NCBI RefSeq assembly: GCF_000219725.1
Contig: NC_015732.1
Span: 682,001 to 746,000, forward strand
Direction: 5' to 3'
Source: Gracilinema caldarium DSM 7334
Lineage (GTDB): Bacteria > Spirochaetota > Spirochaetia > Treponematales > Breznakiellaceae
Length of the DNA stretch: 64,000 nt
Positions within the stretch are counted from its first letter, which is position 1. Each line of letters begins with the position of its first letter. Shown one piece after another: positions 1 to 64,000 of the stretch. Position numbers and translations under genes: made by a program. The notes under the pieces are model-generated. The model had not been told where the DNA came from. It saw only the letters and a program-made list of their open reading frames with translations, and made no database searches.

Positions 1-863
1 TAGGTTATGAACCAAACCCCGCAGCCAGAGCGCTTCGTACAACTACTTCTGGGGTAATAGGTTTTTTTGCCTACGATATTACCGAAGTATTTGCCGCAAG
101 GATTATTCATGGTGTGGAGAAAGTTGTTCGAGAAAAAGGATGTTATTTACTTTTTACAAGTGGTGTTGAATTCAATAACGATATATCAAGTGCTATCGAA
201 TTTTTAAATAAGCGTCGAGTAGATGGTATAATTGCTGCTTATGGTGTGCGTCAGACGATCAATTCTGAGCTGCGGAATATTTTCGATCTACCTGCGATTA
301 CTGTTAACACGTTCTATAATGATTCGATACCTTCTATACAGCCTGATGATTTTAAAGGAGGACGAGAAGCCGCGTTTTATCTTATTTCGAAAGGGGTACA
401 ACGCCCTGCTATGATTGCAGGGCCAGAGAATCGAATCGCTAGTATCGAACGTCTTGCAGGCTTTGCAAGTGCTCTTAACGAATGTGGAGTTGAGTTTAGT
501 GCTTCAAAGAGCGTGATCCATGGTGATTTTACTGCCGAATCAGGTGCACGTTGTCTTGATATACTGCTCGAACAACACCCTCATATTGATGCCGTTTTCT
601 GTGCTAATGATTATATGGCTGCTGGTGCGATAAACAGAGCTTTTGCGCATGGACTAGGAATCCCTAGTGATCTTAAGGTTATTGGTTATGACAATAGAGA
701 ATTTTCATCCTTTTGGCCTATACCAATCACCACCTTTGCACTACCCCTTGAACGTATGGGGGAAATGAGCGCGGCTATGCTCTTTGATTGTATCGAAGGA
801 AGAAATCCCGATCCCATGCAAGTCATGCTTCCTTCGACCCTTATTATACGTCAATCATCATAA
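1..863 (+). CDS. LacI-family transcriptional regulator, 5' end outside the window
   Basis: The reading frame is open from base 3 to the stop at 861-863, so the gene enters from the left edge; a GTG at 114 is internal. The first visible residues, GYEPNPAARALRT, match the end of a LacI helix-turn-helix and its hinge helix. They are followed by the start of a periplasmic-binding-protein-like sensor domain (GVIGFF) and later the motifs DAVFCANDYMAAGA and VIGYDN typical of LacI/GalR effector domains. About 286 residues are visible; only part of the DNA-binding head is missing. It lies next to the uronate genes, so a sugar-acid or oligosaccharide effector is likely but is inference. Confidence 0.9.
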   Translation, partial: GYEPNPAARALRTTTSGVIGFFAYDITEVFAARIIHGVEKVVREKGCYLLFTSGVEFNNDISSAIEFLNKRRVDGIIAAYGVRQTINSELRNIFDLPAITVNTFYNDSIPSIQPDDFKGGREAAFYLISKGVQRPAMIAGPENRIASIERLAGFASALNECGVEFSASKSVIHGDFTAESGARCLDILLEQHPHIDAVFCANDYMAAGAINRAFAHGLGIPSDLKVIGYDNREFSSFWPIPITTFALPLERMGEMSAAMLFDCIEGRNPDPMQVMLPSTLIIRQSS

Positions 864-907
864 ATAGAAACCTCCATCGCCCTGATCATTCCGGCACTAT
901 ATTCCCC

Positions 908-1864
908 TCACGCCTTGACAAGATGTACCGCAAAACCACCAATTTCTTTATCAAGATATATAACTTTTAAAACACCCTTTTCTCGTTTGGCAGTTTCTTC
1001 AATTCCAGAAAATCCGAAAGTTTTAAGGTACGACAAAGCCCGTTCTACATTAAAACACGTAATTCCAATATGTCCCCTGGTCCCACGGTAATTACTTTTC
1101 ATGACTTCAAAACAAGTCCCAGCAAAGATTGAGGAATTTCCTATCTTCTGAGGAAAACCAAAAGCAGATAGTAATTCCGCTGTTCCTGTGGCCAGGCTTT
1201 CATTGTCCTGATTTATTCCTACATGTGCAAAAGAAAATCCTTGCAACGCAAGCCGAGCTTCTCTGCATAATCGTGCAATCTCATCCCATTTTTCGTTTTG
1301 AATAAGATCTGGTTTTACCATCCAACTACCACCAATAGCAAGCACCGAATCGAGCCGAGCATATTCAGCTACATTTTTTGTATCAATACCTCCTGTTGGT
1401 ACAAAATGGACATTCCCAAAAGGGGCTGATAGAGCCTGAATCATGCTTGCACCGCCAGAATTTTCAGCGGGAAAAAATTTAAACACTTCAAGACCTTTAG
1501 AAAGTCCTTGTTCGATAAGAGATGGGGTATTCGCACCTGGAATAATTGGAATTTTCTGTTCCATACACCAATCAACAGTTTCAGGATTAAATCCAGGTGA
1601 CACGATGAATTTTGCACCAGCTTTAATTGCTTTTTGGGCCAAAGTCCGGTTAATAACTGTTCCAGCACCTACAAGTAATTCAGGAACTTCATTGGTAAGC
1701 CGTTCTATTACTTCTTCTGCTGCTGCAGTTCTGAATGTAATCTCAGCTACCGGCACCCCCCCTGCAATAAGAGCCTTCCCTAATGGTATGGCATGGTCTG
1801 GGTTTTCAATTTTGATGACTGGTATAAGACCGATAGTACTGAGCTTTGTAAAGATATTGAGCAT
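908..1864 (-). CDS. eda: KDPG/KHG aldolase with C-terminal VOC-like domain
   Basis: Residues 1-210 are a class I 2-keto-3-deoxy-6-phosphogluconate aldolase, which splits KDPG into pyruvate and glyceraldehyde-3-phosphate. Visible motifs are EITFRT (E41, R45), VGAGTV and FKFFPAE, whose K129 is the expected Schiff-base lysine. The usual family length is about 205-215 residues, but this protein has 318. The extra 105 residues (FAHVGIN at the start, GHIGITCFNVERAL in the middle, FAVHLV at the end) resemble a paired beta-alpha-beta unit of the vicinal-oxygen-chelate fold; that is my reading, not a database match. The ATG at 1862-1864 has an AGGAGG ribosome-binding site upstream. It is divergent from kdgK across a shared operator. 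Confidence 0.92.
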   Translation of the reverse strand: MLNIFTKLSTIGLIPVIKIENPDHAIPLGKALIAGGVPVAEITFRTAAAEEVIERLTNEVPELLVGAGTVINRTLAQKAIKAGAKFIVSPGFNPETVDWCMEQKIPIIPGANTPSLIEQGLSKGLEVFKFFPAENSGGASMIQALSAPFGNVHFVPTGGIDTKNVAEYARLDSVLAIGGSWMVKPDLIQNEKWDEIARLCREARLALQGFSFAHVGINQDNESLATGTAELLSAFGFPQKIGNSSIFAGTCFEVMKSNYRGTRGHIGITCFNVERALSYLKTFGFSGIEETAKREKGVLKVIYLDKEIGGFAVHLVKA

Positions 1865-1918
1865 ATACTAATCCTCCTGATGAGCTGAATACAGCGCAAT
1901 TGTTGATGTTTCATAATT

Positions 1919-1995
1919 AGTATATCATATAATAAATTAAAAATGAACCATCGTTTCAAAAAAATATTGACGAAAATTTGATATCCGTATACTAT
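1919..1995. promoter_or_regulatory. Divergent eda/kdgK promoters sharing a KdgR-like operator
   Basis: On the minus strand TTCATT (1942-1947) and TATACT (1919-1924), 17 bases apart, fit an eda promoter. On the plus strand TTGACG (1967-1972) and TACTAT (1990-1995), 17 bases apart, fit a kdgK promoter. Between and overlapping them is the dyad TGAACCATCGTTTCA at 1944-1958, one mismatch from TGAAA-N5-TTTCA. A repressor bound there would cover the eda -35 box and sit 8 bases from the kdgK -35 box. The boxes are seen; the regulation is inferred. Confidence 0.6.
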
Positions 1996-2046
1996 AAAAG
2001 AAACTTACTAATTATTTTGTTAATATTGATGAAAGGAGGCTCTTAT

Positions 2047-3084
2047 ATGGCCCATACCATTGTTACCTTTGGTGAAATAATGCTTCGTTTAAAAACTCCT
2101 GGGCATGAACGTTATTTTCAAACACCAATGTTTGAGGCTACTTTTGGTGGTGGTGAAGCTAATGTTGCTGTATCACTTGCGCATCTTGGTGAGCAAGCCC
2201 TATTTGTTACTGCAGTTCCTTCAAATCCGATTGGTGAAGGGGCTATTAGAGAGTTGCGAAAATATGGTGTGAATGTTGAGCATATAAAGAAAACTGCTGG
2301 CCGAATGGGTATTTACTTTTTAGAAACTGGTGCGAATCAGCGGCCAAGTAATGTGGTATATGATCGAGATCATTCATGTATATCTCATGTTATGCCTCAA
2401 GATTTTCCATGGAAAGATATTCTTAACAAGGCAAATTGGTTTCATATTACTGGTATTACTCCTGCCCTTTCGCAATCTGCTGCGGATACAGCCTTAACAG
2501 CGGTTCAGGAAGCAAAAGCCGCCGGTGCAACCGTTTCGTTGGATTTAAATTATCGGAAAAAGCTGTGGAACTATGGGAAAAAAGCATCTGAGGTGATGCG
2601 TGAAATAACTAGTTATATTGATGTTCTCATTGCAAACGAAGAAGACATACAGCGCTGTCTTGGAATTACTATGGGTAACATTGATATAACGAACGGATCT
2701 TTAGACATAGAATATTATAAAAAATTAGGATCGGCTGTTTTACAAGATTTCCCTCAAATATCTGTTATAGCTATAACATTACGAGAAAGCCATTCTGCAG
2801 ATTATAATGGATGGTCTGGGCTTTTAATTTCAAAAGAGTGTGTAGCGGTTTCTCGGAAATATGAAATAACCGATATAATTGACCGAGTTGGAGGCGGTGA
2901 TAGTTTTGCTGCAGGTCTTATCTATGGAATGTTACATTTTCCTGAAGATAAAGAACACATTATCAATTTTGCAGCAGCTGCATCAGCTCTTAAACATTCT
3001 ATACCCGGTGATTTTAACCTTGCGAGTCTTTCAGAAATTGAAGCACTCATGAAAGGAGACGGTTCTGGAAGAGTCCAGAGATAA
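2047..3084 (+). CDS. kdgK: 2-keto-3-deoxygluconate kinase (PfkB family)
   Basis: This is a ribokinase/PfkB-fold sugar kinase of 345 residues that phosphorylates KDG to KDPG, the substrate of the divergent aldolase. The N-terminal TFGEIMLRL, the glycine-rich FGGGEANVAVSLAHLG and the C-terminal DRVGGGDSFAAGL (catalytic base about D285 in the GGGD anion hole) are all present. The start is placed at ATG 2047, preceded by AAAGGAGG; an upstream TTG at 1978 lies inside the promoter. It is the first gene of a kdgK-kduI-kduD unit. KDG rather than another ketose is inferred from the neighbours. Confidence 0.9.
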   Translation: MAHTIVTFGEIMLRLKTPGHERYFQTPMFEATFGGGEANVAVSLAHLGEQALFVTAVPSNPIGEGAIRELRKYGVNVEHIKKTAGRMGIYFLETGANQRPSNVVYDRDHSCISHVMPQDFPWKDILNKANWFHITGITPALSQSAADTALTAVQEAKAAGATVSLDLNYRKKLWNYGKKASEVMREITSYIDVLIANEEDIQRCLGITMGNIDITNGSLDIEYYKKLGSAVLQDFPQISVIAITLRESHSADYNGWSGLLISKECVAVSRKYEITDIIDRVGGGDSFAAGLIYGMLHFPEDKEHIINFAAAASALKHSIPGDFNLASLSEIEALMKGDGSGRVQR

Positions 3085-3094
3085 TAATAGGAGC

Positions 3095-3109
3095 TGAAAC
3101 AGAGTTTCT
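3095..3109. promoter_or_regulatory. KdgR-like operator dyad before kduI
   Basis: TGAAACAGAGTTTCT contains the perfect dyad GAAAC-AGA-GTTTC in the 39-base gap between kdgK and kduI. It matches TGAAA-N5-TTTCA at 9 of 10 fixed positions and ends 14 bases before the kduI start. It may be an internal operator. As RNA it could also form a small hairpin next to the AAGGAG ribosome-binding site. Confidence 0.5.
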
Positions 3110-3123
3110 ATAAGGAGAAAAAT

Positions 3124-3960
3124 ATGCAATTTGATATTCGCTATGCAAATCATCCAGAAGATGCAAAACAGTATGATACAAAAGCACAACGAAAACATTT
3201 TCTGGTCGAGCAAGTTTTTACCCCAGGAGAGCTACGGATGACCTATAGCCATCAGGATAGGCTTATATTTGGTGGTGCAATGCCAATTGAAAAACCGTTG
3301 GAACTTGAAGCGGATAAAGAGTTGGGCACCACCTATTTTCTTGAACGTAGAGAGCTGGGACTCATCAATATAGGTGGCCCTGGGCGACTTGTCATCGATG
3401 GAGCAGTCTATGATCTTACAAAAAGCGAAGGCGCTTATGTCGGAATGGGAACCCAGTATGTTCGTTTTGAATCCAAAGATCCTACAAACCCTGCAAAATG
3501 GTATATGGCCAGTGCCCCGGCTCATCAAACCTATCCTACGGTTACCATTAACTTACATCAGGCTAATCCCAAAAAATTGGGGAGTTCTGAAACAAGTAAT
3601 GAACGGACGATTTATCAGTATGTCCATCCTGCGGTCTGTAAAAGCTGTCAGCTTGTTATGGGGATGACTATTCTTTCCAAAGGAAGTGTGTGGAATACGA
3701 TGCCCTGTCATACCCATGAACGCAGGATGGAAGCTTATTTTTATTTTGATATGGAACAGGATACACGGGTTTTCCATTTCTTTGGTCGTCCTGAGGAAAC
3801 GAGGCATCTAGTTGTAGCCAATGAACAGGCTGTAATTTCACCAAGCTGGTCCATCCATTCTGGGGTTGGAACTGCCTCGTATACATTCATTTGGGCAATG
3901 GCTGGGGAAAATCAGACCTTTGATGATATGGATTTTGTAAAGCCGGAAGATTTGAAATAG
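3124..3960 (+). CDS. kduI: 5-keto-4-deoxyuronate isomerase
   Basis: KduI converts 5-keto-4-deoxyuronate (DKI), released after pectate-lyase digestion, to 2,5-diketo-3-deoxygluconate. The protein has 278 residues, the normal length. The cupin metal-binding motif PCHTHERRMEAYFYF supplies H196, H198 and E203, and the C-terminal SPSWSIHSGVGT supplies the fourth histidine, matching the zinc ligands of the E. coli enzyme. The start has an AAGGAG site 6 bases upstream. It is followed 9 bases later by kduD, which takes the next step. Confidence 0.96.
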   Translation: MQFDIRYANHPEDAKQYDTKAQRKHFLVEQVFTPGELRMTYSHQDRLIFGGAMPIEKPLELEADKELGTTYFLERRELGLINIGGPGRLVIDGAVYDLTKSEGAYVGMGTQYVRFESKDPTNPAKWYMASAPAHQTYPTVTINLHQANPKKLGSSETSNERTIYQYVHPAVCKSCQLVMGMTILSKGSVWNTMPCHTHERRMEAYFYFDMEQDTRVFHFFGRPEETRHLVVANEQAVISPSWSIHSGVGTASYTFIWAMAGENQTFDDMDFVKPEDLK

Positions 3961-3969
3961 GATTTTGAT

Positions 3970-4740
3970 ATGGTTGATAGTATACAACAGTTTCGTCTTG
4001 ATGAAAAGGTTGCCCTTGTAACGGGTTGTAATCGGGGACTTGGTCAGGCTATGGCAATAGCTCTAGCTCAGGCTGGTGCTGATATTATTGGTGTGAGTGC
4101 ATCACCTGATGCAAGAGAAACAGAAGGTATGGTGACCAATACGGGTCGCCGTTTTATCTACATTTCTGCAGATTTACGAAGTACACAGCCGATTCCATAT
4201 ATCATGGATAAGGCAATACAAGGATTGGGTAAGATTGATATTCTTGTTAATAATGCAGGTATTATTAAAAGAAATGATGCACTTGCTTTTTTGGAATCTG
4301 AGTGGGATGAAGTAATTAATCTGAATCTGAAAACGGTTTTCTTTTTAAGTCAGGCTGCGGCAAGGTTTTGGGTGGAGCATAAGTCTAAAGGAAAAATCAT
4401 CAATGTTGCCAGTATGCTGAGTTTCCAGGGTGGAATTCGTGTTCCCTCCTATACTGCAAGCAAAAGCGGTATCCGTGGACTAACGATGGCATTATCTAAT
4501 GAATGGGCTAAATACGGGATTAATGTAAATGCTATTGCTCCGGGGTATATGGCTACAGATAACACGGAAGCGCTCAGAAAAGATCCGCAACGAAGTCAGG
4601 AAATTTTAGCTCGTATTCCTGCTGGCCGATGGGGTGATGCATCGGATCTAGCAGGGGCGGTTGTATTCCTTGCTTCCCAAGCCTCGGATTATGTTCATGG
4701 TCATACATTAGCGGTTGATGGTGGGTGGTTGGGACGGTAA
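3970..4740 (+). CDS. kduD: 2-deoxy-D-gluconate 3-dehydrogenase / 2,5-diketo-3-deoxygluconate reductase (SDR)
   Basis: A classical short-chain dehydrogenase of 256 residues that reduces 2,5-diketo-3-deoxygluconate to KDG. Visible are the cofactor motif TGCNRGLG (18-25), NNAG (94-97), catalytic S148 and the YTASK pair Y161/K165. The order kdgK-kduI-kduD gives the whole route from DKI to KDPG in one operon. It is convergent with the IclR gene, with only 7 bases between stops. Assignment to KduD rather than another SDR rests partly on context and on the phrase IIKRNDALAF, common in KduD proteins. Confidence 0.93.
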   Translation: MVDSIQQFRLDEKVALVTGCNRGLGQAMAIALAQAGADIIGVSASPDARETEGMVTNTGRRFIYISADLRSTQPIPYIMDKAIQGLGKIDILVNNAGIIKRNDALAFLESEWDEVINLNLKTVFFLSQAAARFWVEHKSKGKIINVASMLSFQGGIRVPSYTASKSGIRGLTMALSNEWAKYGINVNAIAPGYMATDNTEALRKDPQRSQEILARIPAGRWGDASDLAGAVVFLASQASDYVHGHTLAVDGGWLGR

Positions 4741-4747
4741 AGTTGTC

Positions 4748-5509
4748 TTACGAGAGGTAGCCAAGGATGCGACTTAGTTCCATGGCAGCCCCTCGTATTT
4801 CTTTAATATTACTTTCTAGTTGTTCAGTGGAAAAGCGAAAAACTGGCCAGGAAACACTGACTGCTGCAACAATTTCGTTAGAAGAATCGAAAATCGGTGC
4901 TGCGATGCAGGTTATCCCTTCTTCATGTTCTTCCCGATCTTGAGCAAATCCATTATTACGAATATTCACTAACTCTGAAAGAAGTTGCTTTTTAGCTTTT
5001 ATGGTATGGGGGGTAAAGGGAACCAATTTTAATTCTTGCATTATTTGTTTTTGTTTTTTTTCTTCCATATAAGCTAAAAGAACTTTTCCAATAGCGGTGC
5101 AATAGAGGGGGATATGTTTACCAACCCTGGAATACATACGTATTGTGTATCGAGATTCAATCTTTACAACATACAGAGCTTCATTCTCATCGAGTATACC
5201 CATGTGAACTGTTTCACCCAGTCTTTCTGATAATTTTTCACATATTGGTCTGGCAACAATCGGTAACTGGATATGATCTAGTGCACGGGATCCTACAGAA
5301 AATAACTTCATTGTGAGGAACCAACGGTCTCCTTCATCCTTTTTGACATATCCAAGCTCTTTTAATGTCATCAGGAAACGATACACCGTTGGTTTAGCTA
5401 TATGGCTTGTACGGGCAAGATTCTCTAAACTTGTACTTGAAACTTGAGACAGTTGTTCCAGAATCTTAAAAGTCCGTTCGACCGCACTTATATTTTTTAA
5501 GTTTGCCAT
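4748..5509 (-). CDS. IclR-family transcriptional regulator, KdgR-like
   Basis: This 253-residue protein has an N-terminal winged helix-turn-helix (about 8-65, with SLENLARTSHIAKPTVYRFL) and a C-terminal GAF-like IclR effector domain. The latter includes VHMGILDENEALYVVKIE and the signature GITCIAAPIFD. KdgR proteins of pectin-degrading bacteria belong to this family and respond to KDG. The start overlaps the uxaC stop by 13 bases, implying translational coupling. Three TGAAA-N5-TTTCA-like dyads in this region, similar to the known KdgR operator, make a KdgR role likely; the effector is inferred. Confidence 0.9.
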   Translation of the reverse strand: MANLKNISAVERTFKILEQLSQVSSTSLENLARTSHIAKPTVYRFLMTLKELGYVKKDEGDRWFLTMKLFSVGSRALDHIQLPIVARPICEKLSERLGETVHMGILDENEALYVVKIESRYTIRMYSRVGKHIPLYCTAIGKVLLAYMEEKKQKQIMQELKLVPFTPHTIKAKKQLLSELVNIRNNGFAQDREEHEEGITCIAAPIFDSSNEIVAAVSVSWPVFRFSTEQLESNIKEIRGAAMELSRILGYLS

Positions 5510-6933
5510 CCTTCAAAATACTCCTTTGCATTTCTAAAAGCTATGTTCTGAACAATCGATGATAACAATCTTCGGTCGCTTGGAATTTCACCATCCTCTA
5601 CCCATTGTCCCAACATGTTACAGAGTATACGGCGAAAGTATTCATGTCGGGGATAGGAAAGGAAGCTTCGTGAATCGGTAAGCATGCCAACAAAACGCGG
5701 TAACAGACCAAGATTCCCAAGAACTCGCATCTGTTCTTCCATACCATCCCTGTGATCACAGAACCACCAGGCTGAACCAAACTGGATTTTACCAGGAATT
5801 TCATCACCCTGGAAGCACCCCATAAGGGTTCCAATGGTATAATAGTCCTTTGGATTTAAGCTATAGAGTATTGTTTTGGGCAAGTTATTATGTTGATCCA
5901 TCAAATCGAGCAAGCCAGATAAATTTGCCGCTACTGGATGATCATGAACCGCATCAAAACCTGTATCTGGTCCAAACTGTATAAAACGCCTGCTATTGTT
6001 GTTACGAAGGGCTGCAAGATGTAATTGCATAACCCAACCTCGTTTTTTATATGCTTTCCCAAGATAAACGAGGATGAATGTCCGATAACGATCAGTTTCT
6101 TCTATGGTGAGTTTTTCACCTGTCATAGCTTTCTTAAATATTGTATCAACCTCATTTTCCCACAGTGATCCAACGGTTCCGTTAGTTGCTAATGTAAAGG
6201 GCGGGTATTCAAGTGCATGATCCGAAGCCCTGCAGCCAAGCTTATTAAAATGATCCATCCGTTTTTCAAGAGCCGAAAGAAGATCCGTAAGATTGGTAAT
6301 CGAAATTCCAGCAGCTTTCCCAAGCTGTTGAATATAATCAGCAAATCCTTTCTGATGACAATGTATAGCCTTGTCGGGTCTAAAAGAAGGAAGTACTTTA
6401 GTTGTTGTTTGTTTCTCTTGTTGAAGGACCGCGTGCCATTCTAAACTGTCCGCAGGATCATCGGTAGTACCTACAGCGTATACATTGAACTTTTTAAAAA
6501 TACCAAACACTGAGAGTTCAGAATTTTCTTTAAGAGCCTGATTAGCCTTTTCCCAAATTTGTAGTGCTGTTGCTTCATCCAACGGTTCTGTGATGCCAAA
6601 ATAGCGCTGTAATTCTAAATGAGTCCAATGATAAAGAGGATTCCCGATTGTTTGTGGAATAGTTCTCGCCCAGGCAAGAAATTTTTCGTAATCAGGCGTA
6701 TCGCCGGTTATATATCGCTCGTCAATTCCATTCGAACGCATTGCCCGCCACTTATAATGATCACCACCAAGCCATATTTGGGTAATGTTGGTAAACCTTC
6801 GATTTTCTGCAATTTCTCGTGGATTTAAATGGCAATGATAATCAAAAATAGGTTCTTGACTTGCTACCTCATGATATAACCATCGGGCTGTTTTAGTTTG
6901 TAATAAAAAATCCTTGTTCATAAAATGTTTCAT
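5497..6933 (-). CDS. uxaC: Glucuronate/galacturonate isomerase
   Basis: UxaC interconverts D-galacturonate and tagaturonate, or D-glucuronate and fructuronate. The 478-residue length is normal for this amidohydrolase-fold family. Visible are the metal-site region DYHCHLNPREIAENR near the N-terminus, WLGGDHYKWRAMR, and the C-terminal MLTDSRSFLSYPRHEYFRR. An AGGAGG site precedes the start. It is the middle gene of a BASS transporter-uxaC-IclR operon. No uxaA, uxaB, uxuA or uxuB is in the window, so the product must be handled by genes elsewhere. Confidence 0.96.
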   Translation of the reverse strand: MKHFMNKDFLLQTKTARWLYHEVASQEPIFDYHCHLNPREIAENRRFTNITQIWLGGDHYKWRAMRSNGIDERYITGDTPDYEKFLAWARTIPQTIGNPLYHWTHLELQRYFGITEPLDEATALQIWEKANQALKENSELSVFGIFKKFNVYAVGTTDDPADSLEWHAVLQQEKQTTTKVLPSFRPDKAIHCHQKGFADYIQQLGKAAGISITNLTDLLSALEKRMDHFNKLGCRASDHALEYPPFTLATNGTVGSLWENEVDTIFKKAMTGEKLTIEETDRYRTFILVYLGKAYKKRGWVMQLHLAALRNNNSRRFIQFGPDTGFDAVHDHPVAANLSGLLDLMDQHNNLPKTILYSLNPKDYYTIGTLMGCFQGDEIPGKIQFGSAWWFCDHRDGMEEQMRVLGNLGLLPRFVGMLTDSRSFLSYPRHEYFRRILCNMLGQWVEDGEIPSDRRLLSSIVQNIAFRNAKEYFEGWQT

Positions 6934-6957
6934 TATAATCCTCCTCTTTGTTCTTCA

Positions 6958-7914
6958 TTATACATGGTAACAAGCTTTTCTTTTTATGAAAATTTCACCT
7001 GCAAAGGATGCAAGGCTTTGTTGAAAAATCATCCCAAGAATTGCTGGTAGTGCTGCAGCAGAAGGAAAAAACGCTATCGCAAGGGTTGCGGCGGCACTGA
7101 TATTTCGTAGACCTATAGAAAAAATAAAAGTTGTTTTTTCAGCTTGGGAGACTTTTTCCCATTTACCAGCGACATCACCAAGAAAAAAGCCAAACATGCC
7201 TAATACTACTGCTTGAAAGCCTATCCAGTAGACATTTGGATCGCTCCAGTGTACCTGAGGAGACAGAACCGCACTATTGGCTGCTACAACCATAATTAAA
7301 CATAACTTTGAAACAGGTTTTAGTATAGGATTGATTTGGTTGGGAATTCGTCCATGACTGCTTTCATTGATTATAATTCCTAGAATTGTGGGTATAACAA
7401 TCATTAACATTAGGGAAAAAGCCATATCGATTAATGAAACTGATATGGATTTACCAATCAGCAGATAGATTGTAAGTGGTACAACCAGGGGGGATAGAAT
7501 CGTATCCAGGAGAATAATACTCAAAGAAAGAGCATTATTGCCTTTATTAATACTATTCCAAATAAATCCAGAAACAGCGGTAGGAGTGGAAAAAAGAAGT
7601 ACAAATCCAGCAATATATGAAGAGTTATTTGAATTAATTAGGCTGGTAAAGATAAAACTTACCACAGGCATAATAATATGAGCATTGGTAAAAAAGATGA
7701 TAAGAGACTTTGGTTTTGTAAAGACAGACAATAATTCATTAAAATGCAAATTTAATGCACTAGAAATGGTCATTATCCCAAAAAGAAAAGGAATTGCTGG
7801 ACGAAATGTACCACACACAGAAGAGAATAAGAAACCTATTGCAACTCCTAGAGGAGTTAAGAAAGGCATGTGTGTTTCAAGCCATTGATTGACATGTAAA
7901 CCAATGTTTTTCAT
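6958..7914 (-). CDS. BASS-family (bile acid:sodium symporter-like) membrane transporter
   Basis: A 318-residue polytopic membrane protein with the BASS/arsenite-permease-like fold; I count about nine or ten hydrophobic segments. Family-like stretches include the N-terminal MPFLTPLGVAIGFLF, a middle LLFSTPTAVSGFIW and a C-terminal FSIGLRNISAAATLAI. The start at 7914 is chosen because AGGATT precedes it; an in-frame ATG lies at 7941 and the open frame extends further upstream. It is the first gene before uxaC (24-base gap), and a perfect KdgR-like dyad overlaps its promoter. A sugar acid or 2-keto acid substrate is therefore plausible but unproven. Confidence 0.85.
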   Translation of the reverse strand: MKNIGLHVNQWLETHMPFLTPLGVAIGFLFSSVCGTFRPAIPFLFGIMTISSALNLHFNELLSVFTKPKSLIIFFTNAHIIMPVVSFIFTSLINSNNSSYIAGFVLLFSTPTAVSGFIWNSINKGNNALSLSIILLDTILSPLVVPLTIYLLIGKSISVSLIDMAFSLMLMIVIPTILGIIINESSHGRIPNQINPILKPVSKLCLIMVVAANSAVLSPQVHWSDPNVYWIGFQAVVLGMFGFFLGDVAGKWEKVSQAEKTTFIFSIGLRNISAAATLAIAFFPSAAALPAILGMIFQQSLASFAGEIFIKRKACYHV

Positions 7915-7927
7915 ACAATCCTGAATA

Positions 7928-7971
7928 ATGAAATATAATTTCATAATTAAACATATTATGAGACTTGTCAA
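7928..7971 (-). promoter_or_regulatory. BASS-uxaC-iclR promoter with perfect KdgR-like operator
   Basis: On the minus strand TTGACA (7966-7971) and AATTAT (7943-7948) are 17 bases apart. The palindrome ATGAAATATAATTTCAT (7928-7944) carries TGAAA-TATAA-TTTCA and covers the end of the -10 box and the likely start site, a good position for repression. A second dyad, AAGTAT-N6-ATACTT at 7970-7987, lies toward the divergent regulator gene. Confidence 0.65.
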
Positions 7972-8031
7972 GTATAGGACAATACTTAAAATAACTTGCA
8001 TTTTTCTGAATGTTATAACAATAATAATGCT

Positions 8032-11000
8032 ATGCATAAGGATATTGATAAGATTGCATTTATTCTTGCTAATATTCATTCTGGATCTGCCATATCACTT
8101 TTACCAGCCTTTGTGAAAGAAGCTGAACAAATAAAAAAAAGTATCTGGTTATTTCCCGGTGGTAGAATAGATGCCCCTGATATAGATGAGCGATTACAAA
8201 ATAAAATATACGAAAAAGTAATTAAAGGTTTTGATGGTGTTGTTTCTTGGGCTTCCAGTATTGGTGCCTTTGTAAATCATGAAAAACTCACTGCGTTTCA
8301 TTATCAATTTAATACAATGCCAATAGTTACCATGTCTCATGAGATTCCAGGTATCCCATCGGTTTCAATAGATGCTTATCAAGCGATGTTTCCTTTGCTT
8401 GAACATTTTTATAGATCACATAACATTAAAGAATTTGCCTTTATTCAAGGACCAGCAGAACATGGTTCCGCTCAAGATCGGCTTAAGATGTTTAGAGATT
8501 TTCATGTTAAGAACAATCTATCTCTCAGAGAAGATCTTATAACTTCACCGTATGACTGGTCTGAAGGTGAGCAGGCAATATTAGAATTAATCGATAAAAG
8601 AAAATTGATTCCTGGTAAAGATTTTAAAGCGCTTATTGCTTCTAGCGATTTACAGTTATACCAAGCCATACAGGTATTGCAACGAAGAGGATATGTAATA
8701 CCTAAGGATTTATTGGCTGGAGGTTTTAATAATTCTCTTGAAAGTCAAATAGCTTTTCCTCCGTTTACGACAGTTCATTCACCTATTAAAGAACAAGCTC
8801 TTTTTGCAATTAGAGAGCTTATTAAGCTTGAAAAGATAAAAGAAAAATCATACAGAAAATATTTGCATGGTTCTTTAATAATAAGAAGATCTTGTGGTTG
8901 TATTCCAATACTGGATTCATATAAGAATATAATTAAAGCCAATTATTTGGATTCAGATAATATTAAACATTTAGAAGATTTTATTTTAATTGAATCTCAA
9001 AATTGTATAAAAATTTTAAACGCTGAACAAGAAGAAATATTTGCCTGGATTAATCCTTTATTCGAAAGTTTAGAGAATTCTGTGAAAAATGGAAACACAG
9101 TATTCATAGAATATTTTGAAACAATTCTGGAGCGGCAAATTAATAACGAAATGGATATTTCCAGATGGCAGGAAGTAATTACGCATTTGTTGTTAGCCTC
9201 AGAACAAAAATTAGGTACTATTTTACAAAATAAAATAAAAAAATATTTAGATATTGCAAGAATACTTCTTGCAGAAGCACTTGTTCGATCTCATCAGAAA
9301 TATCAATGGAAAATGGACAAATTATGGATTGTTATACGAGGTCTCGAGCGAGATCTTATAAATATACAAAATCGTAAGGATTTATCATCGATTCTATACG
9401 TTCATCTCCGTGAACTTGGTATTACAAGGGCATATGTAGTCGAAATAAAAACTGATGGTAAAGCCGTTTGTATTGCTGGATTTGATAATTTTGGCCCTCT
9501 TAGTTTAGATAATGCTCTTATTGACCAATCGGACCAAATATTACCAAATCCATTTTTTCAAACTGATCTTTCAGGTGTATGGATAGTAGAGCCTTTAGTT
9601 GCTTCTAAGGAATTCTTAGGCTGGGCTTGTATTAAGGTTGGAGAACCTGTAGCATCAATATATGAAGAAATACGTCATGCTTTGTCGAAAAGTATTATAA
9701 GTTTACGTCACTTAGATAGTATACAGCGTGCTCAAACAGATGCATTAAAGGCAGAAAAATTAAAAAGTGCTTTTTTGGCTAACGTTAGTACAGAACTTTT
9801 ACAACCTCTTGATGTTGTCTCTGAAGAAATAGTAAATATTTTAAAATTACATGATGAAGATAAACTTGATAGCAAAGTTAAAGAAATAAATGAAAAATTA
9901 AAACGACAAAAATCACTTTTGATGGCCTTAATTGAATTATCAAGAGCGGAAGTTGGTGATTTTGATTTTCAAAACAGATATATTACACTATTATCATTAT
10001 TTTCTAAAAATGTTCAAAATCTAAATTATCCAGAGAATTTAAACCCTTTGTTGTATGGTGATGAGGAAAAGTTACTGCGAGCCTTTAATTTACTTAGTTC
10101 TTTTGGGTTAAAAAACGAAATTGAAATAAATTATACTAATAATGGAATAAATATAACATTTCGAAATTATATAGAAGATAAAGAACAGATAAATAAGTAT
10201 GGCTTTGAACTTGAAACAACTAAATTGTTAATCCAAAAAATAATTGCAGGACATGCTGGACTTGTTGAATGTATTCATGATGATACAGGTCTTTTCTGGA
10301 AAATGCGTTTCCCATTCCCTTGCAGTGAAGGTGTAATGCAAACTATAAAAAGTAACACAATTTATATATTAGGAGATTCACATCGATTTGAAAATCTTAA
10401 ACCATATTTATATTTTAATAATGTTGAATATATATGGGTTAATCCAATGGATTTACTTAAAAATATAAATGAGCAACAGAATCCTGGTTTGTTAATTATA
10501 TTTTTAGATTACATCGATAAAGATAATATGTCAATTATATATAATATTTTAAAAAATCAACAATTTAGAAAAATACCATTTCTGCTTTTCCCTAGAACTA
10601 ACGAGCCTGTTTATGTGTGGGATTCTATTGTATCATTACTAGATCAGCATCTAGTTGATAAAAAAGTTGGGAAAAAAATTGTTCTCTATGATCTGAAGAA
10701 AGATATGTCTGATATGATTACTAGTTATTTTGCGAATGATCCGGTAATAGAAATATATATTGTTGATAATAGTAAAGCGTTACATGATTTATATAAAGAA
10801 AAATATAGTTTTGATCTGTTTATCATTCCAGCAAATCAAGATATATATGATCAAATATTTAATTTTATACAGCATACTGTTCAAAATATACCAACACTTA
10901 TTATATGTGATTCGCTTCTTACAAGTCAGATAATTGACCCCATATTAGATAGAGAACGATTATTACTTATTAACGATGGTATATATACTCCTGATGAATT

Positions 11001-11373
11001 TAAAAGTTTAGTCTATGATATTTTATTAGGCTCTCATTTTTTATCTGCTTATACAGGAAGAATGGTAAAGAAAACTGTGTTGTATTTAAATGAGCATTTA
11101 AAAGATGTAATTTTAAGGTGGAAATTAGCTGATTATGTACATATTAGTGAAGATTATTTATCACGTATTTTTAAAAAAGAAATGGCTTTAACACCATGGG
11201 ATTATATTATAAGACTAAGAATACATACATCAAAAATATTACTGAAAGAGACATCTGAACAAATTGCAGAGATTGCCGAAAATGTGGGTTTTTCAGATCA
11301 AGCTTATTTTTGTAGGGTTTTTAAAAAAATAGTAGGCATAAGTCCCCTTGCTTTTAGAAAAAAGAAGCAATAA
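8032..11373 (+). CDS. Large fusion regulator: LacI-type sensor, degenerate histidine-kinase and receiver modules, AraC DNA-binding domain
   Basis: This is a 1113-residue protein with no signal peptide or membrane segment, so it is probably cytoplasmic. Residues 8-290 form a LacI-type sugar-sensing domain ending in IIRRSCGC. A helical linker and a GAF-like part follow, to about 560. Residues 575-650 resemble a HisKA helix pair, but the H-box reads FLANVSTELL, with T587 where histidine is expected. Residues 676-760 are a weak HATPase-like region. Two receiver-like folds follow (about 775-870 and 880-1000); in the second, P933 replaces the phosphoacceptor aspartate. An AraC helix-turn-helix pair occupies 1015-1110. 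Start ATG 8032 is preferred over an upstream TTG. It likely controls the pectin genes downstream. Confidence 0.9.
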   Translation: MHKDIDKIAFILANIHSGSAISLLPAFVKEAEQIKKSIWLFPGGRIDAPDIDERLQNKIYEKVIKGFDGVVSWASSIGAFVNHEKLTAFHYQFNTMPIVTMSHEIPGIPSVSIDAYQAMFPLLEHFYRSHNIKEFAFIQGPAEHGSAQDRLKMFRDFHVKNNLSLREDLITSPYDWSEGEQAILELIDKRKLIPGKDFKALIASSDLQLYQAIQVLQRRGYVIPKDLLAGGFNNSLESQIAFPPFTTVHSPIKEQALFAIRELIKLEKIKEKSYRKYLHGSLIIRRSCGCIPILDSYKNIIKANYLDSDNIKHLEDFILIESQNCIKILNAEQEEIFAWINPLFESLENSVKNGNTVFIEYFETILERQINNEMDISRWQEVITHLLLASEQKLGTILQNKIKKYLDIARILLAEALVRSHQKYQWKMDKLWIVIRGLERDLINIQNRKDLSSILYVHLRELGITRAYVVEIKTDGKAVCIAGFDNFGPLSLDNALIDQSDQILPNPFFQTDLSGVWIVEPLVASKEFLGWACIKVGEPVASIYEEIRHALSKSIISLRHLDSIQRAQTDALKAEKLKSAFLANVSTELLQPLDVVSEEIVNILKLHDEDKLDSKVKEINEKLKRQKSLLMALIELSRAEVGDFDFQNRYITLLSLFSKNVQNLNYPENLNPLLYGDEEKLLRAFNLLSSFGLKNEIEINYTNNGINITFRNYIEDKEQINKYGFELETTKLLIQKIIAGHAGLVECIHDDTGLFWKMRFPFPCSEGVMQTIKSNTIYILGDSHRFENLKPYLYFNNVEYIWVNPMDLLKNINEQQNPGLLIIFLDYIDKDNMSIIYNILKNQQFRKIPFLLFPRTNEPVYVWDSIVSLLDQHLVDKKVGKKIVLYDLKKDMSDMITSYFANDPVIEIYIVDNSKALHDLYKEKYSFDLFIIPANQDIYDQIFNFIQHTVQNIPTLIICDSLLTSQIIDPILDRERLLLINDGIYTPDEFKSLVYDILLGSHFLSAYTGRMVKKTVLYLNEHLKDVILRWKLADYVHISEDYLSRIFKKEMALTPWDYIIRLRIHTSKILLKETSEQIAEIAENVGFSDQAYFCRVFKKIVGISPLAFRKKKQ

Positions 11374-11452
11374 GTACGGAATAATACAAAAAATGGCCTG
11401 CATAATCTTTATCTGACAAACTACATTAAACATCAATATTATGCAGGAGTGT

Positions 11453-12571
11453 ATGGAAGAAATGAGTCTGGATAAAAAAATCATAGAAAACAATGCAATT
11501 AATATTGCAAATACTATGATTGCTGTAAACCCTATTGGCTCCTTAAAATGGAACTATGAGACAGGTTTGTTGTTATTAGCTATTTGGCATATTGGCAAAA
11601 CATTTAATAAGCCTACATTTAATGAGTATGTTAGACAACAAATAGATTGCTTAATTGATAACGAAGGAATTATCAATGGTTATAAAAAAGACGAGTTTAA
11701 TCTTGACCAAATTAATTCTGGTAAGATTGTTCTTGAATTATTTATTGAATCACATGACAATCGATATGAAAAGGCATGTATAACACTTATCAATCAATTA
11801 CATGAACATCCTGTAACTGAATCCGGTGGATATTGGCATAAAAAAATATATCCTTATCAAATTTGGTTAGATGGTTTATATATGTATGGGCCATTTGTTG
11901 CTCGTTGGGGACAAATAACTGGCGATGAAGGCTGTATTGCTAAAGTGTGTAAGAACCTAATTGATATTAAGAATAAGACCTATGACATGAAAAATGGTTT
12001 ATTGCGACATGCTTGGGATGAAAAACGATTTCAGCTATGGGCAGATTCAGTCACCGGCCAATCTCCATATGTTTGGGGAAGAGCTCTGGGCTGGTATTGT
12101 ATGGCTTTGGCTGATGTTTTAGAAGTAATAGGTCGAACGAATGCCTATTATACAGAGTTAATAAAAATATTCCAAGAATTATGTAGGAATATTATAACAT
12201 TTCAAGATCCAAAAACGAAACTTTGGTACCAAATTCTTGATCTTGTAGAAAGAGAGGGGAATTATTTAGAAACATCATGTTCTGCCATGTTTAGTTATGT
12301 TATCGCAAAGGGAATACGGTTAGGTATGCTTGATGAAACCTTGTATATAAAGCATGCAGAAGATGCATTTTTAGCGTTGTCTACTAATAGGATTCGAAAG
12401 GATAATCAAGGCTTTAGCCATCTTGAGGGTATCTGTAAAGTTGCAGGTCTTGGCGGTACTCCTTACCGAGATGGTTCCTTTTCTTATTATATCAGTGAGC
12501 CTGTAGTTGCAGACGATTTTAAAGGTGTAGGGCCTTATTTATTAGCCGCCTGTGAACTAGCAAAACTATAA
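11453..12571 (+). CDS. Unsaturated rhamnogalacturonyl/galacturonyl hydrolase, GH105 (YteR/YesR-like)
   Basis: GH105 enzymes hydrate and cleave the 4,5-unsaturated uronic acid left at the non-reducing end by pectate or rhamnogalacturonan lyases. The protein has an alpha6/alpha6-barrel pattern and the motifs YQIWLDGLYM (catalytic Asp equivalent to D143 of YteR), WADSVTGQSPYVWGRALGWY and ETSCSAMF. It has no signal peptide, so it works in the cytoplasm on imported oligomers. The start is uncertain among ATG 11441, 11453 and 11462; GGAG at 11446 makes the later two more likely. It follows the AraC-fusion regulator on the same strand, 79 bases away. Confidence 0.9.
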   Translation: MEEMSLDKKIIENNAINIANTMIAVNPIGSLKWNYETGLLLLAIWHIGKTFNKPTFNEYVRQQIDCLIDNEGIINGYKKDEFNLDQINSGKIVLELFIESHDNRYEKACITLINQLHEHPVTESGGYWHKKIYPYQIWLDGLYMYGPFVARWGQITGDEGCIAKVCKNLIDIKNKTYDMKNGLLRHAWDEKRFQLWADSVTGQSPYVWGRALGWYCMALADVLEVIGRTNAYYTELIKIFQELCRNIITFQDPKTKLWYQILDLVEREGNYLETSCSAMFSYVIAKGIRLGMLDETLYIKHAEDAFLALSTNRIRKDNQGFSHLEGICKVAGLGGTPYRDGSFSYYISEPVVADDFKGVGPYLLAACELAKL

Positions 12572-12578
12572 TAATTAA

Positions 12579-12637
12579 CTCCAGGGAACAATTAATATGT
12601 AAATTAACAATTCTTTTTTAATGGAAGTTCCCTGGAG
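12579..12637. terminator. Long inverted repeat between convergent GH105 and GH28 genes
   Basis: CTCCAGGGAAC (12579-12589) is exactly complementary to GTTCCCTGGAG (12627-12637), leaving a 37-base AT-rich loop. It lies 8 bases after the GH105 stop and 15 bases from the GH28 stop. Neither side has a clear T-run after the stem, so this is an RNA 3'-end hairpin or bidirectional terminator of unusual form. Confidence 0.45.
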
Positions 12638-12651
12638 ATGCAATTATTATG

Positions 12652-14055
12652 TTATTGAAGAGTGCAATCAATGATGTTCGATTCTAAAAGATAGGGCTCT
12701 CTCATTTCATTTACTGTAGTGGGGAAGATAACTTTTGTTTGGTTAATTATAATACCGTTTATATTTCGTAATCGGACACCCCTTCCTGAGGCTTTAGGTA
12801 AACCACGATACATAGCTGCAAGTTCAGTAGTCTGAATGTTGATATCATCTAAAATGAACTTGCATTCAGAAATGTATAAATTTTTAATTGGCTGTTCTGG
12901 AAGGCCGACTATAAATGCTGCTGCGGCTCTACAATGTTCTGCGATCAGATGAGAAATATAAATATTTTGAATCTTAGGTGTAGTTGCTGAAAGAGGTTGA
13001 GGATCTAGACTGAATATTGGTGAAGATGATTTTGGTCCGCCGGGACCATAATAGCAATTTACTACAAGGGGGCATAAAATATTTTTCATATAACAATGCT
13101 CTAGTCTTATATTTTCGATAACACCCCCTCTTCCTCGTCGAGTTTTAATTCGAAGGCCCCTATCTGTCTCTTCCATACTACAATTGGTAATTTTGATATT
13201 ATTTATACCACCTGCGGTTTCACTGCCAATTACAACCCCACCATGACCATTTTTCATAGTACAACTATCTATTAGTATATTTTCTGTAGGTCTATTAATT
13301 CGAATACCATCTTCACCTGAACCAGATTTAAGACCAAGGCAGTCATCTCCTACATCAAAAGTACAATTTTGAATTGTAATAGATGAACAAGAATCGATAT
13401 TGAGTCCATCAGTATTAGGAGCTTCTTTCGGATTAATAAAATGTACACCGGTTATAGTACAATCAGAACAGAATGCAAAATGGGTGTTCCAAAAAGGTGA
13501 ATTCTGTAGTGTTACATTTTGCAGTGTTATGTTTTTACAATTAAGAAATTGTATTAAGGGCGGACGGAGAAATTGTAGTTCCCTTCCACCGCCACCAGAA
13601 GGTTGATTTCTATAATCTTTATTAAGATCTGCCAGTTGTAATTCATATGGATATTTAGGATGCGTTCTTTTCTCAGCTTTGGCTTGCCATAGACTGTTCC
13701 ACCATGGTTCACCGTTTCCATCAATATGACCAGATCCTGCAATGGTAATATTCTCAGCCTTGGATGCAAATATAAGAGGGTGCATTGCCCAACATTCTAC
13801 ACCTTCCCAACGGGTCCATACAGGTTTGTATAAACTAAAGTCTGCATTAAATGTAAGTGTAGCATTTTCCTCTATGTATAAATGTATATTCGAATAGAGT
13901 TGCAGTGGCCCTGAAAAGAAAACACCTGAAGTTAATTTTAATATTCCACCACCGACGGATGTAAGTTTTTTTATAGCGGATCTTAATAGGATGGAATCAT
14001 CCTGTATTATATTACCTGTAGTACAATTTTGATGTCCCTGTAGTACAATTTCCAT
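12652..14055 (-). CDS. Polygalacturonase, GH28, cytoplasmic
   Basis: A right-handed parallel beta-helix hydrolase of 467 residues that cleaves alpha-1,4-galacturonosyl bonds. All four GH28 signature motifs are present: NTDG (214-217, D216), GDD (236-238, D237/D238), GHG (270-272, H271) and RIK (302-304). There is no signal peptide, so the enzyme probably trims imported oligogalacturonides or rhamnogalacturonan fragments, as expected beside GH105 and an ABC importer. An exo mode is inferred from cytoplasmic location. It is transcribed away from the ABC operon across a 210-base region rich in CGGAA repeats. Confidence 0.93.
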   Translation of the reverse strand: MEIVLQGHQNCTTGNIIQDDSILLRSAIKKLTSVGGGILKLTSGVFFSGPLQLYSNIHLYIEENATLTFNADFSLYKPVWTRWEGVECWAMHPLIFASKAENITIAGSGHIDGNGEPWWNSLWQAKAEKRTHPKYPYELQLADLNKDYRNQPSGGGGRELQFLRPPLIQFLNCKNITLQNVTLQNSPFWNTHFAFCSDCTITGVHFINPKEAPNTDGLNIDSCSSITIQNCTFDVGDDCLGLKSGSGEDGIRINRPTENILIDSCTMKNGHGGVVIGSETAGGINNIKITNCSMEETDRGLRIKTRRGRGGVIENIRLEHCYMKNILCPLVVNCYYGPGGPKSSSPIFSLDPQPLSATTPKIQNIYISHLIAEHCRAAAAFIVGLPEQPIKNLYISECKFILDDINIQTTELAAMYRGLPKASGRGVRLRNINGIIINQTKVIFPTTVNEMREPYLLESNIIDCTLQ

Positions 14056-14112
14056 ATAACATCCTTATAATGAATTTTTAAAAAATAATAAAGAAAACAT
14101 CTTAAAATTAAA

Positions 14113-14224
14113 CGGAAACCTTTTGAACAATTCCGTTATATTTGTACGAGCTTCTGAACAATAAAGAAATATGTCGGAATTGTCCAAAAAACTTTCGGAA
14201 TATTTTTATAATTTAGTATATTAT
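14113..14224. promoter_or_regulatory. CGGAA repeat region before the ABC importer operon
   Basis: Four CGGAA/TTCCG elements lie between the GH28 and permease genes. CGGAA (14113) and TTCCG (14131) face each other. TCGGAA (14174) and TCGGAA (14195) are direct repeats 21 bases apart, two helical turns. ACAATTCCG and CGGAATTGT form a 9-base inverted pair. The last TCGGAA overlaps the -35 position for a TATTAT box at 14219-14224, and there is no good -35 sequence. This is the layout of an AraC-family activator site. Confidence 0.55.
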
Positions 14225-14265
14225 TATAGTTACTGATTTTATAGCAAGGAGTGATATAGAGAAAT

Positions 14266-15198
14266 ATGAGTAATATGAGTCCATTGGCTAAACATCGAGG
14301 CATAAGCAAACAACTGCGTCGATATATGCCAATATACCTGCTGATGCTTCTTCCTATCCTTTATTTTCTATTATTTAGATATGGTCCCATTGTTAATGGT
14401 CAGATTGCTTTTAAAAATTATATGGCTCTTGATGGTGTTTGGGGAAGTAAGTGGGTAGGATTTGACAATTTTAAGGCCTTTTTTAATTCTTTTTATTTTT
14501 GGGAATTATTGCGAAATACAATTTTTTATAGTTTTGGTAAACTGATTGTTGGAGTACCTGTTGCAATTATTCTTTCTATTATGATTTATGAAACGAACCA
14601 CCCAAAACTAGGTAAAATTGTACAAACCTTATCATATCTTCCTCACTTTCTGTCATGGGTTATTGTTTATGGGATTCTATTAGTTCTGCTTGCGCCGGGC
14701 GATGGTATTGTAAATGATATTATTAAATATTTGGGTGGTCAACCAATAGATTTTCTTACAAATACAAAGTATTTCCCATGGATTGTCATATTTTCTGATG
14801 CATGGAAAGAAATGGGTTGGAGTGCCATTATTTTTATTGCTGCATTAATGGCAATAGACCCTACATTATTTGAGGCTGCTGCTGTCGAAGGAGTCTCTGC
14901 TTTTCAGCGTATTAGGTATATTACTATACCAATTATTTCTCCTGTTATTATTACAGTTGTAATCTTAAGATTGGGAACTGTTTTGGATGCAGGTTTTAAC
15001 CAAATATTTATGTTGTATTCAGTCCCTGTGTATAGCGTTGCTGATATTATTGATACCTGGGTTTATCGTCAGGGCTTACTTGAATTTAGGTTTGGACTAG
15101 CAACTGCAGTAGGATTATTTAAAGGAGTAATTGGTATGTGTATGGTGATACTGGCAAATAATTTAGTAAAGAAAATATCAGATTCTGCAATGTTTTAA
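14266..15198 (+). CDS. Carbohydrate ABC transporter permease (LplB/MalF-like)
   Basis: An inner-membrane permease subunit of 310 residues with six predicted membrane segments. The cytoplasmic EAA loop EAAAVEGVSAFQRIRYITIP, where the ATPase docks, is clear. It resembles the LplB/YteP group, often found with pectin or complex polysaccharide utilisation genes. It starts a permease-permease-binding protein operon. The nearest AAGGAG is 14 bases from the ATG, unusually far. No ATPase gene is in the window, so the importer probably uses a shared MsmX/UgpC-type ATPase. Confidence 0.93.
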   Translation: MSNMSPLAKHRGISKQLRRYMPIYLLMLLPILYFLLFRYGPIVNGQIAFKNYMALDGVWGSKWVGFDNFKAFFNSFYFWELLRNTIFYSFGKLIVGVPVAIILSIMIYETNHPKLGKIVQTLSYLPHFLSWVIVYGILLVLLAPGDGIVNDIIKYLGGQPIDFLTNTKYFPWIVIFSDAWKEMGWSAIIFIAALMAIDPTLFEAAAVEGVSAFQRIRYITIPIISPVIITVVILRLGTVLDAGFNQIFMLYSVPVYSVADIIDTWVYRQGLLEFRFGLATAVGLFKGVIGMCMVILANNLVKKISDSAMF

Positions 15199-15216
15199 AA
15201 AGGAGCCTTTTACAAG

Positions 15217-16110
15217 ATGCCAGCAATGAAACATAAAATTAGATTGACAACAAATGACATGATATTTTATGGGATAATCGATGTATTTATAGTATTTTTA
15301 TTGTTAATTGTGGCTATCCCATTATGGAGCACTATTACATTGTCTTTTAGACCTAATTATTTTATTGGATCTAATTTGGAAGGAATGTTTCTGCCCCCCT
15401 GGAAATGGTCTACCGCAGCATATCATGCATTGCTTGGGAATAGAGGATTTCTGTTAGCTTTTAGTAATAGTTTTAAAATATTATTATTTGGCGTAATCAC
15501 AGCATTGTTTTTTACTGTTCCCATGGCTTATGGTCTTTCAATTCGGCAATTACCAGGCATTAAAATATTTAACATCATGGTTCTCATTCCGTATCTCTTT
15601 AATGTTGGATTAATTCCGACCTATCTGGTTGTTACAAAAGTTGGATTGACTAATAAACTTGCTGCTGTGTTCTTACCTGTTGCTGTAAGTACGTATAATT
15701 TGATTATTATGAAAAAATTTTTTGAAGGTATTCCTGAAGACTTGAAAGAATCTGCTCGAATTGATGGTGCATCAGAATTAACAATACTTTTACGTATTAT
15801 ATTACCTCTCTCTAAACCAATATTGTTAACCATAGGATTATATTATGGGGTATCCTTCTGGAATGATTTTCTTCACGCGTTAATTTATCTAAATGATGCG
15901 AAATTACAACCATTACCGATTTTGTTACGTAATATTTTATTAGCAAGTGGTATGAATGAGTTTTTGGAAGTAAATGCCTTTGGCGAAGCTTCTATACATT
16001 CAATAAAAGCTGCAAGTGTTTTCTTGGCCGCTATGCCAATGGTATTTGCCTATCCATTTATTCAGAAGTTCTTTACCAAGGGGACACTCCTTGGAAGTTT
16101 AAAAGGATAA
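15217..16110 (+). CDS. Carbohydrate ABC transporter permease (YtcP/MalG-like)
   Basis: The second permease subunit, 297 residues, with about six membrane segments and the EAA loop ESARIDGASELTILLRIILP. The C-terminus PFIQKFFTKGTLLGSLKG is typical of the YtcP/LplC group. It follows the first permease by 18 bases with an AAGGAG site, and the binding protein follows 19 bases later. Together they form a heterodimeric pore, probably for oligouronides. Confidence 0.93.
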   Translation: MPAMKHKIRLTTNDMIFYGIIDVFIVFLLLIVAIPLWSTITLSFRPNYFIGSNLEGMFLPPWKWSTAAYHALLGNRGFLLAFSNSFKILLFGVITALFFTVPMAYGLSIRQLPGIKIFNIMVLIPYLFNVGLIPTYLVVTKVGLTNKLAAVFLPVAVSTYNLIIMKKFFEGIPEDLKESARIDGASELTILLRIILPLSKPILLTIGLYYGVSFWNDFLHALIYLNDAKLQPLPILLRNILLASGMNEFLEVNAFGEASIHSIKAASVFLAAMPMVFAYPFIQKFFTKGTLLGSLKG

Positions 16111-16129
16111 CCGTTTTAAGGAGGTAGAT

Positions 16130-17716
16130 ATGAAACGGATCTTATCAGTAATGTTTTGTTTGCTTCTCCTCAGTGCATCAGTTCTTGATGTATTTGCGGA
16201 AGGTCAGAGTGATGGGAAGGGATCAGCAGCCTCAAGTAGTGGACCAATTTCTATTGAACTTTGGTACGGAGCTGCTGTTACCGAAGCAGGGCCGCCTCCT
16301 GCTGATTGGGAAGCTTTAAAAATAATCAAGGAAAAGCTTAATATTGATTTAAAGCTCACTGCTTTACCAAGTAGTACCAGTGATCAGGATGTCAAAATCA
16401 ATACTGCAGCCGCAGCCAATGCATTACCAGATTTGTTCATGGTGAGTCGTGATGTTTGGACTAATCTGATTAAACAGGGCCTTGTTGCACCAGTAGATGA
16501 TTTGTACCCTTTAATGCCTAATCGGACAAAACTGCATTATGATGAAGATAGTAGAGCCTTTACAACGGTAAATGGAAAATCTTATGGCCTCGCAGATCCT
16601 GGTTCAATAGCAAAAAATGAAGGTCTTCTTATCCGTAAAGACTGGATGGAAAAATTAGGACTAAAGATACCGACAACTACAGAAGAATTATTTCAAGTAA
16701 TGAAAGCCTTTACACTTAATGATCCGGACGGTAATGGTAAAAATGATACCTATGGTTTTGGTGCATTTATCGAAACCTATAATTATGAAGAAGGTTTAGG
16801 CCGCCGCTTTGATCCTATTTTTGGAGCTTTTGGCGTTGCTGGAACATGGAATCTTTCTGCGAAGAATCCTGGTCTCAATGTTCGCCGTCCAGAGTATTAT
16901 GATGCCCTTAGTTATGTTCGAAGAATGGTGGATGAAAAGGTTATAGATCCAAACTGGGTCAGCTATAAAAAAGATGATTTCCGGGCAGCATGGAAACAGG
17001 GCCGCTTTGGAATTATGAGAGAACAGAATGCAGCCTTTGCATCAGAATCAAACTATACACCTTTCGACAAAAATTTCCCGAATGGTGAATGGATTGTAGT
17101 AGATCCTCCAAAAGGGCCAAAGGGATATCAAGCTGTTGGGGTATATACTCAAAGCTATCGTATTTATGCGATTTCAGCTAAAGCAATGAAAGCTGGTAAA
17201 GGACCTGCGATAGCAAAATTGTTAGAATGGATGGCTTCAGATGAAGGATACTATTTGTTAGGTTGGGGAAAAGAAGGAGTAAATTATATAATAGGTCCGG
17301 ATGGTGTACCTACAGTCAATGGAATTCCTGATCCTTCAAAAGGTTTCAGTAAACCAGAGATTCAGCCTCTTACTCAGCTACGAAATATGGTATTTTATAA
17401 TAGTGATGTGGAATTAAAATCTCGTTATCCTACATATAAAGCACCTTATTCTGGAAAAACTATGAGTGCATTAACTGTATTACGTGACATGCAAAAGAGA
17501 CCTTGGGTAAATGGTGTTGGATCTGATACGTTACCACCACCCTCTGCAGACTTGAAACGTTTTTATGAACAGGGTGTTGTCGAATTTGCAATTGGTGCCC
17601 GTCAGTTGACTCAAGAAAACTGGAAAGCCTGGCTTGCAGAATTCGATAAACTTGGCGGCCTTGAGTGGGAAAAGGCTGGAATTGAAACTGCAAAGGCTAA
17701 AGGACTTTTAAAATAA
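16130..17716 (+). CDS. ABC transporter extracellular solute-binding protein (LplA/LipO-like)
   Basis: A 528-residue exported binding protein. Residues 1-23 form a signal peptide ending VFA|EG, which looks like a signal peptidase I site; no lipobox cysteine is present, so it is probably free in the periplasm, as fits a diderm. The mature part has the family features DLFMVSRDVWTNLIKQGLVAP and NDPDGNGKNDTYGFGA, the latter a likely calcium-binding loop. An AAGGAGG site precedes the start. A strong terminator follows at 17742. Oligogalacturonide or rhamnogalacturonan binding is inferred from neighbours. Confidence 0.92.
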   Translation: MKRILSVMFCLLLLSASVLDVFAEGQSDGKGSAASSSGPISIELWYGAAVTEAGPPPADWEALKIIKEKLNIDLKLTALPSSTSDQDVKINTAAAANALPDLFMVSRDVWTNLIKQGLVAPVDDLYPLMPNRTKLHYDEDSRAFTTVNGKSYGLADPGSIAKNEGLLIRKDWMEKLGLKIPTTTEELFQVMKAFTLNDPDGNGKNDTYGFGAFIETYNYEEGLGRRFDPIFGAFGVAGTWNLSAKNPGLNVRRPEYYDALSYVRRMVDEKVIDPNWVSYKKDDFRAAWKQGRFGIMREQNAAFASESNYTPFDKNFPNGEWIVVDPPKGPKGYQAVGVYTQSYRIYAISAKAMKAGKGPAIAKLLEWMASDEGYYLLGWGKEGVNYIIGPDGVPTVNGIPDPSKGFSKPEIQPLTQLRNMVFYNSDVELKSRYPTYKAPYSGKTMSALTVLRDMQKRPWVNGVGSDTLPPPSADLKRFYEQGVVEFAIGARQLTQENWKAWLAEFDKLGGLEWEKAGIETAKAKGLLK

Positions 17717-17741
17717 TGATAATATAATATCATATTATAAT

Positions 17742-17776
17742 AAAAGGAGCAGAGTGTATTGCTCTGCTCCTTTTTT
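17742..17776 (+). terminator. Rho-independent terminator of the ABC operon
   Basis: GGAGCAGAG (17746-17754) and CTCTGCTCC (17762-17770) form a perfect stem with a 7-base loop, extended by flanking A/T pairs and followed by TTTTTT. Confidence 0.92.
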
Positions 17777-18007
17777 ATTTTTAAGCAGAAAGGCCAAATA
17801 GATATTAGTGATAATTTTTGAAAAGTAAAATAATACCTATATGAACATGCTTATATACTAAACATTTAAAGTATATCTTTATCATGTATTTTCTCATTAA
17901 GATTGCTTATAAGCTTATAAATAGTACGTTTTTGTTAAAAAATATAACTGCCTAATACTATTACATGGAATTATAATAAGCTAACTAAACTTATGGAGGA
18001 TGCTCTT

Positions 18008-18517
18008 ATGGTTAAAAAATTTGTAATAATTATAGGTCTTGCATTATTTTTATCAATTCCTGTTATGTCACAGGTTATTATCAGTGCTAATGATTTAAAC
18101 AATGAGCAAGTAACTAATGTAAAAATAGTTGGTGATGTTAAAATATTAGCAAAACCTGATAAAGCTGTTTCAATAGAGGCTATGGATGTTCCTCGAGAAT
18201 CGGTTGATGGTGAAGTATTCAACAATCGAATTAAATTGAACGGATCAGGAACCTTAGAATATAGAGCAATAGTTCTTAATTTAACAAAGAAGGGGCAATT
18301 AACTGTTTACTGTAATAGTAGCAGCAAGACAGATACGAGAATATTAGTATTAGTTAATGCGGTTGATGGTAATATAGTAAGTGAAGGCAATGCAGAACCT
18401 GATTTGGGAACAAAAGCTGGTATGTGTCATTTTAATGTGCCCAATGCTGGATTATTTTTGCTTTACTCAAAAAGTGGTGGAATTAATATATATCAAATTA
18501 ATCAAAAGACAGAATAG
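18008..18517 (+). CDS. Small exported beta-sandwich-like protein, possibly carbohydrate-binding
   Basis: A 169-residue protein with a clear signal peptide (residues 1-20, ending VMSQ). The start at ATG 18008 has GGAGGA 7 bases upstream. I do not recognise a named family. The tail YSKSGGINIYQI resembles ends of jelly-roll modules attached to pectate lyases in other bacteria, and the rest alternates short hydrophobic strands. It lies 27 bases before the PL9 lyase and is probably co-transcribed, so it may be a separate polysaccharide-binding partner. This function is inference. A 14-base palindrome, TTATAAGCTTATAA, lies upstream at 17907-17920. Confidence 0.75.
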   Translation: MVKKFVIIIGLALFLSIPVMSQVIISANDLNNEQVTNVKIVGDVKILAKPDKAVSIEAMDVPRESVDGEVFNNRIKLNGSGTLEYRAIVLNLTKKGQLTVYCNSSSKTDTRILVLVNAVDGNIVSEGNAEPDLGTKAGMCHFNVPNAGLFLLYSKSGGINIYQINQKTE

Positions 18518-18544
18518 TCAAAAAGAATATTAAGGCAGATTTAT

Positions 18545-21502
18545 ATGAAAAGATTTTGGTTTGTAGTGTTATTATTGGTTCATACAATAGCAGTAATTAT
18601 AGCTGATGAAAATAGATTGGAATGGAAAGATGTTGCTAATCCACGTATTATTTCTATACAAGTAAATAAAGATAATCCCAAAAATATTGTTGTTAATTAT
18701 GAAATGGATTTAAGTTTTAATGGAGCGGATCGTGCATCGATATATATGATTAATGAACAAGGATTAATACTACAAACTAAAATAATGGGAAAAACGAATC
18801 GTCCCATAAAATCAGTAGAATTTACACCTGTATCTAGTGGTATATATAAATTTTATGTTGAAGCAACTCGAGTAGGTGAGAATGAGAATAAACGTTCGTT
18901 AGATGCAATTTACCAATATGAACTACCATTTCAATCGCCAGCATTGAAAATATTAAATAATAAGAATGGAAGTGTTTTATTGCGATGGGATACTATTCCA
19001 GAAATAGAGTTATATGAAATAAGTTATCGACTAGTACAAGAATCAAGCGATTTAAGAAATAATAGTAAAAGTGAAATAATACAGCTTAATGCATCAGGAA
19101 ATAGTATGGAGTATTTAATTAAAAATTTAAATGTTGGAAGTAAGTATGCTTTTTCCTTGAATCTTATTAAAAATAGTAAAATAGTACTTACAAAAGAAGT
19201 CCAAAAAACTGTACGAGATATACAAGAGCGAGAATGGTATTTTACTTGGTTTGGTCAATCAACAAAATCAGATGTAAATACTTTTAAAATGATTGATGAA
19301 GATTCCTTTAAATTTAGCCTATTTTCATGTACTGTAAATTCTGAATCTGGTCAGATAGATCAAAAAGGCGGTAAATTTACAACATTTCATGATGGAATTT
19401 CTTTTTATTATACAAAAACAAACGCAAATACAGAAAATTTTGAATTATCAGCAACCTTTATTGTTGATTATATAAATCCACAACCTGATGGTCAGGAAGG
19501 CTTTGGTTTGTTGGCTTTAGATAGTCTAGGGGAATATGGTAATAATAGCTCAAATCATTATACTAATTCGGCAGGTGTTATTGCAACAAAATTTGAAGAA
19601 GTTATAAATGGAGTAAAGAAAACAAGTAAAGATACTTTAGGTGCCCGATTCGTTACCGGATTAACGAGACAAATCATTGAATCAGGTGATTCTGGAATTG
19701 CCCAAAATGGTAGAAGTGCTTCTTATGCTTTTAGTTATGATCAGTCAGATTTGATTAAAAAAGGTGATTCTTATAGACTTACCTTAAAAAAAGATAATAC
19801 TGGATACCATGCAATATATAAAAAACAGTATCCAGGTGAAACGGATATAACTGAATATATTTTATATGATCCAAAGAAATTACAAGTACTAGATACAAAT
19901 ACTATTTATGTTGGTTTTGCGGTAGCACGGGGTTGTAATGTTACTATTCAGGATGTTGATTTTAAAATTACAAATGTGGCAGAAGATCCTCCGGGTTTAG
20001 TTGAACCACCAGAAATTATTCCATTAATTGCAAAGGTAGATTCACCTTCAACTTATACCGAACCTTTATATCCTTTTATATTTAATGCAAATGCAAATGG
20101 TCGTTTAACAGTAAAAGATAGAAAGGGTAATGCATTAATAAAAGATGCAATAATACAAGCTAATCAAGACTATATTAAAAATATCACACTGTTAAAAGGT
20201 AATAATGATTTTATTGTCGAATTTATACCTGATAAAACATTTAAACCAGGTGATAATAAAGTCATGGGCCGTTATGATAATGAAAAAAAAGCTCTGGTTG
20301 AAAGTTACTTACCCTATTATATCAATCATTCTGTCTTGTATCATTATTATCAAGGTGATACCCTATTTGTGAGCACAATGGGAACACCTTTTGGGAAAGG
20401 AACAAAGGATAGCCCATTAGATCTTTCTACAGCACTCTATTTCGTACGCCCTGGTCAAACGATATTATTAGCAGGTGGTGTATATTATCCCACATCAACT
20501 ATAACAATCGAAAGAGGAAATAATGGTACAAATCGACAATATAAAATCTTTCGTTCTGTTAATGGAGAACGCGCTATAATCGATTTTAGTAGAAGTAATG
20601 CAAAGGCCAGTGGATTTATGTTATCAGGTGATTATTGGATTATTGACAGTATAGATATAAGGAATACTCCAGGAGATGTCAAAGGTTTACAGGTCGCAGG
20701 AAATAATAATATTATCCGATTTGTAAAGACCTATCAATGTGGTGATACGGGTCTACAAATAAGTGGTTTCAGTACAGAAAAAAGTGATAAATGGCCGAAA
20801 TATAACCAAATTATCAGTTGCGAATCTTATGATAACAAGGATCCTGCGTCTAATAATGCAGACGGTTTTGCTGCTAAACTTACAGTAGGAAAAGGTAATA
20901 TTTTTAAATATTGTATAGCTCACCATAATATTGATGATGGATGGGACCTGTTTTCTAAAATTGAAACAGGTCCAATAAGTCCAGTAGTAATAGAAAATTG
21001 TGTTTCTTATAAAAATGGCTCATTGTCAGATGGAAGTGGTAATGGGGACGGTAATGGTTTTAAAATGGGTGGAGATGGTATAGCTGTTCCGCACATACTT
21101 CGGAATAGTATAGCTTATTGTAATGGAACAAGTGGAATTACGAGTAATTCTAATCCAGCAATTATCATTGAAAACTGTACAGCCTATGCAAATAAGGGTG
21201 CTAATATTAATTTATATGGGAAAGGTGATAGTATACGATCATTTATTGTTAAGAATAGTATTTCATTACAAGGTGGTATAAGTGATGTTTATCGTGAAAT
21301 GCCTGAAATAGAAAGTAGGACTAATTTCCTCTGGAATGGTGCTATGGCGAAGAATAGTGAAGGTCAACAAATTAACCTAGATATTTTTACTACAGTGGAT
21401 TGTACATTAAATCCAGAGATTCAAAAAGATGGAAAAATCAATATAAAAGGTTTATTTCAGATAAATAAAAAAGAATTACAAGGTTTGGGCGCTCAATTTT
21501 AA
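18545..21502 (+). CDS. Modular secreted pectate lyase, PL9
   Basis: A 985-residue secreted enzyme that cleaves pectate by calcium-dependent beta-elimination. A signal peptide spans 1-20. An N-terminal beta domain (25-130), a fibronectin III-like module (138-220), a jelly-roll-like region (230-485) and an Ig-like linker (495-595) precede the right-handed beta-helix PL9 domain (about 604-985). In that domain D773, D797, D798 and D801 (ADGFAAK, then DDGWD) have exactly the spacing of the four calcium ligands of D. dadantii Pel9A. K840 in NGFKMGG is in the place of the catalytic lysine. The unsaturated products feed GH105 and KduI. Confidence 0.93.
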   Translation: MKRFWFVVLLLVHTIAVIIADENRLEWKDVANPRIISIQVNKDNPKNIVVNYEMDLSFNGADRASIYMINEQGLILQTKIMGKTNRPIKSVEFTPVSSGIYKFYVEATRVGENENKRSLDAIYQYELPFQSPALKILNNKNGSVLLRWDTIPEIELYEISYRLVQESSDLRNNSKSEIIQLNASGNSMEYLIKNLNVGSKYAFSLNLIKNSKIVLTKEVQKTVRDIQEREWYFTWFGQSTKSDVNTFKMIDEDSFKFSLFSCTVNSESGQIDQKGGKFTTFHDGISFYYTKTNANTENFELSATFIVDYINPQPDGQEGFGLLALDSLGEYGNNSSNHYTNSAGVIATKFEEVINGVKKTSKDTLGARFVTGLTRQIIESGDSGIAQNGRSASYAFSYDQSDLIKKGDSYRLTLKKDNTGYHAIYKKQYPGETDITEYILYDPKKLQVLDTNTIYVGFAVARGCNVTIQDVDFKITNVAEDPPGLVEPPEIIPLIAKVDSPSTYTEPLYPFIFNANANGRLTVKDRKGNALIKDAIIQANQDYIKNITLLKGNNDFIVEFIPDKTFKPGDNKVMGRYDNEKKALVESYLPYYINHSVLYHYYQGDTLFVSTMGTPFGKGTKDSPLDLSTALYFVRPGQTILLAGGVYYPTSTITIERGNNGTNRQYKIFRSVNGERAIIDFSRSNAKASGFMLSGDYWIIDSIDIRNTPGDVKGLQVAGNNNIIRFVKTYQCGDTGLQISGFSTEKSDKWPKYNQIISCESYDNKDPASNNADGFAAKLTVGKGNIFKYCIAHHNIDDGWDLFSKIETGPISPVVIENCVSYKNGSLSDGSGNGDGNGFKMGGDGIAVPHILRNSIAYCNGTSGITSNSNPAIIIENCTAYANKGANINLYGKGDSIRSFIVKNSISLQGGISDVYREMPEIESRTNFLWNGAMAKNSEGQQINLDIFTTVDCTLNPEIQKDGKINIKGLFQINKKELQGLGAQF

Positions 21503-21528
21503 TAATCTCTATACTTTAAAAATATTTC

Positions 21529-21566
21529 AGCGCTGGTAATGCTTCTGCTTTAGCATTACCAGTGCT
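21529..21566 (+). terminator. Hairpin after the PL9 lyase gene
   Basis: AGCGCTGGTAATGC (21529-21542) pairs with GCATTACCAGTGCT (21553-21566) with one G-U pair, a 14-base stem and 10-base loop, 27 bases after the stop. It is followed by AAAATAC rather than T residues, so it may be a processing or stability hairpin rather than a simple terminator. Confidence 0.6.
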
Positions 21567-21597
21567 AAAATACTATAAACTCAATAGTGATTGAAAA

Positions 21598-21712
21598 TGA
21601 AACAGTGTTTTGAAAAAGTCTGAATAATCAAAAAATTAAACTGCAAAATATACAAAAAGCATCACATCATAAATATGTAGTTATCACACTACACAGATCA
21701 TCTACTGATCTG
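21598..21712 (+). promoter_or_regulatory. Leader of the outer-membrane barrel gene with two dyads
   Basis: TGAAACAGTGTTTTG at 21598-21612 is a weaker match to the TGAAA-N5-TTTCA motif, with a perfect AAACA-G-TGTTT core. CAGATCA-TCTAC-TGATCTG at 21694-21712 is a perfect 7-base inverted repeat 31 bases before the start codon. Either could be an operator; the second could also be a leader hairpin. Confidence 0.35.
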
Positions 21713-21743
21713 AAATCACAGTACAAACACAAAGGGGATTTGT

Positions 21744-22868
21744 ATGAAAAAGATTGTATCCTTAGTACTATTACTCAGTATTTCTGTAGGTACAATAGTT
21801 TTTGCTCAGACACCAAAACTATCGTTGTATGCTCGAACAAGTGGAAGTCTTGGTACTATTGATTTAGATGAGAGTGAAAATAATAAAAGTATGAACTTAG
21901 GTGTCAGTAATACGGATACCTTTGGTATAGAAATTACTGATAAAATGGCAGGTGCAAAGGTGTCCTTAAAAGGAAGTGATTTTATTGATTCAAGTAATGG
22001 AGGCACAATTGTAGTAGATGATTATTATGGTTGGATGAAGTTTGGTGATATAAAACTCACTGCTGGCGAATGGGATCATCGTTATGCCAATAGAGTGACC
22101 AGTGATTCAAGCAACTTTGGTGGTTTGTGGGATTTGAAATATGGTGTTATAACAAGAAAAGCTGGGAACGAGGGGGATATTACTGTTGCAGTTACTCAAG
22201 AAACAGATAACCTGACACCATGGGAAGTTGAATTTGCTGCAGATTATATTAAAGATGCACTTACATTGAGTTTTTCCACTGGTAACACGAATGATACATC
22301 TACTTATCCAAATTATAAAAATTATATGGTAAAAGATTATTTTGGTGTTCGTGGTGGATATAAAATAAAAGATATGGGTGATGTGAATGCTTCCTTTGTA
22401 ATGAATGGCGAAAATATAGGTAATTTCGGTTTCTTTGTAAGCCCTATTATTGTAAAGGACCTAACACTTACGGTTGGTTATTCTGGAAATTATAACTTTA
22501 AAACATCTTCACAGAATATGCATGCTGCAGAAATGAGGGCTCGATATGTTGTTATGAATAATATTTCTATAACCACTCATAACAACATCTCCTTTGCAGA
22601 TAAATATATGATTATCTATGATATGTTAAATGTATCATATAAAATCAATGATACTTTTGTTCCCTGTTTTATGATTGCTAATAGTAATTTTTCCGGTGAT
22701 AATCTAGCTTGGAATGGAAATGTATTCACCATTCGACCTGGTATTACTTTAAACGCACAGAAAGGTGCTGCTATCGATATTGGTATGCGTTATAAATTAA
22801 CCGATCCAAAAAGTGGTGATACTACCAAGATACTAGATTTCCCAGTTGTTTTCAGAATTAAGTTTTAA
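21744..22868 (+). CDS. Outer-membrane beta-barrel protein, probable porin for pectin fragments
   Basis: This 374-residue protein has a signal peptide (1-21, ending VFAQ) and alternating hydrophobic strands throughout. The C-terminal FPVVFRIKF ends in phenylalanine, as expected for the assembly signal of outer-membrane barrels. An AAAGGGG site precedes the ATG. No specific family is recognised. Its place after the secreted lyase and before the cytoplasmic isomerase suggests a porin that lets oligouronides into the periplasm, like KdgM in enterobacteria, but with no clear sequence link to KdgM. Function is inference. Confidence 0.75.
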   Translation: MKKIVSLVLLLSISVGTIVFAQTPKLSLYARTSGSLGTIDLDESENNKSMNLGVSNTDTFGIEITDKMAGAKVSLKGSDFIDSSNGGTIVVDDYYGWMKFGDIKLTAGEWDHRYANRVTSDSSNFGGLWDLKYGVITRKAGNEGDITVAVTQETDNLTPWEVEFAADYIKDALTLSFSTGNTNDTSTYPNYKNYMVKDYFGVRGGYKIKDMGDVNASFVMNGENIGNFGFFVSPIIVKDLTLTVGYSGNYNFKTSSQNMHAAEMRARYVVMNNISITTHNNISFADKYMIIYDMLNVSYKINDTFVPCFMIANSNFSGDNLAWNGNVFTIRPGITLNAQKGAAIDIGMRYKLTDPKSGDTTKILDFPVVFRIKF

Positions 22869-22901
22869 TTTGATTTAAAAACAGCAAGAGCCTTTTTCAT
22901 T

Positions 22902-22934
22902 GGGGTTGTATATCATCTATAGATATACAGCCCC
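22902..22934 (+). terminator. Strong hairpin between the barrel gene and the TIM-barrel gene
   Basis: GGGGTTGTATATC (22902-22914) and GATATACAGCCCC (22922-22934) form a 13-base stem with one G-T pair and a 7-base loop. No T-run follows. It is 34 bases after the barrel stop and 28 bases before the next start, so it may reduce read-through. Confidence 0.55.
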
Positions 22935-22962
22935 TCATGTATTATGATATGGTTATATAAGT

Positions 22963-23820
22963 ATGATACGATTTGGTTGTAGAGCCCATGATTTTGGTAA
23001 AAAAGCACCTGAAGAATTAGCCCAAGATATAGCTAAAACCGGTGTGGAATGTGTGCAGCTGGCTCTTTCAAAAGCTTTACCAGAATCACCAGCAAGTCCT
23101 GGCATAACAGATGTTCCCGCAATTGTTTCAGCCTTTAATTCGCAGAATTTACAAATAGCAGTACTTGGCTGTTATATTAATCCGGTACATCCGGATCTTA
23201 ATGAGCGAACAAAAGCCCTCGCTCGTTTCGAAGATCATCTAGCCTGGGCACCCAATATGGGTTGTGCTATCGTAGGAACAGAAACCGGTTCAGTTCAACC
23301 TGATTGTTCCTATCATCCTGAAACCTTATCTGATGCAACATTTAAACAATTAGTTATTTCAATCACTCGGTTGGTCCGGTATGCTGAAAACATTGGGCCT
23401 GTGATTGTAGGAATTGAACCAGTCGCTGAAAAACATACAATCCAATCCCCAGCTTTAGTGAAACGACTTCTAGATGAAATAGATTCCCCAGCCCTCGGTG
23501 TTATTTTTGATCCCGTGAATCTAGTTCCCGAAACAGGAATTCGTTTACAGGATGCATTTTTAGATGAATGCTTTGAATCTTTTGGTTCAAAAATTATTGC
23601 CATCCATGCTAAAGATTATATCCTTTGTGAAGGATCCTGTGGCCCAGTCAAGTCCAAATCGTTACCAGCAGGTACTGGAGAGCTTGACTGGGCTGGAGTC
23701 TTCAGGCGTATGAAAAGGTTTAAACTCGAAGGCCTTCCAGTTTTAATAGAAGATATTGATCCAAGATTTATTGCGAAGACAAGAGCCTATTTGCAAAAGC
23801 TTTGGGATGACACCTGCTAA
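22963..23820 (+). CDS. Sugar phosphate isomerase/epimerase-like TIM-barrel protein
   Basis: A 285-residue AP-endonuclease-2-like TIM-barrel protein of the xylose-isomerase superfamily. Metal-binding acidic residues fit in VGIEPVAE, GVIFDPVN, HAKD and LIEDID. Members include hexulose-6-phosphate epimerases, tagatose and fructose epimerases and unsaturated-uronate isomerases, and the exact substrate cannot be read from the sequence. The ATG lacks a strong ribosome-binding site. It is the last intact gene of the pectin island; a role in sugar-acid interconversion is inferred. Confidence 0.8.
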   Translation: MIRFGCRAHDFGKKAPEELAQDIAKTGVECVQLALSKALPESPASPGITDVPAIVSAFNSQNLQIAVLGCYINPVHPDLNERTKALARFEDHLAWAPNMGCAIVGTETGSVQPDCSYHPETLSDATFKQLVISITRLVRYAENIGPVIVGIEPVAEKHTIQSPALVKRLLDEIDSPALGVIFDPVNLVPETGIRLQDAFLDECFESFGSKIIAIHAKDYILCEGSCGPVKSKSLPAGTGELDWAGVFRRMKRFKLEGLPVLIEDIDPRFIAKTRAYLQKLWDDTC

Positions 23821-23919
23821 GCATGTATAATTTCAACATGGTGAGATGTTAACTATACCTTATACTATTCTTGTAGCAACATTACTTACACAATAGAAAA
23901 TAACCATATTGATGAACCC

Positions 23920-24493
23920 ATGGTACCAGTGGCAGACTGTATTGTCTGTGCTGCCGGCGCATCCCGACGTAAACATATGCCCACTGGGAGATGAACGAAG
24001 AACCATGGCTCGTCGATGCCGCAGTTTTCTCCGCTCTGAATGCTGGCTGCAGAGTCCTGCTTGTTACGGGTTTCCGGGGCGATGAACTGGAATTCCGCTA
24101 TACCCAATGGCCTGGTGTGCTTGTAGTCCGAAATGAGAACTGATACAGAGTCCATGGTTTTTTATCGTTCATGGAGACATGCCCCTGATCCAGGCTGGCT
24201 GGTATACAAAACAGCTTCATAGAATGACCGAAAATAACATCAAGACTTCCATTCCCATCACAATACGGCCTGTGTATAGATCCCTTGTAGACCGAATATA
24301 GGAGCAGGAGCAGGCTCTACAAGCTTCCAGCTCTATCCAGGGACGCCACCTGCAGGTACAGCGGGTTATCCCTGGACACCCGGTGCTTTTCTCAGCCACT
24401 ACCATTCCGCTCATCGCACAAGCTCCTCAAGGCGATTCCCTTACATCAGTATTTGCCGGGTGCTAGGTTATTACTATTGAAACTGAGGATGAA
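23920..24493 (+). pseudogene. Broken MobA/MocA-like nucleotidyltransferase
   Basis: Conserved pieces of a MobA-like NTP transferase are spread over three frames. VADCIVCAAGASRR (the nucleotide-binding N-terminus) begins at ATG 23920 and stops at 23992. PWLVDAAVFSALNAG and VLLVTGFRGDELEFRY follow in a second frame from 24003. IVHGDMPLIQAGWY through GHPVLFSATTIPLIAQAP lie in a third frame, interrupted by two TAG codons, one at 24464 directly before VITIETEDE. About 20-25 expected residues after the N-terminal motif are also missing. Such genes usually serve molybdenum cofactor or selenate/molybdenum hydroxylase systems; none remains here. Confidence 0.85.
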
Positions 24494-25204
24494 TTGGTTA
24501 TACAGGATATTGATACGCTGGAATCGTACATCAGAGCCCTTATATCTGTGGCACCTTATGAAACGAATACCACGCTCCTTTGTCCAGCAACGCAGAAAGC
24601 TCGACAGTATCCCGATGAAGTAGCCAGATGTAACCGTTCAGCCCGCCTTATAACCGGAATGCAGGGTTTAGGTAAGACAACCCTGCTGCACCGTACAACC
24701 TTTCATCAACTCATCAGACTTTTACAAAAGGAGGATCTGCACACAAGCCTCTTTATCATGATTTCTCAAGTACAAACCTTGCGCGGCCCCGATGGGAAGG
24801 CCCTTGGTTTTACTGTAGAAACGTTTTATCATGAACCTTCGAGAAACCTTTCCTTTTTTTCACAGCCCCTTTGTACAACTGAGGAAACTGCAGCTCTTAG
24901 TAATTCTGTCAAACTTGGTCGATATGTCTTCTTTCCCGAAGTTTTTACAAAGCTTAGCACCTGGTTAGCTATGGAGTTTTCAAATCAGTATACTAATCTG
25001 TATCTCTTTATCGATGAACTGGGTATACTGGAACTTAACAAGCAGCAAGGATTATGGCCACTTTTTGAACGTATAGCTCTAAACCAATTTGAGGGTCTTG
25101 AATCAATCGAACTTGTCTGTACGGTGCGCCAGGACCGGTGTACTATGCTTAAAACCTATTTACAAAAACACGGATATAAGGTGACCATAACCGAACTGAG
25201 CTGA
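24494..25204 (+). pseudogene. THEP1-like NTPase, 3' remnant continuous with the broken MobA-like gene
   Basis: The frame runs directly on from the last MobA motif (TEDELVIQDIDTLESYI) without a stop, so this was probably one fusion protein or two joined genes. The second part has a Walker A loop GMQGLGKT and a Walker B-like LYLFIDELGILEL, the pattern of THEP1-type nucleoside triphosphatases. The only in-frame start near its beginning is a TTG inside the MobA-like tail, with no ribosome-binding site. The ATPase domain itself looks intact, so a shortened protein is possible, but its upstream partner is destroyed. Confidence 0.6.
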
Positions 25205-25430
25205 GAAACCCTTTTACATCTGACAGCCTATATGGTGATACCCCTGTAATAAGCATGATTACTTTCGAGGTTGCAAGAGCCACTTCAGTGCAATAGATAT
25301 AAGTTGATATGTATCCGCATGCTGGAATTGGGAATTTGAGTATGACAGGCTTGTGGTGGTAGCCCTAGTAGTGAATGGAATAGGTTGATGAATCGTAATG
25401 GCTAAACATGAAAGACCGCTCTGTATACCC
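25205..25430. other. Gene-free stretch with probable decayed coding sequence
   Basis: No intact gene is visible. Short readable stretches in different plus frames, such as WEFEYDRLVVVALVVNGIG near 25330-25390, look like remains of a protein, but I cannot name the family. It directly continues the broken MobA/THEP1 region. Confidence 0.4.
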
Positions 25431-25469
25431 CCTGTTAAAAGTATATAACACTTTTAACAGTTTAACAGG
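25431..25469. promoter_or_regulatory. Overlapping inverted repeats before the NimA-like gene
   Basis: CTGTTAAAAGT (25432-25442) is perfectly complementary to ACTTTTAACAG (25450-25460). A third copy, TTTAACAGG (25461-25469), pairs with the outer CCTGTTAAA (25431-25439). Three CTGTTAAA half-sites within 39 bases, 69 bases before the start codon, suggest an operator or an RNA switch between two stems. Function is unknown. Confidence 0.5.
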
Positions 25470-25537
25470 AATGCTATATTAAAACATAGTATAACTATTA
25501 CAAGGGCTGTTTCAGGGCCTCATACTTTGGAGATTCT

Positions 25538-26002
25538 ATGAGAAGGACCGATCGGGAACTTACTGAGCTGCATGAAATCTATCATATCCTCGACAAATCG
25601 GATGTTCTTCATCTTGGCCTTTGGGATGGGCATGAAGTATATGTGGTTCCCCTAAATTATGTCAGGATTGGGGATGCCCTCTATTTTCATTCGGCTCAGG
25701 AAGGTCGTAAGGTTGATGTACTGAACCGGAACCCCCGCATCTGTTTTGAAGTTACCGGGGCTCATCATATCGATCCAGGATCTCGAGGCGCCGATTGCAC
25801 GACACACTATGAATCGGTTATTGGCTGGGGAACTGTCAACTTTGTTACCGATTACGATAAAAAGTATGAAGTGCTCTGCGCATTAAACCGGAAATTTGGC
25901 TCTCCTTCAGATAAACTCCCCGAACAGGTCGTTCAAAAGACAGCAGTTGTTGAAATCAGTATAGTAAAATTAACCGGCAAGGCTAACCGGGGGAGCATGT
26001 AG
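25538..26002 (+). CDS. NimA-like pyridoxamine 5'-phosphate oxidase-fold flavoprotein
   Basis: A 154-residue split-barrel protein of the pyridoxamine phosphate oxidase superfamily. The pattern MRRTDRE at the start, YVVPLNYVRIGDALYFHSA, GRKVDVLNRNPRICFEV and the late SVIGWGTVNF fits the NimA/5-nitroimidazole reductase-related group, which binds FMN (or haem in some members). These small proteins are thought to handle reactive or toxic small molecules, but the physiological substrate is usually unknown. TTTGGAG lies upstream of ATG 25538. It is transcribed alone after a repeat-rich leader. Confidence 0.85.
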   Translation: MRRTDRELTELHEIYHILDKSDVLHLGLWDGHEVYVVPLNYVRIGDALYFHSAQEGRKVDVLNRNPRICFEVTGAHHIDPGSRGADCTTHYESVIGWGTVNFVTDYDKKYEVLCALNRKFGSPSDKLPEQVVQKTAVVEISIVKLTGKANRGSM

Positions 26003-26022
26003 GGAAGGGGGGTACGACTTCC

Positions 26023-26056
26023 TATGAATGCTTTGCATTTATGAATGCCTTGCATT
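26023..26056. repeat. Tandem 17-base repeat, each with an AATGC-N3-GCATT dyad
   Basis: TATGAATGCTTTGCATT (26023-26039) is followed directly by TATGAATGCCTTGCATT (26040-26056), one mismatch apart. Each contains the inverted repeat AATGC-N3-GCATT. The second copy ends in the -35 box of the promoter at 26050-26078, as an operator pair would. Confidence 0.7.
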
Positions 26057-26140
26057 AAGGTCCCCAAAGCAGTATACTAAAATCAGTTGCGGGCCACAAT
26101 TGCCTGCAGCCTGGTGCGTTCCCAGCAGGGAACGTTTTAT
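26050..26140 (+). ncRNA. Candidate small RNA unit: orphan promoter plus terminator hairpin
   Basis: TTGCAT (26050-26055), a 17-base spacer and TATACT (26073-26078) form a good promoter with predicted start near 26085. Hairpin GCGGGC/GCCTGC follows, then CGTTCCC-AGCA-GGGAACG (26117-26134) followed by TTTT, a compact terminator. The transcript would be about 55 bases, or about 90 if it runs to the second terminator at 26149. No convincing protein start with a ribosome-binding site is inside. It resembles no RNA family I can name. Confidence 0.45.
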
Positions 26141-26148
26141 ATAGAACT

Positions 26149-26175
26149 GGCGCCCACAGGGGCGCCTTTTGTTTT
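26149..26175 (+). terminator. Second terminator hairpin, GGCGCCC stem with T-run
   Basis: GGCGCCC (26149-26155) and GGGCGCC (26160-26166) form a perfect 7-base stem with loop ACAG, followed by TTTTGTTTT. It lies 15 bases after the first hairpin. Confidence 0.85.
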
Positions 26176-26294
26176 ATGTAGCCGGTACGGCGTAGTCCAG
26201 ACATGTATGAGACCTTCAGCGAGCGGCGCCCTGGGGCTTCTGTGCTGCAGTACGCTTTGCCCAGCAGATTTCCCCTGCCACATGGTACACCTTT

Positions 26295-27374
26295 TTACAC
26301 TGCCTCTATTTCTTCCTCTAGGTTTTCTTCCATATTATTGATAACGAACCAGTTTCGCTTAGACCGGGCTATAGCCACCAGACTTAACATGACAGGAACT
26401 TCCACCAGCACTCCTACCACAGTTGCCAGGGCCGCTCCAGAAGAAAGCCCGAAGAGACTTACCGCAACTGCTACTGAAAGTTCAAAAAAATTAGAAGCCC
26501 CAATCATGCCCGAAGGAGCTGCGATTTCATAGGGGATCTTAAGGAGTTTAGAAGCTCCGAATCCCAGAAAGAAGATAAAATAGGTTTGGATGATGAGGGG
26601 GATAGCTATGAGCAAAATGGCCAGAGGATTTGAAAGAATGGTTTTCCCCTGAAACGAGAAGAGGATTACCAGCGTTAAAAGAAGCCCTGCTTCGGTAATA
26701 CCGTTAAAATAGTTGATGAAGGTTCCCTCAAACCAGACGAGCCCCCTGCGTTTTACCAGGAATGATCGGGTCAGATATCCGACTCCAAGAGGTATAACAA
26801 CAAAAAGCACCACCGAAAGAACTAATGTATCCAGGGGAACCTGTACATTAGAAACACCCAGCAGGAATGCTACGATCGGAGTAAAGGCAAAGAGGATGAC
26901 CAGGTCATTGACAGCGACCTGAACCACTGTATAAGCCGGATCACCGTCGGAAAGGTAACTCCAGACAAACACCATTGCCGTGCAAGGAGCTGCGCCGAGC
27001 AGCACCGCTCCGGCTAAATATTCGGTGCTGAGATTATCGGGAATAAAGGGCTTAAAGATCACTTTCAGGAAAAGCCATGCAAATATATACATGGTGAAGG
27101 GTTTGATAAGCCAGTTCACCACCAGGGTGATAAGGAGGCCCTTGGGTTTTTTACCCGCATTTACAATACTTTTAAAATCAACCTTAAGCATCATGGGATA
27201 GATCATGAGCCAGATAAGGATTGCGACCGGAATGGAAACCCGGGCATATTCAAAACGTCCCAGCGTTTCTGGAACGATTGGGAACAATACCCCAATCGTC
27301 ACCCCCAGGGCAATACAGAGTGCTACCCATACCGAAAGATATTTTGCAAAGAAGCTGATTCTCTTTTCCGACAA
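26295..27374 (-). CDS. acr3: Arsenite efflux transporter, ACR3 family
   Basis: An inner-membrane protein of 359 residues with about ten membrane segments that exports arsenite by a proton-coupled mechanism. The key motif GAAPCTAMVFVWSYL carries C131, the conserved arsenite-site cysteine, and the conserved glutamate lies in ITEAGLLLTLVILF. The start is TTG at 27374, supported by GGGAGG 7 bases upstream. No arsR, arsC or arsD lies beside it, so it is a solitary resistance gene. It is distantly related in fold to the BASS transporter at 6958. Confidence 0.93.
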   Translation of the reverse strand: MSEKRISFFAKYLSVWVALCIALGVTIGVLFPIVPETLGRFEYARVSIPVAILIWLMIYPMMLKVDFKSIVNAGKKPKGLLITLVVNWLIKPFTMYIFAWLFLKVIFKPFIPDNLSTEYLAGAVLLGAAPCTAMVFVWSYLSDGDPAYTVVQVAVNDLVILFAFTPIVAFLLGVSNVQVPLDTLVLSVVLFVVIPLGVGYLTRSFLVKRRGLVWFEGTFINYFNGITEAGLLLTLVILFSFQGKTILSNPLAILLIAIPLIIQTYFIFFLGFGASKLLKIPYEIAAPSGMIGASNFFELSVAVAVSLFGLSSGAALATVVGVLVEVPVMLSLVAIARSKRNWFVINNMEENLEEEIEAV

Positions 27375-27409
27375 GATTATCCTCCCAACCCAAGGCTCCG
27401 GGTGCTGCC

Positions 27410-27438
27410 ATATTGTGCAATAGTGGTGGTTTTGTCAA
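27410..27438 (-). promoter_or_regulatory. Promoter of the ACR3 gene
   Basis: On the minus strand a consensus TTGACA (27433-27438) and CAATAT (27410-27415) are 17 bases apart, 36 bases before the TTG start. The sequence just upstream (27439-27475) is very AT-rich and could hold a regulator site. Confidence 0.55.
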
Positions 27439-27551
27439 TATATTATAAAATAAGTAATATATATGTATAAACGAAACAGAGGTTTAAAGATGATATCTTG
27501 AGAACTGGAAATGTTTTTAAATGAAAGGTTGTAACACCTGAAGTTTCCTGA

Positions 27552-28979
27552 TTATTCCCAGGGGAATAGCTCGCCTCCTGCCAGCCAGTCCACATACTGT
27601 TGGGCGGTACGGGGCGAACGGCCATTAAACCACTTTTCCCAGCGGAGCGCATTTTGCCGGAACCGTTCCCGATCAGATTCAGTTGTTAAAAGTCCCCGAC
27701 GTTCCGCTATGGCTTCTGCTATAGCGAGGTATTCTTCCTGATTCGGCGCGGTAAAGACAACAGTGACACCAAAGCGGTCCGCCAGGGAAAGCTGCTCCTG
27801 CATCGTGTCAAAGGCCCGGACATCACCTGTGGTGAGGGCCTCGGCGGCCTGGGCGGCGGTTGGCCGGTCTGCAAAGTGTTCCTTTACAAGGTGCCTGCGG
27901 TTGCTGGTGGCATAGATTACCACATTGGCCGGCCGCCGCTCCAGGCCGCCCTCGAGCAATGCCTTAAGACCCGTAAAGGTGTCATCGGTAGCTTCAAAGG
28001 AAAGGTCATCGATAAACAGTACAAATGTAAGCCCCCGGCCGGAGAGGGTTTCCGCAATCTCTTCAAAGTGCATTAGATCCCGCTTCCGGACCTCTATCAA
28101 TTTAAGTCCCCGATCCGCAAAGGCCCTGCAGACCGCCTTCACGGTGGCCGATTTTCCCGTTCCCCGATCCCCATAGAGGAGCATATTATTAGCACTTTTC
28201 CCTTCGACAAAACGGCGGGTGTTTTCTATTACCACCGATCGTTGCTCTTCATAACCAGAAAGATCATCAAGGGCAATAGGATCTTCATGTAAAACGGGAT
28301 ACAAGGAATACTGTGATGGTCCTTTGTGGCTTGATTGTTTCCATTGTTTCCAGATAAAAGCATGGTGTTGTCCCAGGATCCCTGCTCCATGAGTGCGAAT
28401 AAAGTCTCCCAATTCGGTAATGCGAGATGACCAAGGGGTATGAGCCGGTAGGACCCTATGGGGTTCTCTGGAATCATTGTGGGTAATAAAGAGATTCTGA
28501 GGGGATGTTAAAGCGGGACCTGCAAAGAAGGCGACTGTATCGGTCAAATCTTTCAGTGACAGCCCAGCCAAATCATAAAGTCGGTCGAGATCGGCTTGAG
28601 CAAGGGTGGCCAGTTCCAGTGAGAGTTGTTGCACCGGGTGACGTTCTAGGGCTAAAGTCAGGACATTTTCGTCCTGTAGCACCAGGTCTGCGAGGATTGT
28701 ATACAGGTCTAAGTTCTGGTAAGAGGTAAGGTGTATAACTTTTGTAATGGATACGAGGGTTTCTAACAATTCGGCCCAGATCTGCACCAGGCTTCTTTTC
28801 TGAGCTAACGAAAGGGGCTCCACAGTTTTAGTGCCGTGGTCATGTTTTTCAAGAAGGGGGATGAGACTTTCACAGAGTTGTTGTAATTTTTGTATGAGCC
28901 TATGTTGATGAATACCCCGAAAAAAGGTAAGGCTATCCAGGCTGAGTAACCACTGGCTTAATTGTTCAGTTCGTATCAT
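27552..28979 (-). CDS. DUF815-family AAA ATPase
   Basis: A 475-residue ATP-binding protein. The N-terminal 240 residues are mainly helical and not recognisable. Residues 245-470 form the DUF815 ATPase: Walker A GDRGTGKS (270-277), Walker B VLFIDDLSFE (about 315-324), sensor-like VIYATSNRRHL and an HFADRP stretch, followed by a helical lid. Proteins of this family are widespread and their cellular role is still unclear. It is upstream of acr3 on the same strand but separated by 177 bases with its own promoter signals. Function unassigned. Confidence 0.9.
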   Translation of the reverse strand: MIRTEQLSQWLLSLDSLTFFRGIHQHRLIQKLQQLCESLIPLLEKHDHGTKTVEPLSLAQKRSLVQIWAELLETLVSITKVIHLTSYQNLDLYTILADLVLQDENVLTLALERHPVQQLSLELATLAQADLDRLYDLAGLSLKDLTDTVAFFAGPALTSPQNLFITHNDSREPHRVLPAHTPWSSRITELGDFIRTHGAGILGQHHAFIWKQWKQSSHKGPSQYSLYPVLHEDPIALDDLSGYEEQRSVVIENTRRFVEGKSANNMLLYGDRGTGKSATVKAVCRAFADRGLKLIEVRKRDLMHFEEIAETLSGRGLTFVLFIDDLSFEATDDTFTGLKALLEGGLERRPANVVIYATSNRRHLVKEHFADRPTAAQAAEALTTGDVRAFDTMQEQLSLADRFGVTVVFTAPNQEEYLAIAEAIAERRGLLTTESDRERFRQNALRWEKWFNGRSPRTAQQYVDWLAGGELFPWE

Positions 28980-29024
28980 AGGAATGTAGTATAGCGATGA
29001 GCCCTGGCGGGAACAAGAGCAGGC

Positions 29025-29062
29025 AAAAAAAAGCCGGCGGAGGTTTATAAACCATTCGCCGG
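29025..29062 (-). terminator. Rho-independent terminator of the rnf operon
   Basis: Read on the minus strand, CCGGCGAA (29062-29055) pairs with TCCGCCGG (29041-29034), with an inner palindromic GGTTTATAAACC. It is followed by C and eight T residues (29032-29025). It lies 68 bases after the rnfB stop. Confidence 0.9.
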
Positions 29063-29130
29063 ATTATTAACTGTGCCACCACAAAAGTAGGGGTACTTTT
29101 TAAACTTATGTTTTTGAATTCTCTTTATAA

Positions 29131-29997
29131 TTATTTATCAGCAGTTACCGCTTCCTTTTCCGGCCGTTTCTGTCCGATGGTATCACCGACGATTACATCA
29201 AACTGGAGCATCTTAAAGACCTTGGTGGGACACTTTTCGACACAGACCCCACAGGATGTACATTTACTGTAGTCTACTTCGGGAATCCCGTTGACCATGG
29301 TAATGCACTTTTCGGGGCAGTTTTTCACGCAAATTTCACATTTGATACAACCTACTGCACAGGTTTTCTTAACCATGGGCTTTATGGGGTTCCGGTTGGA
29401 ACAGATAACCATGGATCCTACGCGATTCTTGGGAACCTTCTTCAGTATCTGCTGGGGACATTCAGCGATACATTTACCGCAACCGGTACACTTATCATAA
29501 TCCACATGGGGGAGTCCGTCTTCGCCCATGTGCAGGGCATCGAACTGACATACGGCCACGCAGTCTCCGTAGCCAAGACAACCCCAGGCGCAGAGCTTGG
29601 TGCCCCCGGCGGACAGCTTTGCCGCGCGGCAGGTTTTTACTCCCACATATTCGCCCTTAAGGGGGGCATGTTCTTTGGAGCCCTGGCAGGCAAGAACTGC
29701 CACCACGTCCTCCGCAGAGGCGTTAACCCCCATCAGTTTGGCCAGGGCCTCTGCCACCGATTTTCCGCCGGGGGCACAGCGGGTTACTTCGGTAGTCCGG
29801 CCCGCTACTGCGGCCGCATAGCCGTCACAACCGGGAAAGCCGCAGGCTCCGCAGTTGGCTCCGGGAAGGGCTTCCCGGACCTGGGCTACCAGAGGATCTA
29901 CTTCGACTGCAAAGACTTCTTTAAAAAAGCCCAACAGAAGTCCGACCGTAAAGGCCAAAAGCAGGGCGAACAGGGCGGTAATCAATACAATAGTCAT
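29131..29997 (-). CDS. rnfB: Rnf complex iron-sulfur subunit RnfB
   Basis: RnfB takes electrons from reduced ferredoxin and passes them into the membrane-bound Rnf complex. The 288-residue protein has an N-terminal membrane helix (1-25) and the CGACGFPGC cluster motif (C49, C52, C57, with C74). Several ferredoxin-like cysteine sets follow, including CTGCGKCIAECP, CIKCEICVKNCP and CTSCGVCVEKCP. The extra C-terminal clusters resemble the longer RnfB of clostridia. It is the last gene of rnfCDGEAB, 11 bases after rnfA, with a terminator downstream. Confidence 0.96.
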   Translation of the reverse strand: MTIVLITALFALLLAFTVGLLLGFFKEVFAVEVDPLVAQVREALPGANCGACGFPGCDGYAAAVAGRTTEVTRCAPGGKSVAEALAKLMGVNASAEDVVAVLACQGSKEHAPLKGEYVGVKTCRAAKLSAGGTKLCAWGCLGYGDCVAVCQFDALHMGEDGLPHVDYDKCTGCGKCIAECPQQILKKVPKNRVGSMVICSNRNPIKPMVKKTCAVGCIKCEICVKNCPEKCITMVNGIPEVDYSKCTSCGVCVEKCPTKVFKMLQFDVIVGDTIGQKRPEKEAVTADK

Positions 29998-30008
29998 CTT
30001 CTCTCCCC

Positions 30009-30584
30009 TTATTTCACGAGACCTGAAAAGCCCATAAAGGCCATGGAAAGGAGGGACGCAGCCACAAATAAAATGGGTGTGCCCTTAAGGAAGGCTGGAA
30101 TTGGACTGGTTTTAATCCGGTTTCGTACCCCCGCTAATAACAGCAGGGACAGCATAAAGCCCGATGCGACTCCGAAGGCGTAGACCAGGGACTCGGCAAA
30201 GTTGTAGCCCTTGCTGATGTTATCAAAGGTAACTGCCAGGATGGCACAGTTTGTAGTAATGAGGGCCAGATAAATACCCATGGAGGCGTAGAGGGCCGGG
30301 GCGGATTTTTTCAGGTAAAATTCCACCAGCTGAACCAGGGCGGCGATAATCAGAATAAACACGAGGATCTGGAGAAACTCGAGCCCCAGAGGCTTCAGCA
30401 CAAAATGGTAAAGAGGCCAGGTAGCGCTGGTTGCCAGCAGGGTTACAAAGATGACGGCGAGACCCATACCAACCGATTTATCCTCATCACTGCTCATCCC
30501 GATGAAGGGACAGAGGGCGAGGAAGCGCATCAGAATGACATTATCTATGAGAAAGGCGGATATAAATATTTTGAACAAGGTCAT
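30009..30584 (-). CDS. rnfA: Rnf complex membrane subunit RnfA
   Basis: A 191-residue membrane protein with six hydrophobic helices, paralogous to RnfE and homologous to NqrE. The cysteine-containing segments FLALCPFIGMS and ITTNCAILAVTF are where this subunit is known to share an iron-sulfur centre with RnfE. Its start overlaps the rnfE stop by four bases (ATGA type), so translation is coupled. Confidence 0.96.
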   Translation of the reverse strand: MTLFKIFISAFLIDNVILMRFLALCPFIGMSSDEDKSVGMGLAVIFVTLLATSATWPLYHFVLKPLGLEFLQILVFILIIAALVQLVEFYLKKSAPALYASMGIYLALITTNCAILAVTFDNISKGYNFAESLVYAFGVASGFMLSLLLLAGVRNRIKTSPIPAFLKGTPILFVAASLLSMAFMGFSGLVK

Positions 30585-31198
30585 GCCTGTTCCTCCTGGA
30601 CGGGTTTAAGTCGGGATTTTAACCAGAGGTTAAAGGCGATAAAGAGGGCAAATACGAAGAATCCTCCCGGTGAAAGTACAAAGAAGAGAATCGGCTGGTA
30701 ACTGTCAGGCATGATCCGGATGTTGAGTATGGTTCCGTTGCCTAAAAGTTCCCGGACAGCAGAGATACCGGTTAATACCCAGGTGTAGCCGAGCCCCATA
30801 CCGAGGGCGTCCGGAATGGCATCTCTCAGGGGTTTTTTTGAGGCAAAGCCTTCTACCCGGCCCATGATGATACAGTTAACGACAATAAGCGGAATAAAGA
30901 CCCCCATGGCCTTGGAAAGGTCCGGGAAATAGGCCTTGAGCACATAGTCGATAATGGTGGTAAAGGCCGCAATAACGATAATGAATATCGGGATACGGAT
31001 TGATTCTGGAATGAGTTTTCGGAAACTGCTGATAACGATTTCCGACATGAGAAGCACAAAGGTCATGGAAAGTCCCATACCAAGACCATTTGCCGTGGCG
31101 GTGGTAACCGCCAGGGCCGAGCAGAGGCCGATCATCAACATGAGCAGGGGATTTTCACGAATAAGTCCGTTCCCCAGGATTTTTATAAAGCGTTTCAC
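30581..31198 (-). CDS. rnfE: Rnf complex membrane subunit RnfE
   Basis: A membrane subunit with six helices, including LGNGLIRENPLLMLMIGLCSAL and VNCIIMGRVEGFASKKPL, the latter bearing the conserved cysteine. The start is placed at GTG 31198, with GGAGG 7 bases upstream, giving 205 residues and a four-base GTGA overlap with rnfG. A longer frame to ATG 31228 would reach deep into rnfG and has no ribosome-binding site. It pairs with RnfA in the membrane core. Confidence 0.94.
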   Translation of the reverse strand: MKRFIKILGNGLIRENPLLMLMIGLCSALAVTTATANGLGMGLSMTFVLLMSEIVISSFRKLIPESIRIPIFIIVIAAFTTIIDYVLKAYFPDLSKAMGVFIPLIVVNCIIMGRVEGFASKKPLRDAIPDALGMGLGYTWVLTGISAVRELLGNGTILNIRIMPDSYQPILFFVLSPGGFFVFALFIAFNLWLKSRLKPVQEEQA

Positions 31199-31794
31199 TT
31201 GGATCCTCCGGTTTGCGTCGCCAGCCATGTACCGGCGGTCTGCCCTGCGGCTTTAACAATCGTCGTTACCGCCTTGCTGGTGATGGTAGAAGCCGTAATA
31301 GCAATAACATCCCCTTTTACCTCGAAGGGGTCACTGATGGATTTTCCCTTGAATTGGCCATAGAAGGTAATACCCGAAGCCCGGTCTACAAAATAACTGG
31401 GATTGGCCGCATTGGCTCCCAATCCGGGGGTGTCCTTATTTTCAAGCACCTTAACCCCGGCAATTTTGCCATCCGTACCAACCCCGACAAGTACCGTTAC
31501 AGGGCCGCCATAGCTTGCTCCGACGGCTCGGACTGCCACCCCAATGGGGCTATCGGCCTGTTTAATGAGGTATTCATTTTTAAAGGCCACCGAGGTATTG
31601 GGGCTTTGAAGGGTTCCAGTTATTTCTTCAAAGGAATCTCCCAGAGGGAAGAGGTCTTTTAATGCCGTTTCCAGGTCTGCCTTCTGCCGCTCGGCGATTA
31701 CCTTCTGGGTACCGGTATACACAAAGGCCAGGCTTACGCAGGCGACGGTCGCATAAATAGCCATAATGAAACCGAGTTTGACCATGTTTTTCAT
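31195..31794 (-). CDS. rnfG: Rnf complex FMN-binding subunit RnfG
   Basis: A 199-residue protein with one N-terminal membrane helix (about 6-27) and an external FMN-binding domain. The stretch GVKVLENKDTPGLGANA is typical. The covalent flavin site is expected in the segment AITASTITSKAV near residue 170, where a threonine carries FMN in known RnfG/NqrC proteins. Its start shares a base with the rnfD stop. The protein relays electrons between RnfD and the membrane core. Confidence 0.94.
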   Translation of the reverse strand: MKNMVKLGFIMAIYATVACVSLAFVYTGTQKVIAERQKADLETALKDLFPLGDSFEEITGTLQSPNTSVAFKNEYLIKQADSPIGVAVRAVGASYGGPVTVLVGVGTDGKIAGVKVLENKDTPGLGANAANPSYFVDRASGITFYGQFKGKSISDPFEVKGDVIAITASTITSKAVTTIVKAAGQTAGTWLATQTGGSK

Positions 31795-32789
31795 CAGACT
31801 GCCCCCTTCTTCGGCACTACATAGCCATATTTTTTCTGGATGAGCCGGTTCAGAAAGGGTGTTGCCGCATTCATGATAAGAATGCCATAGCTTGTTCCTT
31901 CAGGGTAGCCACCCCATTTCCGGATAAGGACGGTGATAAGCCCGGCCCCAAAGCCGAATATCAGTTTACCCCGAGCGGTAAGGGGGGCTGTCACATAATC
32001 GGTAGCCATAAAGACCGCACCGAACATAAGACCCCCTGCAAGAATTCCAAAAACCGGATCCATCCCGAGAGCCCAGGATGCAACAAAGGCGGTGACAACC
32101 ATCGATAGTGGGGCCCGCCAGTCCATCGTTTTCGTAAGGAGCAGGAAAAGCCCCCCCAGAAGAATGAGCAGGATTGATGATTCCCCGATACATCCGGCTC
32201 TGGTACCGATAAAGAGGGTCTGTAAGACCGAGTTGTAGTCGGTCGTTGCTGCTGCGCCTGAGGCGACAAAACTCTGGCCCACGTCGGTCATGGTCCCCCC
32301 CAGTTTAATGATATTAAGGGGTGTAGCGCTGGTGACCGCATCGGTGAGGGGGGATGAGAATCCCACCGGTTTATGCCAGGTGGTTATGGCGGCGGGGAAA
32401 CTCATAATGAGGAATGCCCGGCCGATGAGGGCAGGGTTAAAGACGTTTGCGCCGAGGCCGCCAAAGAATTCCTTGGCAACGACGATGGCAAAAATGGCCC
32501 CCAGGGCGGTCATCCACAGGGGGGTAGAGGGGGGCAGTACTAAAGCTAAGAGTAGTCCTGTTACTGCCGCTGAAAGGTCATCGACCCGGGGTTTCTGTCC
32601 GACGAGCAGTCTGAATCCTGCATCGGAGGCCAGGGCTGTAGCCACTGAAACTACAATGGTGAGCAGAGCGGGAAATCCATATAAATAAATCCCGAATAAC
32701 GTTACCGGGGCAAGGGCAATGAGGACATTTGCCATGAGACGCCGGCTTGTTACGGGAGAACTAAAATGCGGACTGGATGCCAGTATCAT
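31794..32789 (-). CDS. rnfD: Rnf complex membrane subunit RnfD
   Basis: A 331-residue membrane protein of the NqrB/RnfD family with about nine or ten helices. The motif AVTSATPLN contains the threonine that carries covalent FMN in family members, and GANVFNPALIGRAFL is a conserved membrane stretch. It begins 11 bases after the rnfC stop. In sodium- or proton-pumping Rnf, RnfD helps form the ion path; which ion this species uses cannot be told from sequence. Confidence 0.95.
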   Translation of the reverse strand: MILASSPHFSSPVTSRRLMANVLIALAPVTLFGIYLYGFPALLTIVVSVATALASDAGFRLLVGQKPRVDDLSAAVTGLLLALVLPPSTPLWMTALGAIFAIVVAKEFFGGLGANVFNPALIGRAFLIMSFPAAITTWHKPVGFSSPLTDAVTSATPLNIIKLGGTMTDVGQSFVASGAAATTDYNSVLQTLFIGTRAGCIGESSILLILLGGLFLLLTKTMDWRAPLSMVVTAFVASWALGMDPVFGILAGGLMFGAVFMATDYVTAPLTARGKLIFGFGAGLITVLIRKWGGYPEGTSYGILIMNAATPFLNRLIQKKYGYVVPKKGAV

Positions 32790-32800
32790 ACAGGTTCTCC

Positions 32801-34156
32801 TTAGGCGTTTGCTTTGGGCTGACTTGCCCGTTTATTTCTGAGCAGCTGCTTGCCTACCCGGAAGCGCTGGACGAGCTGAATGCGGGCTGGACAGACATAG
32901 GTGCAGGCTCCACACTCAATACAATCCAGTAGGCCGATTTGCGCTGCCTGTTCTAATTCACCCGTTTTCAAAGCAATATTCATGATGACCGGTGAAAGCC
33001 GGCAGGCACAGGCCCGGATACAGCGGCCACAACGGATACAGGGACCTTCTTCGTCTGTATCCCGGGCAAATTCTTCCGCGGTCATGAGAACAATACCGGA
33101 AGTGTTTTTTTGGACCGGAATGTTCATATGAGGAACCGCCACGCCCATCATGGGACCGCCGAAAATGGTTTTTACTACCCTGTTTTCATCAATCTCAACT
33201 TCCGAATCGGGTATTTCTGAAAGGATCGTTCCGATGGGGGCAATAATGTCCTTTGGAGTCTTACAGGCACCACCCGTGATGGTAAGTCCCCGTTCAATAA
33301 GGGGCTTCCCTTCGATAAAGGCTTCGGCAATAGCTTTTAGGGTTCCTACGTTCTGCACTACCACGCCGACATCCATGGGAAGCCCTCCGGAGGGGACTTC
33401 CTTACCGGTAATGGCGGTGATGAGCATCTTTTCGCCCCCTTGGGGATACTTGGTCTTGAGAAGCTGCACTGAAATGTCCAAGCCATGGCTGTGTTCAGCA
33501 ATGGCTTTTTCGAGGGCACCCAGGGCTCGTTCTTTGTTGTTTTCAAGTCCGATGACACCCCGTTTGACCCCCACAATGTGCATGACAATCGCAAGTCCTT
33601 CCACCACAAGATGGGGAAATTCGATCATGGTGGCTTCATCGATCGTGAGATAGGGCTCGCATTCTGCGCCGTTGGCAATAACAATATCAATGGGTTTGTT
33701 TGGCGGCGGGTTCAGTTTTACATGAACCGGGAAGCCCGCCCCGCCCATACCTACAAGGCCCGCTTCGCGGATTCTGGTGAGGGCCTCTTCCTTGGTGCAT
33801 GAAAATGCATCCAGGGGCGGCATGAAGTCCCGTTCATCTGTGCCATTTGCTTCTATAATAACGCACGGGCCGTCTAAATTGTTGGACTGAGTTCGGGGTT
33901 CAATTTTTTTTACTACCCCTGCTATAGAAGCATGGACCGGAACGGTCATAGGCCCTGGTGCTGCACCATCAGCTATTTTCTGACCCTTTTTTACCGTATC
34001 CCCCACCTGCACTAAGGCTTTATTGGGAGCCCCAAAATGTTGATTGATGGGAATCACTACCTGTTTTGGTTCTGCAATCCGTTCAATAACCTTACCGGTA
34101 GTGGCCGCTTTACGCTCAGGCGGATGTATTCCGCCCTTAAATGTTTTTATGGCCAT
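32801..34156 (-). CDS. rnfC: Rnf complex NADH-binding subunit RnfC
   Basis: RnfC is the soluble subunit that exchanges electrons with NAD. It has 451 residues from ATG 34156, which is preceded by AAGGAGGG; a longer open frame upstream covers the promoter and is not used. A barrel-sandwich start (MAIKTFKGGIHPPERK), the glycine-rich GLVGMGGAGFPVHVKL for FMN/NADH binding, and two 4Fe-4S motifs near the C-terminus (CIRCGRCIRACACRLSP, CIECGACTYVCPARIQ) are present. It is the first gene of the operon. Confidence 0.96.
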   Translation of the reverse strand: MAIKTFKGGIHPPERKAATTGKVIERIAEPKQVVIPINQHFGAPNKALVQVGDTVKKGQKIADGAAPGPMTVPVHASIAGVVKKIEPRTQSNNLDGPCVIIEANGTDERDFMPPLDAFSCTKEEALTRIREAGLVGMGGAGFPVHVKLNPPPNKPIDIVIANGAECEPYLTIDEATMIEFPHLVVEGLAIVMHIVGVKRGVIGLENNKERALGALEKAIAEHSHGLDISVQLLKTKYPQGGEKMLITAITGKEVPSGGLPMDVGVVVQNVGTLKAIAEAFIEGKPLIERGLTITGGACKTPKDIIAPIGTILSEIPDSEVEIDENRVVKTIFGGPMMGVAVPHMNIPVQKNTSGIVLMTAEEFARDTDEEGPCIRCGRCIRACACRLSPVIMNIALKTGELEQAAQIGLLDCIECGACTYVCPARIQLVQRFRVGKQLLRNKRASQPKANA

Positions 34157-34250
34157 GAATAGGCCCTCCTTCTGCTGGACCAAGAGTTGGAATAACTTGG
34201 ACCCTTCGGATTTGAAAAGTAAGTGTGATAGGATGCTGTATAGTAAAGAT

Positions 34251-34319
34251 ATGATATTCCCTATTGATGAAAGCGTCAAGCTGTTTGCGCCTTTTATCTA
34301 TATAAAAGTATAGATAAAA
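34251..34319 (-). promoter_or_regulatory. rnf operon promoter with upstream inverted repeat
   Basis: On the minus strand TTGACG (34274-34279), a 17-base spacer and TATCAT (34251-34256) give a good promoter, predicting a leader of about 90 bases. Twelve bases upstream of the -35 box is a perfect 11-base inverted repeat: TTTTATCTATA (34292-34302), six bases, TATAGATAAAA (34309-34319). The position suits an activator or redox-responsive regulator. The region 34320-34530 further upstream is AT-rich with no gene. Confidence 0.65.
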
Positions 34320-34530
34320 ATATATAGAAGTATAAATAAAGTAATGAGACTCTTAAAACCGCAGCTTTTAGAAATCTACTCTAGCTTACATGTAAAACTT
34401 GTAGGATTTACCTAGAAATCTCTAAATACCTAATCATATTTATAAGAGATATCCTTACATAAGGGAAGTCGTTTTGGGTCAATAGAGGCTTATTGATATG
34501 GTACTTGATAGTTATATACTTTGATAAAGA

Positions 34531-34560
34531 AGACCAGCATTAGGATGAGCACGCTGGTCT
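34531..34560. terminator. Hairpin between the small Lys/Glu-rich gene and the rnf promoter
   Basis: AGACCAGC (34531-34538) and GCTGGTCT (34553-34560) form a perfect 8-base stem with a 14-base loop, 57 bases after the small gene's stop. The minus-strand sequence after it, TCTTTATC, is only weakly T-rich. Confidence 0.4.
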
Positions 34561-34616
34561 CTATAAATCGAATTGCCTCTTACAACCTGGCTGGTTTTTA
34601 GATGTGTGCAATAAAT

Positions 34617-34727
34617 TTATTCTTTAGATTTCTGTTCCTTTTTAGCTTTTTTTTCTTCCCGTTTTTCTTTTAAGGTTTTCTGGGGCTTTTTCTTTTCTTC
34701 TCGTTTTGGATGATCGCTGGATTTCAT
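34617..34727 (-). CDS. 36-residue Lys/Glu-rich protein
   Basis: A short open frame on the minus strand starts at ATG 34727, preceded by AGGAGG five bases upstream, and ends at TAA 34617. The peptide begins MKSSDHPKREEKKK and is mostly alternating lysine and glutamate, with no hydrophobic stretch, so it should be a charged helix in the cytoplasm. The excellent ribosome-binding site and clean ends argue that it is real. I know no function. Low-complexity composition alone could arise by chance, so confidence is moderate. Confidence 0.6.
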   Translation of the reverse strand: MKSSDHPKREEKKKPQKTLKEKREEKKAKKEQKSKE

Positions 34728-34850
34728 TGGAACCTCCTTCTGTTATAGGCTATTGAGAATTTTACTCCCCTTTATAAGCTGCTGCAAGGGGGTTGATAAG
34801 TATGAAACACCACTATTGACACTTTTTCAATTAAGAAGCATGGTACACCT

Positions 34851-35417
34851 ATGAGCTCCGCTATGATATCAATAGATGATGTAATCCCCGCTGAATACAG
34901 GGAATTAACGGATCAATTATTTCCTGCGACGGGTGTGGGAGCCCCTGGTTTTAATGGCTTCCTGGCTGAACAGCAATTTGCAAAGCTTCTCGGTATCGAT
35001 CATGACTTTATACAGGCCTTACATGATTCTCAGGATGAATTAGTGTTGAAACGGCTTTTAATCCATTTTCAAAACAATGTTGAATTGCTCATCCACAAAA
35101 CCTGGGTCGAAAAGGCTGATGAAGCGCATAAGGAAAAGCTGTTAACCCGTATTCCTCGTTTTGTTAACACCATGGAATCAGGACAATATGACGTAGCCCT
35201 GCAGATGTTCATCGATATAGAACAAGAGCTGGCCTATCTTCTTTTTGGCGCTCAAAGTCATAAGGGTGACTTCCTCGAGTACACCTTTCGCATTGACAGC
35301 CAAATAGGCTTATTTTGGTGGTATGCCGGTAAGCTTTCCCAATTGCAGACGGTCAGGGTCCAGGAAATGTTGAGGGTCTATCTTCTCATAGGGATCTGTT
35401 TCCTCGCAGCTTTATAG
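34851..35417 (+). CDS. Unknown 188-residue protein upstream of azlCD
   Basis: I do not recognise a family. The sequence looks largely alpha-helical and acidic, with no signal peptide; the last 20 residues (VYLLIGICFLAAL at the end) are hydrophobic and could be a tail anchor or a buried helix. It is 10 bases before azlC and probably in the same transcript. ATG 34851 has no ribosome-binding site; a TTGACA at 34816-34821 would place the transcription start almost on the ATG, so a leaderless message is possible. Confidence 0.75.
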   Translation: MSSAMISIDDVIPAEYRELTDQLFPATGVGAPGFNGFLAEQQFAKLLGIDHDFIQALHDSQDELVLKRLLIHFQNNVELLIHKTWVEKADEAHKEKLLTRIPRFVNTMESGQYDVALQMFIDIEQELAYLLFGAQSHKGDFLEYTFRIDSQIGLFWWYAGKLSQLQTVRVQEMLRVYLLIGICFLAAL

Positions 35418-35427
35418 CTCCTGTAGT

Positions 35428-36144
35428 ATGCCCGCCAGAACTGAATTTCGTACTGTTTTTTTTGCATCCCTGCGTGCGAGTGTTCCTGTATTACTCGGCT
35501 ATATTACTCTGGGTATAGCCTTTGGCTTGATGCTTGTTTCTGCAGACCTTCCATGGTGGCTTGCAACAATTATGGCTTTGTTTGTCTATGCTGGGGCTGC
35601 TCAATTTATGGCAATCGGTCTTATAACGAGTGGGGCTAACCTTTTTGATATTGGATTATTAACGTTGCTCCTCAACGGTCGACATGCGGTATATGGATTA
35701 TCCTTGTTGCAAAAATATAAAAATACCGGCCTTCGCAAAGTTTACCTTATTTTTGGTCTGACCGACGAAACCTATGGGCTTCTTACCACCATAAGCCCAC
35801 CACCGAACACTAATCCGGATTCTTTTTACGTTTCAATTACCGCTTTAAATCAGTTGTATTGGGTGCTTGGTTGCAGTCTAGGTAGTTTTATTGGTTCAAT
35901 GCTTCCCTTTGATACAAAGGGCCTGGATTTTGCCCTTACTGCTCTGTTTATTGTCTTGCTCGTTGAACAAATTAAAACAATGCACCGACTGGAACCCTAT
36001 ATTGCAGGCCTTTTTGCCTGCGTTGTTTCCCTGTTCCTGGTTTCTTCCCGAGATTTTCTTCTGGTTTCGCTTTTATTTTCGGTGGTGTTTTTAATGCTAT
36101 TACGGCCCAGGCTCGATGCATCCAATCTTAGCAGGGAGGAGTGA
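35428..36144 (+). CDS. azlC: Branched-chain amino acid exporter large subunit AzlC
   Basis: A 238-residue inner-membrane protein with about six helices. The family features GYITLGIAFGLML, FVYAGAAQFMAIGL, LLNGRHAVYGLSLL and TDETYGLL are all visible. AzlC with AzlD exports branched-chain amino acids such as valine, leucine and isoleucine or their analogues. It lies between the unknown 188-residue gene and azlD, with one base separating its TGA from the azlD start. Confidence 0.94.
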   Translation: MPARTEFRTVFFASLRASVPVLLGYITLGIAFGLMLVSADLPWWLATIMALFVYAGAAQFMAIGLITSGANLFDIGLLTLLLNGRHAVYGLSLLQKYKNTGLRKVYLIFGLTDETYGLLTTISPPPNTNPDSFYVSITALNQLYWVLGCSLGSFIGSMLPFDTKGLDFALTALFIVLLVEQIKTMHRLEPYIAGLFACVVSLFLVSSRDFLLVSLLFSVVFLMLLRPRLDASNLSREE

Positions 36145-36145
36145 T

Positions 36146-36472
36146 TTGGATACTAATCGTCTACTATTAATCGTACTTGTCATGGCCCTTGTTACCTTTT
36201 TTACCAGGGCCATCCCTTTTATATTCTTTTCAAGAAAAGACCCGCCTCAGCTTTTTTCATATTTGCAGATCTATATCCCCCCTGTAGTAATGCTCATTCT
36301 TGTTTTTTCATCCTTTAAAGACTATACCTTTACGGTATTTCCCGACGGTGGACCTGCCGTGATTGCAGGACTTGCTACAGCTCTAGTGCACTTTTGGAAA
36401 CATAATGTATTACTCTCTATTATAGGCGGAACTGTACTCTATATGATGTTAATCCGGTTTTACACCTTATAG
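36146..36472 (+). CDS. azlD: Branched-chain amino acid exporter small subunit AzlD
   Basis: A 108-residue membrane protein with about four helices, including VTFFTRAIPFIFF and IYIPPVVMLILVF, characteristic of AzlD. The start is set at TTG 36146 because GGGAGGAG lies just upstream. An ATG at 36116 inside azlC would add ten residues and lacks a ribosome-binding site. Its 3' end overlaps the convergent chemoreceptor gene by 13 bases. Confidence 0.9.
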   Translation: MDTNRLLLIVLVMALVTFFTRAIPFIFFSRKDPPQLFSYLQIYIPPVVMLILVFSSFKDYTFTVFPDGGPAVIAGLATALVHFWKHNVLLSIIGGTVLYMMLIRFYTL

Positions 36473-38358
36473 GGCTCGATGGCCTTATCCAGAGTTTCTA
36501 TTGCTGAAAAGGTTGTTGTAAATGATGAACCCAGTTCTGTAAAAAGATGCATGATGTGGTTCATCCCATCAATCATACTACTATTAATTTTTGCCATATG
36601 TACCACAATGTCGGTAAGGTTTGTAAGCCGTCTATTAACCTGTAGATAGGTTTGTTCTATATCCTCAGTGTCCTTTTTCATTTCTTCACTTAAGTTGATG
36701 AGCCGAGCAATTTCATGAAGGTTTTTCTCTGCATCCTGAGATTCATGCTGTGCTGCATGAGCGATTTGTTCCATTCCCTGTAATGCGTTCTGCAATTCCG
36801 CCAAGATTCCGGAAAAGATACGGGCCGTTGTTTCATTCAGGGTGTCCACTATCTGGTTTTTCTGGAGTATCTGTTTTACATATTCATCAATATCTCGGGC
36901 GGTAACTGCGGAGCTTGCTGAAAGTTTACGGACTTCATCAGCAACAACTGCAAAACCTTGTCCTGCTGTACCTGCGTGGGCTGCTTCTATAGCCGCATTC
37001 ATAGCAAGGAGATTTGATTGGGCAGAGATATTCATAATCTGGGATGTCATTTCCCGAATTTTTGCATTAGCCTGGATCATGGATCGGTTTGCAGCAATAA
37101 GTTCTACTACTCCCTTTTCCCCTTCTGATATAGTGTTGGTAAGTTCCCTAAAACTTCTAGCTGCAGAAATTGCCTGACTACTCATCTGGGTAAAGGATTG
37201 GATCATTGTTTGGAGGCCAGAGGAAAGCTGCGTGATGAAGTCATTCTGTTCTTTAGATTTATCAATAGTACGATGTATAGCATCAGTCAGGGATTCAAAA
37301 CTGGATACCACATCTTTAATAACTGCTTCCTCAGTTTTTTCGTTTGACTCCACCGTGTTTATTAATTCTTTAATATGTTCAGCCTCAGATCGGGAATTTG
37401 CAATGATATGTTGAGTTTGTCCGCCAGTTTGGAGTACCGTAGATTCTGAATTTTTAAGAATACGAAAACTTTCCTGTAACTGGGATAGAATACGGTTAAA
37501 ACTGGCAGTCATGTAACCAATGTCATCAAAACTGATGATATATACACGTTTTGTCAGGTCCATGGTACCCTTAGAAAGGCTATCGATTTGACGCTGCAGG
37601 TGGTGTATGTGAGCTTGGTTTTCGATCATGATAGCCAAAAGTATTCCACCGCTAATGAGGGCTAATAACCCAAAGACTTTAGAAAAATGAGGGATGATTG
37701 TGGATTGGTTCAGTAAACCCGGTTCCTGGGTACAGCGATAGGAATAATAGAAAATTCCTGAGGTAGCAAATATAATAATGACTATAATCAGTAAGAAGAG
37801 CGGAAGGCCAATCTTTACGAGTGTGGAGTTTATTTTTTTTGAACTATCTACCATAGTACTATTCATCTGGTGTTTGGCTTCGATCAAGGCTAAATTAACC
37901 ATCCGTGCAGTGACAATACCGTTTATAACCCCAAAACTGATAGCAAGAATAATTCGGTGCGTCCAATAAACCCTATCGAAAGGATTACCCCTGAGGATGT
38001 CCAATCCCAAATTTAAAAGACTGCCTGCCAGGTATGCTGAAGCCCCAATAAAAAAGAGAAATCCTTCTATCGCTTTAAAAGCGCGTTCTGCTTTTACTAT
38101 CTCGTTTTTGGAAGGTTCTTTATGGTTTTCTTTGAGTAGCAAGACATGTGAAACTGGTTTATAGATAAAAAAGACGAGAACCGTTGCTAGAGGACCTACA
38201 ATATTGACCACGAAAAACATTTTAACCCAGAATTCCATCATGCTTGCCCGATCCTGCACTAGCAGAATTGGTATCAGGATGGAATAGGCAAGAATAGAAA
38301 GATAAATACTTAGTAGTGTTGCAGTTAAGACCCGGATGGTTAATGTACGGACTTTCAT
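36460..38358 (-). CDS. Methyl-accepting chemotaxis protein with polytopic membrane input region
   Basis: A 632-residue chemoreceptor. The N-terminal 280 residues have about six membrane helices and no large periplasmic sensing domain, so sensing may occur in or near the membrane. A HAMP-like linker (RQIDSLSKGTMDLTKRV) follows, then a coiled-coil signalling domain with the highly conserved hairpin tip NLLAMNAAIEAAHAG and GFAVVADEVRKL. The start at ATG 38358 has a GAGGATC site; an in-frame TTG at 38424 lies on the promoter. It should signal through CheA to the periplasmic flagella. Confidence 0.93.
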   Translation of the reverse strand: MKVRTLTIRVLTATLLSIYLSILAYSILIPILLVQDRASMMEFWVKMFFVVNIVGPLATVLVFFIYKPVSHVLLLKENHKEPSKNEIVKAERAFKAIEGFLFFIGASAYLAGSLLNLGLDILRGNPFDRVYWTHRIILAISFGVINGIVTARMVNLALIEAKHQMNSTMVDSSKKINSTLVKIGLPLFLLIIVIIIFATSGIFYYSYRCTQEPGLLNQSTIIPHFSKVFGLLALISGGILLAIMIENQAHIHHLQRQIDSLSKGTMDLTKRVYIISFDDIGYMTASFNRILSQLQESFRILKNSESTVLQTGGQTQHIIANSRSEAEHIKELINTVESNEKTEEAVIKDVVSSFESLTDAIHRTIDKSKEQNDFITQLSSGLQTMIQSFTQMSSQAISAARSFRELTNTISEGEKGVVELIAANRSMIQANAKIREMTSQIMNISAQSNLLAMNAAIEAAHAGTAGQGFAVVADEVRKLSASSAVTARDIDEYVKQILQKNQIVDTLNETTARIFSGILAELQNALQGMEQIAHAAQHESQDAEKNLHEIARLINLSEEMKKDTEDIEQTYLQVNRRLTNLTDIVVHMAKINSSMIDGMNHIMHLFTELGSSFTTTFSAIETLDKAIEPYKV

Positions 38359-38396
38359 ATTTGATCCTCTTTTTTGGGGAAACCGAATTAGGATAA

Positions 38397-38424
38397 AGTA
38401 TAATGCCCTATTAACCCTTTTCAA
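38397..38424 (-). promoter_or_regulatory. Promoter of the chemoreceptor gene
   Basis: On the minus strand TTGAAA (38419-38424) and TATACT (38397-38402) are 16 bases apart, giving a leader of about 32 bases. Confidence 0.6.
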
Positions 38425-38483
38425 GTTGTTAGCGGGTTTTTAGTAATGATGTAACGATATCTATAACTCTCTTTAGGTCTTTG

Positions 38484-38948
38484 TTATGAAATCGTTGCTA
38501 AAACTGCCAAGACCTCTTTGGCATGATCCTCTGGTTTCACCTTTGGAAACACCTTTACAATCTTTCCCTGCGAATTTATGACAAAGGTACTCCGAATAAT
38601 GCCCTCGTAACTTTTGCCATACATTTTTTTCTCTCCCCAGGCTCCAAAGGCTTTTATGACCGATTTTTCCGTATCGGAAAGCAGGATAAAGGGAAGATTA
38701 TATTTTGATGCAAATTTCCCGTGGGATTGGGGAGTGTCAGCGCTGATCCCGATAAGGGTAACACCCCGGTTATAAAACTCTTTAAAGGCATCCCGAAAAG
38801 AACAGGCTTCTTTGGTGCAGCCGGGGGTATCATCCCTGGGGTAAAAATAAATGACGAGGGGTTTTCCTGCAAAACCTGAGGATTTTACAAGCTTTCCCTG
38901 CTGATCCGGCAATTCAAAAAAAGGTATTGTATCTCCGATCTGTAACAT
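38484..38948 (-). CDS. bcp: Thioredoxin-dependent peroxiredoxin, Bcp/PrxQ type
   Basis: A 154-residue peroxiredoxin that reduces hydroperoxides with thioredoxin. The active-site stretch YFYPRDDTPGCTKEACSFR holds the peroxidatic C44 and the resolving C49 of the alpha2-type Bcp arrangement. An AAGGAG site lies 8 bases upstream. It is divergent from glnS. A role in protecting an anaerobe from oxygen exposure is likely, alongside the ferritin gene later in the window. Confidence 0.95.
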   Translation of the reverse strand: MLQIGDTIPFFELPDQQGKLVKSSGFAGKPLVIYFYPRDDTPGCTKEACSFRDAFKEFYNRGVTLIGISADTPQSHGKFASKYNLPFILLSDTEKSVIKAFGAWGEKKMYGKSYEGIIRSTFVINSQGKIVKVFPKVKPEDHAKEVLAVLATIS

Positions 38949-39076
38949 GGCAATAACTCCTTATGGTTTAAATTACAATAAATCCCAGCCCAAGACAAAC
39001 CAATGCCGCTGTCTGGAGGGCGCTGTTGCCCACCAAAAAAAACAGCCCCGCACACCCCCGCCACAGCAGGCAACTC

Positions 39077-39138
39077 TTGACCCGCTATACCCTTCTCCAT
39101 CATTATGAACATACCACACCTCTGAAGTGTGGAAGGAG
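39077..39138 (+). promoter_or_regulatory. glnS promoter and hairpin next to the ribosome-binding site
   Basis: TTGACC (39077-39082) and CATTAT (39101-39106), 18 bases apart, form a plausible promoter. Just downstream, CCACAC (39114-39119) and GTGTGG (39127-39132) form a perfect stem ending one base before the AAGGAG site at 39133-39138. Confidence 0.45.
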
Positions 39139-39143
39139 CATCA

Positions 39144-40865
39144 ATGGACACCATCAATGAAAAGGCAGAATTAAACGATTTTATCAGCGAAGCCATAGCG
39201 GATGACTTAAAAACAGGCCGCTATGACCATGTACACACCCGTTTTCCCCCTGAACCGAACGGCTGGCTGCACATCGGTCATGCTAAAGCCATTACGGTGG
39301 ATTTTACCATGGCACAAAAATTTGGCGGCCAGTGCAACCTTCGCTTTGATGATACTAATCCTGAAAAGGAAGACATGTCCTATGTAGAGGCGATTAAACG
39401 GGATATCAAGTGGCTTGGATTTGACTGGGAAGACCGGGAATACTATGCCTCGGATTATTATGAATACCTCTATGAACTGGCGGTGAAGCTTATTAAAAAA
39501 GGCAAAGCCTATGTGGATGACCTCTCGGAAGAGGAGATTCGGGTCTACCGCGGAACCGCAGTAGCTGACAAAAACAATATCACCTATACCCCTCCAGGAA
39601 AGGACAGTCCCTACCGTAACCGTTCGGTAGAGGAAAACTTGGACCTCTTTGCCCGGATGCGTTCTGGCGAATTCCCCGACGGTTCCAAAACTCTGCGGGC
39701 AAAAATCGATATGGCCCACCCGAACCTGGTCATGCGGGACCCGGTCATGTATCGGATCCGCCGTATGCCCCACTATCGGGTCGGTGATGCCTGGTGTATC
39801 TATCCTATGTACGATTTCCAGCATCCTCTGTCGGATGCCAAAGAAGGTATTACCCATTCACTTTGTTCCCTCGAATATGAGATTCATCGTCCGCTCTATG
39901 AATGGTTTATTCGGGAATGTGAAGTATTCCCGAGCCGCCAGATTGAGTTTGCCCGGCTTAACATTACCCGGACCGTGCTTTCCAAGCGGTGGCTCTTGCA
40001 ATTGGTACAAGAAAAACGGGTCGCTGGCTGGGATGATCCCCGGATGCCAACTCTGGCAGGGCTCCGACGCCGGGGCTACACCCCTGAAGCAATCCGGGAT
40101 TTTATGTCCCGTATCGGTATTGCCAAGACCGACAGTATGGTTGATATAGCCCTTTTGGAACACTGTCTGCGGGAAGACCTGAATAAGCGGGCGAACCGGG
40201 TTATGGCAGTGCTTAAGCCCCTCAAACTGATCATTGAAAACTGGCCCGAGGGTAAGGTAGAAGAACTCGATGCAATCAATAATCCCGAGGATCCCAGTGC
40301 AGGGAGCCGCAAGGTCCATTTTACCCGGGAACTCTGGATTGAACAGGATGACTTCCAGGAAGTGCCGCCGCCAAAGTATTTCCGCCTCTTCCCGGGTAAT
40401 TCAGTCCGCCTGCGCTACGGCTATATTGTCACCTGTACCGGTTTCGATAAGGACCCTCGTACCGGAGAGATTACTGCTGTTCGGTGTACCTATGACCCGG
40501 AGACCCGGGGCGGGAATGCCCAGGACAACCGGAAGGTAAAAGGGACGATCCATTGGGTGTCAGTACAGCATGCCATTCCTATTGAGGTCCGGCTCTACGA
40601 TTACCTCTTTGCAGTAGAACGGCCTATGGAAGTTCCTCCGGGAGGTTCTTTCCTGGATAACCTGAACCCCAACTCCCTCGAGGTTATCGAGACAGCCTAC
40701 GGAGAACCCTGTCTTGCCAAGACAAAGGCAGAGGATAAGTTCCAGTTTGAACGAATTGGATATTTCGTCCGGGATCCGGACACGGCAGGAACAAAACCGG
40801 TCTTTAATAAAACCGTAGGACTCCGAGACACCTGGGCAAAAATAGAAAAGAAAGCAAGCGGTTAG
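39144..40865 (+). CDS. glnS: Glutaminyl-tRNA synthetase
   Basis: A class I aminoacyl-tRNA synthetase of 573 residues that charges tRNA-Gln. The N-terminal [16 protein letters not shown] holds the HIGH motif (43-46), and [12 protein letters not shown] holds the KMSKS-equivalent. GlnRS rather than discriminating GluRS is shown by the bacterial/eukaryotic GlnRS-type [11 protein letters not shown] and the two C-terminal beta-barrels with the anticodon-binding [12 protein letters not shown]. The start ATG 39144 has AAGGAG upstream. Confidence 0.97.
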
Positions 40866-41065
40866 TCTCGTAATGGGTTTACTTTTCAGGCGCGCCACAT
40901 CAGAATCCCAGCCAAACAAGAATACCCATGAGGGAGCCTCATCGAGGGGCTCCCGGGCAACTCATATAGGGGTCCCCAGGATTCACATCCAGGGGCTCCC
41001 AGCTTCCGGGATTTTTTCCCGCCCCCTCGAGATCCCGCGCACCCCTTCTAAAATAGAAGACCGTT
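40866..41065. repeat. Cluster of AGGGGCTCCC-like repeats and hairpin after glnS
   Basis: GGGAGCC (40932-40938) and GGCTCCC (40948-40954) form a 7-base stem that may end the glnS transcript, though no T-run follows. The element AGGGGCTCCC occurs at 40945 and again near 40991, with a variant AGGGGTCCCC near 40969. The block is GC-rich, has no gene, and may be a small degenerate intergenic repeat. Confidence 0.45.
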
Positions 41066-42238
41066 TCATTCTTCTATAAAGTAGGTTTTTATTGGAGGGA
41101 ACCCGTTAAACTCCACCGCTGCGTAGCTTGATGTATAGGCACCAGTAGAAAGCCAGTAGAGCTTATCCCCCGGGGCAAGACTTAAGGGTAGCTGATAGCC
41201 TGACTTTTCATATATGATATCCATACTATCGCAGGTGGGCCCTGCAAGGATCACATCCCCTTCTTTTAGTCCTGCCGGCAATGCGGTAACCACCGGATAC
41301 TTTATCGCCTCATCCAGGGTTTCGATAAGTCCATTGAACTTTCCCACATCCGTATAGACCCAGCGCTGCAGGGCTGTGTTGTTTTTCCGGGAAACCAGCA
41401 CAACCTCGCTAACAATAATTCCCGCGTCCCCGACCATGGATCTGCCCGGCTCAAGGATAATTTCAGGTAGGTTTTCACCGAAGTCTTCATGCAAATAACG
41501 GGTAATTTCTCTTGCATAGGTAGTTAGTTCATGGGTTGGTACCGTATAATGGGCAGGGAATCCTCCCCCCATATTAATCATGCTCAGTTTAATGCCCTCT
41601 TCTTCTTCCAGGGCTCTGAAAAGGTAATTGGTTTTTGCAATCGCCTCATCCCACTGGCCAATATCCCGCTGCTGACTTCCTACATGAAAGGATATACCAC
41701 AGGGTTCAAGCCCAAGCTGTTTGGCTTCTACGAGCAAATTGTACGCCATATCAGGATGACAACCAAATTTACGGGAAAGGGGCCAATCGGCAGATTGGGA
41801 ACCCTCAACGAGAATACGCACGTATACCCGTGAACCGGGGGCCTTGCTAGCGATGTTATGCAGGTCGGTTTTGCTGTCGGTAGCAAAAAGCCTAACCCCC
41901 ATTTCATAAAAATACTCGATATCCCGGGCTTTTTTTATGGTGTTCCCATAGGAAATGCGATCCGGTGTAACCCCGAGGGAAAGCACCTTGTCCAGTTCCC
42001 AACGGGATGCAATATCAAAGTTGGATCCCAGATTTTTAAGCAGGGTAATAATTTCCGGCGCCGGATTTGCCTTCACCGCATAATACTGTTTTGCAAAGGG
42101 AAACAGCTGGGCCAGCCGCTCATAATTTCTGCGAATAATGCCCAGGTCCACAAGAATAAAGGGGGTTTCTTTCCCTTCCGCAACGGTCAGAAACCGCTCC
42201 CACTGTGCATCGTCATAATAGGCGGAGCGATCTATCAT
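41066..42238 (-). CDS. Ornithine/lysine-type PLP decarboxylase (fold type III)
   Basis: This 390-residue enzyme has the alanine-racemase-like barrel and C-terminal beta domain of eukaryotic-type ornithine decarboxylases. K56 in YYAVKANP is the PLP lysine, GGGFPAHY and EPGRSMVG bind the phosphate, and GPTCDSMDIIYE carries the active-site cysteine and aspartate that hold the substrate amine. It makes polyamines or diamines from ornithine, lysine or diaminopimelate-like substrates; the short specificity helix does not allow a firm choice. It stands alone between glnS and pfp. Confidence 0.9.
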   Translation of the reverse strand: MIDRSAYYDDAQWERFLTVAEGKETPFILVDLGIIRRNYERLAQLFPFAKQYYAVKANPAPEIITLLKNLGSNFDIASRWELDKVLSLGVTPDRISYGNTIKKARDIEYFYEMGVRLFATDSKTDLHNIASKAPGSRVYVRILVEGSQSADWPLSRKFGCHPDMAYNLLVEAKQLGLEPCGISFHVGSQQRDIGQWDEAIAKTNYLFRALEEEEGIKLSMINMGGGFPAHYTVPTHELTTYAREITRYLHEDFGENLPEIILEPGRSMVGDAGIIVSEVVLVSRKNNTALQRWVYTDVGKFNGLIETLDEAIKYPVVTALPAGLKEGDVILAGPTCDSMDIIYEKSGYQLPLSLAPGDKLYWLSTGAYTSSYAAVEFNGFPPIKTYFIEE

Positions 42239-42270
42239 AGCCCCCTCCTTGTGGTAATTATATGGGATGA

Positions 42271-42335
42271 GACCCGGAAGTCCCCAGAGACTGCCGGGTC
42301 AAGATGCGGGGCAGGTCCTATCGAGTAGGACCTGC
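42271..42335. terminator. Two hairpins between pfp and the decarboxylase gene
   Basis: GCAGGTCCTA (42311-42320) and TAGGACCTGC (42326-42335) form a perfect 10-base stem with a 5-base loop, 8 bases after the pfp stop. GACCCGG (42271-42277) and CCGGGTC (42294-42300) form a second stem. Neither is followed by a long T-run. Confidence 0.6.
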
Positions 42336-42342
42336 GAGATTA

Positions 42343-43998
42343 TCAGGAATGTTCAAGTATGAGGGTCTTTGTGGGCTGATCGCAGACTTCGCTCGGCCCG
42401 TAGTACTGAATCGCACCGGGGAAGAGGAAGCTTGTTTTTACTGCCCATTCAGCGCGTTTTGCTGCAAAGGCCTTAAAGGGCTTGCCATCCAGTTCCACCA
42501 GGGCCTTCCGGATAACCGGTTTTTTGCTGCCGTGGCGCTGTTCCATATTCATCATCATGGTAAGCGGAACACCGCCAGCCACCCATTGGTCAGCGGGAGC
42601 GGTCAGGTTTTTCACGCTGGAAAGATACCCCGTGAGCCCGGAAGCAATCAGCACAAAGGCGGTAAAGCCCAGGGCATAGGTATAGTCTGCATCGAAATTA
42701 GAGGGAAACGCACAGCGGCCTTCATAGCCAAAGAAGTGGGCCAGGGCGCTGAACTTGCCCGTATAGCTACCAGTCTTCTTCAGCTCGGCCAGTCTCTGTT
42801 CTACCATACCGATGAGGAGCTTTTCCGTCTCGATACGGGATACCTGGACATTACCATGGGGATCTCGGTCCATGAGGAGCTGTTTGGCAATTTCTGCAGG
42901 CAGGCTGGCAAATACCTTGGCCGATTCGGCGGAAAGCTTTTTACCAAGCCAAGCCGCCTGGGTTTCAAAGCCGGAAAGCCCTGCAAATTCATCCGCATAG
43001 TGAGCCATGAGGTCATTCAGCTCAGCAATAAGCTTTTTCATTTCAGGCACAAATTCAACCAGCCCTTCAGGAATCAATACCACCCCGAAGTTTTCCTTGT
43101 TCGCAGCCCGCTTCACAATCGAATCGCAGATCTGGTCCACAATCTGACCCAGGGAAAGCTTCTTGGCTTCCACTTCTTCGCTGATCAGGCAGATATTCGG
43201 CTGGGTCTGCAAGGCACATTCCAGTGCAATATGGCTGGCTGAGCGGCCCATCAGCTTAATAAAGTGCCAGTACTTCTTTGCACTGTTCGCATCCCGCTCA
43301 ATGTTCCCGATGAGCTCGCTGTAAGTCTTGGTAGCCGTATCAAAACCAAAGGAGGTTTCGATATGCTCATTCTTCAGGTCCCCGTCGATCGTTTTGGGGC
43401 AGCCGATTACCTGGATCTTTTCCCCCTTTTCCAGGAAGTATTCCGCCAGCAGGGCTGCATTGGTGTTCGAGTCATCGCCGCCGATAATTACCACCGCATC
43501 GAGCCCCAGCTTTTTCGCGGTTTCCAGAGAAGCCGCAAACTGTTCGGGGGTCTCAATCTTAGTCCGGCCGGAACCGATCATGTCAAAACCGCCCGTATTC
43601 CGGTATTCATCCATAAAGGCATCGGTGATTTCCACCACCTTGTTTTCAATAAGTCCGCTGGGACCGCCCAGGAAGCCGAGCAGTTTGGAATCCTTGTTGC
43701 CCTTTTTAAGCCCGTCATAGAGGCCTGCGATAACGTTATGACCTCCAGGCGCCTGGCCGCCGGAGAGAATAACCCCGACCGTAAGCCGCCGGGTGATCTT
43801 ATCATTCTTGCCCTTAACAAAACGGGCAAGCGGTTTTCCATAACTATGCTTGAACAAAGCCCGCAGATCCGCCTGATCTGCCACCGATTCGGTGGGGGTC
43901 CCAAATTCAATAGCAATATCAGAAACAGGTCCGGTCAAAATAACCGGTAATTTCGGCCGGTAAGCATACCGGGCTTTTTGCAACGCAGATATTTCCAT
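42343..43998 (-). CDS. pfp: Pyrophosphate-dependent 6-phosphofructokinase, long type
   Basis: PPi-PFK interconverts fructose-6-phosphate and fructose-1,6-bisphosphate using pyrophosphate, which makes this glycolytic step reversible. The 551-residue length fits the long form known from spirochaetes, plants and chlamydiae. PPi specificity is visible in [16 protein letters not shown] (GGDD instead of the GGDG of ATP enzymes) and in [11 protein letters not shown] (K before TID). The start is ATG 43998, with AAGGAG upstream. It would receive hexose phosphates made by gluconeogenesis from uronate-derived triose phosphate. Confidence 0.96.
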
Positions 43999-44127
43999 AA
44001 TGGACTCCTTAACAAAATAGGAATGCAAACATCGCAGATATACACAACGACTACGTTATAGTACATAAAAAAGTGGAATCTTTTCAAGAATGCGCTATAA
44101 TTATAGTTAGAAAACAGGAGGTCCTGT

Positions 44128-44652
44128 ATGAAACGGAGTGTTGTAGTAGTAGTAATGCTCATGTTAGGTATTCCCCTTTTTTCTCAGGTTCGTTTTGATA
44201 TGGGGATCGATGTTCCACTAGGTTTAGGAGCACTATCGGATAATGAAGTTTTTACTGATTCAGAGGTTAATGATTTTTTTAAAGAACATATTTTACCATT
44301 TCCTGAATTAGGCCTCTATTATCAATTTGGTGATGGTTCTCTGAGAGGCGGCTTAGGCGTGAGAGCTTTTACGTTTATATTGGTTACTGTATATTGGCCA
44401 AATGCTTTTATTGAAGCTGATTTAGGTAATTTTACTACAGCTTTTCAGGTAGGTGGTGGTTTCTTTGGAATTTTTGGGATTGTAAACGATTCAGATACTG
44501 GAAATGTGTTCATACCTGATATTTCCTTATGGTATAGATTCGGTAAAGCCTTTAGGCTTGGTGGCGGCGTAATTGGAATGATGATGCCAGAATCGGATAC
44601 TATGGGCTTTGCATATTATGTAGGATTTAAGTTTAGAAATTTGTTTGATTAA
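44128..44652 (+). CDS. Small exported beta-barrel-like protein
   Basis: A 174-residue protein with a signal peptide (1-20, ending PLFSQ) and alternating short strands rich in glycine and aromatic residues, ending FAYYVGFKFRNLFD. It looks like a small outer-membrane barrel of the type common in treponemes, with no specific family recognised. GGAGG precedes the start. TATAAT at 44096-44101 is a likely -10 box. The next gene, another exported protein, follows 37 bases later. Confidence 0.75.
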   Translation: MKRSVVVVVMLMLGIPLFSQVRFDMGIDVPLGLGALSDNEVFTDSEVNDFFKEHILPFPELGLYYQFGDGSLRGGLGVRAFTFILVTVYWPNAFIEADLGNFTTAFQVGGGFFGIFGIVNDSDTGNVFIPDISLWYRFGKAFRLGGGVIGMMMPESDTMGFAYYVGFKFRNLFD

Positions 44653-44668
44653 TTTTGTTTGATTAATT
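44641..44668. repeat. Exact 14-base tandem duplication over a stop codon
   Basis: TTGTTTGATTAATT occurs twice in direct succession (44641-44654 and 44655-44668). The first copy holds the TAA stop of the preceding gene. It looks like a recent slippage duplication. Confidence 0.9.
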
Positions 44669-44689
44669 TTAATAAATTGGAGCTACTAT

Positions 44690-46420
44690 TTGTTCATGCA
44701 TAAAAAATACCTTTTATTAAATTTATTATTTATAATACCGCTTTTTTTATTTGCTCAAAAATCAGGGGTATATACTGCGATAGGGCATGGAAAAGCAGCC
44801 TCTAAAGATGCTGCTCTAGAAGCTGCACAACTTGATGCTGTAAATGTGATGGTATTTACAGTTTTGCATCGGGATTCTTTATACCGAGATCTTTTTATTA
44901 GTGAAGCCTTACGAAATGGACGAATTTTAAATCAAGAATTGCAAAAAAGTGCTGCAGGGTTATGGCAAGCCACCATAACCTTAGAAATTGATGAAGGTTT
45001 AGCAGATGCACTCTATGTAGGCAGATATGCGACAACGGTAATAAATCTTCTAGACCAGACAGAAACTGAAGTTGCTTCTATTGACCAACTCTTTCTTCAT
45101 GGTGAGCAAGCTGAATCTGAAGGGAATCTTGGGAGTGCTGAAACCTATTATACACAAGCTCAAACTAAGATTGATACTGTGTTAAGGTTCCTTAATCCAG
45201 TAGAAGATGCGTATTATTTTTCTTCCCAAGGAAAACGAAAGGCGCCAGAATTAAAAATACTGATGGCCTCATATAAAGAAAATAGTATCAAAGGCATTGA
45301 AAGGGTTCGAAAAGCCCAAAGTCAGCTTAATATGGCTCAAAACATTGCTCAGACGCTCTTATTGTATGAACAAATTGAGAAAGCCTTATTACCAATTGAA
45401 ACGGTAAGGGATAATTTATTTCAAATATCAATAAGCCCTCGTGGATATACTGAAGAACAATTACGCACTACACAATTACAATGTAAACAACAGCAAAAAT
45501 CACTTTATTTGCAAAAAATGCAATTTCTTAGGGCTAGTGAAGGATTAGATTTATCGAAGTCTCACAATAGCGAAAGCTATATTAGTAAGCGTAAGGTTTT
45601 ACTTGAATTACGAATTACAGAACTAGACCGTCAGCTTGTTGCAATTAACAGTAAACTATCCAGAGAACTTTTTTGGCGTTCAAACTCTATATCTGCTTTG
45701 CGCTGGGTTGTCAATCATGAACCTGCTCATTATTTTTCTCTGGGGGTCCGACTCCCAATTGGTTTAAAACCAGAGGAACAAGGTCCGGAAATAAATACTA
45801 TTCCACTAAATGTACAGTTCTATGCAGGGGGACCGCTTCCATTAGAAAGCAATCATGGTTTGTGGCTGTCGACAAAGCTACAAACTGGATCTGAATATGT
45901 ATATGCCAATCATTTAAAAAATATACAACAAGAAGTGGTATTAGGGTTTTATAAAAGTCGTTTATTCGGACTTGGAATCCGATGGGATTGGAATCGGGAA
46001 GAGCAAAAACCTATTGTAGCTCTCGAATCTATCTGGGGAAATCCTGGTAATGAATTCGGACAAAAAAGCATACAGCCACTATGGCTACATACCTTGAGCT
46101 GGGAAATCCCACGAGAATCCAATCATATATTGGCCTATTTAAATGGTGGATTAGTAAGTACTTTCCGGCCTAACTCATTTCTTGGATTATCAACAAAAAT
46201 TGCATCCCGAGTGCGGTATGATTCATCAACAAATACACCTTTTTGGGTTGGTTCTGCAGGTGTTGATTTCTTTTTCAGACTACCCATTTTGCGACCATTC
46301 CAATGGAGTATTGGATGGGAAGGCTACATGAGCAGTCTTTTAGATGGTCAATCCATATTACCTATGAATACCGTTTCAAATGATCATACCTTTACATGTG
46401 GAATACATTATGTGTTCTAA
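44690..46420 (+). CDS. Exported protein with LPP20-like head, coiled coil and C-terminal barrel
   Basis: A 576-residue exported protein. After the signal peptide (about 1-22) comes a domain with GHGKAASKDAALEAAQLDA, a repeating alanine pattern seen in LPP20/FlgT-like envelope proteins. A long helical, coiled-coil-like part spans about 135-350. The last 220 residues are strand-rich and end HYVF, with the terminal aromatic residue of outer-membrane barrels. The start is either TTG 44690, better spaced from GGAG, or ATG 44696. Its stop overlaps the convergent UMP kinase gene by four bases. No function can be named. Confidence 0.75.
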   Translation: MFMHKKYLLLNLLFIIPLFLFAQKSGVYTAIGHGKAASKDAALEAAQLDAVNVMVFTVLHRDSLYRDLFISEALRNGRILNQELQKSAAGLWQATITLEIDEGLADALYVGRYATTVINLLDQTETEVASIDQLFLHGEQAESEGNLGSAETYYTQAQTKIDTVLRFLNPVEDAYYFSSQGKRKAPELKILMASYKENSIKGIERVRKAQSQLNMAQNIAQTLLLYEQIEKALLPIETVRDNLFQISISPRGYTEEQLRTTQLQCKQQQKSLYLQKMQFLRASEGLDLSKSHNSESYISKRKVLLELRITELDRQLVAINSKLSRELFWRSNSISALRWVVNHEPAHYFSLGVRLPIGLKPEEQGPEINTIPLNVQFYAGGPLPLESNHGLWLSTKLQTGSEYVYANHLKNIQQEVVLGFYKSRLFGLGIRWDWNREEQKPIVALESIWGNPGNEFGQKSIQPLWLHTLSWEIPRESNHILAYLNGGLVSTFRPNSFLGLSTKIASRVRYDSSTNTPFWVGSAGVDFFFRLPILRPFQWSIGWEGYMSSLLDGQSILPMNTVSNDHTFTCGIHYVF

Positions 46421-47100
46421 CCTATAATGGTTCCGAAAAATGGCTGATCAGATAGTATTTTCTTTAAGTTGTCTAGATCTTTGCCTGCTGCACAAATAAC
46501 CTTTAGTCCAATCTTTGCTGCATGTCTGCTGGCGACTGGATCAAAGGGTACATTTTTGCCTGGGATCCAGTCATCGCCAACAATGGAACGAAAATCTGCC
46601 CATGAAATAGCATCGATGGGTTTGGCATTAGAATTTTTTCGTGGATCATCAGTATAAACTTTAGCTATATTAGATAGGTTGATTACCTTGTCTGCCTGGA
46701 ACCGTTCTGCAAGTAGAACTGCATCAAAATCTGTAGAAAATCCTGGTTTCCATCCGGCCGCCACTAATACTCGTCCAACAAAGGGGCCTACCTGAGATGG
46801 ATCAGTTACTACCTCCTGTGTACATAGTTCACCTAATACTGCTTTGAGTAATTGGGCATTAAGACGGGTCGCCATTATACCAATCCAATCTGCCTGTTCA
46901 TCTGATCCACTAGGGACTATGGATCTGTAGGCCTGTTGGTATTTTCTGGCAGGGCCACCGCCACCAACGACTAGAATAAACCGTCGTTTTTCATCAGAAG
47001 CAAGTTCATCCTTAAGTAATTGAATAAAAGCAGCAATAAAGTCTGTGTCTAAGCTGTCGGGGGCAACAATAGAACCACCCAATGAAATAACTGTCACCAT
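46417..47100 (-). CDS. pyrH: UMP kinase, archaeal-type
   Basis: An amino-acid-kinase-fold protein of 227 residues that phosphorylates UMP to UDP. Motifs are VTVISLGGSIV (phosphate-binding start), LVVGGGGPARKYQ, DADxVLLAE-like FDAVLLAERFQADKVINLSNIAKVYTDDPRK and the late FDPVASRHAA. The sequence is closer to the archaeal PyrH group than to the hexameric bacterial type, a replacement known in spirochaetes. The start ATG 47100 is chosen by family alignment; the open frame extends upstream into the preceding gene. It is the last gene of the ECF sigma operon. Confidence 0.88.
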   Translation of the reverse strand: MVTVISLGGSIVAPDSLDTDFIAAFIQLLKDELASDEKRRFILVVGGGGPARKYQQAYRSIVPSGSDEQADWIGIMATRLNAQLLKAVLGELCTQEVVTDPSQVGPFVGRVLVAAGWKPGFSTDFDAVLLAERFQADKVINLSNIAKVYTDDPRKNSNAKPIDAISWADFRSIVGDDWIPGKNVPFDPVASRHAAKIGLKVICAAGKDLDNLKKILSDQPFFGTIIG

Positions 47101-47108
47101 ATCTATTC

Positions 47109-48737
47109 CTAATATACTCCAGTAACGACAATATCGCTCCAGAGAGATGAATAGGACTCTAGGGTCCCTGTTGATTCTTCCCAAATATTTTGTAACGCAT
47201 AGTCCCGATCTCGTCGAACTATTTTGCCCTTAGGAGCCATAGACGATAAGTTAATTATTCCACGGGAAAAGCTGATTCGTTGACTATCAATATTACCAAA
47301 ATAATAGGTTGCTGCATCGGAGCGGAAGACAAAACGGTCTGGGAGTGCTCCTGCTCCCATGGCTGGATCGACTGGTATCCATCCAAAGCCATCTATCCAG
47401 AATTCAGCCCAATAATGCTTTCTTGTTTCTCGGTCTTTATTTATTAAAATCCCTGCATTTGGAATAACAGGTATCCCAAGAGAACGGCCCATTGCACAAA
47501 ATAATAGGGTAGCCGTATAAGCATCCATTTCTTGTTTGTTCAAAGCTTCTATAAGATTGAGCGATATCGGTTCTTGTCGGATCCCACCTTGAGCTGTTAG
47601 CCATTCATAAAGCCGTTGGGCTTGCAAATAGGGATTTTTTTCTTTTCCAACTATAGCATTTGCCTTTTTCTGAATATCTGGATTATCAGAAGGAATTAAA
47701 AAGGAGCTTTGTGTATAGACTGCTTGTATTGGAGATCCGCTTTCTCGTTTTATTGATTGGACCTTAATATTAGTTTCAACTGCATATACCTCAACGAGGT
47801 AGTCTGTTCTCAGACTGCTTTCGTTTCCTGTCTGCATATCCTTGAGCTGAAAAAGGGATGACCCAAGATAGTTTTCTACATAAGGTTCTACTGTCCTGCC
47901 TAATAATTGAGAAATCCTCTGTTGTGCATTAGTAACGGGAATAGGAAGCCAAAGATAAAGGGTATTTGATGCAGTAGCTTTTTGTATTTTTATATCTACT
48001 CCATATGAAATAGCAAAGCTTCGACGATCCTTAAATATCTTTGTGCCTGGCTTATCCACTACATCAAAAAAGAGCGGTAAACTTGACCCCTGAGAAGTTA
48101 CAACTTGAACTGCGCCACTTATAGCCCCATCTGGTACACGAACTCGAATTTCTCGATCACTCCAATATTCATAGCCTAATTCTGTTTCTGATACTTCTAC
48201 GGTTTTTTGACTTTGATTCCCATCACTGATATTGATTAATGAATTTTCTAAATTCCAGTTAAAGAGAACTTTAGATTTATCACGTGCAGCCCCAAAGGAA
48301 CTCCCTAAAATGGTGACTAAAGATCCAATCCGCCCAGAAACTGGGGATAATTCTGAAAGAACAGGACCACTCCCCAAATGAGTATCAGTGATACGCTGAG
48401 GCATAACGGATCGATTCGTAAAAAGACTAGGGTTACTCCGTTTGCCGTTTACATATACATACACGAGACCTGAGTCTCCAAAGTCAGGAGTTCTCAATGC
48501 TATAAGATTGTCTTTCCATTGAATATATGCAGATGAGGTTGGAATTATACCGCCGATAATGACATAATTTTCACCCCGTTCTTCCCCAAAATGCTGTCCT
48601 CGTATGGTTAAAATTTCCCCAAGACTACCGATTCGAGGATCTATAGAATCGATTCTGGGACTTTTAATAAAACAAGCAGTAAAAAGTAACAATATTGAAA
48701 AGCAAAATAGTATGCCTTTTTGATGAGCAAGCTTCAT
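47109..48737 (-). CDS. Lipoprotein with two TIG domains and a transglutaminase-like domain lacking the catalytic Cys
   Basis: A 542-residue lipoprotein: signal peptide with lipobox LFTAC (C22). Two IPT/TIG Ig-like domains lie at about 29-110 and 127-225 (IDPRIGSLGEILTIRGQHFG and LSPVSGRIGSLVTILGSSFG). Residues 350-470 match a transglutaminase/protease-like core: MDAYTATLLFCAMGRSLGIP, HYWAEFWIDGFGW and PVDPA. The histidine (H441) and aspartate (D457) are present, but the aligned cysteine position is A406. It may therefore be a binding or structural protein. It overlaps the upstream gene by four bases. Confidence 0.85.
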   Translation of the reverse strand: MKLAHQKGILFCFSILLLFTACFIKSPRIDSIDPRIGSLGEILTIRGQHFGEERGENYVIIGGIIPTSSAYIQWKDNLIALRTPDFGDSGLVYVYVNGKRSNPSLFTNRSVMPQRITDTHLGSGPVLSELSPVSGRIGSLVTILGSSFGAARDKSKVLFNWNLENSLINISDGNQSQKTVEVSETELGYEYWSDREIRVRVPDGAISGAVQVVTSQGSSLPLFFDVVDKPGTKIFKDRRSFAISYGVDIKIQKATASNTLYLWLPIPVTNAQQRISQLLGRTVEPYVENYLGSSLFQLKDMQTGNESSLRTDYLVEVYAVETNIKVQSIKRESGSPIQAVYTQSSFLIPSDNPDIQKKANAIVGKEKNPYLQAQRLYEWLTAQGGIRQEPISLNLIEALNKQEMDAYTATLLFCAMGRSLGIPVIPNAGILINKDRETRKHYWAEFWIDGFGWIPVDPAMGAGALPDRFVFRSDAATYYFGNIDSQRISFSRGIINLSSMAPKGKIVRRDRDYALQNIWEESTGTLESYSSLWSDIVVTGVY

Positions 48738-49276
48738 TTCTGTGTTGAATCTCCAGATGGCTGATCCTCAGATTTATTATTTTCCTCTGGAGCTGGTATT
48801 TTTACATAAGGCTTTAATTCAAGCTGAATTTCGATGCTGCTTTTTCCATCCTTCGTTTTTGGCCCTAGAGGAAAAAAGAAAAGCCGTTCACCGTATTCCA
48901 ACGGTATGGTTTGCATAGTACTTTGGTATTTTATACCCTTATCGTCCGTATCAATCCATACTTGCCCCTGGGCTACTAAAAACTTTCTTCCATCGTCTCT
49001 GATATAAGGCGTAAATTGAGCTAATACCACGACGTTTTGGCCAACAAGTTTAATGGTTACCGGCCGACCGGGAATAGTTATTTTTGAATTTTCTGATGTC
49101 CAAGTTTCGGTGTTATTTACTTCGAGAACTCGAGCGATAATATCAAGTACGACAGCCCGTTCCTTTAAACCTGGTAATTCTGTAAGTGGCGCTTCCTGGG
49201 AAAAGATAGAAAATGAAACCAGATACATAAAGATTCCCAGGAAGCCAATATCACGGTTTGTTGTCAATGCTGACAT
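48734..49276 (-). CDS. Exported protein of unknown function in the ECF operon
   Basis: A 180-residue protein with an N-terminal hydrophobic segment ending FSQ, probably a signal peptide, and a beta-rich body (VTIKLVGQNVVVLAQFTPYI, KFLVAQGQVWIDTDDKGIKY). The C-terminal 25 residues are charged and disordered. No family is recognised. It begins after GGAGG, 7 bases downstream of the anti-sigma stop, and its stop overlaps the TIG lipoprotein start by four bases, so it belongs to the same operon and likely works at the envelope. Confidence 0.75.
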   Translation of the reverse strand: MSALTTNRDIGFLGIFMYLVSFSIFSQEAPLTELPGLKERAVVLDIIARVLEVNNTETWTSENSKITIPGRPVTIKLVGQNVVVLAQFTPYIRDDGRKFLVAQGQVWIDTDDKGIKYQSTMQTIPLEYGERLFFFPLGPKTKDGKSSIEIQLELKPYVKIPAPEENNKSEDQPSGDSTQK

Positions 49277-49283
49277 AGGGGAT

Positions 49284-49844
49284 TTACCTCCGCCCCTGAT
49301 AATCGACTGCCCGTATAATTTCCGGTTGTCCTGAAGGTATAAAACTGCTTGTATCAGGCAGTTTGATGATTACAATATCTGCAGCCGAAGCCTGATTTTC
49401 CAGATATTGTAAGAGGCCATGCATATCTGATACGGGTACAATTCCTGGAACTTCGGTATTAATTTTTGCAATATTTTGGGTGCCTTTGGTTCCCTGGTGT
49501 AAGATGAAGGGTGTTATAAACGAAGCTAGCAAGGCTACAGCAACTAATGCAGCGATGGCTGCAGGCAGAGGTATGATCAGGGGATGTTTCCAAATCCGTT
49601 TTGTTTTTACCTGATTGGTTTGTGGCAGCCTATGGGAAAGATGTTTCCAGATGTTTTTTTGGACTACTTCAATCTGCTCAGATGTAAGTTGTTCAGTTTG
49701 TAAGAAGCCACTTAAATGAACATAGGCCCGCAAGGTGTGAGTACATTCTGGGCAGGTCTGAATATGGGCTTCCAGCTTTTCCTTCCAGGGTGACGGTAGT
49801 TCGCCATCCTTATACAATGATATAAGCTGACGATCAGGACACAT
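49284..49844 (-). CDS. Anti-sigma factor with zinc-finger (ZAS) domain
   Basis: A 186-residue membrane-anchored anti-sigma factor. The N-terminal zinc-binding motif HIQTCPEC (H27, C31, C34) is the ZAS signature. One membrane helix (about 100-120, IAALVAVALLASFITPF) leads to an extracytoplasmic domain of about 65 residues. The start at ATG 49844 is chosen because AAAGGA is 7-8 bases upstream; ATG codons at 49853 and the frame start at 49862 are alternatives. It overlaps the sigma gene end by 11 bases, the usual coupling of such pairs. Confidence 0.9.
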   Translation of the reverse strand: MCPDRQLISLYKDGELPSPWKEKLEAHIQTCPECTHTLRAYVHLSGFLQTEQLTSEQIEVVQKNIWKHLSHRLPQTNQVKTKRIWKHPLIIPLPAAIAALVAVALLASFITPFILHQGTKGTQNIAKINTEVPGIVPVSDMHGLLQYLENQASAADIVIIKLPDTSSFIPSGQPEIIRAVDYQGRR

Positions 49845-50346
49845 AGGTACCATCCTTTCCAATCAGGGCAGCTAACTGTTCACGGGCTCGAAATACCCGC
49901 ACTTTTACATTTCCCTCACTAATGCCAAGAATACGACCAATCTCTTTATAATTCAATTCTCCATATTCTTTTAATACTAATACGGTACGCATATTTTCAG
50001 GCAGTTTTTGTAAAGCCTCCTGCACTTCCAGCTTGGTTTCTCCAGCTATATATTCGGCTTCTCCAGTTTCGATCTTCCGGACATCTTCCCGGAAGGCTCG
50101 TTGATAGGCCCTCCGTTCCCGTTCTTTCCGTTTTGCATAATTTAAAGCTGCATTCTTTACTACTCGAATAAGCCAATATTTAGCTTCTTCTAAATTGGGG
50201 AACTTCATGTTCCGTTCATAAAGCCGGAAAAAAGCATCCTGACACAGATCCTCCGCCGCATCTTCACTACCTGCAATACGATAAGCAACCCTGAATAAAA
50301 CGGGGAAGGCGCTATCGTAGAGGCGTCTAAACTCGGCTATGGACAT
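49834..50346 (-). CDS. ECF-family RNA polymerase sigma factor
   Basis: A group IV sigma factor of 170 residues with region 2 (FRVAYRIAGSEDAAEDLCQDAFFRLY, the -10-recognising part) and region 4 (LQKLPENMRTVLVLKEYGELNYKEIGRILG then VRVFRAREQL, the -35-recognising helix-turn-helix). The start at ATG 50346 fits family length; TTG 50370 with an AGAGG site is the alternative. The adjacent membrane anti-sigma and envelope genes suggest it responds to cell-envelope conditions. A 13-base palindrome upstream may be part of its own promoter. Confidence 0.92.
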   Translation of the reverse strand: MSIAEFRRLYDSAFPVLFRVAYRIAGSEDAAEDLCQDAFFRLYERNMKFPNLEEAKYWLIRVVKNAALNYAKRKERERRAYQRAFREDVRKIETGEAEYIAGETKLEVQEALQKLPENMRTVLVLKEYGELNYKEIGRILGISEGNVKVRVFRAREQLAALIGKDGTYVS

Positions 50347-50386
50347 CTGCTCGCCTGTATCAAATAACAACGGTAGCCTCTCATTC

Positions 50387-50408
50387 GTTACAGTGTAACC
50401 AGATCTGG
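50387..50408. promoter_or_regulatory. Palindromes upstream of the ECF sigma gene
   Basis: GTTACA-G-TGTAAC (50387-50399) is a perfect 13-base palindrome, directly followed by CCAGATCTGG (50399-50408), a 10-base palindrome. On the minus strand TGTAAC followed about 14 bases later by CGTT could be an ECF-type promoter, implying autoregulation. Confidence 0.4.
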
Positions 50409-50450
50409 CAGTAGAATACTAGTCTGGCCATAGCGTTTATCTACAAAGGG

Positions 50451-51893
50451 TCATTTCAAACGCCATGTGGTTCCTTGGGGACTATCTTCGAGCACGATCC
50501 CTCGTTCTTTGAGCATATTTCGTATTTCATCAGCCCGTTGGTAGTTTTTTGCCTTTTTTGCCGTAATCCGCTCAGCAATGAGATTTTCAATTTCTTTGAC
50601 CAATTCGCTGTCCAACTGTTTTTCTGCCCGCGGAGCCTGCACTAGTTCCCGTAAACGAAGCCCCAGAACTGAGTCCATATCAAAGGTTATCCCCAGGGCC
50701 TCTTCTGGAACAAGTTCGGTATCACGTAGAAGTCCCCACAATTCAGCCAACGCCCGGGGGGTAGAAAGGTCCTCCTCTATGGCCCGATTAAAGGCCTCGA
50801 CATAGGCCTGAGCCTTTTCGCTCAAGCTGCTGGTTACGGTTATTGCCTCTGGCAGGGCACTACATTTGCCTGCAAGCAGATACAGGCGGTCCATCAAAGC
50901 TTTGCGGGAGTTACGGGCACTATCCAGGGCTTCATAGGAAAACTGCAGTTGGCTCCGATAGTGGCCCCCCAGGAGGAAATAGCGGTAATCCAGAGGGTCA
51001 TAGCCCATATCCACGAGGCTTTGCAGGGTAAGGAAATTACCGCTCGATTTGGACATTTTGCCCTTGTCCAGCACCAGAAATTCATTGTGAACCCAGTAAT
51101 TCACCCATTTTTTTCCCGTTGCAGCCTCGCTCTGGGCAATCTCATTGGTATGGTGAATGGGAATATGGTCAATACCACCCGCATGAATATCAAACTGTTC
51201 CCCCAGATACTTCATGCTCATGGCAGAGCATTCGATATGCCAGCCCGGGTAACCCCGACCCCAGGGGCTGTCCCAGGTGAGTGCCTGGTTTTCGAACTTA
51301 CTCTTCGTAAACCAGAGGGCAAAATCATGGGGATTTCGTTTGTTTTCATCCACATCGATGCGGGCTCCTGCCTTCAGATCCTCCAGCTTAAGCCGGGCCA
51401 GCTCCCCATAGGTCGGGAATTTGGTTATATCAAAGTATAAATTGCCGCCTGCCTGGTAGGTGTAGCCCCGACTTTCGATCCGCTGAATGAGAGCAATCAT
51501 ATCGCTAATATGCTCAGTGGCTTTGCAAACCACCGTAGGCCGGACAATATTAAGCCGTTCCGTATCTTTAAAAAAAGCCTCAGTATAAAAAGCGGCAATT
51601 TCCAGAACCGATTTTCCCCGTTCCTCTGCACTTTTTACCATCTTGTCTTCACCGGTATCACTATCCCCGGAAAGATGACCCACATCGGTTATATTCATGA
51701 CATGGGTAACCTGATACCCCATACGGCGGAGGGCGCGGACCAGAATATCATGGGTCACATAGGCCCGAAGATTTCCAATATGGGCGTAATTATACACCGT
51801 GGGACCGCATCCATAAAAACCAACCTGGCCCTGTTTGAGGGGCTTAAATTCCTGTAATTCCCGTCCCAGGGTGTTAAACAAGTACAGTGGCAT
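50451..51893 (-). CDS. cysS: Cysteinyl-tRNA synthetase
   Basis: A class I tRNA synthetase of 480 residues. Residue C29 in YGCGPTVYNYAHIGN is a zinc ligand, followed by the HIGH-equivalent AHIGN. The KMSKS loop is in DKGKMSKSSGNF, and zinc-binding WHIECSAMS is in place. The C-terminal helical DALR-like domain and the tail RADEIRNMLKERGI are normal. The start ATG 51893 has GGAGG upstream; a longer frame would run into murB. It is divergent from murB with only 35 bases between starts. Confidence 0.97.
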   Translation of the reverse strand: MPLYLFNTLGRELQEFKPLKQGQVGFYGCGPTVYNYAHIGNLRAYVTHDILVRALRRMGYQVTHVMNITDVGHLSGDSDTGEDKMVKSAEERGKSVLEIAAFYTEAFFKDTERLNIVRPTVVCKATEHISDMIALIQRIESRGYTYQAGGNLYFDITKFPTYGELARLKLEDLKAGARIDVDENKRNPHDFALWFTKSKFENQALTWDSPWGRGYPGWHIECSAMSMKYLGEQFDIHAGGIDHIPIHHTNEIAQSEAATGKKWVNYWVHNEFLVLDKGKMSKSSGNFLTLQSLVDMGYDPLDYRYFLLGGHYRSQLQFSYEALDSARNSRKALMDRLYLLAGKCSALPEAITVTSSLSEKAQAYVEAFNRAIEEDLSTPRALAELWGLLRDTELVPEEALGITFDMDSVLGLRLRELVQAPRAEKQLDSELVKEIENLIAERITAKKAKNYQRADEIRNMLKERGIVLEDSPQGTTWRLK

Positions 51894-51928
51894 GGAACCT
51901 CCGCATATTTTTCGGTACAATAGCATCT

Positions 51929-52882
51929 ATGGTAAACCTACGGAAATTAATGGAAAAAATCAATACACAGGAGCCTTTACAGGGCGCACTCCGGTTTGAT
52001 GAGCCTATGTCGTTACATACCACGTTTAAGGTAGGAGGTCCGGCCGATATCTGGGTACGGCCCGAGGGACCTAGTTTCCCTAGGTACGCGGCCTGCCTGC
52101 TGCGCACCGCAAGAACAGAAGGTGTACCGGTTTTTATTTTAGGGGGAGGCGCCAATCTTGTAGTCTCTGACCAGGGAATCCGGGGTATTGTCCTGGATAC
52201 CACCGGCTGGTCTGGTTGGCAGATTGATGAATCTTCTGTGCTATTGTACGCTGGAACTACCGTGGATAAGGCTGTAGAGGTTTGCGCAGACCATGAACGG
52301 GAAGCCCTCGCTTTTCTTGCAGGTATGCCCGGTTCCATCGGTGGTGCCATCTGGATGAATGCCCGCTGTTACAATCTTTCCATTTCAGATGTTCTCATGG
52401 AAACCTGGATTCTCAATGAACAGTTCGAGCAAGTATGGGTCCCGTTCCGACCGGAGGATTTTGAATATAAAATTAGCCCCTTTCAGCACCGGCAAGTTTT
52501 AATACTGGGGGGCCGTTTTAAAACAAGACCAGGGGATCGGTCGGCCCTTGTGGCAGAAATGCAAAAATACCGGCAGGACCGGGAAACCAAGGGCCATTAT
52601 ACTCTGCCATCCGCTGGGTCCGCCTTTAAGAATAACCATGCCTTTGGGAAACCCACCGGTAAAATAATAGATGAACTGGGGCTTCGGGGCTTAAGTCTGG
52701 GTGGGGCAAAGGTAGCTGACTGGCATGGCAATATTATAGTAAATACCGGCACCGCCACAGCTCAGGATATCTATCTATTAACCGAAATACTAAAAAAACG
52801 AGTTAAAGAAGCTCTAGGATACGATTTAGAATGTGAAATTCTTTTTGTTGGGGATTGGAGTCAGGATGGTCACATCTCCTGA
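51929..52882 (+). CDS. murB: UDP-N-acetylenolpyruvoylglucosamine reductase
   Basis: MurB reduces UDP-GlcNAc-enolpyruvate to UDP-MurNAc in peptidoglycan synthesis using FAD and NADPH. FAD-binding stretches are TTFKVGGPADIWVRP and FILGGGANLVVSD; LAGMPGSIGGAIWMNARCY and YTLPSAGSAFKN (catalytic serine) are typical. The start is uncertain: ATG 51929 lies 7 bases after a TACAAT box, which would make the mRNA leaderless, while ATG 51950 has a weak GGA site. The length (about 311-318) fits short type II MurB. Confidence 0.93.
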   Translation: MVNLRKLMEKINTQEPLQGALRFDEPMSLHTTFKVGGPADIWVRPEGPSFPRYAACLLRTARTEGVPVFILGGGANLVVSDQGIRGIVLDTTGWSGWQIDESSVLLYAGTTVDKAVEVCADHEREALAFLAGMPGSIGGAIWMNARCYNLSISDVLMETWILNEQFEQVWVPFRPEDFEYKISPFQHRQVLILGGRFKTRPGDRSALVAEMQKYRQDRETKGHYTLPSAGSAFKNNHAFGKPTGKIIDELGLRGLSLGGAKVADWHGNIIVNTGTATAQDIYLLTEILKKRVKEALGYDLECEILFVGDWSQDGHIS

Positions 52883-52967
52883 ATGAAATTGCTCTCATTT
52901 CGGGAGTTTTTGGCGTTATCCTGAAATCTTCGGTTTCTGTTGCTATACTGTAATTAGGAGGACTGTT

Positions 52968-54098
52968 GTGCATACATATAAAAGGTTTGCAGTTTTGTTT
53001 GTAGTAGTAACTGCCTTAGAAACACTTGCATTTGCAGCCCAGAATCAGGTTGGTATCGTTCAGGAAATCATGGGTACGGTAACGGTTACCCGCAATGGCA
53101 AGGTGCTCTCCCAGATAGATCTGGGTGATCCTATTGAAAACTATGATCTTATTAAAACCGGTTCCGATGGTGGCATGGTGATCGGATTAACCTCAGAAAC
53201 TGGTATGAGAGGTACCCTTATTGTAAAACCAAAATCGGTATTTACCGTTAAAACTCAGGTGGTAAGCGGCAGTCCGAAGACCGAAGCGGATGTGCTTGGT
53301 GGATCCATCGGGGTAAAGGTAAAAAAGATATCAGGAGATCCATCACTCAATGTGAAAACAGGGAATACCGTGATGGGTGTACGGGGTACTGAATTTGTGG
53401 TTGTTATCTCTGTGAATAATGGTCTTCTGGTTACCTGTAATGAAGGCAAGGTTGCCTGTACCGGAGACGAGGGAGATGAGCTCTATGCAGTTCCCGGCCA
53501 GGTTGTTGCAAGAACCGCCGGTGAACGGCTGAAAAATATACCCGTTGCGGTATCTTCATTGGAAGATTTCCAAAACCGTTGGTATACCGAAGAGATCTCT
53601 GCCTTTAAATCCTCTGCGGTGAGAGCCTTGGATCAATATGCCCGTGCCTATTTCCGTTATCGGGATGATTTCCGGAAAAAATCCGATGAGCTTGCTCGAG
53701 AGCCCATTTTTTTGCAATGGAAAAAGGAATTTCGGGAAGGAATAGCCCCAGCTCCATCTAGGGATATCCAAGTTATGAAGCAGAAGGCTGTGATGGTTAA
53801 AAAGCTCATGAATATCCGTCAGGTGCTTTTTTTCTTTGAACGTATTTATTACCGCCTCGATGAAATACAGTCCTATGTGCCAGCTACGGCCCTTAGATCC
53901 AAGCTCTATAATGGGCAGAATGTGCAGGATTTTATGCGGCTGGTGGCCAGTGAAAAATCTGAATTCGAACGACGGGCCGCTGAATACCGGTTTGCCCTGC
54001 GACTGTATGCTCAACGTAACGATGGAAAAGAACCTGTCTCTATTGGAGATGAGGAAGACTCATTCTTTGATGATACGGATAGTTTCTTTCAGGAATAA
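52968..54098 (+). CDS. Exported FecR-domain protein
   Basis: A 376-residue protein starting at GTG 52968 with AGGAGG upstream and a signal peptide ending AFAA. Residues about 35-180 form a FecR-like beta domain (GTVTVTRNGKVL, TGNTVMGVRGTEFVV, EGKVACTG, PGQVVARTAGE). The rest is helical and charged, ending in an acidic tail. Free-standing FecR proteins in spirochaetes are not linked to iron sigma factors; they are usually thought to bind or scaffold at the envelope. Function is unknown. Confidence 0.87.
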   Translation: MHTYKRFAVLFVVVTALETLAFAAQNQVGIVQEIMGTVTVTRNGKVLSQIDLGDPIENYDLIKTGSDGGMVIGLTSETGMRGTLIVKPKSVFTVKTQVVSGSPKTEADVLGGSIGVKVKKISGDPSLNVKTGNTVMGVRGTEFVVVISVNNGLLVTCNEGKVACTGDEGDELYAVPGQVVARTAGERLKNIPVAVSSLEDFQNRWYTEEISAFKSSAVRALDQYARAYFRYRDDFRKKSDELAREPIFLQWKKEFREGIAPAPSRDIQVMKQKAVMVKKLMNIRQVLFFFERIYYRLDEIQSYVPATALRSKLYNGQNVQDFMRLVASEKSEFERRAAEYRFALRLYAQRNDGKEPVSIGDEEDSFFDDTDSFFQE

Positions 54099-54214
54099 CC
54101 TGTAACCAGGTCTCTAAGAAAAGAGATTTTCCCGGCTCAGTAGGCTTTGTCCGTTGACAAAGCCCTGGGAGGCTTCCTATACTTAAGTATCCACCGGGGG
54201 GGACACAGAGCAGG

Positions 54215-55450
54215 ATGGCAAATCAGCTGCAGTTAGCCTTTGTAAACTTCAAGAAGGATTCTTATATAATTGTTGAAGGCAAACAGAATGCCGACCGCTT
54301 TTTTATTATCCGCCAGGGTAAAGTCCGAATATCCAAAGAAGTTGAAGTGGTAGAAGAGGAAGGGGGCAATGTCCTGGGTCCCGGTGACTTCTTTGGTGTT
54401 GTTGCAACCATGTCCGGCCACAGCCATATAGAAACCGCACAGGCCCTCACCGATGTAACCCTCATTTCGGTACAAAAAGACCAGTATGTACAGCTCATCC
54501 AGAACAATACCCCGGTGGCAATGAAGATTATCCTCCAGTTTTCCAAACGGATGCGTTTTCTGGATGAAGCCCTGACCCGTCTCACCTTAAAAAATACCGC
54601 TGATAATGACCCATCCCACCTTTTTAAGGTAGCGGAATACTATGCAAAACAAAGCCAGTTTAATCAGGCCTATTTTGCCTATCATCAATACATAAAATAT
54701 TGCCCTAATGGCCAGAATGTACAGGTGGCCCGGGAACGGATGGTCAAAATAGCCCCCTATGCCAAGGCAGTGTATCTCGATAAAAAGACCGATGAGTTTA
54801 CCCGGACCTATCCAAAGGACACCATGATCTTTTCTGAGGGACAACCGGGGGATGAACTGTATATCATTCAAAAAGGTTCGGTGAAAATCGTAAAGATTGT
54901 AGACAATAACGAGGTACTTCTGGCGGTACTCAAACAGGGGGATATTTTTGGTGAAATGGCCCTACTTGAGTCTAAGCCTCGGTCTGCCAATGCGATTGCC
55001 TATGAAGACTGTACCGTTCTGGCAGTTAATAAAGAAAATTTTGAACGCATGGTCGGCACCCAGCCGCAGATTATCAGCCGGCTGACCCAGCTTCTGGCAG
55101 AGCGGATTTGGTTCATCTATAAACAGCTGGCTAATACGCTTATCAGCGATCCCCTGGGACGCATGTATGATGCCCTCCTCATTCAGCTGGAAAAAAACAG
55201 GATTCCCCTGGGCAACGCACCTCACACCTTTGATTTTGGACCAAAGGAACTCATCAATATGGTAGGGCTTCCTACTGCTGAAGGGAATATGGTAATACGG
55301 AAATTGCTCGAAAATCCGAAAATCCGCGTAGTGGATAATAAAATTGCCCTTACCGATGTGTCTGAAGTGGTCAAACAAACCGAATATTACCGGAAAATGC
55401 AAAAAATTGAGCGGGCCCGTCGGGAAGCCGCAAGCCGTATTGGGCTGTAA
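54215..55450 (+). CDS. Protein with two cyclic-nucleotide-binding domains, TPR-like linker and C-terminal winged-helix-like segment
   Basis: This 411-residue soluble protein has a first cNMP-binding fold at about 10-125 (FFIIRQGKVRISK, LGPGDFFGVVATM), a helical TPR-like linker (about 135-180, FKVAEYYAKQSQFNQAYFAY) and a second cNMP fold at 190-305 (DELYIIQKGSVKIVK, GDIFGEMALLESKPRSANAIA). The second domain keeps the FGEMAL...PRSA phosphate cassette; the first has lost it. The C-terminus (about 335-395) could be a reduced Crp-like winged helix (PKELINMVGLPTAEGNMVIRKL). It may be a cAMP or cGMP effector; DNA binding is uncertain. Confidence 0.88.
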   Translation: MANQLQLAFVNFKKDSYIIVEGKQNADRFFIIRQGKVRISKEVEVVEEEGGNVLGPGDFFGVVATMSGHSHIETAQALTDVTLISVQKDQYVQLIQNNTPVAMKIILQFSKRMRFLDEALTRLTLKNTADNDPSHLFKVAEYYAKQSQFNQAYFAYHQYIKYCPNGQNVQVARERMVKIAPYAKAVYLDKKTDEFTRTYPKDTMIFSEGQPGDELYIIQKGSVKIVKIVDNNEVLLAVLKQGDIFGEMALLESKPRSANAIAYEDCTVLAVNKENFERMVGTQPQIISRLTQLLAERIWFIYKQLANTLISDPLGRMYDALLIQLEKNRIPLGNAPHTFDFGPKELINMVGLPTAEGNMVIRKLLENPKIRVVDNKIALTDVSEVVKQTEYYRKMQKIERARREAASRIGL

Positions 55451-55636
55451 TAGTATTATACGAAGATCATGCAACCTGTAAAGACGTTACGCTTTCTGCC
55501 GATATATAGGGTAGGGTGGTTCCGTGATAGGGGCTGCCCTCTTGTGTATATGGGGGGAGAGGTGCATTATAGAAGAGCCGACCATAAGAGTATTCGCTTT
55601 CAAAGGCTCATCTCACGGGATCTTGTTATATATAAA

Positions 55637-56242
55637 ATGCTATTACTACTTAGTTGCTTGATATTTGCAGGTAATTCAGCATTGCTTGCTCAGAGTGTTG
55701 CCATACCCACTGAGCCTGCACCCTCTGCGACTTCTGTAACCACAACAAATCAAGATTCATCAACTTCGGGGATACTAGCCGAACTGCCAAAAAGATATCG
55801 GGCCTTTTCTCTCGGAATGGGACTTGAGGATCTGAAAAAAGCCCTTGCTGCGGATGACCTCTTTACCTTTCGAGGTGACCGGGATGTATCTCTTTTGCCG
55901 CTCAGTGAACAGACCCTCGTCGAGACTACAGGTCTTTCATTTATCAAACGGGCTTTTTTCCAGCTCAAAGGCGGCAAGGTCTTTATTATGGCCTTTACTC
56001 TGAATACGGATAAAATCGACCATTATTCAGTTTTCACCACCCTGGTCCAAAAATATGGGGAACCTAAGGAATTAAATCCCCGGGAGGCTGTCTGGCTGTC
56101 AGACACGGTCCGGCTTTCTCTTGAACGGCCTTTAACGGTAAAATATATAGATCTCCAGGTCTTTAACACCATAGTCGAGGCTTCTGCGGTCAAAGAATCC
56201 AAGGAAGCGGTTCTACGAAAGGAATTCCTGAATGATTTTTAA
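55637..56242 (+). CDS. Exported protein of unknown function
   Basis: The protein is about 201 residues long if it starts at ATG 55637, where a signal peptide begins (MLLLLSCLIFAGNSALLAQ). The frame is open from 55469, and an in-frame ATG at 55550 would add 29 charged residues; neither start has a convincing ribosome-binding site. The body (FSLGMGLEDLKKALAADDLF, then VFTTLVQKYGEPKELNP) resembles small periplasmic proteins in which a substrate-independent helix-strand repeat precedes a YGEP segment. Its end overlaps the DUF192 gene by 11 bases. Confidence 0.7.
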   Translation: MLLLLSCLIFAGNSALLAQSVAIPTEPAPSATSVTTTNQDSSTSGILAELPKRYRAFSLGMGLEDLKKALAADDLFTFRGDRDVSLLPLSEQTLVETTGLSFIKRAFFQLKGGKVFIMAFTLNTDKIDHYSVFTTLVQKYGEPKELNPREAVWLSDTVRLSLERPLTVKYIDLQVFNTIVEASAVKESKEAVLRKEFLNDF

Positions 56243-56705
56243 TTCCAGATTGATGAATCCCCTCTGTTTTGGAGTGCTTGTGGCGAGCCTTATCTCATGC
56301 AGTCCTTCATACATGAATGCTCAGTCAAAACTGCCGGTGCGAACCATAACGCTGGTGAAACAGGATGGTACACAGATTCCAGTGCAGGTGGAAGTAGCGG
56401 ATACAGATCAGAGCCGTACCCAGGGGCTCATGAACCGAAAAATCGTACCCGAAGGAACCGGCATGCTGTTTATTTTTGATAGGGACCAGATACTTACCTT
56501 CTGGATGAAAAATACCTTCGTACCCCTTTCAATCGCGTATATCAGTTCAGAGGGCAGGATTATTGATATTTTTGATATGGAACCGGAAAGTCTGAAACCT
56601 GTTGTTTCAACACGATCTGTCCGGTATGCCCTTGAGGTTCCCCAGGGCTTCTTTACAACTGTGGGCATTAAAGAAGGGGATCTCCTTACTGGATTACCCC
56701 GATAG
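56232..56705 (+). CDS. DUF192-family lipoprotein
   Basis: A 157-residue protein with a signal peptide and lipobox VASLISC, followed by a DUF192 domain (about 36-155). The domain signatures are TQGLMNRKIVPEGTGMLFIF, FWMKNTFVPLSIAYI and ALEVPQGFF. DUF192 proteins are widespread, often exported, and have no firmly known activity. It overlaps the preceding exported gene, so the two are translated together. Confidence 0.9.
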   Translation: MIFNSRLMNPLCFGVLVASLISCSPSYMNAQSKLPVRTITLVKQDGTQIPVQVEVADTDQSRTQGLMNRKIVPEGTGMLFIFDRDQILTFWMKNTFVPLSIAYISSEGRIIDIFDMEPESLKPVVSTRSVRYALEVPQGFFTTVGIKEGDLLTGLPR

Positions 56706-56772
56706 GTACTAATCAAAGCTTACGGAGAAAGCCTAATGGGCCTTTTCAAAGCGGGGAGTAGTCGCATTTTTA

Positions 56773-57894
56773 CTAGGCTTCCAGTTGGGAGAGCATCTGT
56801 AAAGCCAGGGGATCTTCCTCATCATATTCTAAAACAGTTTTGAAAAATCCCGCTGCTTCATCGAGTTTGCCCTGTTTCATTGCGAGGATCCCCAGGTTAG
56901 AGATGACTTTTATGTTTTCCGGTTCCATTTGAAGGGCCCGTTCCAGTTCCTTTCTTGCCTCAGCCAGGTTTCCCTGTTCAATAAGACAAAGGGCGAGTTC
57001 GTTGCGGGTATCACAGTTATCACCCCCCAGTTCAAGGGTTTTACGGAAGGCCAGAACCGCATCATCCCATCGTTCGAGACGCCGCAGTCCCCAGCCGAGG
57101 AGAAACCATCCGTTCCATACCTCAGGGTGGCGGGTTAAAAATTGGTGGATTTTTTCAATGCCCTTGGTTTCTTCACCCAATCTGATAAAATCATAAGCCT
57201 CTTTAAAAATTTGATCATCCAAGCTCCGTTCGGTGATTTCTTTGATAATACCCTGGGCTTTTTCTTTTTTCTTGGGGCTATCTGCTACAGGAAGATAACG
57301 AGAAAAACAATCCCGGGCTTTTTCATAATTACGTTGTTTTAGGTAGAAAAAGCCTGCATTAAAGAGGGCATTCGGTAAAGGTGATGTTTGGTTTATAAGG
57401 CGGATATATAATTCATGGGCCCGTTCCCATTCCTCTGTGGCCTCTTCCTCGCGGCCCGACTCCTCCAGAGTGTTTGCATGTTCTTCATAAACCAGAGCCT
57501 GGTTCAGGGTTACCTCTGCCGAGTCTGGGTAGAGGGCTGCTAAAGCCTTAAGGATTTCCATAGCCAAATCAAAATCCCGATTGCGGGCTTTTAAAATGGC
57601 AGCCTCAGAAAATTCTTTTAATATATCTGGTTTAACCGCCAGAACAAAACGACGGTAATAATCCGCATCTTCCTGATCCGGATCCCGTTCGATAACCTTT
57701 ATCATACCAGAAAGAATCATTTCCCAGGAAAGCTGTTCCAGATTCAATGATTCCTGGTCTGGGGGAATTTCTACAGGAATAGGTATGGATGGGTCGACAC
57801 TAAAATCTCCCGCAGAGACCTCTTCTATGCGGCCGCGGATAGATTCGGGGACTGACAGGAATACAATCCTATCTGAGTTATTTATTTGTTTCAT
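56773..57894 (-). CDS. Tetratricopeptide-repeat protein
   Basis: A 373-residue soluble protein made mostly of TPR helices from about residue 85 on. Clear repeats include NAGFFYLKQRNYEKARDCF, GWGLRRLERWDDAVLAFRKT and NELALCLIEQGNLAEARKEL, and the last repeat is LGILAMKQGKLDEAAGFF. TPR proteins are scaffolds for protein contacts. Its start overlaps the stop of the PilZ gene by 17 bases, so it is co-translated with a c-di-GMP receptor and may be its partner. Confidence 0.88.
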   Translation of the reverse strand: MKQINNSDRIVFLSVPESIRGRIEEVSAGDFSVDPSIPIPVEIPPDQESLNLEQLSWEMILSGMIKVIERDPDQEDADYYRRFVLAVKPDILKEFSEAAILKARNRDFDLAMEILKALAALYPDSAEVTLNQALVYEEHANTLEESGREEEATEEWERAHELYIRLINQTSPLPNALFNAGFFYLKQRNYEKARDCFSRYLPVADSPKKKEKAQGIIKEITERSLDDQIFKEAYDFIRLGEETKGIEKIHQFLTRHPEVWNGWFLLGWGLRRLERWDDAVLAFRKTLELGGDNCDTRNELALCLIEQGNLAEARKELERALQMEPENIKVISNLGILAMKQGKLDEAAGFFKTVLEYDEEDPLALQMLSQLEA

Positions 57895-58768
57895 GCTTCT
57901 CCGGTTCTTTTGTGTCTTGATTTCCTTGAGGTTTCTGTGCCGTTTCCTCAGCGGTTTCCGTACGAGGTTCGGTACGTATCTGGCTTAAATAGTCATTTAT
58001 TCGCATTTTATAATTCATGGGAACCTGGTTTTCGTTAAAATGAATCGCTACCGCAACCAGTTCTTTCCTGCCTTCCACATCTTCTATGCGAACGACCTTA
58101 CCACCGATTATATGAGATTCCCGAGGGTCTTCAAAATCCAGTCGTAGGGTTACTTCCTTATCAGCAATAAATTTTGCTACCCCAACCATGATAGTTTTTG
58201 CTCCGGAAAAAGAAATGTCCCTGAGTATACAGCGGCGGGGAACGCCTTGTAGGTAGAGTACCGTTTCCTTCGCGGCTAATCGTAATTTTCGTATCGATTC
58301 TGGGGTAATTAAGATCCTTTCATCCCGCCGTTTCGATGAATTAATATTCGCATCGAGAAGGCGTCCCATAATTTCGATAAGATCATCCGGTGGTCGCTGG
58401 GTGAATTGTAGGGTCATCATAGAAATATCTTGAGATCCCTGATAAGGAGCAGAACCAACGACACGGCAGGAAACAAAGAAAAACATGGGATCGGTTTTAT
58501 CGGAAATTTTAAAACTATACCGAAGATTAACGAGATTATTGGCTTGCTGTAATTTGCCATAAAGCCCTGATTTTGTATTTATGATTACTTTTGCTTCTTC
58601 AAAAGAAGTAGAATAAATCACACAGGGCCACGCCTCTCCCAGGCACTTTAAATATACCTGCTGAGTTACCAGTCCTGTTGCAGTGATAATTTCCTTGGTA
58701 AAGGTAACTGAAATGGTGCGATATCGTTCGTAATATTTTGTGATCTGCTGGCTTGTTAAAACACCCAT
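57878..58768 (-). CDS. PilZ-domain c-di-GMP receptor
   Basis: A 296-residue protein with a beta-rich N-terminal domain (about 1-125, YcgR/PilZN-like) and a PilZ domain (about 145-265). Both binding motifs are intact: RRDER (147-151, the RxxxR type) and DISFSG (184-189, DxSxxG). The last 30 residues are Glu/Thr-rich and disordered. C-di-GMP binding is well supported; the output, perhaps motility control as for other spirochaete PilZ proteins, is inferred. The promoter lies only about 4 bases from the ATG, so the message may be leaderless. Confidence 0.85.
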   Translation of the reverse strand: MGVLTSQQITKYYERYRTISVTFTKEIITATGLVTQQVYLKCLGEAWPCVIYSTSFEEAKVIINTKSGLYGKLQQANNLVNLRYSFKISDKTDPMFFFVSCRVVGSAPYQGSQDISMMTLQFTQRPPDDLIEIMGRLLDANINSSKRRDERILITPESIRKLRLAAKETVLYLQGVPRRCILRDISFSGAKTIMVGVAKFIADKEVTLRLDFEDPRESHIIGGKVVRIEDVEGRKELVAVAIHFNENQVPMNYKMRINDYLSQIRTEPRTETAEETAQKPQGNQDTKEPEKHETNK

Positions 58769-58778
58769 GGGTTTTTTT

Positions 58779-58808
58779 ACTATAATTGAGGAAGGCCTCT
58801 TTCGTCAA
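58779..58808 (-). promoter_or_regulatory. Promoter of the PilZ gene placed against its start codon
   Basis: On the minus strand TTGACG (58803-58808), an 18-base spacer and TATAGT (58779-58784) are followed by ten bases and then ATG 58768. No ribosome-binding site fits between. An 11-base dyad (58792-58802 with 58812-58822) overlaps the promoter. Confidence 0.6.
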
Positions 58809-58828
58809 TGCAAAGAAGCCTTAAAAAA

Positions 58829-59569
58829 TTACCATAACCCATAGCTATACATCCGTTCACCGGTTTCCCTCATGTCGTAGGTAAAACGGCGGAAGGTCCA
58901 TTGTTTGAGGACAGTATCATAGAGGGCGAAACGAGCAACCGCTTTATCAAGTGAATCAGATGCATGGGCATCCTGGGCATCCCGTGGAAAACCTACACTG
59001 CCTGGATTGAACAGAAATCTGTTATTGACCACCGAGGCATCTACCCTTTTGTTTCCATCTCCATATAATACCTGAATTGTGGTTTTAGCGAAATTCCTTT
59101 TTAATATAAAAGCAGAAGGCAAATGGCTATGGCCAAAAAAACAATGGGTAAAAGAAACATCTCGAAAGGCATCCAGGGCATCTGTTTCTGACATGATATA
59201 TTCCCACACCGGATTCCGGGGACTTCCATGAGAAAGTACTATTCCCTTATAGGTAACTATTGAGGGTAGTGTCGCTAGAAAGGTTTTGCTTTCAAGGGAA
59301 ATATGATCCCAGGTCCACTCCATAGCCTTTCGAGCATGATGAGAAAAGTCAGATATATCTATTTTGCCACAGGCTGCAAGGTCATGGTTGCCTGCTAAGA
59401 TGATCTTACAGGTTTCTCTAGCCAGCCTTACACATTCATCTGGGTCTGGTCCATAACCAACCAAATCACCAAGACACCAGAATTCATCAACTTCCATCGT
59501 TGCTCTATTTAGCAGTGCCTTAAAAGCAGCAAGATTTGCATGTATATCGGAAATTACAGCTACTCGCAT
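58829..59569 (-). CDS. Calcineurin-like metallophosphoesterase
   Basis: A 246-residue phosphoesterase with all metal-binding blocks: VISDIHANLAAF (D, H), CLGDLVGYGPDPDECV (GD), LAGNHDLA (GNHD), LSHGSPRNP and CFFGHSHLP (GHxH). It belongs to the YfcE/serine-threonine-phosphatase-like group of small bacterial members. The substrate is not predictable. A perfect 17-base palindrome lies 5 bases upstream of the ATG and may block or control transcription. Confidence 0.9.
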   Translation of the reverse strand: MRVAVISDIHANLAAFKALLNRATMEVDEFWCLGDLVGYGPDPDECVRLARETCKIILAGNHDLAACGKIDISDFSHHARKAMEWTWDHISLESKTFLATLPSIVTYKGIVLSHGSPRNPVWEYIMSETDALDAFRDVSFTHCFFGHSHLPSAFILKRNFAKTTIQVLYGDGNKRVDASVVNNRFLFNPGSVGFPRDAQDAHASDSLDKAVARFALYDTVLKQWTFRRFTYDMRETGERMYSYGLW

Positions 59570-59574
59570 TATAG

Positions 59575-59591
59575 TATAGTTTTAAACTATA
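59575..59591. promoter_or_regulatory. 17-base perfect palindrome between divergent genes
   Basis: TATAGTTT-T-AAACTATA lies in the 124-base gap between the phosphoesterase (minus) and the 198-residue unknown gene (plus), 5 bases from the phosphoesterase ATG. It also contains minus-strand TATAGT, a possible -10 box, so a bound protein would cover the promoter. Confidence 0.5.
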
Positions 59592-59693
59592 ATTAGCATA
59601 GAGGAAAGGGTATAATCTTCTTGTTTTGGGATGAGTGGGAAAAATAATTCTCTATGACAAGGATTTCTAACGAGGCCTTGATGAGGAACTGAA

Positions 59694-60290
59694 ATGAAAA
59701 TAAGTAAAACACAAGACTTTTTAGGCTCCATATCTGAACGTTTCACTGATGTATGGCAGTTACTGTCTGAAACAACTCAATTTCTTAGTAAAACAAAGGA
59801 ATTTGCCCACTATGAAAACCAGCTACGAGAGTGGAGAGCTCAACTACAATCTAAACGACTTGATAGTGAAACTCACCTTCGTATTAGATCGGAACTTGTT
59901 AATTTACGAAAACATTTAAGACTAATGGGATATGACTTAAGCCTAGCAAAACAAATTCTTAGATTTGAAGGGTTTCGGAATGATGCCTGTATTCGTGAGG
60001 GCTTTCGTAGACTTGTAGTAGTGTTTACTGACAAGGATGTATACTGGTTAAGCGGAGATGATAATCATATCAATCTGGCAGAATACCTTGAGCGGAGGCT
60101 TGAATCCGCGTTATCTTCTGGAGAAATTGAACGAATACATGATCGGCATTATCTTTGGTATAAACGTCAGGGGAACAACCTTATTCTTTCTGGATCTGAT
60201 ACGGAATCAAAGGAAGATTTTGCACGGCTGGAAGCTATTGGAAATGCTAACCCCTTATTATTGTTGAGTAAGCTTAAGGGGCTGAAATAG
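59694..60290 (+). CDS. Unknown helical protein, 198 residues
   Basis: No family is recognised. The N-terminal half is strongly helical (TTQFLSKTKEFAHYENQL and onward, possible coiled coil at about 25-85). The C-terminal half has mixed strands and helices (FRRLVVVFTDKDVYWLSGDD). There is no signal peptide or membrane segment. A GAGGAAC site precedes the ATG. It is divergent from the phosphoesterase and shares its palindromic control region; a lineage-specific cytoplasmic role is all that can be said. Confidence 0.75.
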   Translation: MKISKTQDFLGSISERFTDVWQLLSETTQFLSKTKEFAHYENQLREWRAQLQSKRLDSETHLRIRSELVNLRKHLRLMGYDLSLAKQILRFEGFRNDACIREGFRRLVVVFTDKDVYWLSGDDNHINLAEYLERRLESALSSGEIERIHDRHYLWYKRQGNNLILSGSDTESKEDFARLEAIGNANPLLLLSKLKGLK

Positions 60291-60322
60291 TGGTTCCCAG
60301 TATGTTTCACGAATCAGTTTGA

Positions 60323-61054
60323 CTAGTTATCTATAACATACACAGCCCCTGCCGTGCTACCGGATGTTGGGTAGTTGGAGAAGTATAGTCCTGTTTTCCA
60401 AGAAGTAGCTTCGGCAGTGGCTATACCAAAAGCAGACTGATAAAGCCGCTTTAGTAGTCCTTCCAGCTTCCTGCCATATTCTCGATCGCTGGCCCATCTG
60501 CCTGCAAGATCGTGTATGCTCGGCGCACTACCTCGTCTAACATATTTAAAACGAGGATCTACCAGACTTTGATGAAGTGCTTCGGTGGAGGCATAGGCTT
60601 TGAGGTGCTGTATATGTGCCCGTACTCCCATTTGGGCTGTGGGAAACCGTTCTCCCGGTTTACCTGGCCCGATTGAGCCTAAGCCGCAATAGTTATGCAT
60701 GTCAGGAGTAACCAATCCGCCGAATCGGAGAAAACTAGTCTCAAGACACATCTGAACAAAGGCAATATCAGAATTCACCGACTCAAGAGCAGCTTCTTTA
60801 TGGTAAAGGTTTGCCATCAACAGAGCTTCCTGATCTGATATTTTAGGATTATTTTGATGTAAAAAACGGGCTAAATCTTTTGGGGGTACCTTGCCGGTAC
60901 TCATAATTTTCTGTGGAATAGATGGCAGTACCGGTGGACGTTCTTGAGGCTGTTCAGGGCTCATTCCGGCTGATACGGTCGAAATGCTGGTACAAGACCC
61001 TAATATAAAGCTTATACTGACTAAGAGTACCAGATATTTCAAAATATATTTCAT
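60323..61054 (-). CDS. Lipoprotein glucosaminidase (FlgJ/Bax-like)
   Basis: A 243-residue exported hydrolase: signal peptide with lipobox FILGSC (C21), a low-complexity proline-rich linker (31-52), then a glucosaminidase domain. The domain shows DIAFVQMCLETSFLRFGG, with the probable catalytic glutamate, NYCGLGSIGPGK, FPTAQMGVRAHIQHLKAY and DLAGRWASDREYGRKLEGL. It should cleave the glycan strands of peptidoglycan in the periplasm. It is divergent from radC across a short gap. Confidence 0.88.
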   Translation of the reverse strand: MKYILKYLVLLVSISFILGSCTSISTVSAGMSPEQPQERPPVLPSIPQKIMSTGKVPPKDLARFLHQNNPKISDQEALLMANLYHKEAALESVNSDIAFVQMCLETSFLRFGGLVTPDMHNYCGLGSIGPGKPGERFPTAQMGVRAHIQHLKAYASTEALHQSLVDPRFKYVRRGSAPSIHDLAGRWASDREYGRKLEGLLKRLYQSAFGIATAEATSWKTGLYFSNYPTSGSTAGAVYVIDN

Positions 61055-61072
61055 GGTATATCTATCGGCAAT

Positions 61073-61834
61073 TTGAAGTACCTTTTAAAGCATGATGAAT
61101 TACGCAATTGTACTACTGGTATGGATGGACAATGTTGTTATGAAGAGCATACCAAAAACTTGGTATATAGCCCTCTGGAATTACCTAAGGCTGAACGACC
61201 TCGGGAACGTCTAGCAGCGGCCGGCCCTCAGTCCTTATCGGATCGGGATTTGCTTGCCATATTACTTGGTGCAGGCATCCGTGGAAAAAGTGTATACCAG
61301 GTGGCTGAAGACCTTCTTGATCGTTTGGATCTATCAAAGGGTCTACCTGCGTTAGAAAAGCTTTCTGAAATTTATGGCCTTGGTTTTTCAAAAGCCTGCT
61401 TAGTACTGGCTATGCTTGAATTTAGCCGCCGTTATTGGGGCCCAGTAGGTACAAGAATACGAGAACCCGCAGATGCCTATCAACTGCTCAGACACTATGC
61501 GGACCGGAAACAAGAACATTTTATTTGTATATCCCTTAATGGTGCCCATGAAGTGCTTGCTAGCCGTATTATTACAATCGGACTTGTCAATAGGACCCTT
61601 ATTCATCCCAGAGAGGTTTTTTCTGATCCTCTTATAGACCGGGCTTGTGCAGTTATAGTCGCCCATAATCACCCCTCTGGCCAGGTAAATCCCTCATTAG
61701 AGGACGAGGAAATAACCCGTCGCTTAAAGGCTACAGCAGATCTGGTAGGTATTACCCTGCTTGATCATATCATTTTTTCAGAAGATGGATATTACAGTTT
61801 CTCACGGGAACAAAATAGTATTTTTTTATCATAA
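61073..61834 (+). CDS. radC: RadC-family JAB-domain protein
   Basis: A 253-residue RadC protein: an N-terminal helix-hairpin-helix part (LSDRDLLAILLGAGIRGKSV) and a C-terminal JAMM metalloprotease-like domain with HNHPSGQVNPSLED, the zinc-binding H-x-H-x(n)-D signature. Despite the name, RadC has no proven role in DNA repair. The start is uncertain: TTG 61073 gives the full frame, but ATG 61121 would give 237 residues and begin closer to the conserved PRERL region. Neither has a strong ribosome-binding site. Confidence 0.9.
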   Translation: MKYLLKHDELRNCTTGMDGQCCYEEHTKNLVYSPLELPKAERPRERLAAAGPQSLSDRDLLAILLGAGIRGKSVYQVAEDLLDRLDLSKGLPALEKLSEIYGLGFSKACLVLAMLEFSRRYWGPVGTRIREPADAYQLLRHYADRKQEHFICISLNGAHEVLASRIITIGLVNRTLIHPREVFSDPLIDRACAVIVAHNHPSGQVNPSLEDEEITRRLKATADLVGITLLDHIIFSEDGYYSFSREQNSIFLS

Positions 61835-61909
61835 TTATTATTGATTTGCAATTTTACTTTAAATGATTATATTTTGATTAGGTTTGACGGTGTACATAAG
61901 AAGTTAGAC

Positions 61910-61935
61910 CTATAGAAGTCATGAGATTTCTATAG
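61910..61935 (+). promoter_or_regulatory. Inverted repeat before the ferritin gene
   Basis: CTATAGAA (61910-61917) and TTCTATAG (61928-61935) form a perfect 8-base dyad with a 10-base spacer, 28 bases before the ferritin ATG. It is a candidate operator for an iron or oxidative-stress regulator; it does not match the usual Fur or PerR box. Confidence 0.4.
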
Positions 61936-61963
61936 ATTATGTTTTGAAAGTGAGGTGTCGTAT

Positions 61964-62503
61964 ATGATCAGTAAAGGAATGGTACAAACTATCAACAAAC
62001 AGATCAACAACGAAATGTATTCGGCATATCTGTATATGGCCATGTCAGCCGATTGTTCAAGTAAAGGGTTGAATGGCTTTGCTAAATGGTTCATGGTTCA
62101 ATACCATGAAGAAATGTTCCATGCCATGAAAATGTATAACTACCTGCTAGATCAGGGAGAGGCAGTACACCTGCAGGAGATTAAGGAACCACCAAAAACT
62201 TTTACATCGGTCAAAGAAATGTTTGAAAAGACCTTGGAACATGAAAAATTTGTCACCAAATCTATTCATGAGATAGCTAACCTAGCCCAGAAAGAGCAGG
62301 ATCATGCCACATATACCTTTATTCAGTGGTATGTCACTGAACAGATAGAAGAAGAAAAGAACGATATGGAAATTCTTCAGCGGCTTACACTCGCCGGTGA
62401 ATCCGGGCCAGGTCTTTTCATGCTCGATAGCGCTTTGGGTGCTCGGGCCCTCACGGTGCAGACTGACTTTTCAGTAGGTGTTCCCATTTCAGCGAATGGC
62501 TAG
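61964..62503 (+). CDS. ftnA: Bacterial ferritin (FtnA type)
   Basis: A 179-residue non-haem ferritin that stores iron as a 24-subunit shell. Counting from ATG 61964 (GAGGTG upstream), the ferroxidase ligands fall exactly at the E. coli FtnA positions: E17, E50, H53, E94, Q127, E129 and E130. The C-terminal 20 residues, rich in small residues, extend past the usual fifth helix. A GTG at 61955 is in frame but overlaps the ribosome-binding site. A strong terminator follows. Confidence 0.96.
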   Translation: MISKGMVQTINKQINNEMYSAYLYMAMSADCSSKGLNGFAKWFMVQYHEEMFHAMKMYNYLLDQGEAVHLQEIKEPPKTFTSVKEMFEKTLEHEKFVTKSIHEIANLAQKEQDHATYTFIQWYVTEQIEEEKNDMEILQRLTLAGESGPGLFMLDSALGARALTVQTDFSVGVPISANG

Positions 62504-62555
62504 CGCATGGGATACCGAATTACATTGTGCTTCGTATAGTAACATTGAATCTATG

Positions 62556-62600
62556 ATCAGGTTGTTGCAATACCGTATACCATGCAATAACCTGATTTTT
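62556..62600 (+). terminator. Rho-independent terminator after ferritin
   Basis: ATCAGGTTGTTGCA (62556-62569) pairs with TGCAATAACCTGAT (62583-62596), one G-U pair in a 14-base stem, followed by a T-run. Confidence 0.9.
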
Positions 62601-62647
62601 CATGCCTGTTCTGTTTTAAGTTATTTTTTTCAGTTATAATGAACATT

Positions 62648-64000
62648 ATGAGAGAGCCCGTATCACTCCTAGGCCTATGGATGCTCTTGTTCATAGCAAT
62701 AGAGCCCAGTTTTACCAAGGAAGTGAGCTCCTATGATTCTTATCTGGAATCAGACGGAACAGGAATAACTATAAACAGTATCCCAGCAAAAGCGAAGGTT
62801 TATATTGATGGAATTCAACGGGGTATTACACCGCTTTCATTATCAAACTTGGCACCGGGTAAATACCAAGTTACCTTAGTTAAGGAAGGATATGAGAAGC
62901 GGACTATTTTTGTAACTTTATTAGAAGGGAAGCATCTGGACTTGACGCTGGAAATGTTTCAGGCGATGGGTCAGCTGATCATCAACCTTGAACGGGTATC
63001 CACTGCTCCTAGTCCTGAGAAACTACCACTAAGAGCAGAGCTCTATGTAGATAACATAAAGTCAGATACTACCTTCCTGTCCTTAGTAGCTGGTTGGCAT
63101 AAAATAAGGATAGAAGCCTTTGGGTGGGATTCAGTAGAAAAAACTGTGCTGGTGCTTCAAGATTTTACCCAGGTACTAACTGTTTCCTTAGAACCAGCAC
63201 AATTTAAAATTAGTGATTTTCGATCCGAACGAATACGACTTAATCCCCATAACCCAGGCCTGTTGGGATCTGCCGGTATTGCATTTCAGGTAAACGCCAC
63301 TGGTACAGGCTCAATCATTATCTATGATACCATAAACACCCCTGTATATGAATATCATTTTAAACCCTTTACCGAATATACCCAACGCATGAATTGGATG
63401 GGAACCGATAAGCAGGGCAATAAGCTGCCTGATGGGCTTTATAGAGTTGTACTTACAGCAACTTCAATTCCCTATGACATGAGTGATCCCATTCAATATG
63501 AGGAAGAACTATTTATACATATTGATTCTTCACTGGTTATTCGGCCTTGGAGCATTGGTAGCGGTGGGGCTGGGCTTGTATATCTTTCCATTCCAGAAAC
63601 CATAGCCCCATTGTCTTTTCAGACCGATACTCGTCTTGCCTTTGGTTTTCCCTTTGGTGTAGATAACGCTTTTTCCTCGGTTCCGTTTTCGTTGGGACTA
63701 CGGTTTTCTCCCATAGACACCTGGGAAATATCCTTTTCCGGTGAATTTGATGCTCACAGGGATTCTTCTGCCAATCAAGGTAGTCTAAATTTACGTAAAA
63801 AATTGTTTGCTGCAAATAATAGTATCCCCTTAGCTTTGGGAGCAGATTTTTCATGGACATTATCGGAGGTTTCAACTCATGATGACCCTTATATGGTTAG
63901 TTGGTCTGGGGCTCAGGGTGGTCCACGATTTGGTTTATCTTTTCTGATCCCCTTGGGATCCTATTTTAGTGTAGGTATGAGCCCAGGTCTTGTATGGTCC
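62648..64000 (+). CDS. Exported PEGA-domain protein with FlgD-like Ig domain and barrel, 3' end outside the window
   Basis: The frame is open from ATG 62648 to the last base, 451 codons, so the gene continues past the right edge. A signal peptide spans about 1-23. Residues 38-105 are a PEGA domain (ITINSIPAKAKVYIDG, LAPGKYQVTLVKEGYEKR), and a second, divergent PEGA-like repeat lies near 125-175. Residues 180-285 resemble a FlgD-type Ig fold (WMGTDKQGNKLPDGLYRVVL). From about 295 on, alternating strands such as TRLAFGFPFGV suggest an outer-membrane barrel. It may link the outer membrane to peptidoglycan or the surface. Confidence 0.85.
   Translation, partial: MREPVSLLGLWMLLFIAIEPSFTKEVSSYDSYLESDGTGITINSIPAKAKVYIDGIQRGITPLSLSNLAPGKYQVTLVKEGYEKRTIFVTLLEGKHLDLTLEMFQAMGQLIINLERVSTAPSPEKLPLRAELYVDNIKSDTTFLSLVAGWHKIRIEAFGWDSVEKTVLVLQDFTQVLTVSLEPAQFKISDFRSERIRLNPHNPGLLGSAGIAFQVNATGTGSIIIYDTINTPVYEYHFKPFTEYTQRMNWMGTDKQGNKLPDGLYRVVLTATSIPYDMSDPIQYEEELFIHIDSSLVIRPWSIGSGGAGLVYLSIPETIAPLSFQTDTRLAFGFPFGVDNAFSSVPFSLGLRFSPIDTWEISFSGEFDAHRDSSANQGSLNLRKKLFAANNSIPLALGADFSWTLSEVSTHDDPYMVSWSGAQGGPRFGLSFLIPLGSYFSVGMSPGLVWS

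Follow-up and report, generated by a model that had tools for sequence, protein, structure and literature searches.

The regulator gene and its pectin neighbourhood

The window analysed here (a stretch of 64,000 nucleotides from Gracilinema caldarium DSM 7334, contig NC_015732.1) carries at 8032..11373, on the forward strand, a gene for a regulator of 1113 amino acids, which has an ATG start at 8032, an open frame and more than 100 full-length homologues. The initial annotation placed it beside pectin genes and this is indeed where it lies, adjoined by a GH88 gene, a GH28 gene and an ABC operon. The GH88-family gene (unsaturated glucuronyl/rhamnogalacturonyl hydrolase; 11441..12571, forward strand; Pfam E 1.8e-90) is a predicted target of the regulator and follows it also in L043 and L044. 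The GH28 polygalacturonase-family gene (12652..14055, reverse strand; Pfam E 6.1e-45) is divergent from an operon encoding two ABC permeases and a solute-binding protein (14266..17716, forward strand), the commonest neighbour of the regulator in its homologues. The order in the window is thus UxaC and a transporter, the regulator and GH88, and last the divergently oriented GH28 gene and ABC operon; at most homologous loci the regulator is found directly before the ABC permease pair and the solute-binding protein, often with GH88. Across 200 genomes of the family, the regulator and the ABC orthologue were present together in 36, the regulator alone in 5, the ABC orthologue alone in 3 and neither in 156. 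Rfam gave no matches in the window, and the one tRNA in it is far from the regulator locus.

Only two Pfam domains were above cut-off on the regulator, Peripla_BP_3 (residues 125-288, E 6.6e-15) and HTH_18 (residues 1032-1110, E 1.3e-21); HisKA was weak (E 0.0081-0.05), and Pfam gave no match to HATPase_c or Response_reg. A full-chain AlphaFold2 model (built on an alignment of 30 sequences; mean pLDDT 82.8, pTM 0.55) gave the order LacI-type fold, helical linker, GAF-like domain, DHp-like pair, small HATPase-like domain, two alpha/beta domains and AraC. The architecture first proposed, of a LacI sensor, HisKA-like and HATPase-like parts and AraC, was recovered, by Pfam at its ends and by AlphaFold2 and fold matches between them, but the GAF-like domain at residues 441-540 of the AlphaFold2 model had been overlooked.

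The LacI-type, periplasmic-binding-protein-like sensor (residues 5-288; 8044..8895, with this and all other coordinates within the gene on the forward strand) has LacI-family regulators as its top PDB matches (e.g. 9nt4, E 8.9e-13) in addition to the Peripla_BP_3 hit, and the domain is closed by a family-conserved SCGC motif (residues 287-290; 8890..8901), with [RK].SCGC present in 98 of 106 homologues. The N-terminal LacI helix-turn-helix is absent by Pfam and AlphaFold2, the chain opening with the sensor fold, and a transmembrane helix was not evident in the regulator (highest Kyte-Doolittle 19-residue mean 1.5). A helical linker (residues about 296-440; 8917..9351; AlphaFold2 helices 314-443) is followed by an alpha/beta domain (residues 441-540; 9352..9651), assigned from AlphaFold2 secondary structure and with no Pfam or profile match, which we call GAF-like from its predicted topology alone. 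The HisKA/DHp-like helix pair (residues 541-640; 9652..9951) was recognised from the weak HisKA score, a fold match to DivL and alignment to intact relatives, and appears in the full-chain model as a long DHp-like helix pair at about 541-638. After it come a degenerate and shortened HATPase_c-like domain (residues 645-762; 9964..10317; HHalign 95-97% to the HATPase of intact relatives, and motif counts), a weakly receiver-like alpha/beta domain, REC1 (residues 776-873; 10357..10650; AlphaFold2 topology), a pseudo-receiver, REC2 (residues about 880-998; 10669..11025; structure match to 2qxy, HHalign 93-97% to intact receivers, and residue counts), and an AraC-type DNA-binding domain of the two-HTH kind (residues 1006-1110; 11047..11361), which holds the HTH_18 match.

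Residues 541-1005 were also modelled separately (pLDDT 85.6) and then compared with solved structures. The best DHp-CA match was DivL (4q20_B; Z 14.3, rmsd 3.5, 196 residues aligned), with a score near-tied with active kinases such as 2c2a (Z 14.0), and for residues 879-1000 the best receiver match was 2qxy_A (Z 14.1, rmsd 2.6, 118 residues aligned). The AlphaFold2 model, these Z scores of about 14 and HHalign to intact relatives all place the DHp, HATPase and receiver folds in hybrid two-component order.

Loss of the phosphate chemistry in a spirochaetal family

Homologues were gathered from whole genomes, those of the family and of the phylum, and by a contig scan whose best 80 contigs are spirochaetal, going by their titles; many of the relatives come from metagenome bins. 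The resulting alignment contains 106 full-length homologues, 101 of which are degenerate forms in Spirochaetota. It puts T587 (9790-9792) at the position of the H-box His (NVSTELLQP, compared to NVSHELRAP in intact relatives) and P933 (10828-10830) at that of the receiver Asp (LFIIPANQ, compared to LAVLDLMM), as the initial annotation had read both residues, and the weakness that it noted in the ATP-binding part corresponds to the missing HATPase_c match and to the N, G1 and G2 boxes, which by alignment motif counts are gone from the window protein and from the degenerate family. In the pseudo-receiver of the window protein the acidic pair has become D and L, the Asp has become P933 and the conserved Lys has become Asp, so that 1 of the 4 catalytic positions compared is retained; the receiver Lys is lost in the degenerate homologues as well. 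Without a phosphoacceptor His, ATP-binding boxes or the Asp and Lys of a receiver, the protein cannot support a normal His-to-Asp relay, and judged from these sequences it is near certain that phosphotransfer has been lost in the window regulator. A cytoplasmic hybrid two-component origin with loss of the phosphate sites, as had been suggested for this protein, is strongly supported by the homologue alignment.

His is found at position 587 in 3 of the 101 degenerate homologues (L051, L052 and L061) and Asp at position 933 in 10, but the two are never found together (0 of 101). No conserved His or Asp nearby takes over at either position: between positions 541 and 1000 only D677, H741 and D635 are His or Asp conserved in at least 60% of the degenerate homologues, and all three lie off the H-box and off the end of receiver strand 3, so a nearby substitute was rejected. 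D677 (kept in 100 of 101) and H741 (61 of 101) are positions that we take to belong to the fold of HATPase domains, and position 635, a conserved Asp in the degenerate homologues, is Glu in the window protein. The proposal of two receiver-like folds held for residues 880-998, which have a true receiver fold, but not for residues 776-873. HHalign against intact relatives gave 97% for the dead HATPase, 97% for the second receiver and 3% for the first alpha/beta domain (16% when this domain from the window's own clade was compared with real receivers), and the first alpha/beta domain is already without receiver residues in the intact relatives; it may be called receiver-like in its predicted topology only.

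The intact relatives L057, L193 and L194 are AraC-ended, share the LacI-to-AraC architecture and keep all of the catalytic motifs, and the family therefore includes a working-type hybrid kinase, since L057 and L193 have HisKA, HATPase_c and Response_reg above the Pfam cut-off. At the other extreme are excised forms, all from draft genomes in many contigs, in which the HATPase and REC1 segments are missing (L069, L070, L071 and L073), along with much of the DHp in all but L071, and the LacI, GAF-like, pseudo-receiver and AraC parts are retained. Two further proteins, L065 and L066, fall by their sensor among the dead forms and have a canonical kinase, receiver and HPt and no AraC domain, which suggests that their kinase was regained by fusion. 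In a tree of the sensor the intact trio adjoins the clade of the window protein (support 81/64), and a single loss of catalysis is not rejected by this tree (AU p 0.19), so that the loss may have occurred once or several times. The window protein is a typical member of this phylum-wide family and not a one-off; its nearest relative, L043, is 42-43% identical to it over the full length. The closed 3,239,340-bp genome contains no second full-length copy. The closest protein in it, L002, was considered as such a copy and rejected, as it has a LacI-type sensor but a different kinase type. No published description of this architecture or family was found in the open-access literature.

A conserved predicted operator

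A CGGAA region had been pointed out, and this proved to be real and to extend to a conserved predicted operator of 27 bp, TCGGAAWWRTMCAAWAA-N5-CTGCA, which in most genomes lies upstream of the ABC operon and which precedes it even where the regulator sits on another contig. Its core, TCGGAAWWGTMCAAA, was first seen on comparison of the window with L044 and afterwards in distant loci; the window shows no enrichment of the simple pattern CGGAA-N8-14-CGGAA. The 27-mer probably has two half-sites.

The best 27-bp match of the whole genome (one mismatch) is a predicted operator at 11376..11402 on the forward strand, ACGGAATAATACAAAAAATGGCCTGCA, upstream of the GH88 gene. A second predicted operator (14174..14200, forward strand; TCGGAATTGTCCAAAAAACTTTCGGAA) lies upstream of the ABC operon that starts at 14266 and has two mismatches to the 27-mer, but is the one place in the 3.24 Mb genome where the 15-bp core occurs without a mismatch, and a third (21619..21645, forward strand; TCTGAATAATCAAAAAATTAAACTGCA), also with two mismatches to the 27-mer, lies upstream of the ORF at 21744. 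These three sites are the best in the genome and all are inside the pectin cluster of the window; a reversed control pattern of the 27-mer found no sites in the genome. A fourth genomic match (2265645) was dismissed, as it falls at the end of a gene that runs on the opposite strand. The divergent region between GH28 and the ABC operon may hold a second, inverted core site (14122..14136, reverse strand), a weak one with two mismatches to the core.

An operator matrix was built from non-Treponema sites and tested on other loci with a threshold score of 12. Scores of at least 12 were reached in 41 of 66 other ABC upstream regions compared to 6 of 330 segments drawn at random from the same loci (p 6.5e-32) and 3 of 330 shuffles, and all 45 test regions with a best site of at least 10 had it in the same orientation. 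Among orthologous ABC promoters, most of which do not adjoin the regulator, 15 of 20 had the operator, compared to 1 of 20 paralogous ones. The same ABC-SBP-GH88 operon accompanies intact, dead and excised forms of the regulator; the excised L071 keeps the operator upstream of its ABC operon, and the intact L193 and L194 have a comparable sequence in the equivalent position, that of L193 (GTCGGTAAAATCCTATAGACCGTCTGCA) scoring 9.8, below the threshold of 12. The operator is assigned to the regulator by co-occurrence, and it is possible that another conserved factor binds it.

A proposed signalling route through a dead kinase and receiver

Pooled pN/pS over close homologue pairs, which exclude the window protein because its nearest relative is so distant, was lowest for AraC (0.05), followed by LacI (0.12), DHp (0.13), GAF-like (0.18), REC2 (0.20), HATPase (0.21), REC1 (0.23) and the linker (0.25). 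As every domain is well below 1, the dead domains are being maintained in the family by purifying selection.

In E. coli XylR, a LacI-type sensor drives an AraC domain, and sugar-dependent DNA binding is achieved without phosphate. We consider it likely that the regulator described here is a hybrid two-component regulator that has become an AraC regulator driven by ligand and independent of phosphate, with a similar logic, and it probably switches on the pectin-digestion genes. The loss of the phosphate-carrying residues in it and in about 100 relatives, with the folds and apparently the DNA target kept, suggests that a phosphate relay has been rebuilt into a purely shape-based switch. The ancestor would have been a hybrid histidine kinase with a LacI-type sensor and AraC output, which became a cytoplasmic transcription regulator on one chain. 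In the present protein the LacI-type lobe would be closed by a sugar acid or oligosaccharide that is derived from pectin and brought in by the adjoining ABC transporter. The change would cross the GAF-like domain and pass along the continuous DHp helix of the dimer, as it does in an active kinase. It would reposition the pseudo-receiver/AraC pair on the 27-bp predicted operator that lies upstream of the ABC operon and the GH88 and GH28 genes, leading to their activation. Direct conformational coupling would take the place of phosphate chemistry, as it does between the LacI-type sensor and AraC domain of XylR. We infer the nature of the ligand, dimer formation and activation as the mode of regulation. 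Judged from their sequences, the natural relatives lacking HATPase and REC1 fit the earlier suggestion that the signal passes by conformation alone.

The same excised relatives, which have lost HATPase, REC1 and in part the DHp and still have sensor and AraC, show that part of the middle of the protein is dispensable in some lineages, and they could also mean that the kinase and receiver remnants are mainly a dimerisation scaffold and spacer, with the LacI/GAF-like part and AraC reading the sugar directly and the pseudo-HATPase and pseudo-receivers adding no signal. The operator kept upstream of the ABC operon in one of them (L071) agrees with this explanation. We nevertheless think it unlikely, as the middle domains are kept in most lineages and all are under purifying selection, the DHp being as tight as the sensor. 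Conservation of the dead folds (pN/pS) would also suit a pseudo-kinase and pseudo-receiver that are docking sites for a second input, for instance from a response regulator or PTS protein, through which pectin sugar would be integrated with another signal. The best DHp-CA structural match is DivL, a pseudo-histidine kinase that binds DivK~P and uses a kinase fold without kinase activity (PMC4211667), and ChiS binds EIIA-Glc (PMC10208484), so partner-binding pseudo-kinases are known. However, no partner gene was noticed beside the regulator among the families tested, and DivL keeps the N, G1, F and G2 boxes while the regulator family does not, making docking quite unlikely. A cryptic phosphorelay, in which another kinase or acetyl phosphate acts on a non-canonical residue or the protein forms a heterodimer with an intact kinase, could draw on the few homologues that keep His587 or Asp933, but it is very improbable given that none has both, that no stand-in His or Asp is conserved, that the ATP boxes and most of the catalytic positions of the window receiver are gone and that the genome has no second full-length copy. 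Decay of a functionless gene would account for the loss of all catalytic motifs, but can hardly be credited for a 3.3-kb open frame with full-length identity to L043, purifying selection across its homologues and conserved synteny and operator.

The preferred reading, a phosphate-independent switch driven by ligand, can be set beside several known systems. E. coli XylR (4fe4/4fe7) likewise has a LacI-type sugar sensor and an AraC domain in one chain, whereas the regulator has about 720 residues of linker, GAF-like domain, pseudo-kinase and pseudo-receiver between these ends; the sequence match to XylR is confined to the AraC domain. In the Bacteroides HTCS (PMC11253607) DHp, HATPase, receiver and AraC likewise follow one another on one chain. 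These systems control polysaccharide genes and carry catalytic motifs such as L057, L193 and L194 have kept, but they are membrane sensor kinases that phosphorylate, in contrast to a regulator with a cytoplasmic LacI-type sensor, no evident transmembrane helix and its catalytic residues lost. With Caulobacter DivL (PMC4211667; 4q20) it shares a DHp-CA fold in which the phosphoacceptor His is replaced; DivL, besides having kept its boxes, senses a partner regulator, whereas the regulator family has a DNA-binding domain of its own. Pseudo-receivers or aspartate-less receivers joined to a DNA-binding domain are also known (PMC12632262, PMC4395418; ChxR, PMC3960148) and give a precedent for regulation without the Asp, but in the regulator a single chain carries both a degenerate kinase and a degenerate receiver, and intact relatives of it survive.

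It is an evenly balanced question whether a wider conclusion can be drawn, namely that in Spirochaetota a complete hybrid phosphorelay became a phosphate-free allosteric transcription factor, possibly more than once. The steps (intact, dead-but-folded and partly excised) would then survive in living genomes, all acting on one pectin operon and one type of operator, and the dead kinase and receiver would pass the sugar signal mechanically to the DNA. The way in which signals pass through pseudo-kinases and pseudo-receivers is an open question, and the activation of bacterial pseudo-receivers is called a mystery in the abstract of PMC12632262. In this family one soluble chain joins the sensor and the DNA-binding domain to a dead kinase and a dead receiver. 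It also offers a predicted operator, and its intact and excised forms serve as natural comparisons, so that shape-only signalling by a two-component scaffold is directly testable in it. A full-text search of the open-access literature found no paper dedicated to a regulator of treponeme pectin use, for which the locus offers candidates for the regulator, its operator and its targets.

The sensor module and its SCGC motif

The LacI-type sensor module of the regulator is fused to different outputs in some spirochaete loci, these being another histidine-kinase type in L002 (1393-3747), a locus of the same genome, a canonical kinase-receiver-HPt in L065 (4760-8371) and likewise L066, and GGDEF in L081 (5204-7435) and likewise L082. 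The LacI-type domain ends in an SCGC motif (window 8890-8901), which is kept in 98 of the 106 full-length homologues and is also present in sensor relatives with outputs other than AraC; it may have a metal, redox or structural role.

Genes adjoining the regulator

A divergent SBF-family transporter gene (6958-8079) lies upstream of the regulator and is kept there in the nearest homologue (L043), in L044 and in several Sphaerochaeta loci. The regulator is also adjoined by a uronate/KDG cluster (908-6933) encoding KDPG aldolase, a PfkB kinase, KduI, a short-chain dehydrogenase, an IclR regulator and UxaC, and no clear copy of the regulator's predicted operator was found upstream of the cluster genes tested.

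The candidate regulon and a second AraC-type gene

The 374-aa ORF at 21744-22868, which has a predicted operator upstream and no match in Pfam, is possibly a pectin regulon member. In the sister genome L044, an AraC-type gene distinct from the regulator (about 14700-15560) lies immediately 5' of the ABC operon, and because it directly precedes the operon, a second regulator may share the ABC operon promoter.

Follow-up and report, generated by a model that had tools for sequence, protein, structure and literature searches.

A candidate lineage-restricted small RNA with its own promoter in Gracilinema caldarium and related spirochaetes

Hfq-type trans-acting small RNAs (sRNAs) share a layout consisting of an own promoter, a structured 5' part, an AU-rich single strand next to a hairpin, and an intrinsic terminator. 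The spirochaete family to which the hot-spring species Gracilinema caldarium belongs includes free-living members as well as members living in the termite gut, and to our knowledge few sRNA families have been described from treponeme-like spirochaetes. Literature searches in open papers revealed neither a description of an RNA such as the one reported here nor an sRNA family for this spirochaete family. Passages of two large ncRNA surveys name Spirochaetes once, as a sampled phylum (PMC8632094), or hold no mention of spirochaetes (PMC11109978).

The window, i.e., the whole stretch of 64,000 nt that was analysed, corresponds to positions 682001-746000 of a genome of 3,239,340 bases in a single contig. 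The candidate small RNA lies in a gap with a pyridoxamine-oxidase-like gene on one side and a convergent SBF-family transporter gene on the other. The features of the locus, in window coordinates, are as follows:

25538-26002, + strand: pyridoxamine-oxidase-like gene (PF12900)
26023-26056, + strand: tandem pair of 17-base repeats, each with an AATGC-N3-GCATT dyad, extending over the -35 box; candidate operator, this species only
26050-26055, + strand: putative -35 box TTGCAT, 3/6 to consensus, with the TTGnnn position kept in most of the 11 homologues
26073-26078, + strand: putative -10 box TATACT, spacer of 17 nt, from the promoter scores of the 11 loci
26085-26174, + strand: predicted small RNA of ~90 nt, both ends predicted; core 26085-26143 matched by covariance models R1 and R2
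26086-26110, + strand: hairpin P1, 9 bp (26086-26094 with 26102-26110; loop 26095-26101)
26116-26135, + strand: hairpin P2, 8 bp, TTTTATATA, consensus GCGUYCC ... GGRRCGY; a sequence-conserved hairpin-plus-T element
26135-26143, + strand: conserved UUUUAUAUA, its first U paired in P2 and the remainder single-stranded
26149-26174, + strand: P3, predicted intrinsic terminator with T-rich tail; hairpin-plus-T element TTTTGTTTT at 26149-26166, sequence not conserved
26295-27374, - strand: SBF-family transporter gene (PF01758), the putative "arsenite exporter" of the first-pass annotation
27552-28979, - strand: DUF815 AAA ATPase gene (PF05673), with rnf-like genes beyond

The small RNA shares the Hfq-type layout, but differs in that no Hfq gene was found in this genome (0/1), while 5 of 14 control genomes gave a match. 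The RNA, being conserved and encoded in a genome in which Hfq was not detected, provides a concrete handle on the use of regulatory RNA in these bacteria. A comparison of the window, the element and ten homologous loci with Rfam yielded nothing at or above the gathering score, which agrees with the first-pass annotation, where no family could be named. The alphaproteobacterial suhB/MmgR sRNA (RF00519) was rejected as a candidate; only the copy in genome G062 came near it, at 26.5 bits and thus below the gathering score of 41, with no such match in the window copy and 13.3 bits in G019. The G062 copy resembles suhB/MmgR in having a hairpin, a U-rich stretch, a GC-rich terminator and a long U tail, but the single-stranded CUCCCUAGACUU core of the latter is missing here; on these alignments, the likeness is one of layout only. 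The small SRP RNA (RF00169) is a stand-alone non-coding RNA of similar size, and 6S RNA (RF00013) also stands alone as a non-coding RNA, but the structures of both are unlike that of the window's small RNA. SRP RNA was matched only elsewhere in the genome, at 232125-232223. For 6S RNA, no match was obtained in the genome at E ≤ 1, with matches in 6 of 14 control genomes; it may be absent from this genome or too divergent. The window RNA is very probably a real ncRNA, and we judge it to represent a putative new, lineage-restricted sRNA family.

BLAST of positions 25990-26200 against 58 genomes, own genome included, detected homologues in G002 (E 3.9e-24, covering 26068-26174 at 83% identity), G024 (E 1.5e-8) and G001 (E 7.8e-8). 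Covariance model R1, made from these three cores and that of the window (26085-26143), was run over 145 family genomes and returned, besides its four training copies, seven new strong ones in G003, G019, G058, G071, G062, G124 and G063 (E 5e-19 to 6e-10). Since the latter were absent from R1 training, they constitute a true test. Model R2, built from all 11 copies, matched 15 of 195 family genomes at E ≤ 0.01, with strong copies in 11 (66.9-76.8 bits) and four others at 24.6-29.2 bits. The covariance search in related genomes, named in the first-pass annotation as a check, was thereby carried out, with copies of at least 66.9 bits in 11 of 195 family genomes. The remaining 184 genomes were without a strong match, and the small RNA would therefore be dispensable. 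The covariance model allows annotation of the small RNA by anyone.

Searches at wider range returned known copies as their only strong matches, both order-wide (390 genomes; 15 matching, 10 strong) and phylum-wide (392 genomes; 8 matching, 3 strong). A pattern scan of the whole collection gave seven matches, five of them known copies (G002, G019, G024, G062, G124); the two others, from Eubacterium (25.8 bits, P1 lacking) and Bacteroidetes (23.0 bits), were taken as chance. Weak matches of R1 (L029-L043; 18.2-29.3 bits) and of R2 (L029, L031, L044-L051; 22.9-29.2 bits) were left out, and several of those of R2 were without a proper P1, P2 or UUUUAUAUA. The model searches scored 13-37 first-look candidates per genome and used stricter filters, which limits claims of absence elsewhere. 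Of 20 family genomes in which the models gave no strong copy, 14 had DUF815, and an unfiltered scan of these 14 loci, one per genome, revealed no RNA (best 10.9 bits); absence at those 14 sites is therefore real. A plasmid search gave no match, and the RNA core had no match in viral contigs.

The RNA strand at 26083-26178 has a calculated folding energy of -47.8 kcal/mol (z = -4.84), with none of 200 shuffles being as stable, and the calculated fold of each of the 11 transcripts is more stable than those of its letter shuffles (z -3.1 to -8.4). In the alignment of the 11 copies, which was fitted to the structure and hence leans towards it, mean pairwise identity was 66% and standard pairs made up 97.8% of 181 paired cells, versus 38-55% when the structure was slid. 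Two-sided changes occurred in 10 of the 17 pairs (30 such cells), giving a covariation score of 0.534 versus 0.252 ± 0.029 for shuffled alignments, a value reached by none of 500 shuffles. RNAalifold, applied unaided to the same alignment, arrived at nearly the same structure (16 pairs), and covariation of P1 was already visible in a MAFFT alignment of four copies. G-U accounted for 22 of the 181 pair cells and would become A-C if read on the opposite strand; the + strand is therefore the RNA.

P1 carries two-sided changes in 8 of its 9 pairs, with 99% of cells paired among the 11 sequences. Its loop of 7-9 nt has a consensus of about C-R-U-A-A-U-Y-Y and varies among copies, reading CACAAUU in the window and CAAAAUUUU in G063. 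In P2, 96.3% of cells are paired, two of the eight pairs show two-sided change and four never vary. UUUUAUAUA is present in all 11 copies with at most two changes each. P3 is replaced by unrelated hairpins in relatives, e.g., a longer one in G001 and G003, and T-rich sequence mostly follows its position, least so in G019. From the alignments, P3 is taken to be an ordinary, replaceable terminator. The two hairpin-plus-T elements that the first-pass annotation had read as terminators are present at 26116-26135 and 26149-26166; of the first, the hairpin itself was borne out but not its role as merely the end of the RNA, because P2 is conserved in sequence together with UUUUAUAUA, by which measure the two are part of the conserved core and more than the RNA's end.

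GTG or ATG frames open before P2 in the window and in G002, G003, G063, G071 and G124, the codon not being kept in the others, and P2 loop lengths differ by single bases among copies. The 11 transcripts were found to have no start codon in common that is preceded by a ribosome-binding site, in keeping with the earlier statement that the locus has no protein start with such a site; a small protein from this locus appears unlikely.

Upstream of the core, the sigma-70-like promoter of the window matches the consensus at 8 of 12 positions, so that "near-consensus", as the first-pass annotation put it, was an overstatement, the -35 box having only 3 of 6. The promoter scanner needs at least 4/6 in the -35 box and hence did not list that of the window. 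The best -35/-10 pairs before the 11 cores summed to 97 matches, versus 70.8 ± 3.1 and a maximum of 83 for letter-shuffled upstream pieces (500 shuffles). The -10 box ends 5-9 bases upstream of P1 in the 11 copies, from which we infer that P1 forms the 5' end of the transcript. In the window, the 5' end would lie 7 nt after the -10 box and the 3' end at the U tract of P3; an alternative 3' end may be located at ~26139, after P2. The first-pass reading of an orphan promoter driving a short non-coding RNA with terminators at its end was supported, with conservation and covariation in 11 genomes. There is strong reason to regard the structure as being under selection on the + strand, as most likely non-coding and as having its own promoter.

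The explanation that we favour, with fair though not high confidence, is an independent sRNA gene of ~90 nt encoding an Hfq-independent trans regulator. Transcription from the sigma-70-type promoter would start directly at P1, and the transcript would fold into P1, then P2 with UUUUAUAUA, then a swappable terminator hairpin. Regulation would take place in trans without Hfq, the exposed P1 loop being the pairing site and P2-UUUUAUAUA serving in stabilisation or as a dock for protein. We put P1-loop pairing forward only tentatively. The variation of this loop, the presumed seed, among copies and the 184 family genomes lacking a strong match count against the explanation. When four genomes were searched for target sites with the P1-loop complement GGGATTATGG, 43 matches were obtained, versus 3 with the pattern reversed, both counts including the RNA loci. 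The seed sites read (30 loci) were mostly inside reading frames, with no gene start common to the genomes; the excess probably reflects coding bias. One site in G124 is at the start of what is presumably a phosphofructokinase gene.

The main rival to P1-loop pairing is protein binding through P2-UUUUAUAUA. Here, the RNA would bind a protein, for titration or docking, instead of pairing with mRNA, with the P2 stem, UUUUAUAUA and the P1 loop as sites. This would fit the retention of both the sequence and the structure of P2, as seen in its four invariable pairs, the near invariance of UUUUAUAUA and the failure to find an Hfq gene in the genome. We consider it unlikely, seeing that no known protein-binding family fits, with no 6S match and no Rfam match at the gathering score, and that no series of CsrB-type GGA loops was seen in the 11 sequences.

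The RNA could also be a cis element of the neighbouring arsB/DUF815/rnf-like genes, either as an antisense RNA to their 3' end or by interfering with it, as it points at DUF815 and/or rnf-like genes in 9 of the 11 carrier genomes. The neighbour labels are putative, from resemblance to window proteins or from general background, except those of the PF05673 and PF01758 proteins of the window. On the 3' side of the RNA, and convergent to it, are the SBF transporter and then DUF815 in the window, G002 and G003, DUF815 and then rnf-like genes in G001, an rnfB-like gene directly in G019, and DUF815 and then a Jag/YidC-like region in G063 and G124. One same-strand gene comes first in G062, followed by rnf-like genes, and in G071, followed by DUF815 and rnf-like genes. 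The RNA has unrelated neighbours in G058, and the contig ends beside it in G024. A role in cis is improbable, given that the opposite gene differs among carriers, being the SBF transporter, DUF815, an rnfB-like gene or, in G062 and G071, replaced by a same-strand gene, that other genes or a contig edge are found in G058 and G024, and that vertical descent alone also gives conserved synteny. The conserved neighbourhood is consistent with vertical inheritance of a single ancestral locus. Because the gene order beside the RNA varies among carriers, the SBF transporter is no fixed partner of the small RNA; the proposed arsenite link is weak, the exporter-like gene being a direct neighbour in the window, G002 and G003 (3 of the 11 genomes) and not seen next to the RNA elsewhere.

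That there is no RNA gene at all, and that back-to-back terminators between convergent genes coincide with a chance promoter-like sequence, is highly improbable and seems largely refuted already, for although two terminator-like hairpins do lie between convergent genes, the strongest covariation is in P1, which is no terminator, the promoter boxes are conserved in position, and the RNA is kept despite different neighbours in G058, G024 and G062.

Returning to the favoured reading, an sRNA gene acting in trans, the tandem dyads would probably add a repressor switch over the -35 box in this species only. The 17-mers, at 26023-26039 and 26040-26056, are identical at 16 of 17 positions and contain one AATGC-N3-GCATT dyad each (26027-26039 and 26044-26056); these, the -35 box inside the second repeat and the 17-nt spacer were all found where the first-pass annotation had placed them. 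Its view of the dyads as part of the system was not upheld, with the best direct repeat in the other ten upstream regions (15-21-base spacing) reaching at most 12/17, versus 16/17 in the window. The dyad AATGCNNNGCATT occurs at five genome sites, two of them in tandem at the small-RNA locus; the other three exact sites differ in the centre and are partly inside genes, revealing no regulon. Viral contigs held no match to the tandem dyad. In this species, the tandem 17-mers may represent a repressor site of recent origin that covers the -35 box. It is conceivable, if doubtful, that the RNA founds a family of Hfq-independent regulators in this spirochaete family, in which an ancestral RNA by an rnf-like region would have kept P2-UUUUAUAUA as a fixed protein dock while its 5' seed loop drifted with its targets, the promoter being rewired by the new tandem operator in G. 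caldarium.

Two minor observations concern the surroundings of the locus. In several relatives, the DUF815 AAA ATPase gene adjoins rnf-like genes, which may point to a connection in function. Upstream of the RNA, at ~23870-25204 (+ strand), the window contains what appears to be an eroded gene for a fusion of a nucleotidyltransferase-like part and an NTPase, the frames of which are broken by stops; only a 236-aa C-terminal frame (PF03266) is still open, and the counterpart in G002 (L053) is an intact frame of 472 aa.
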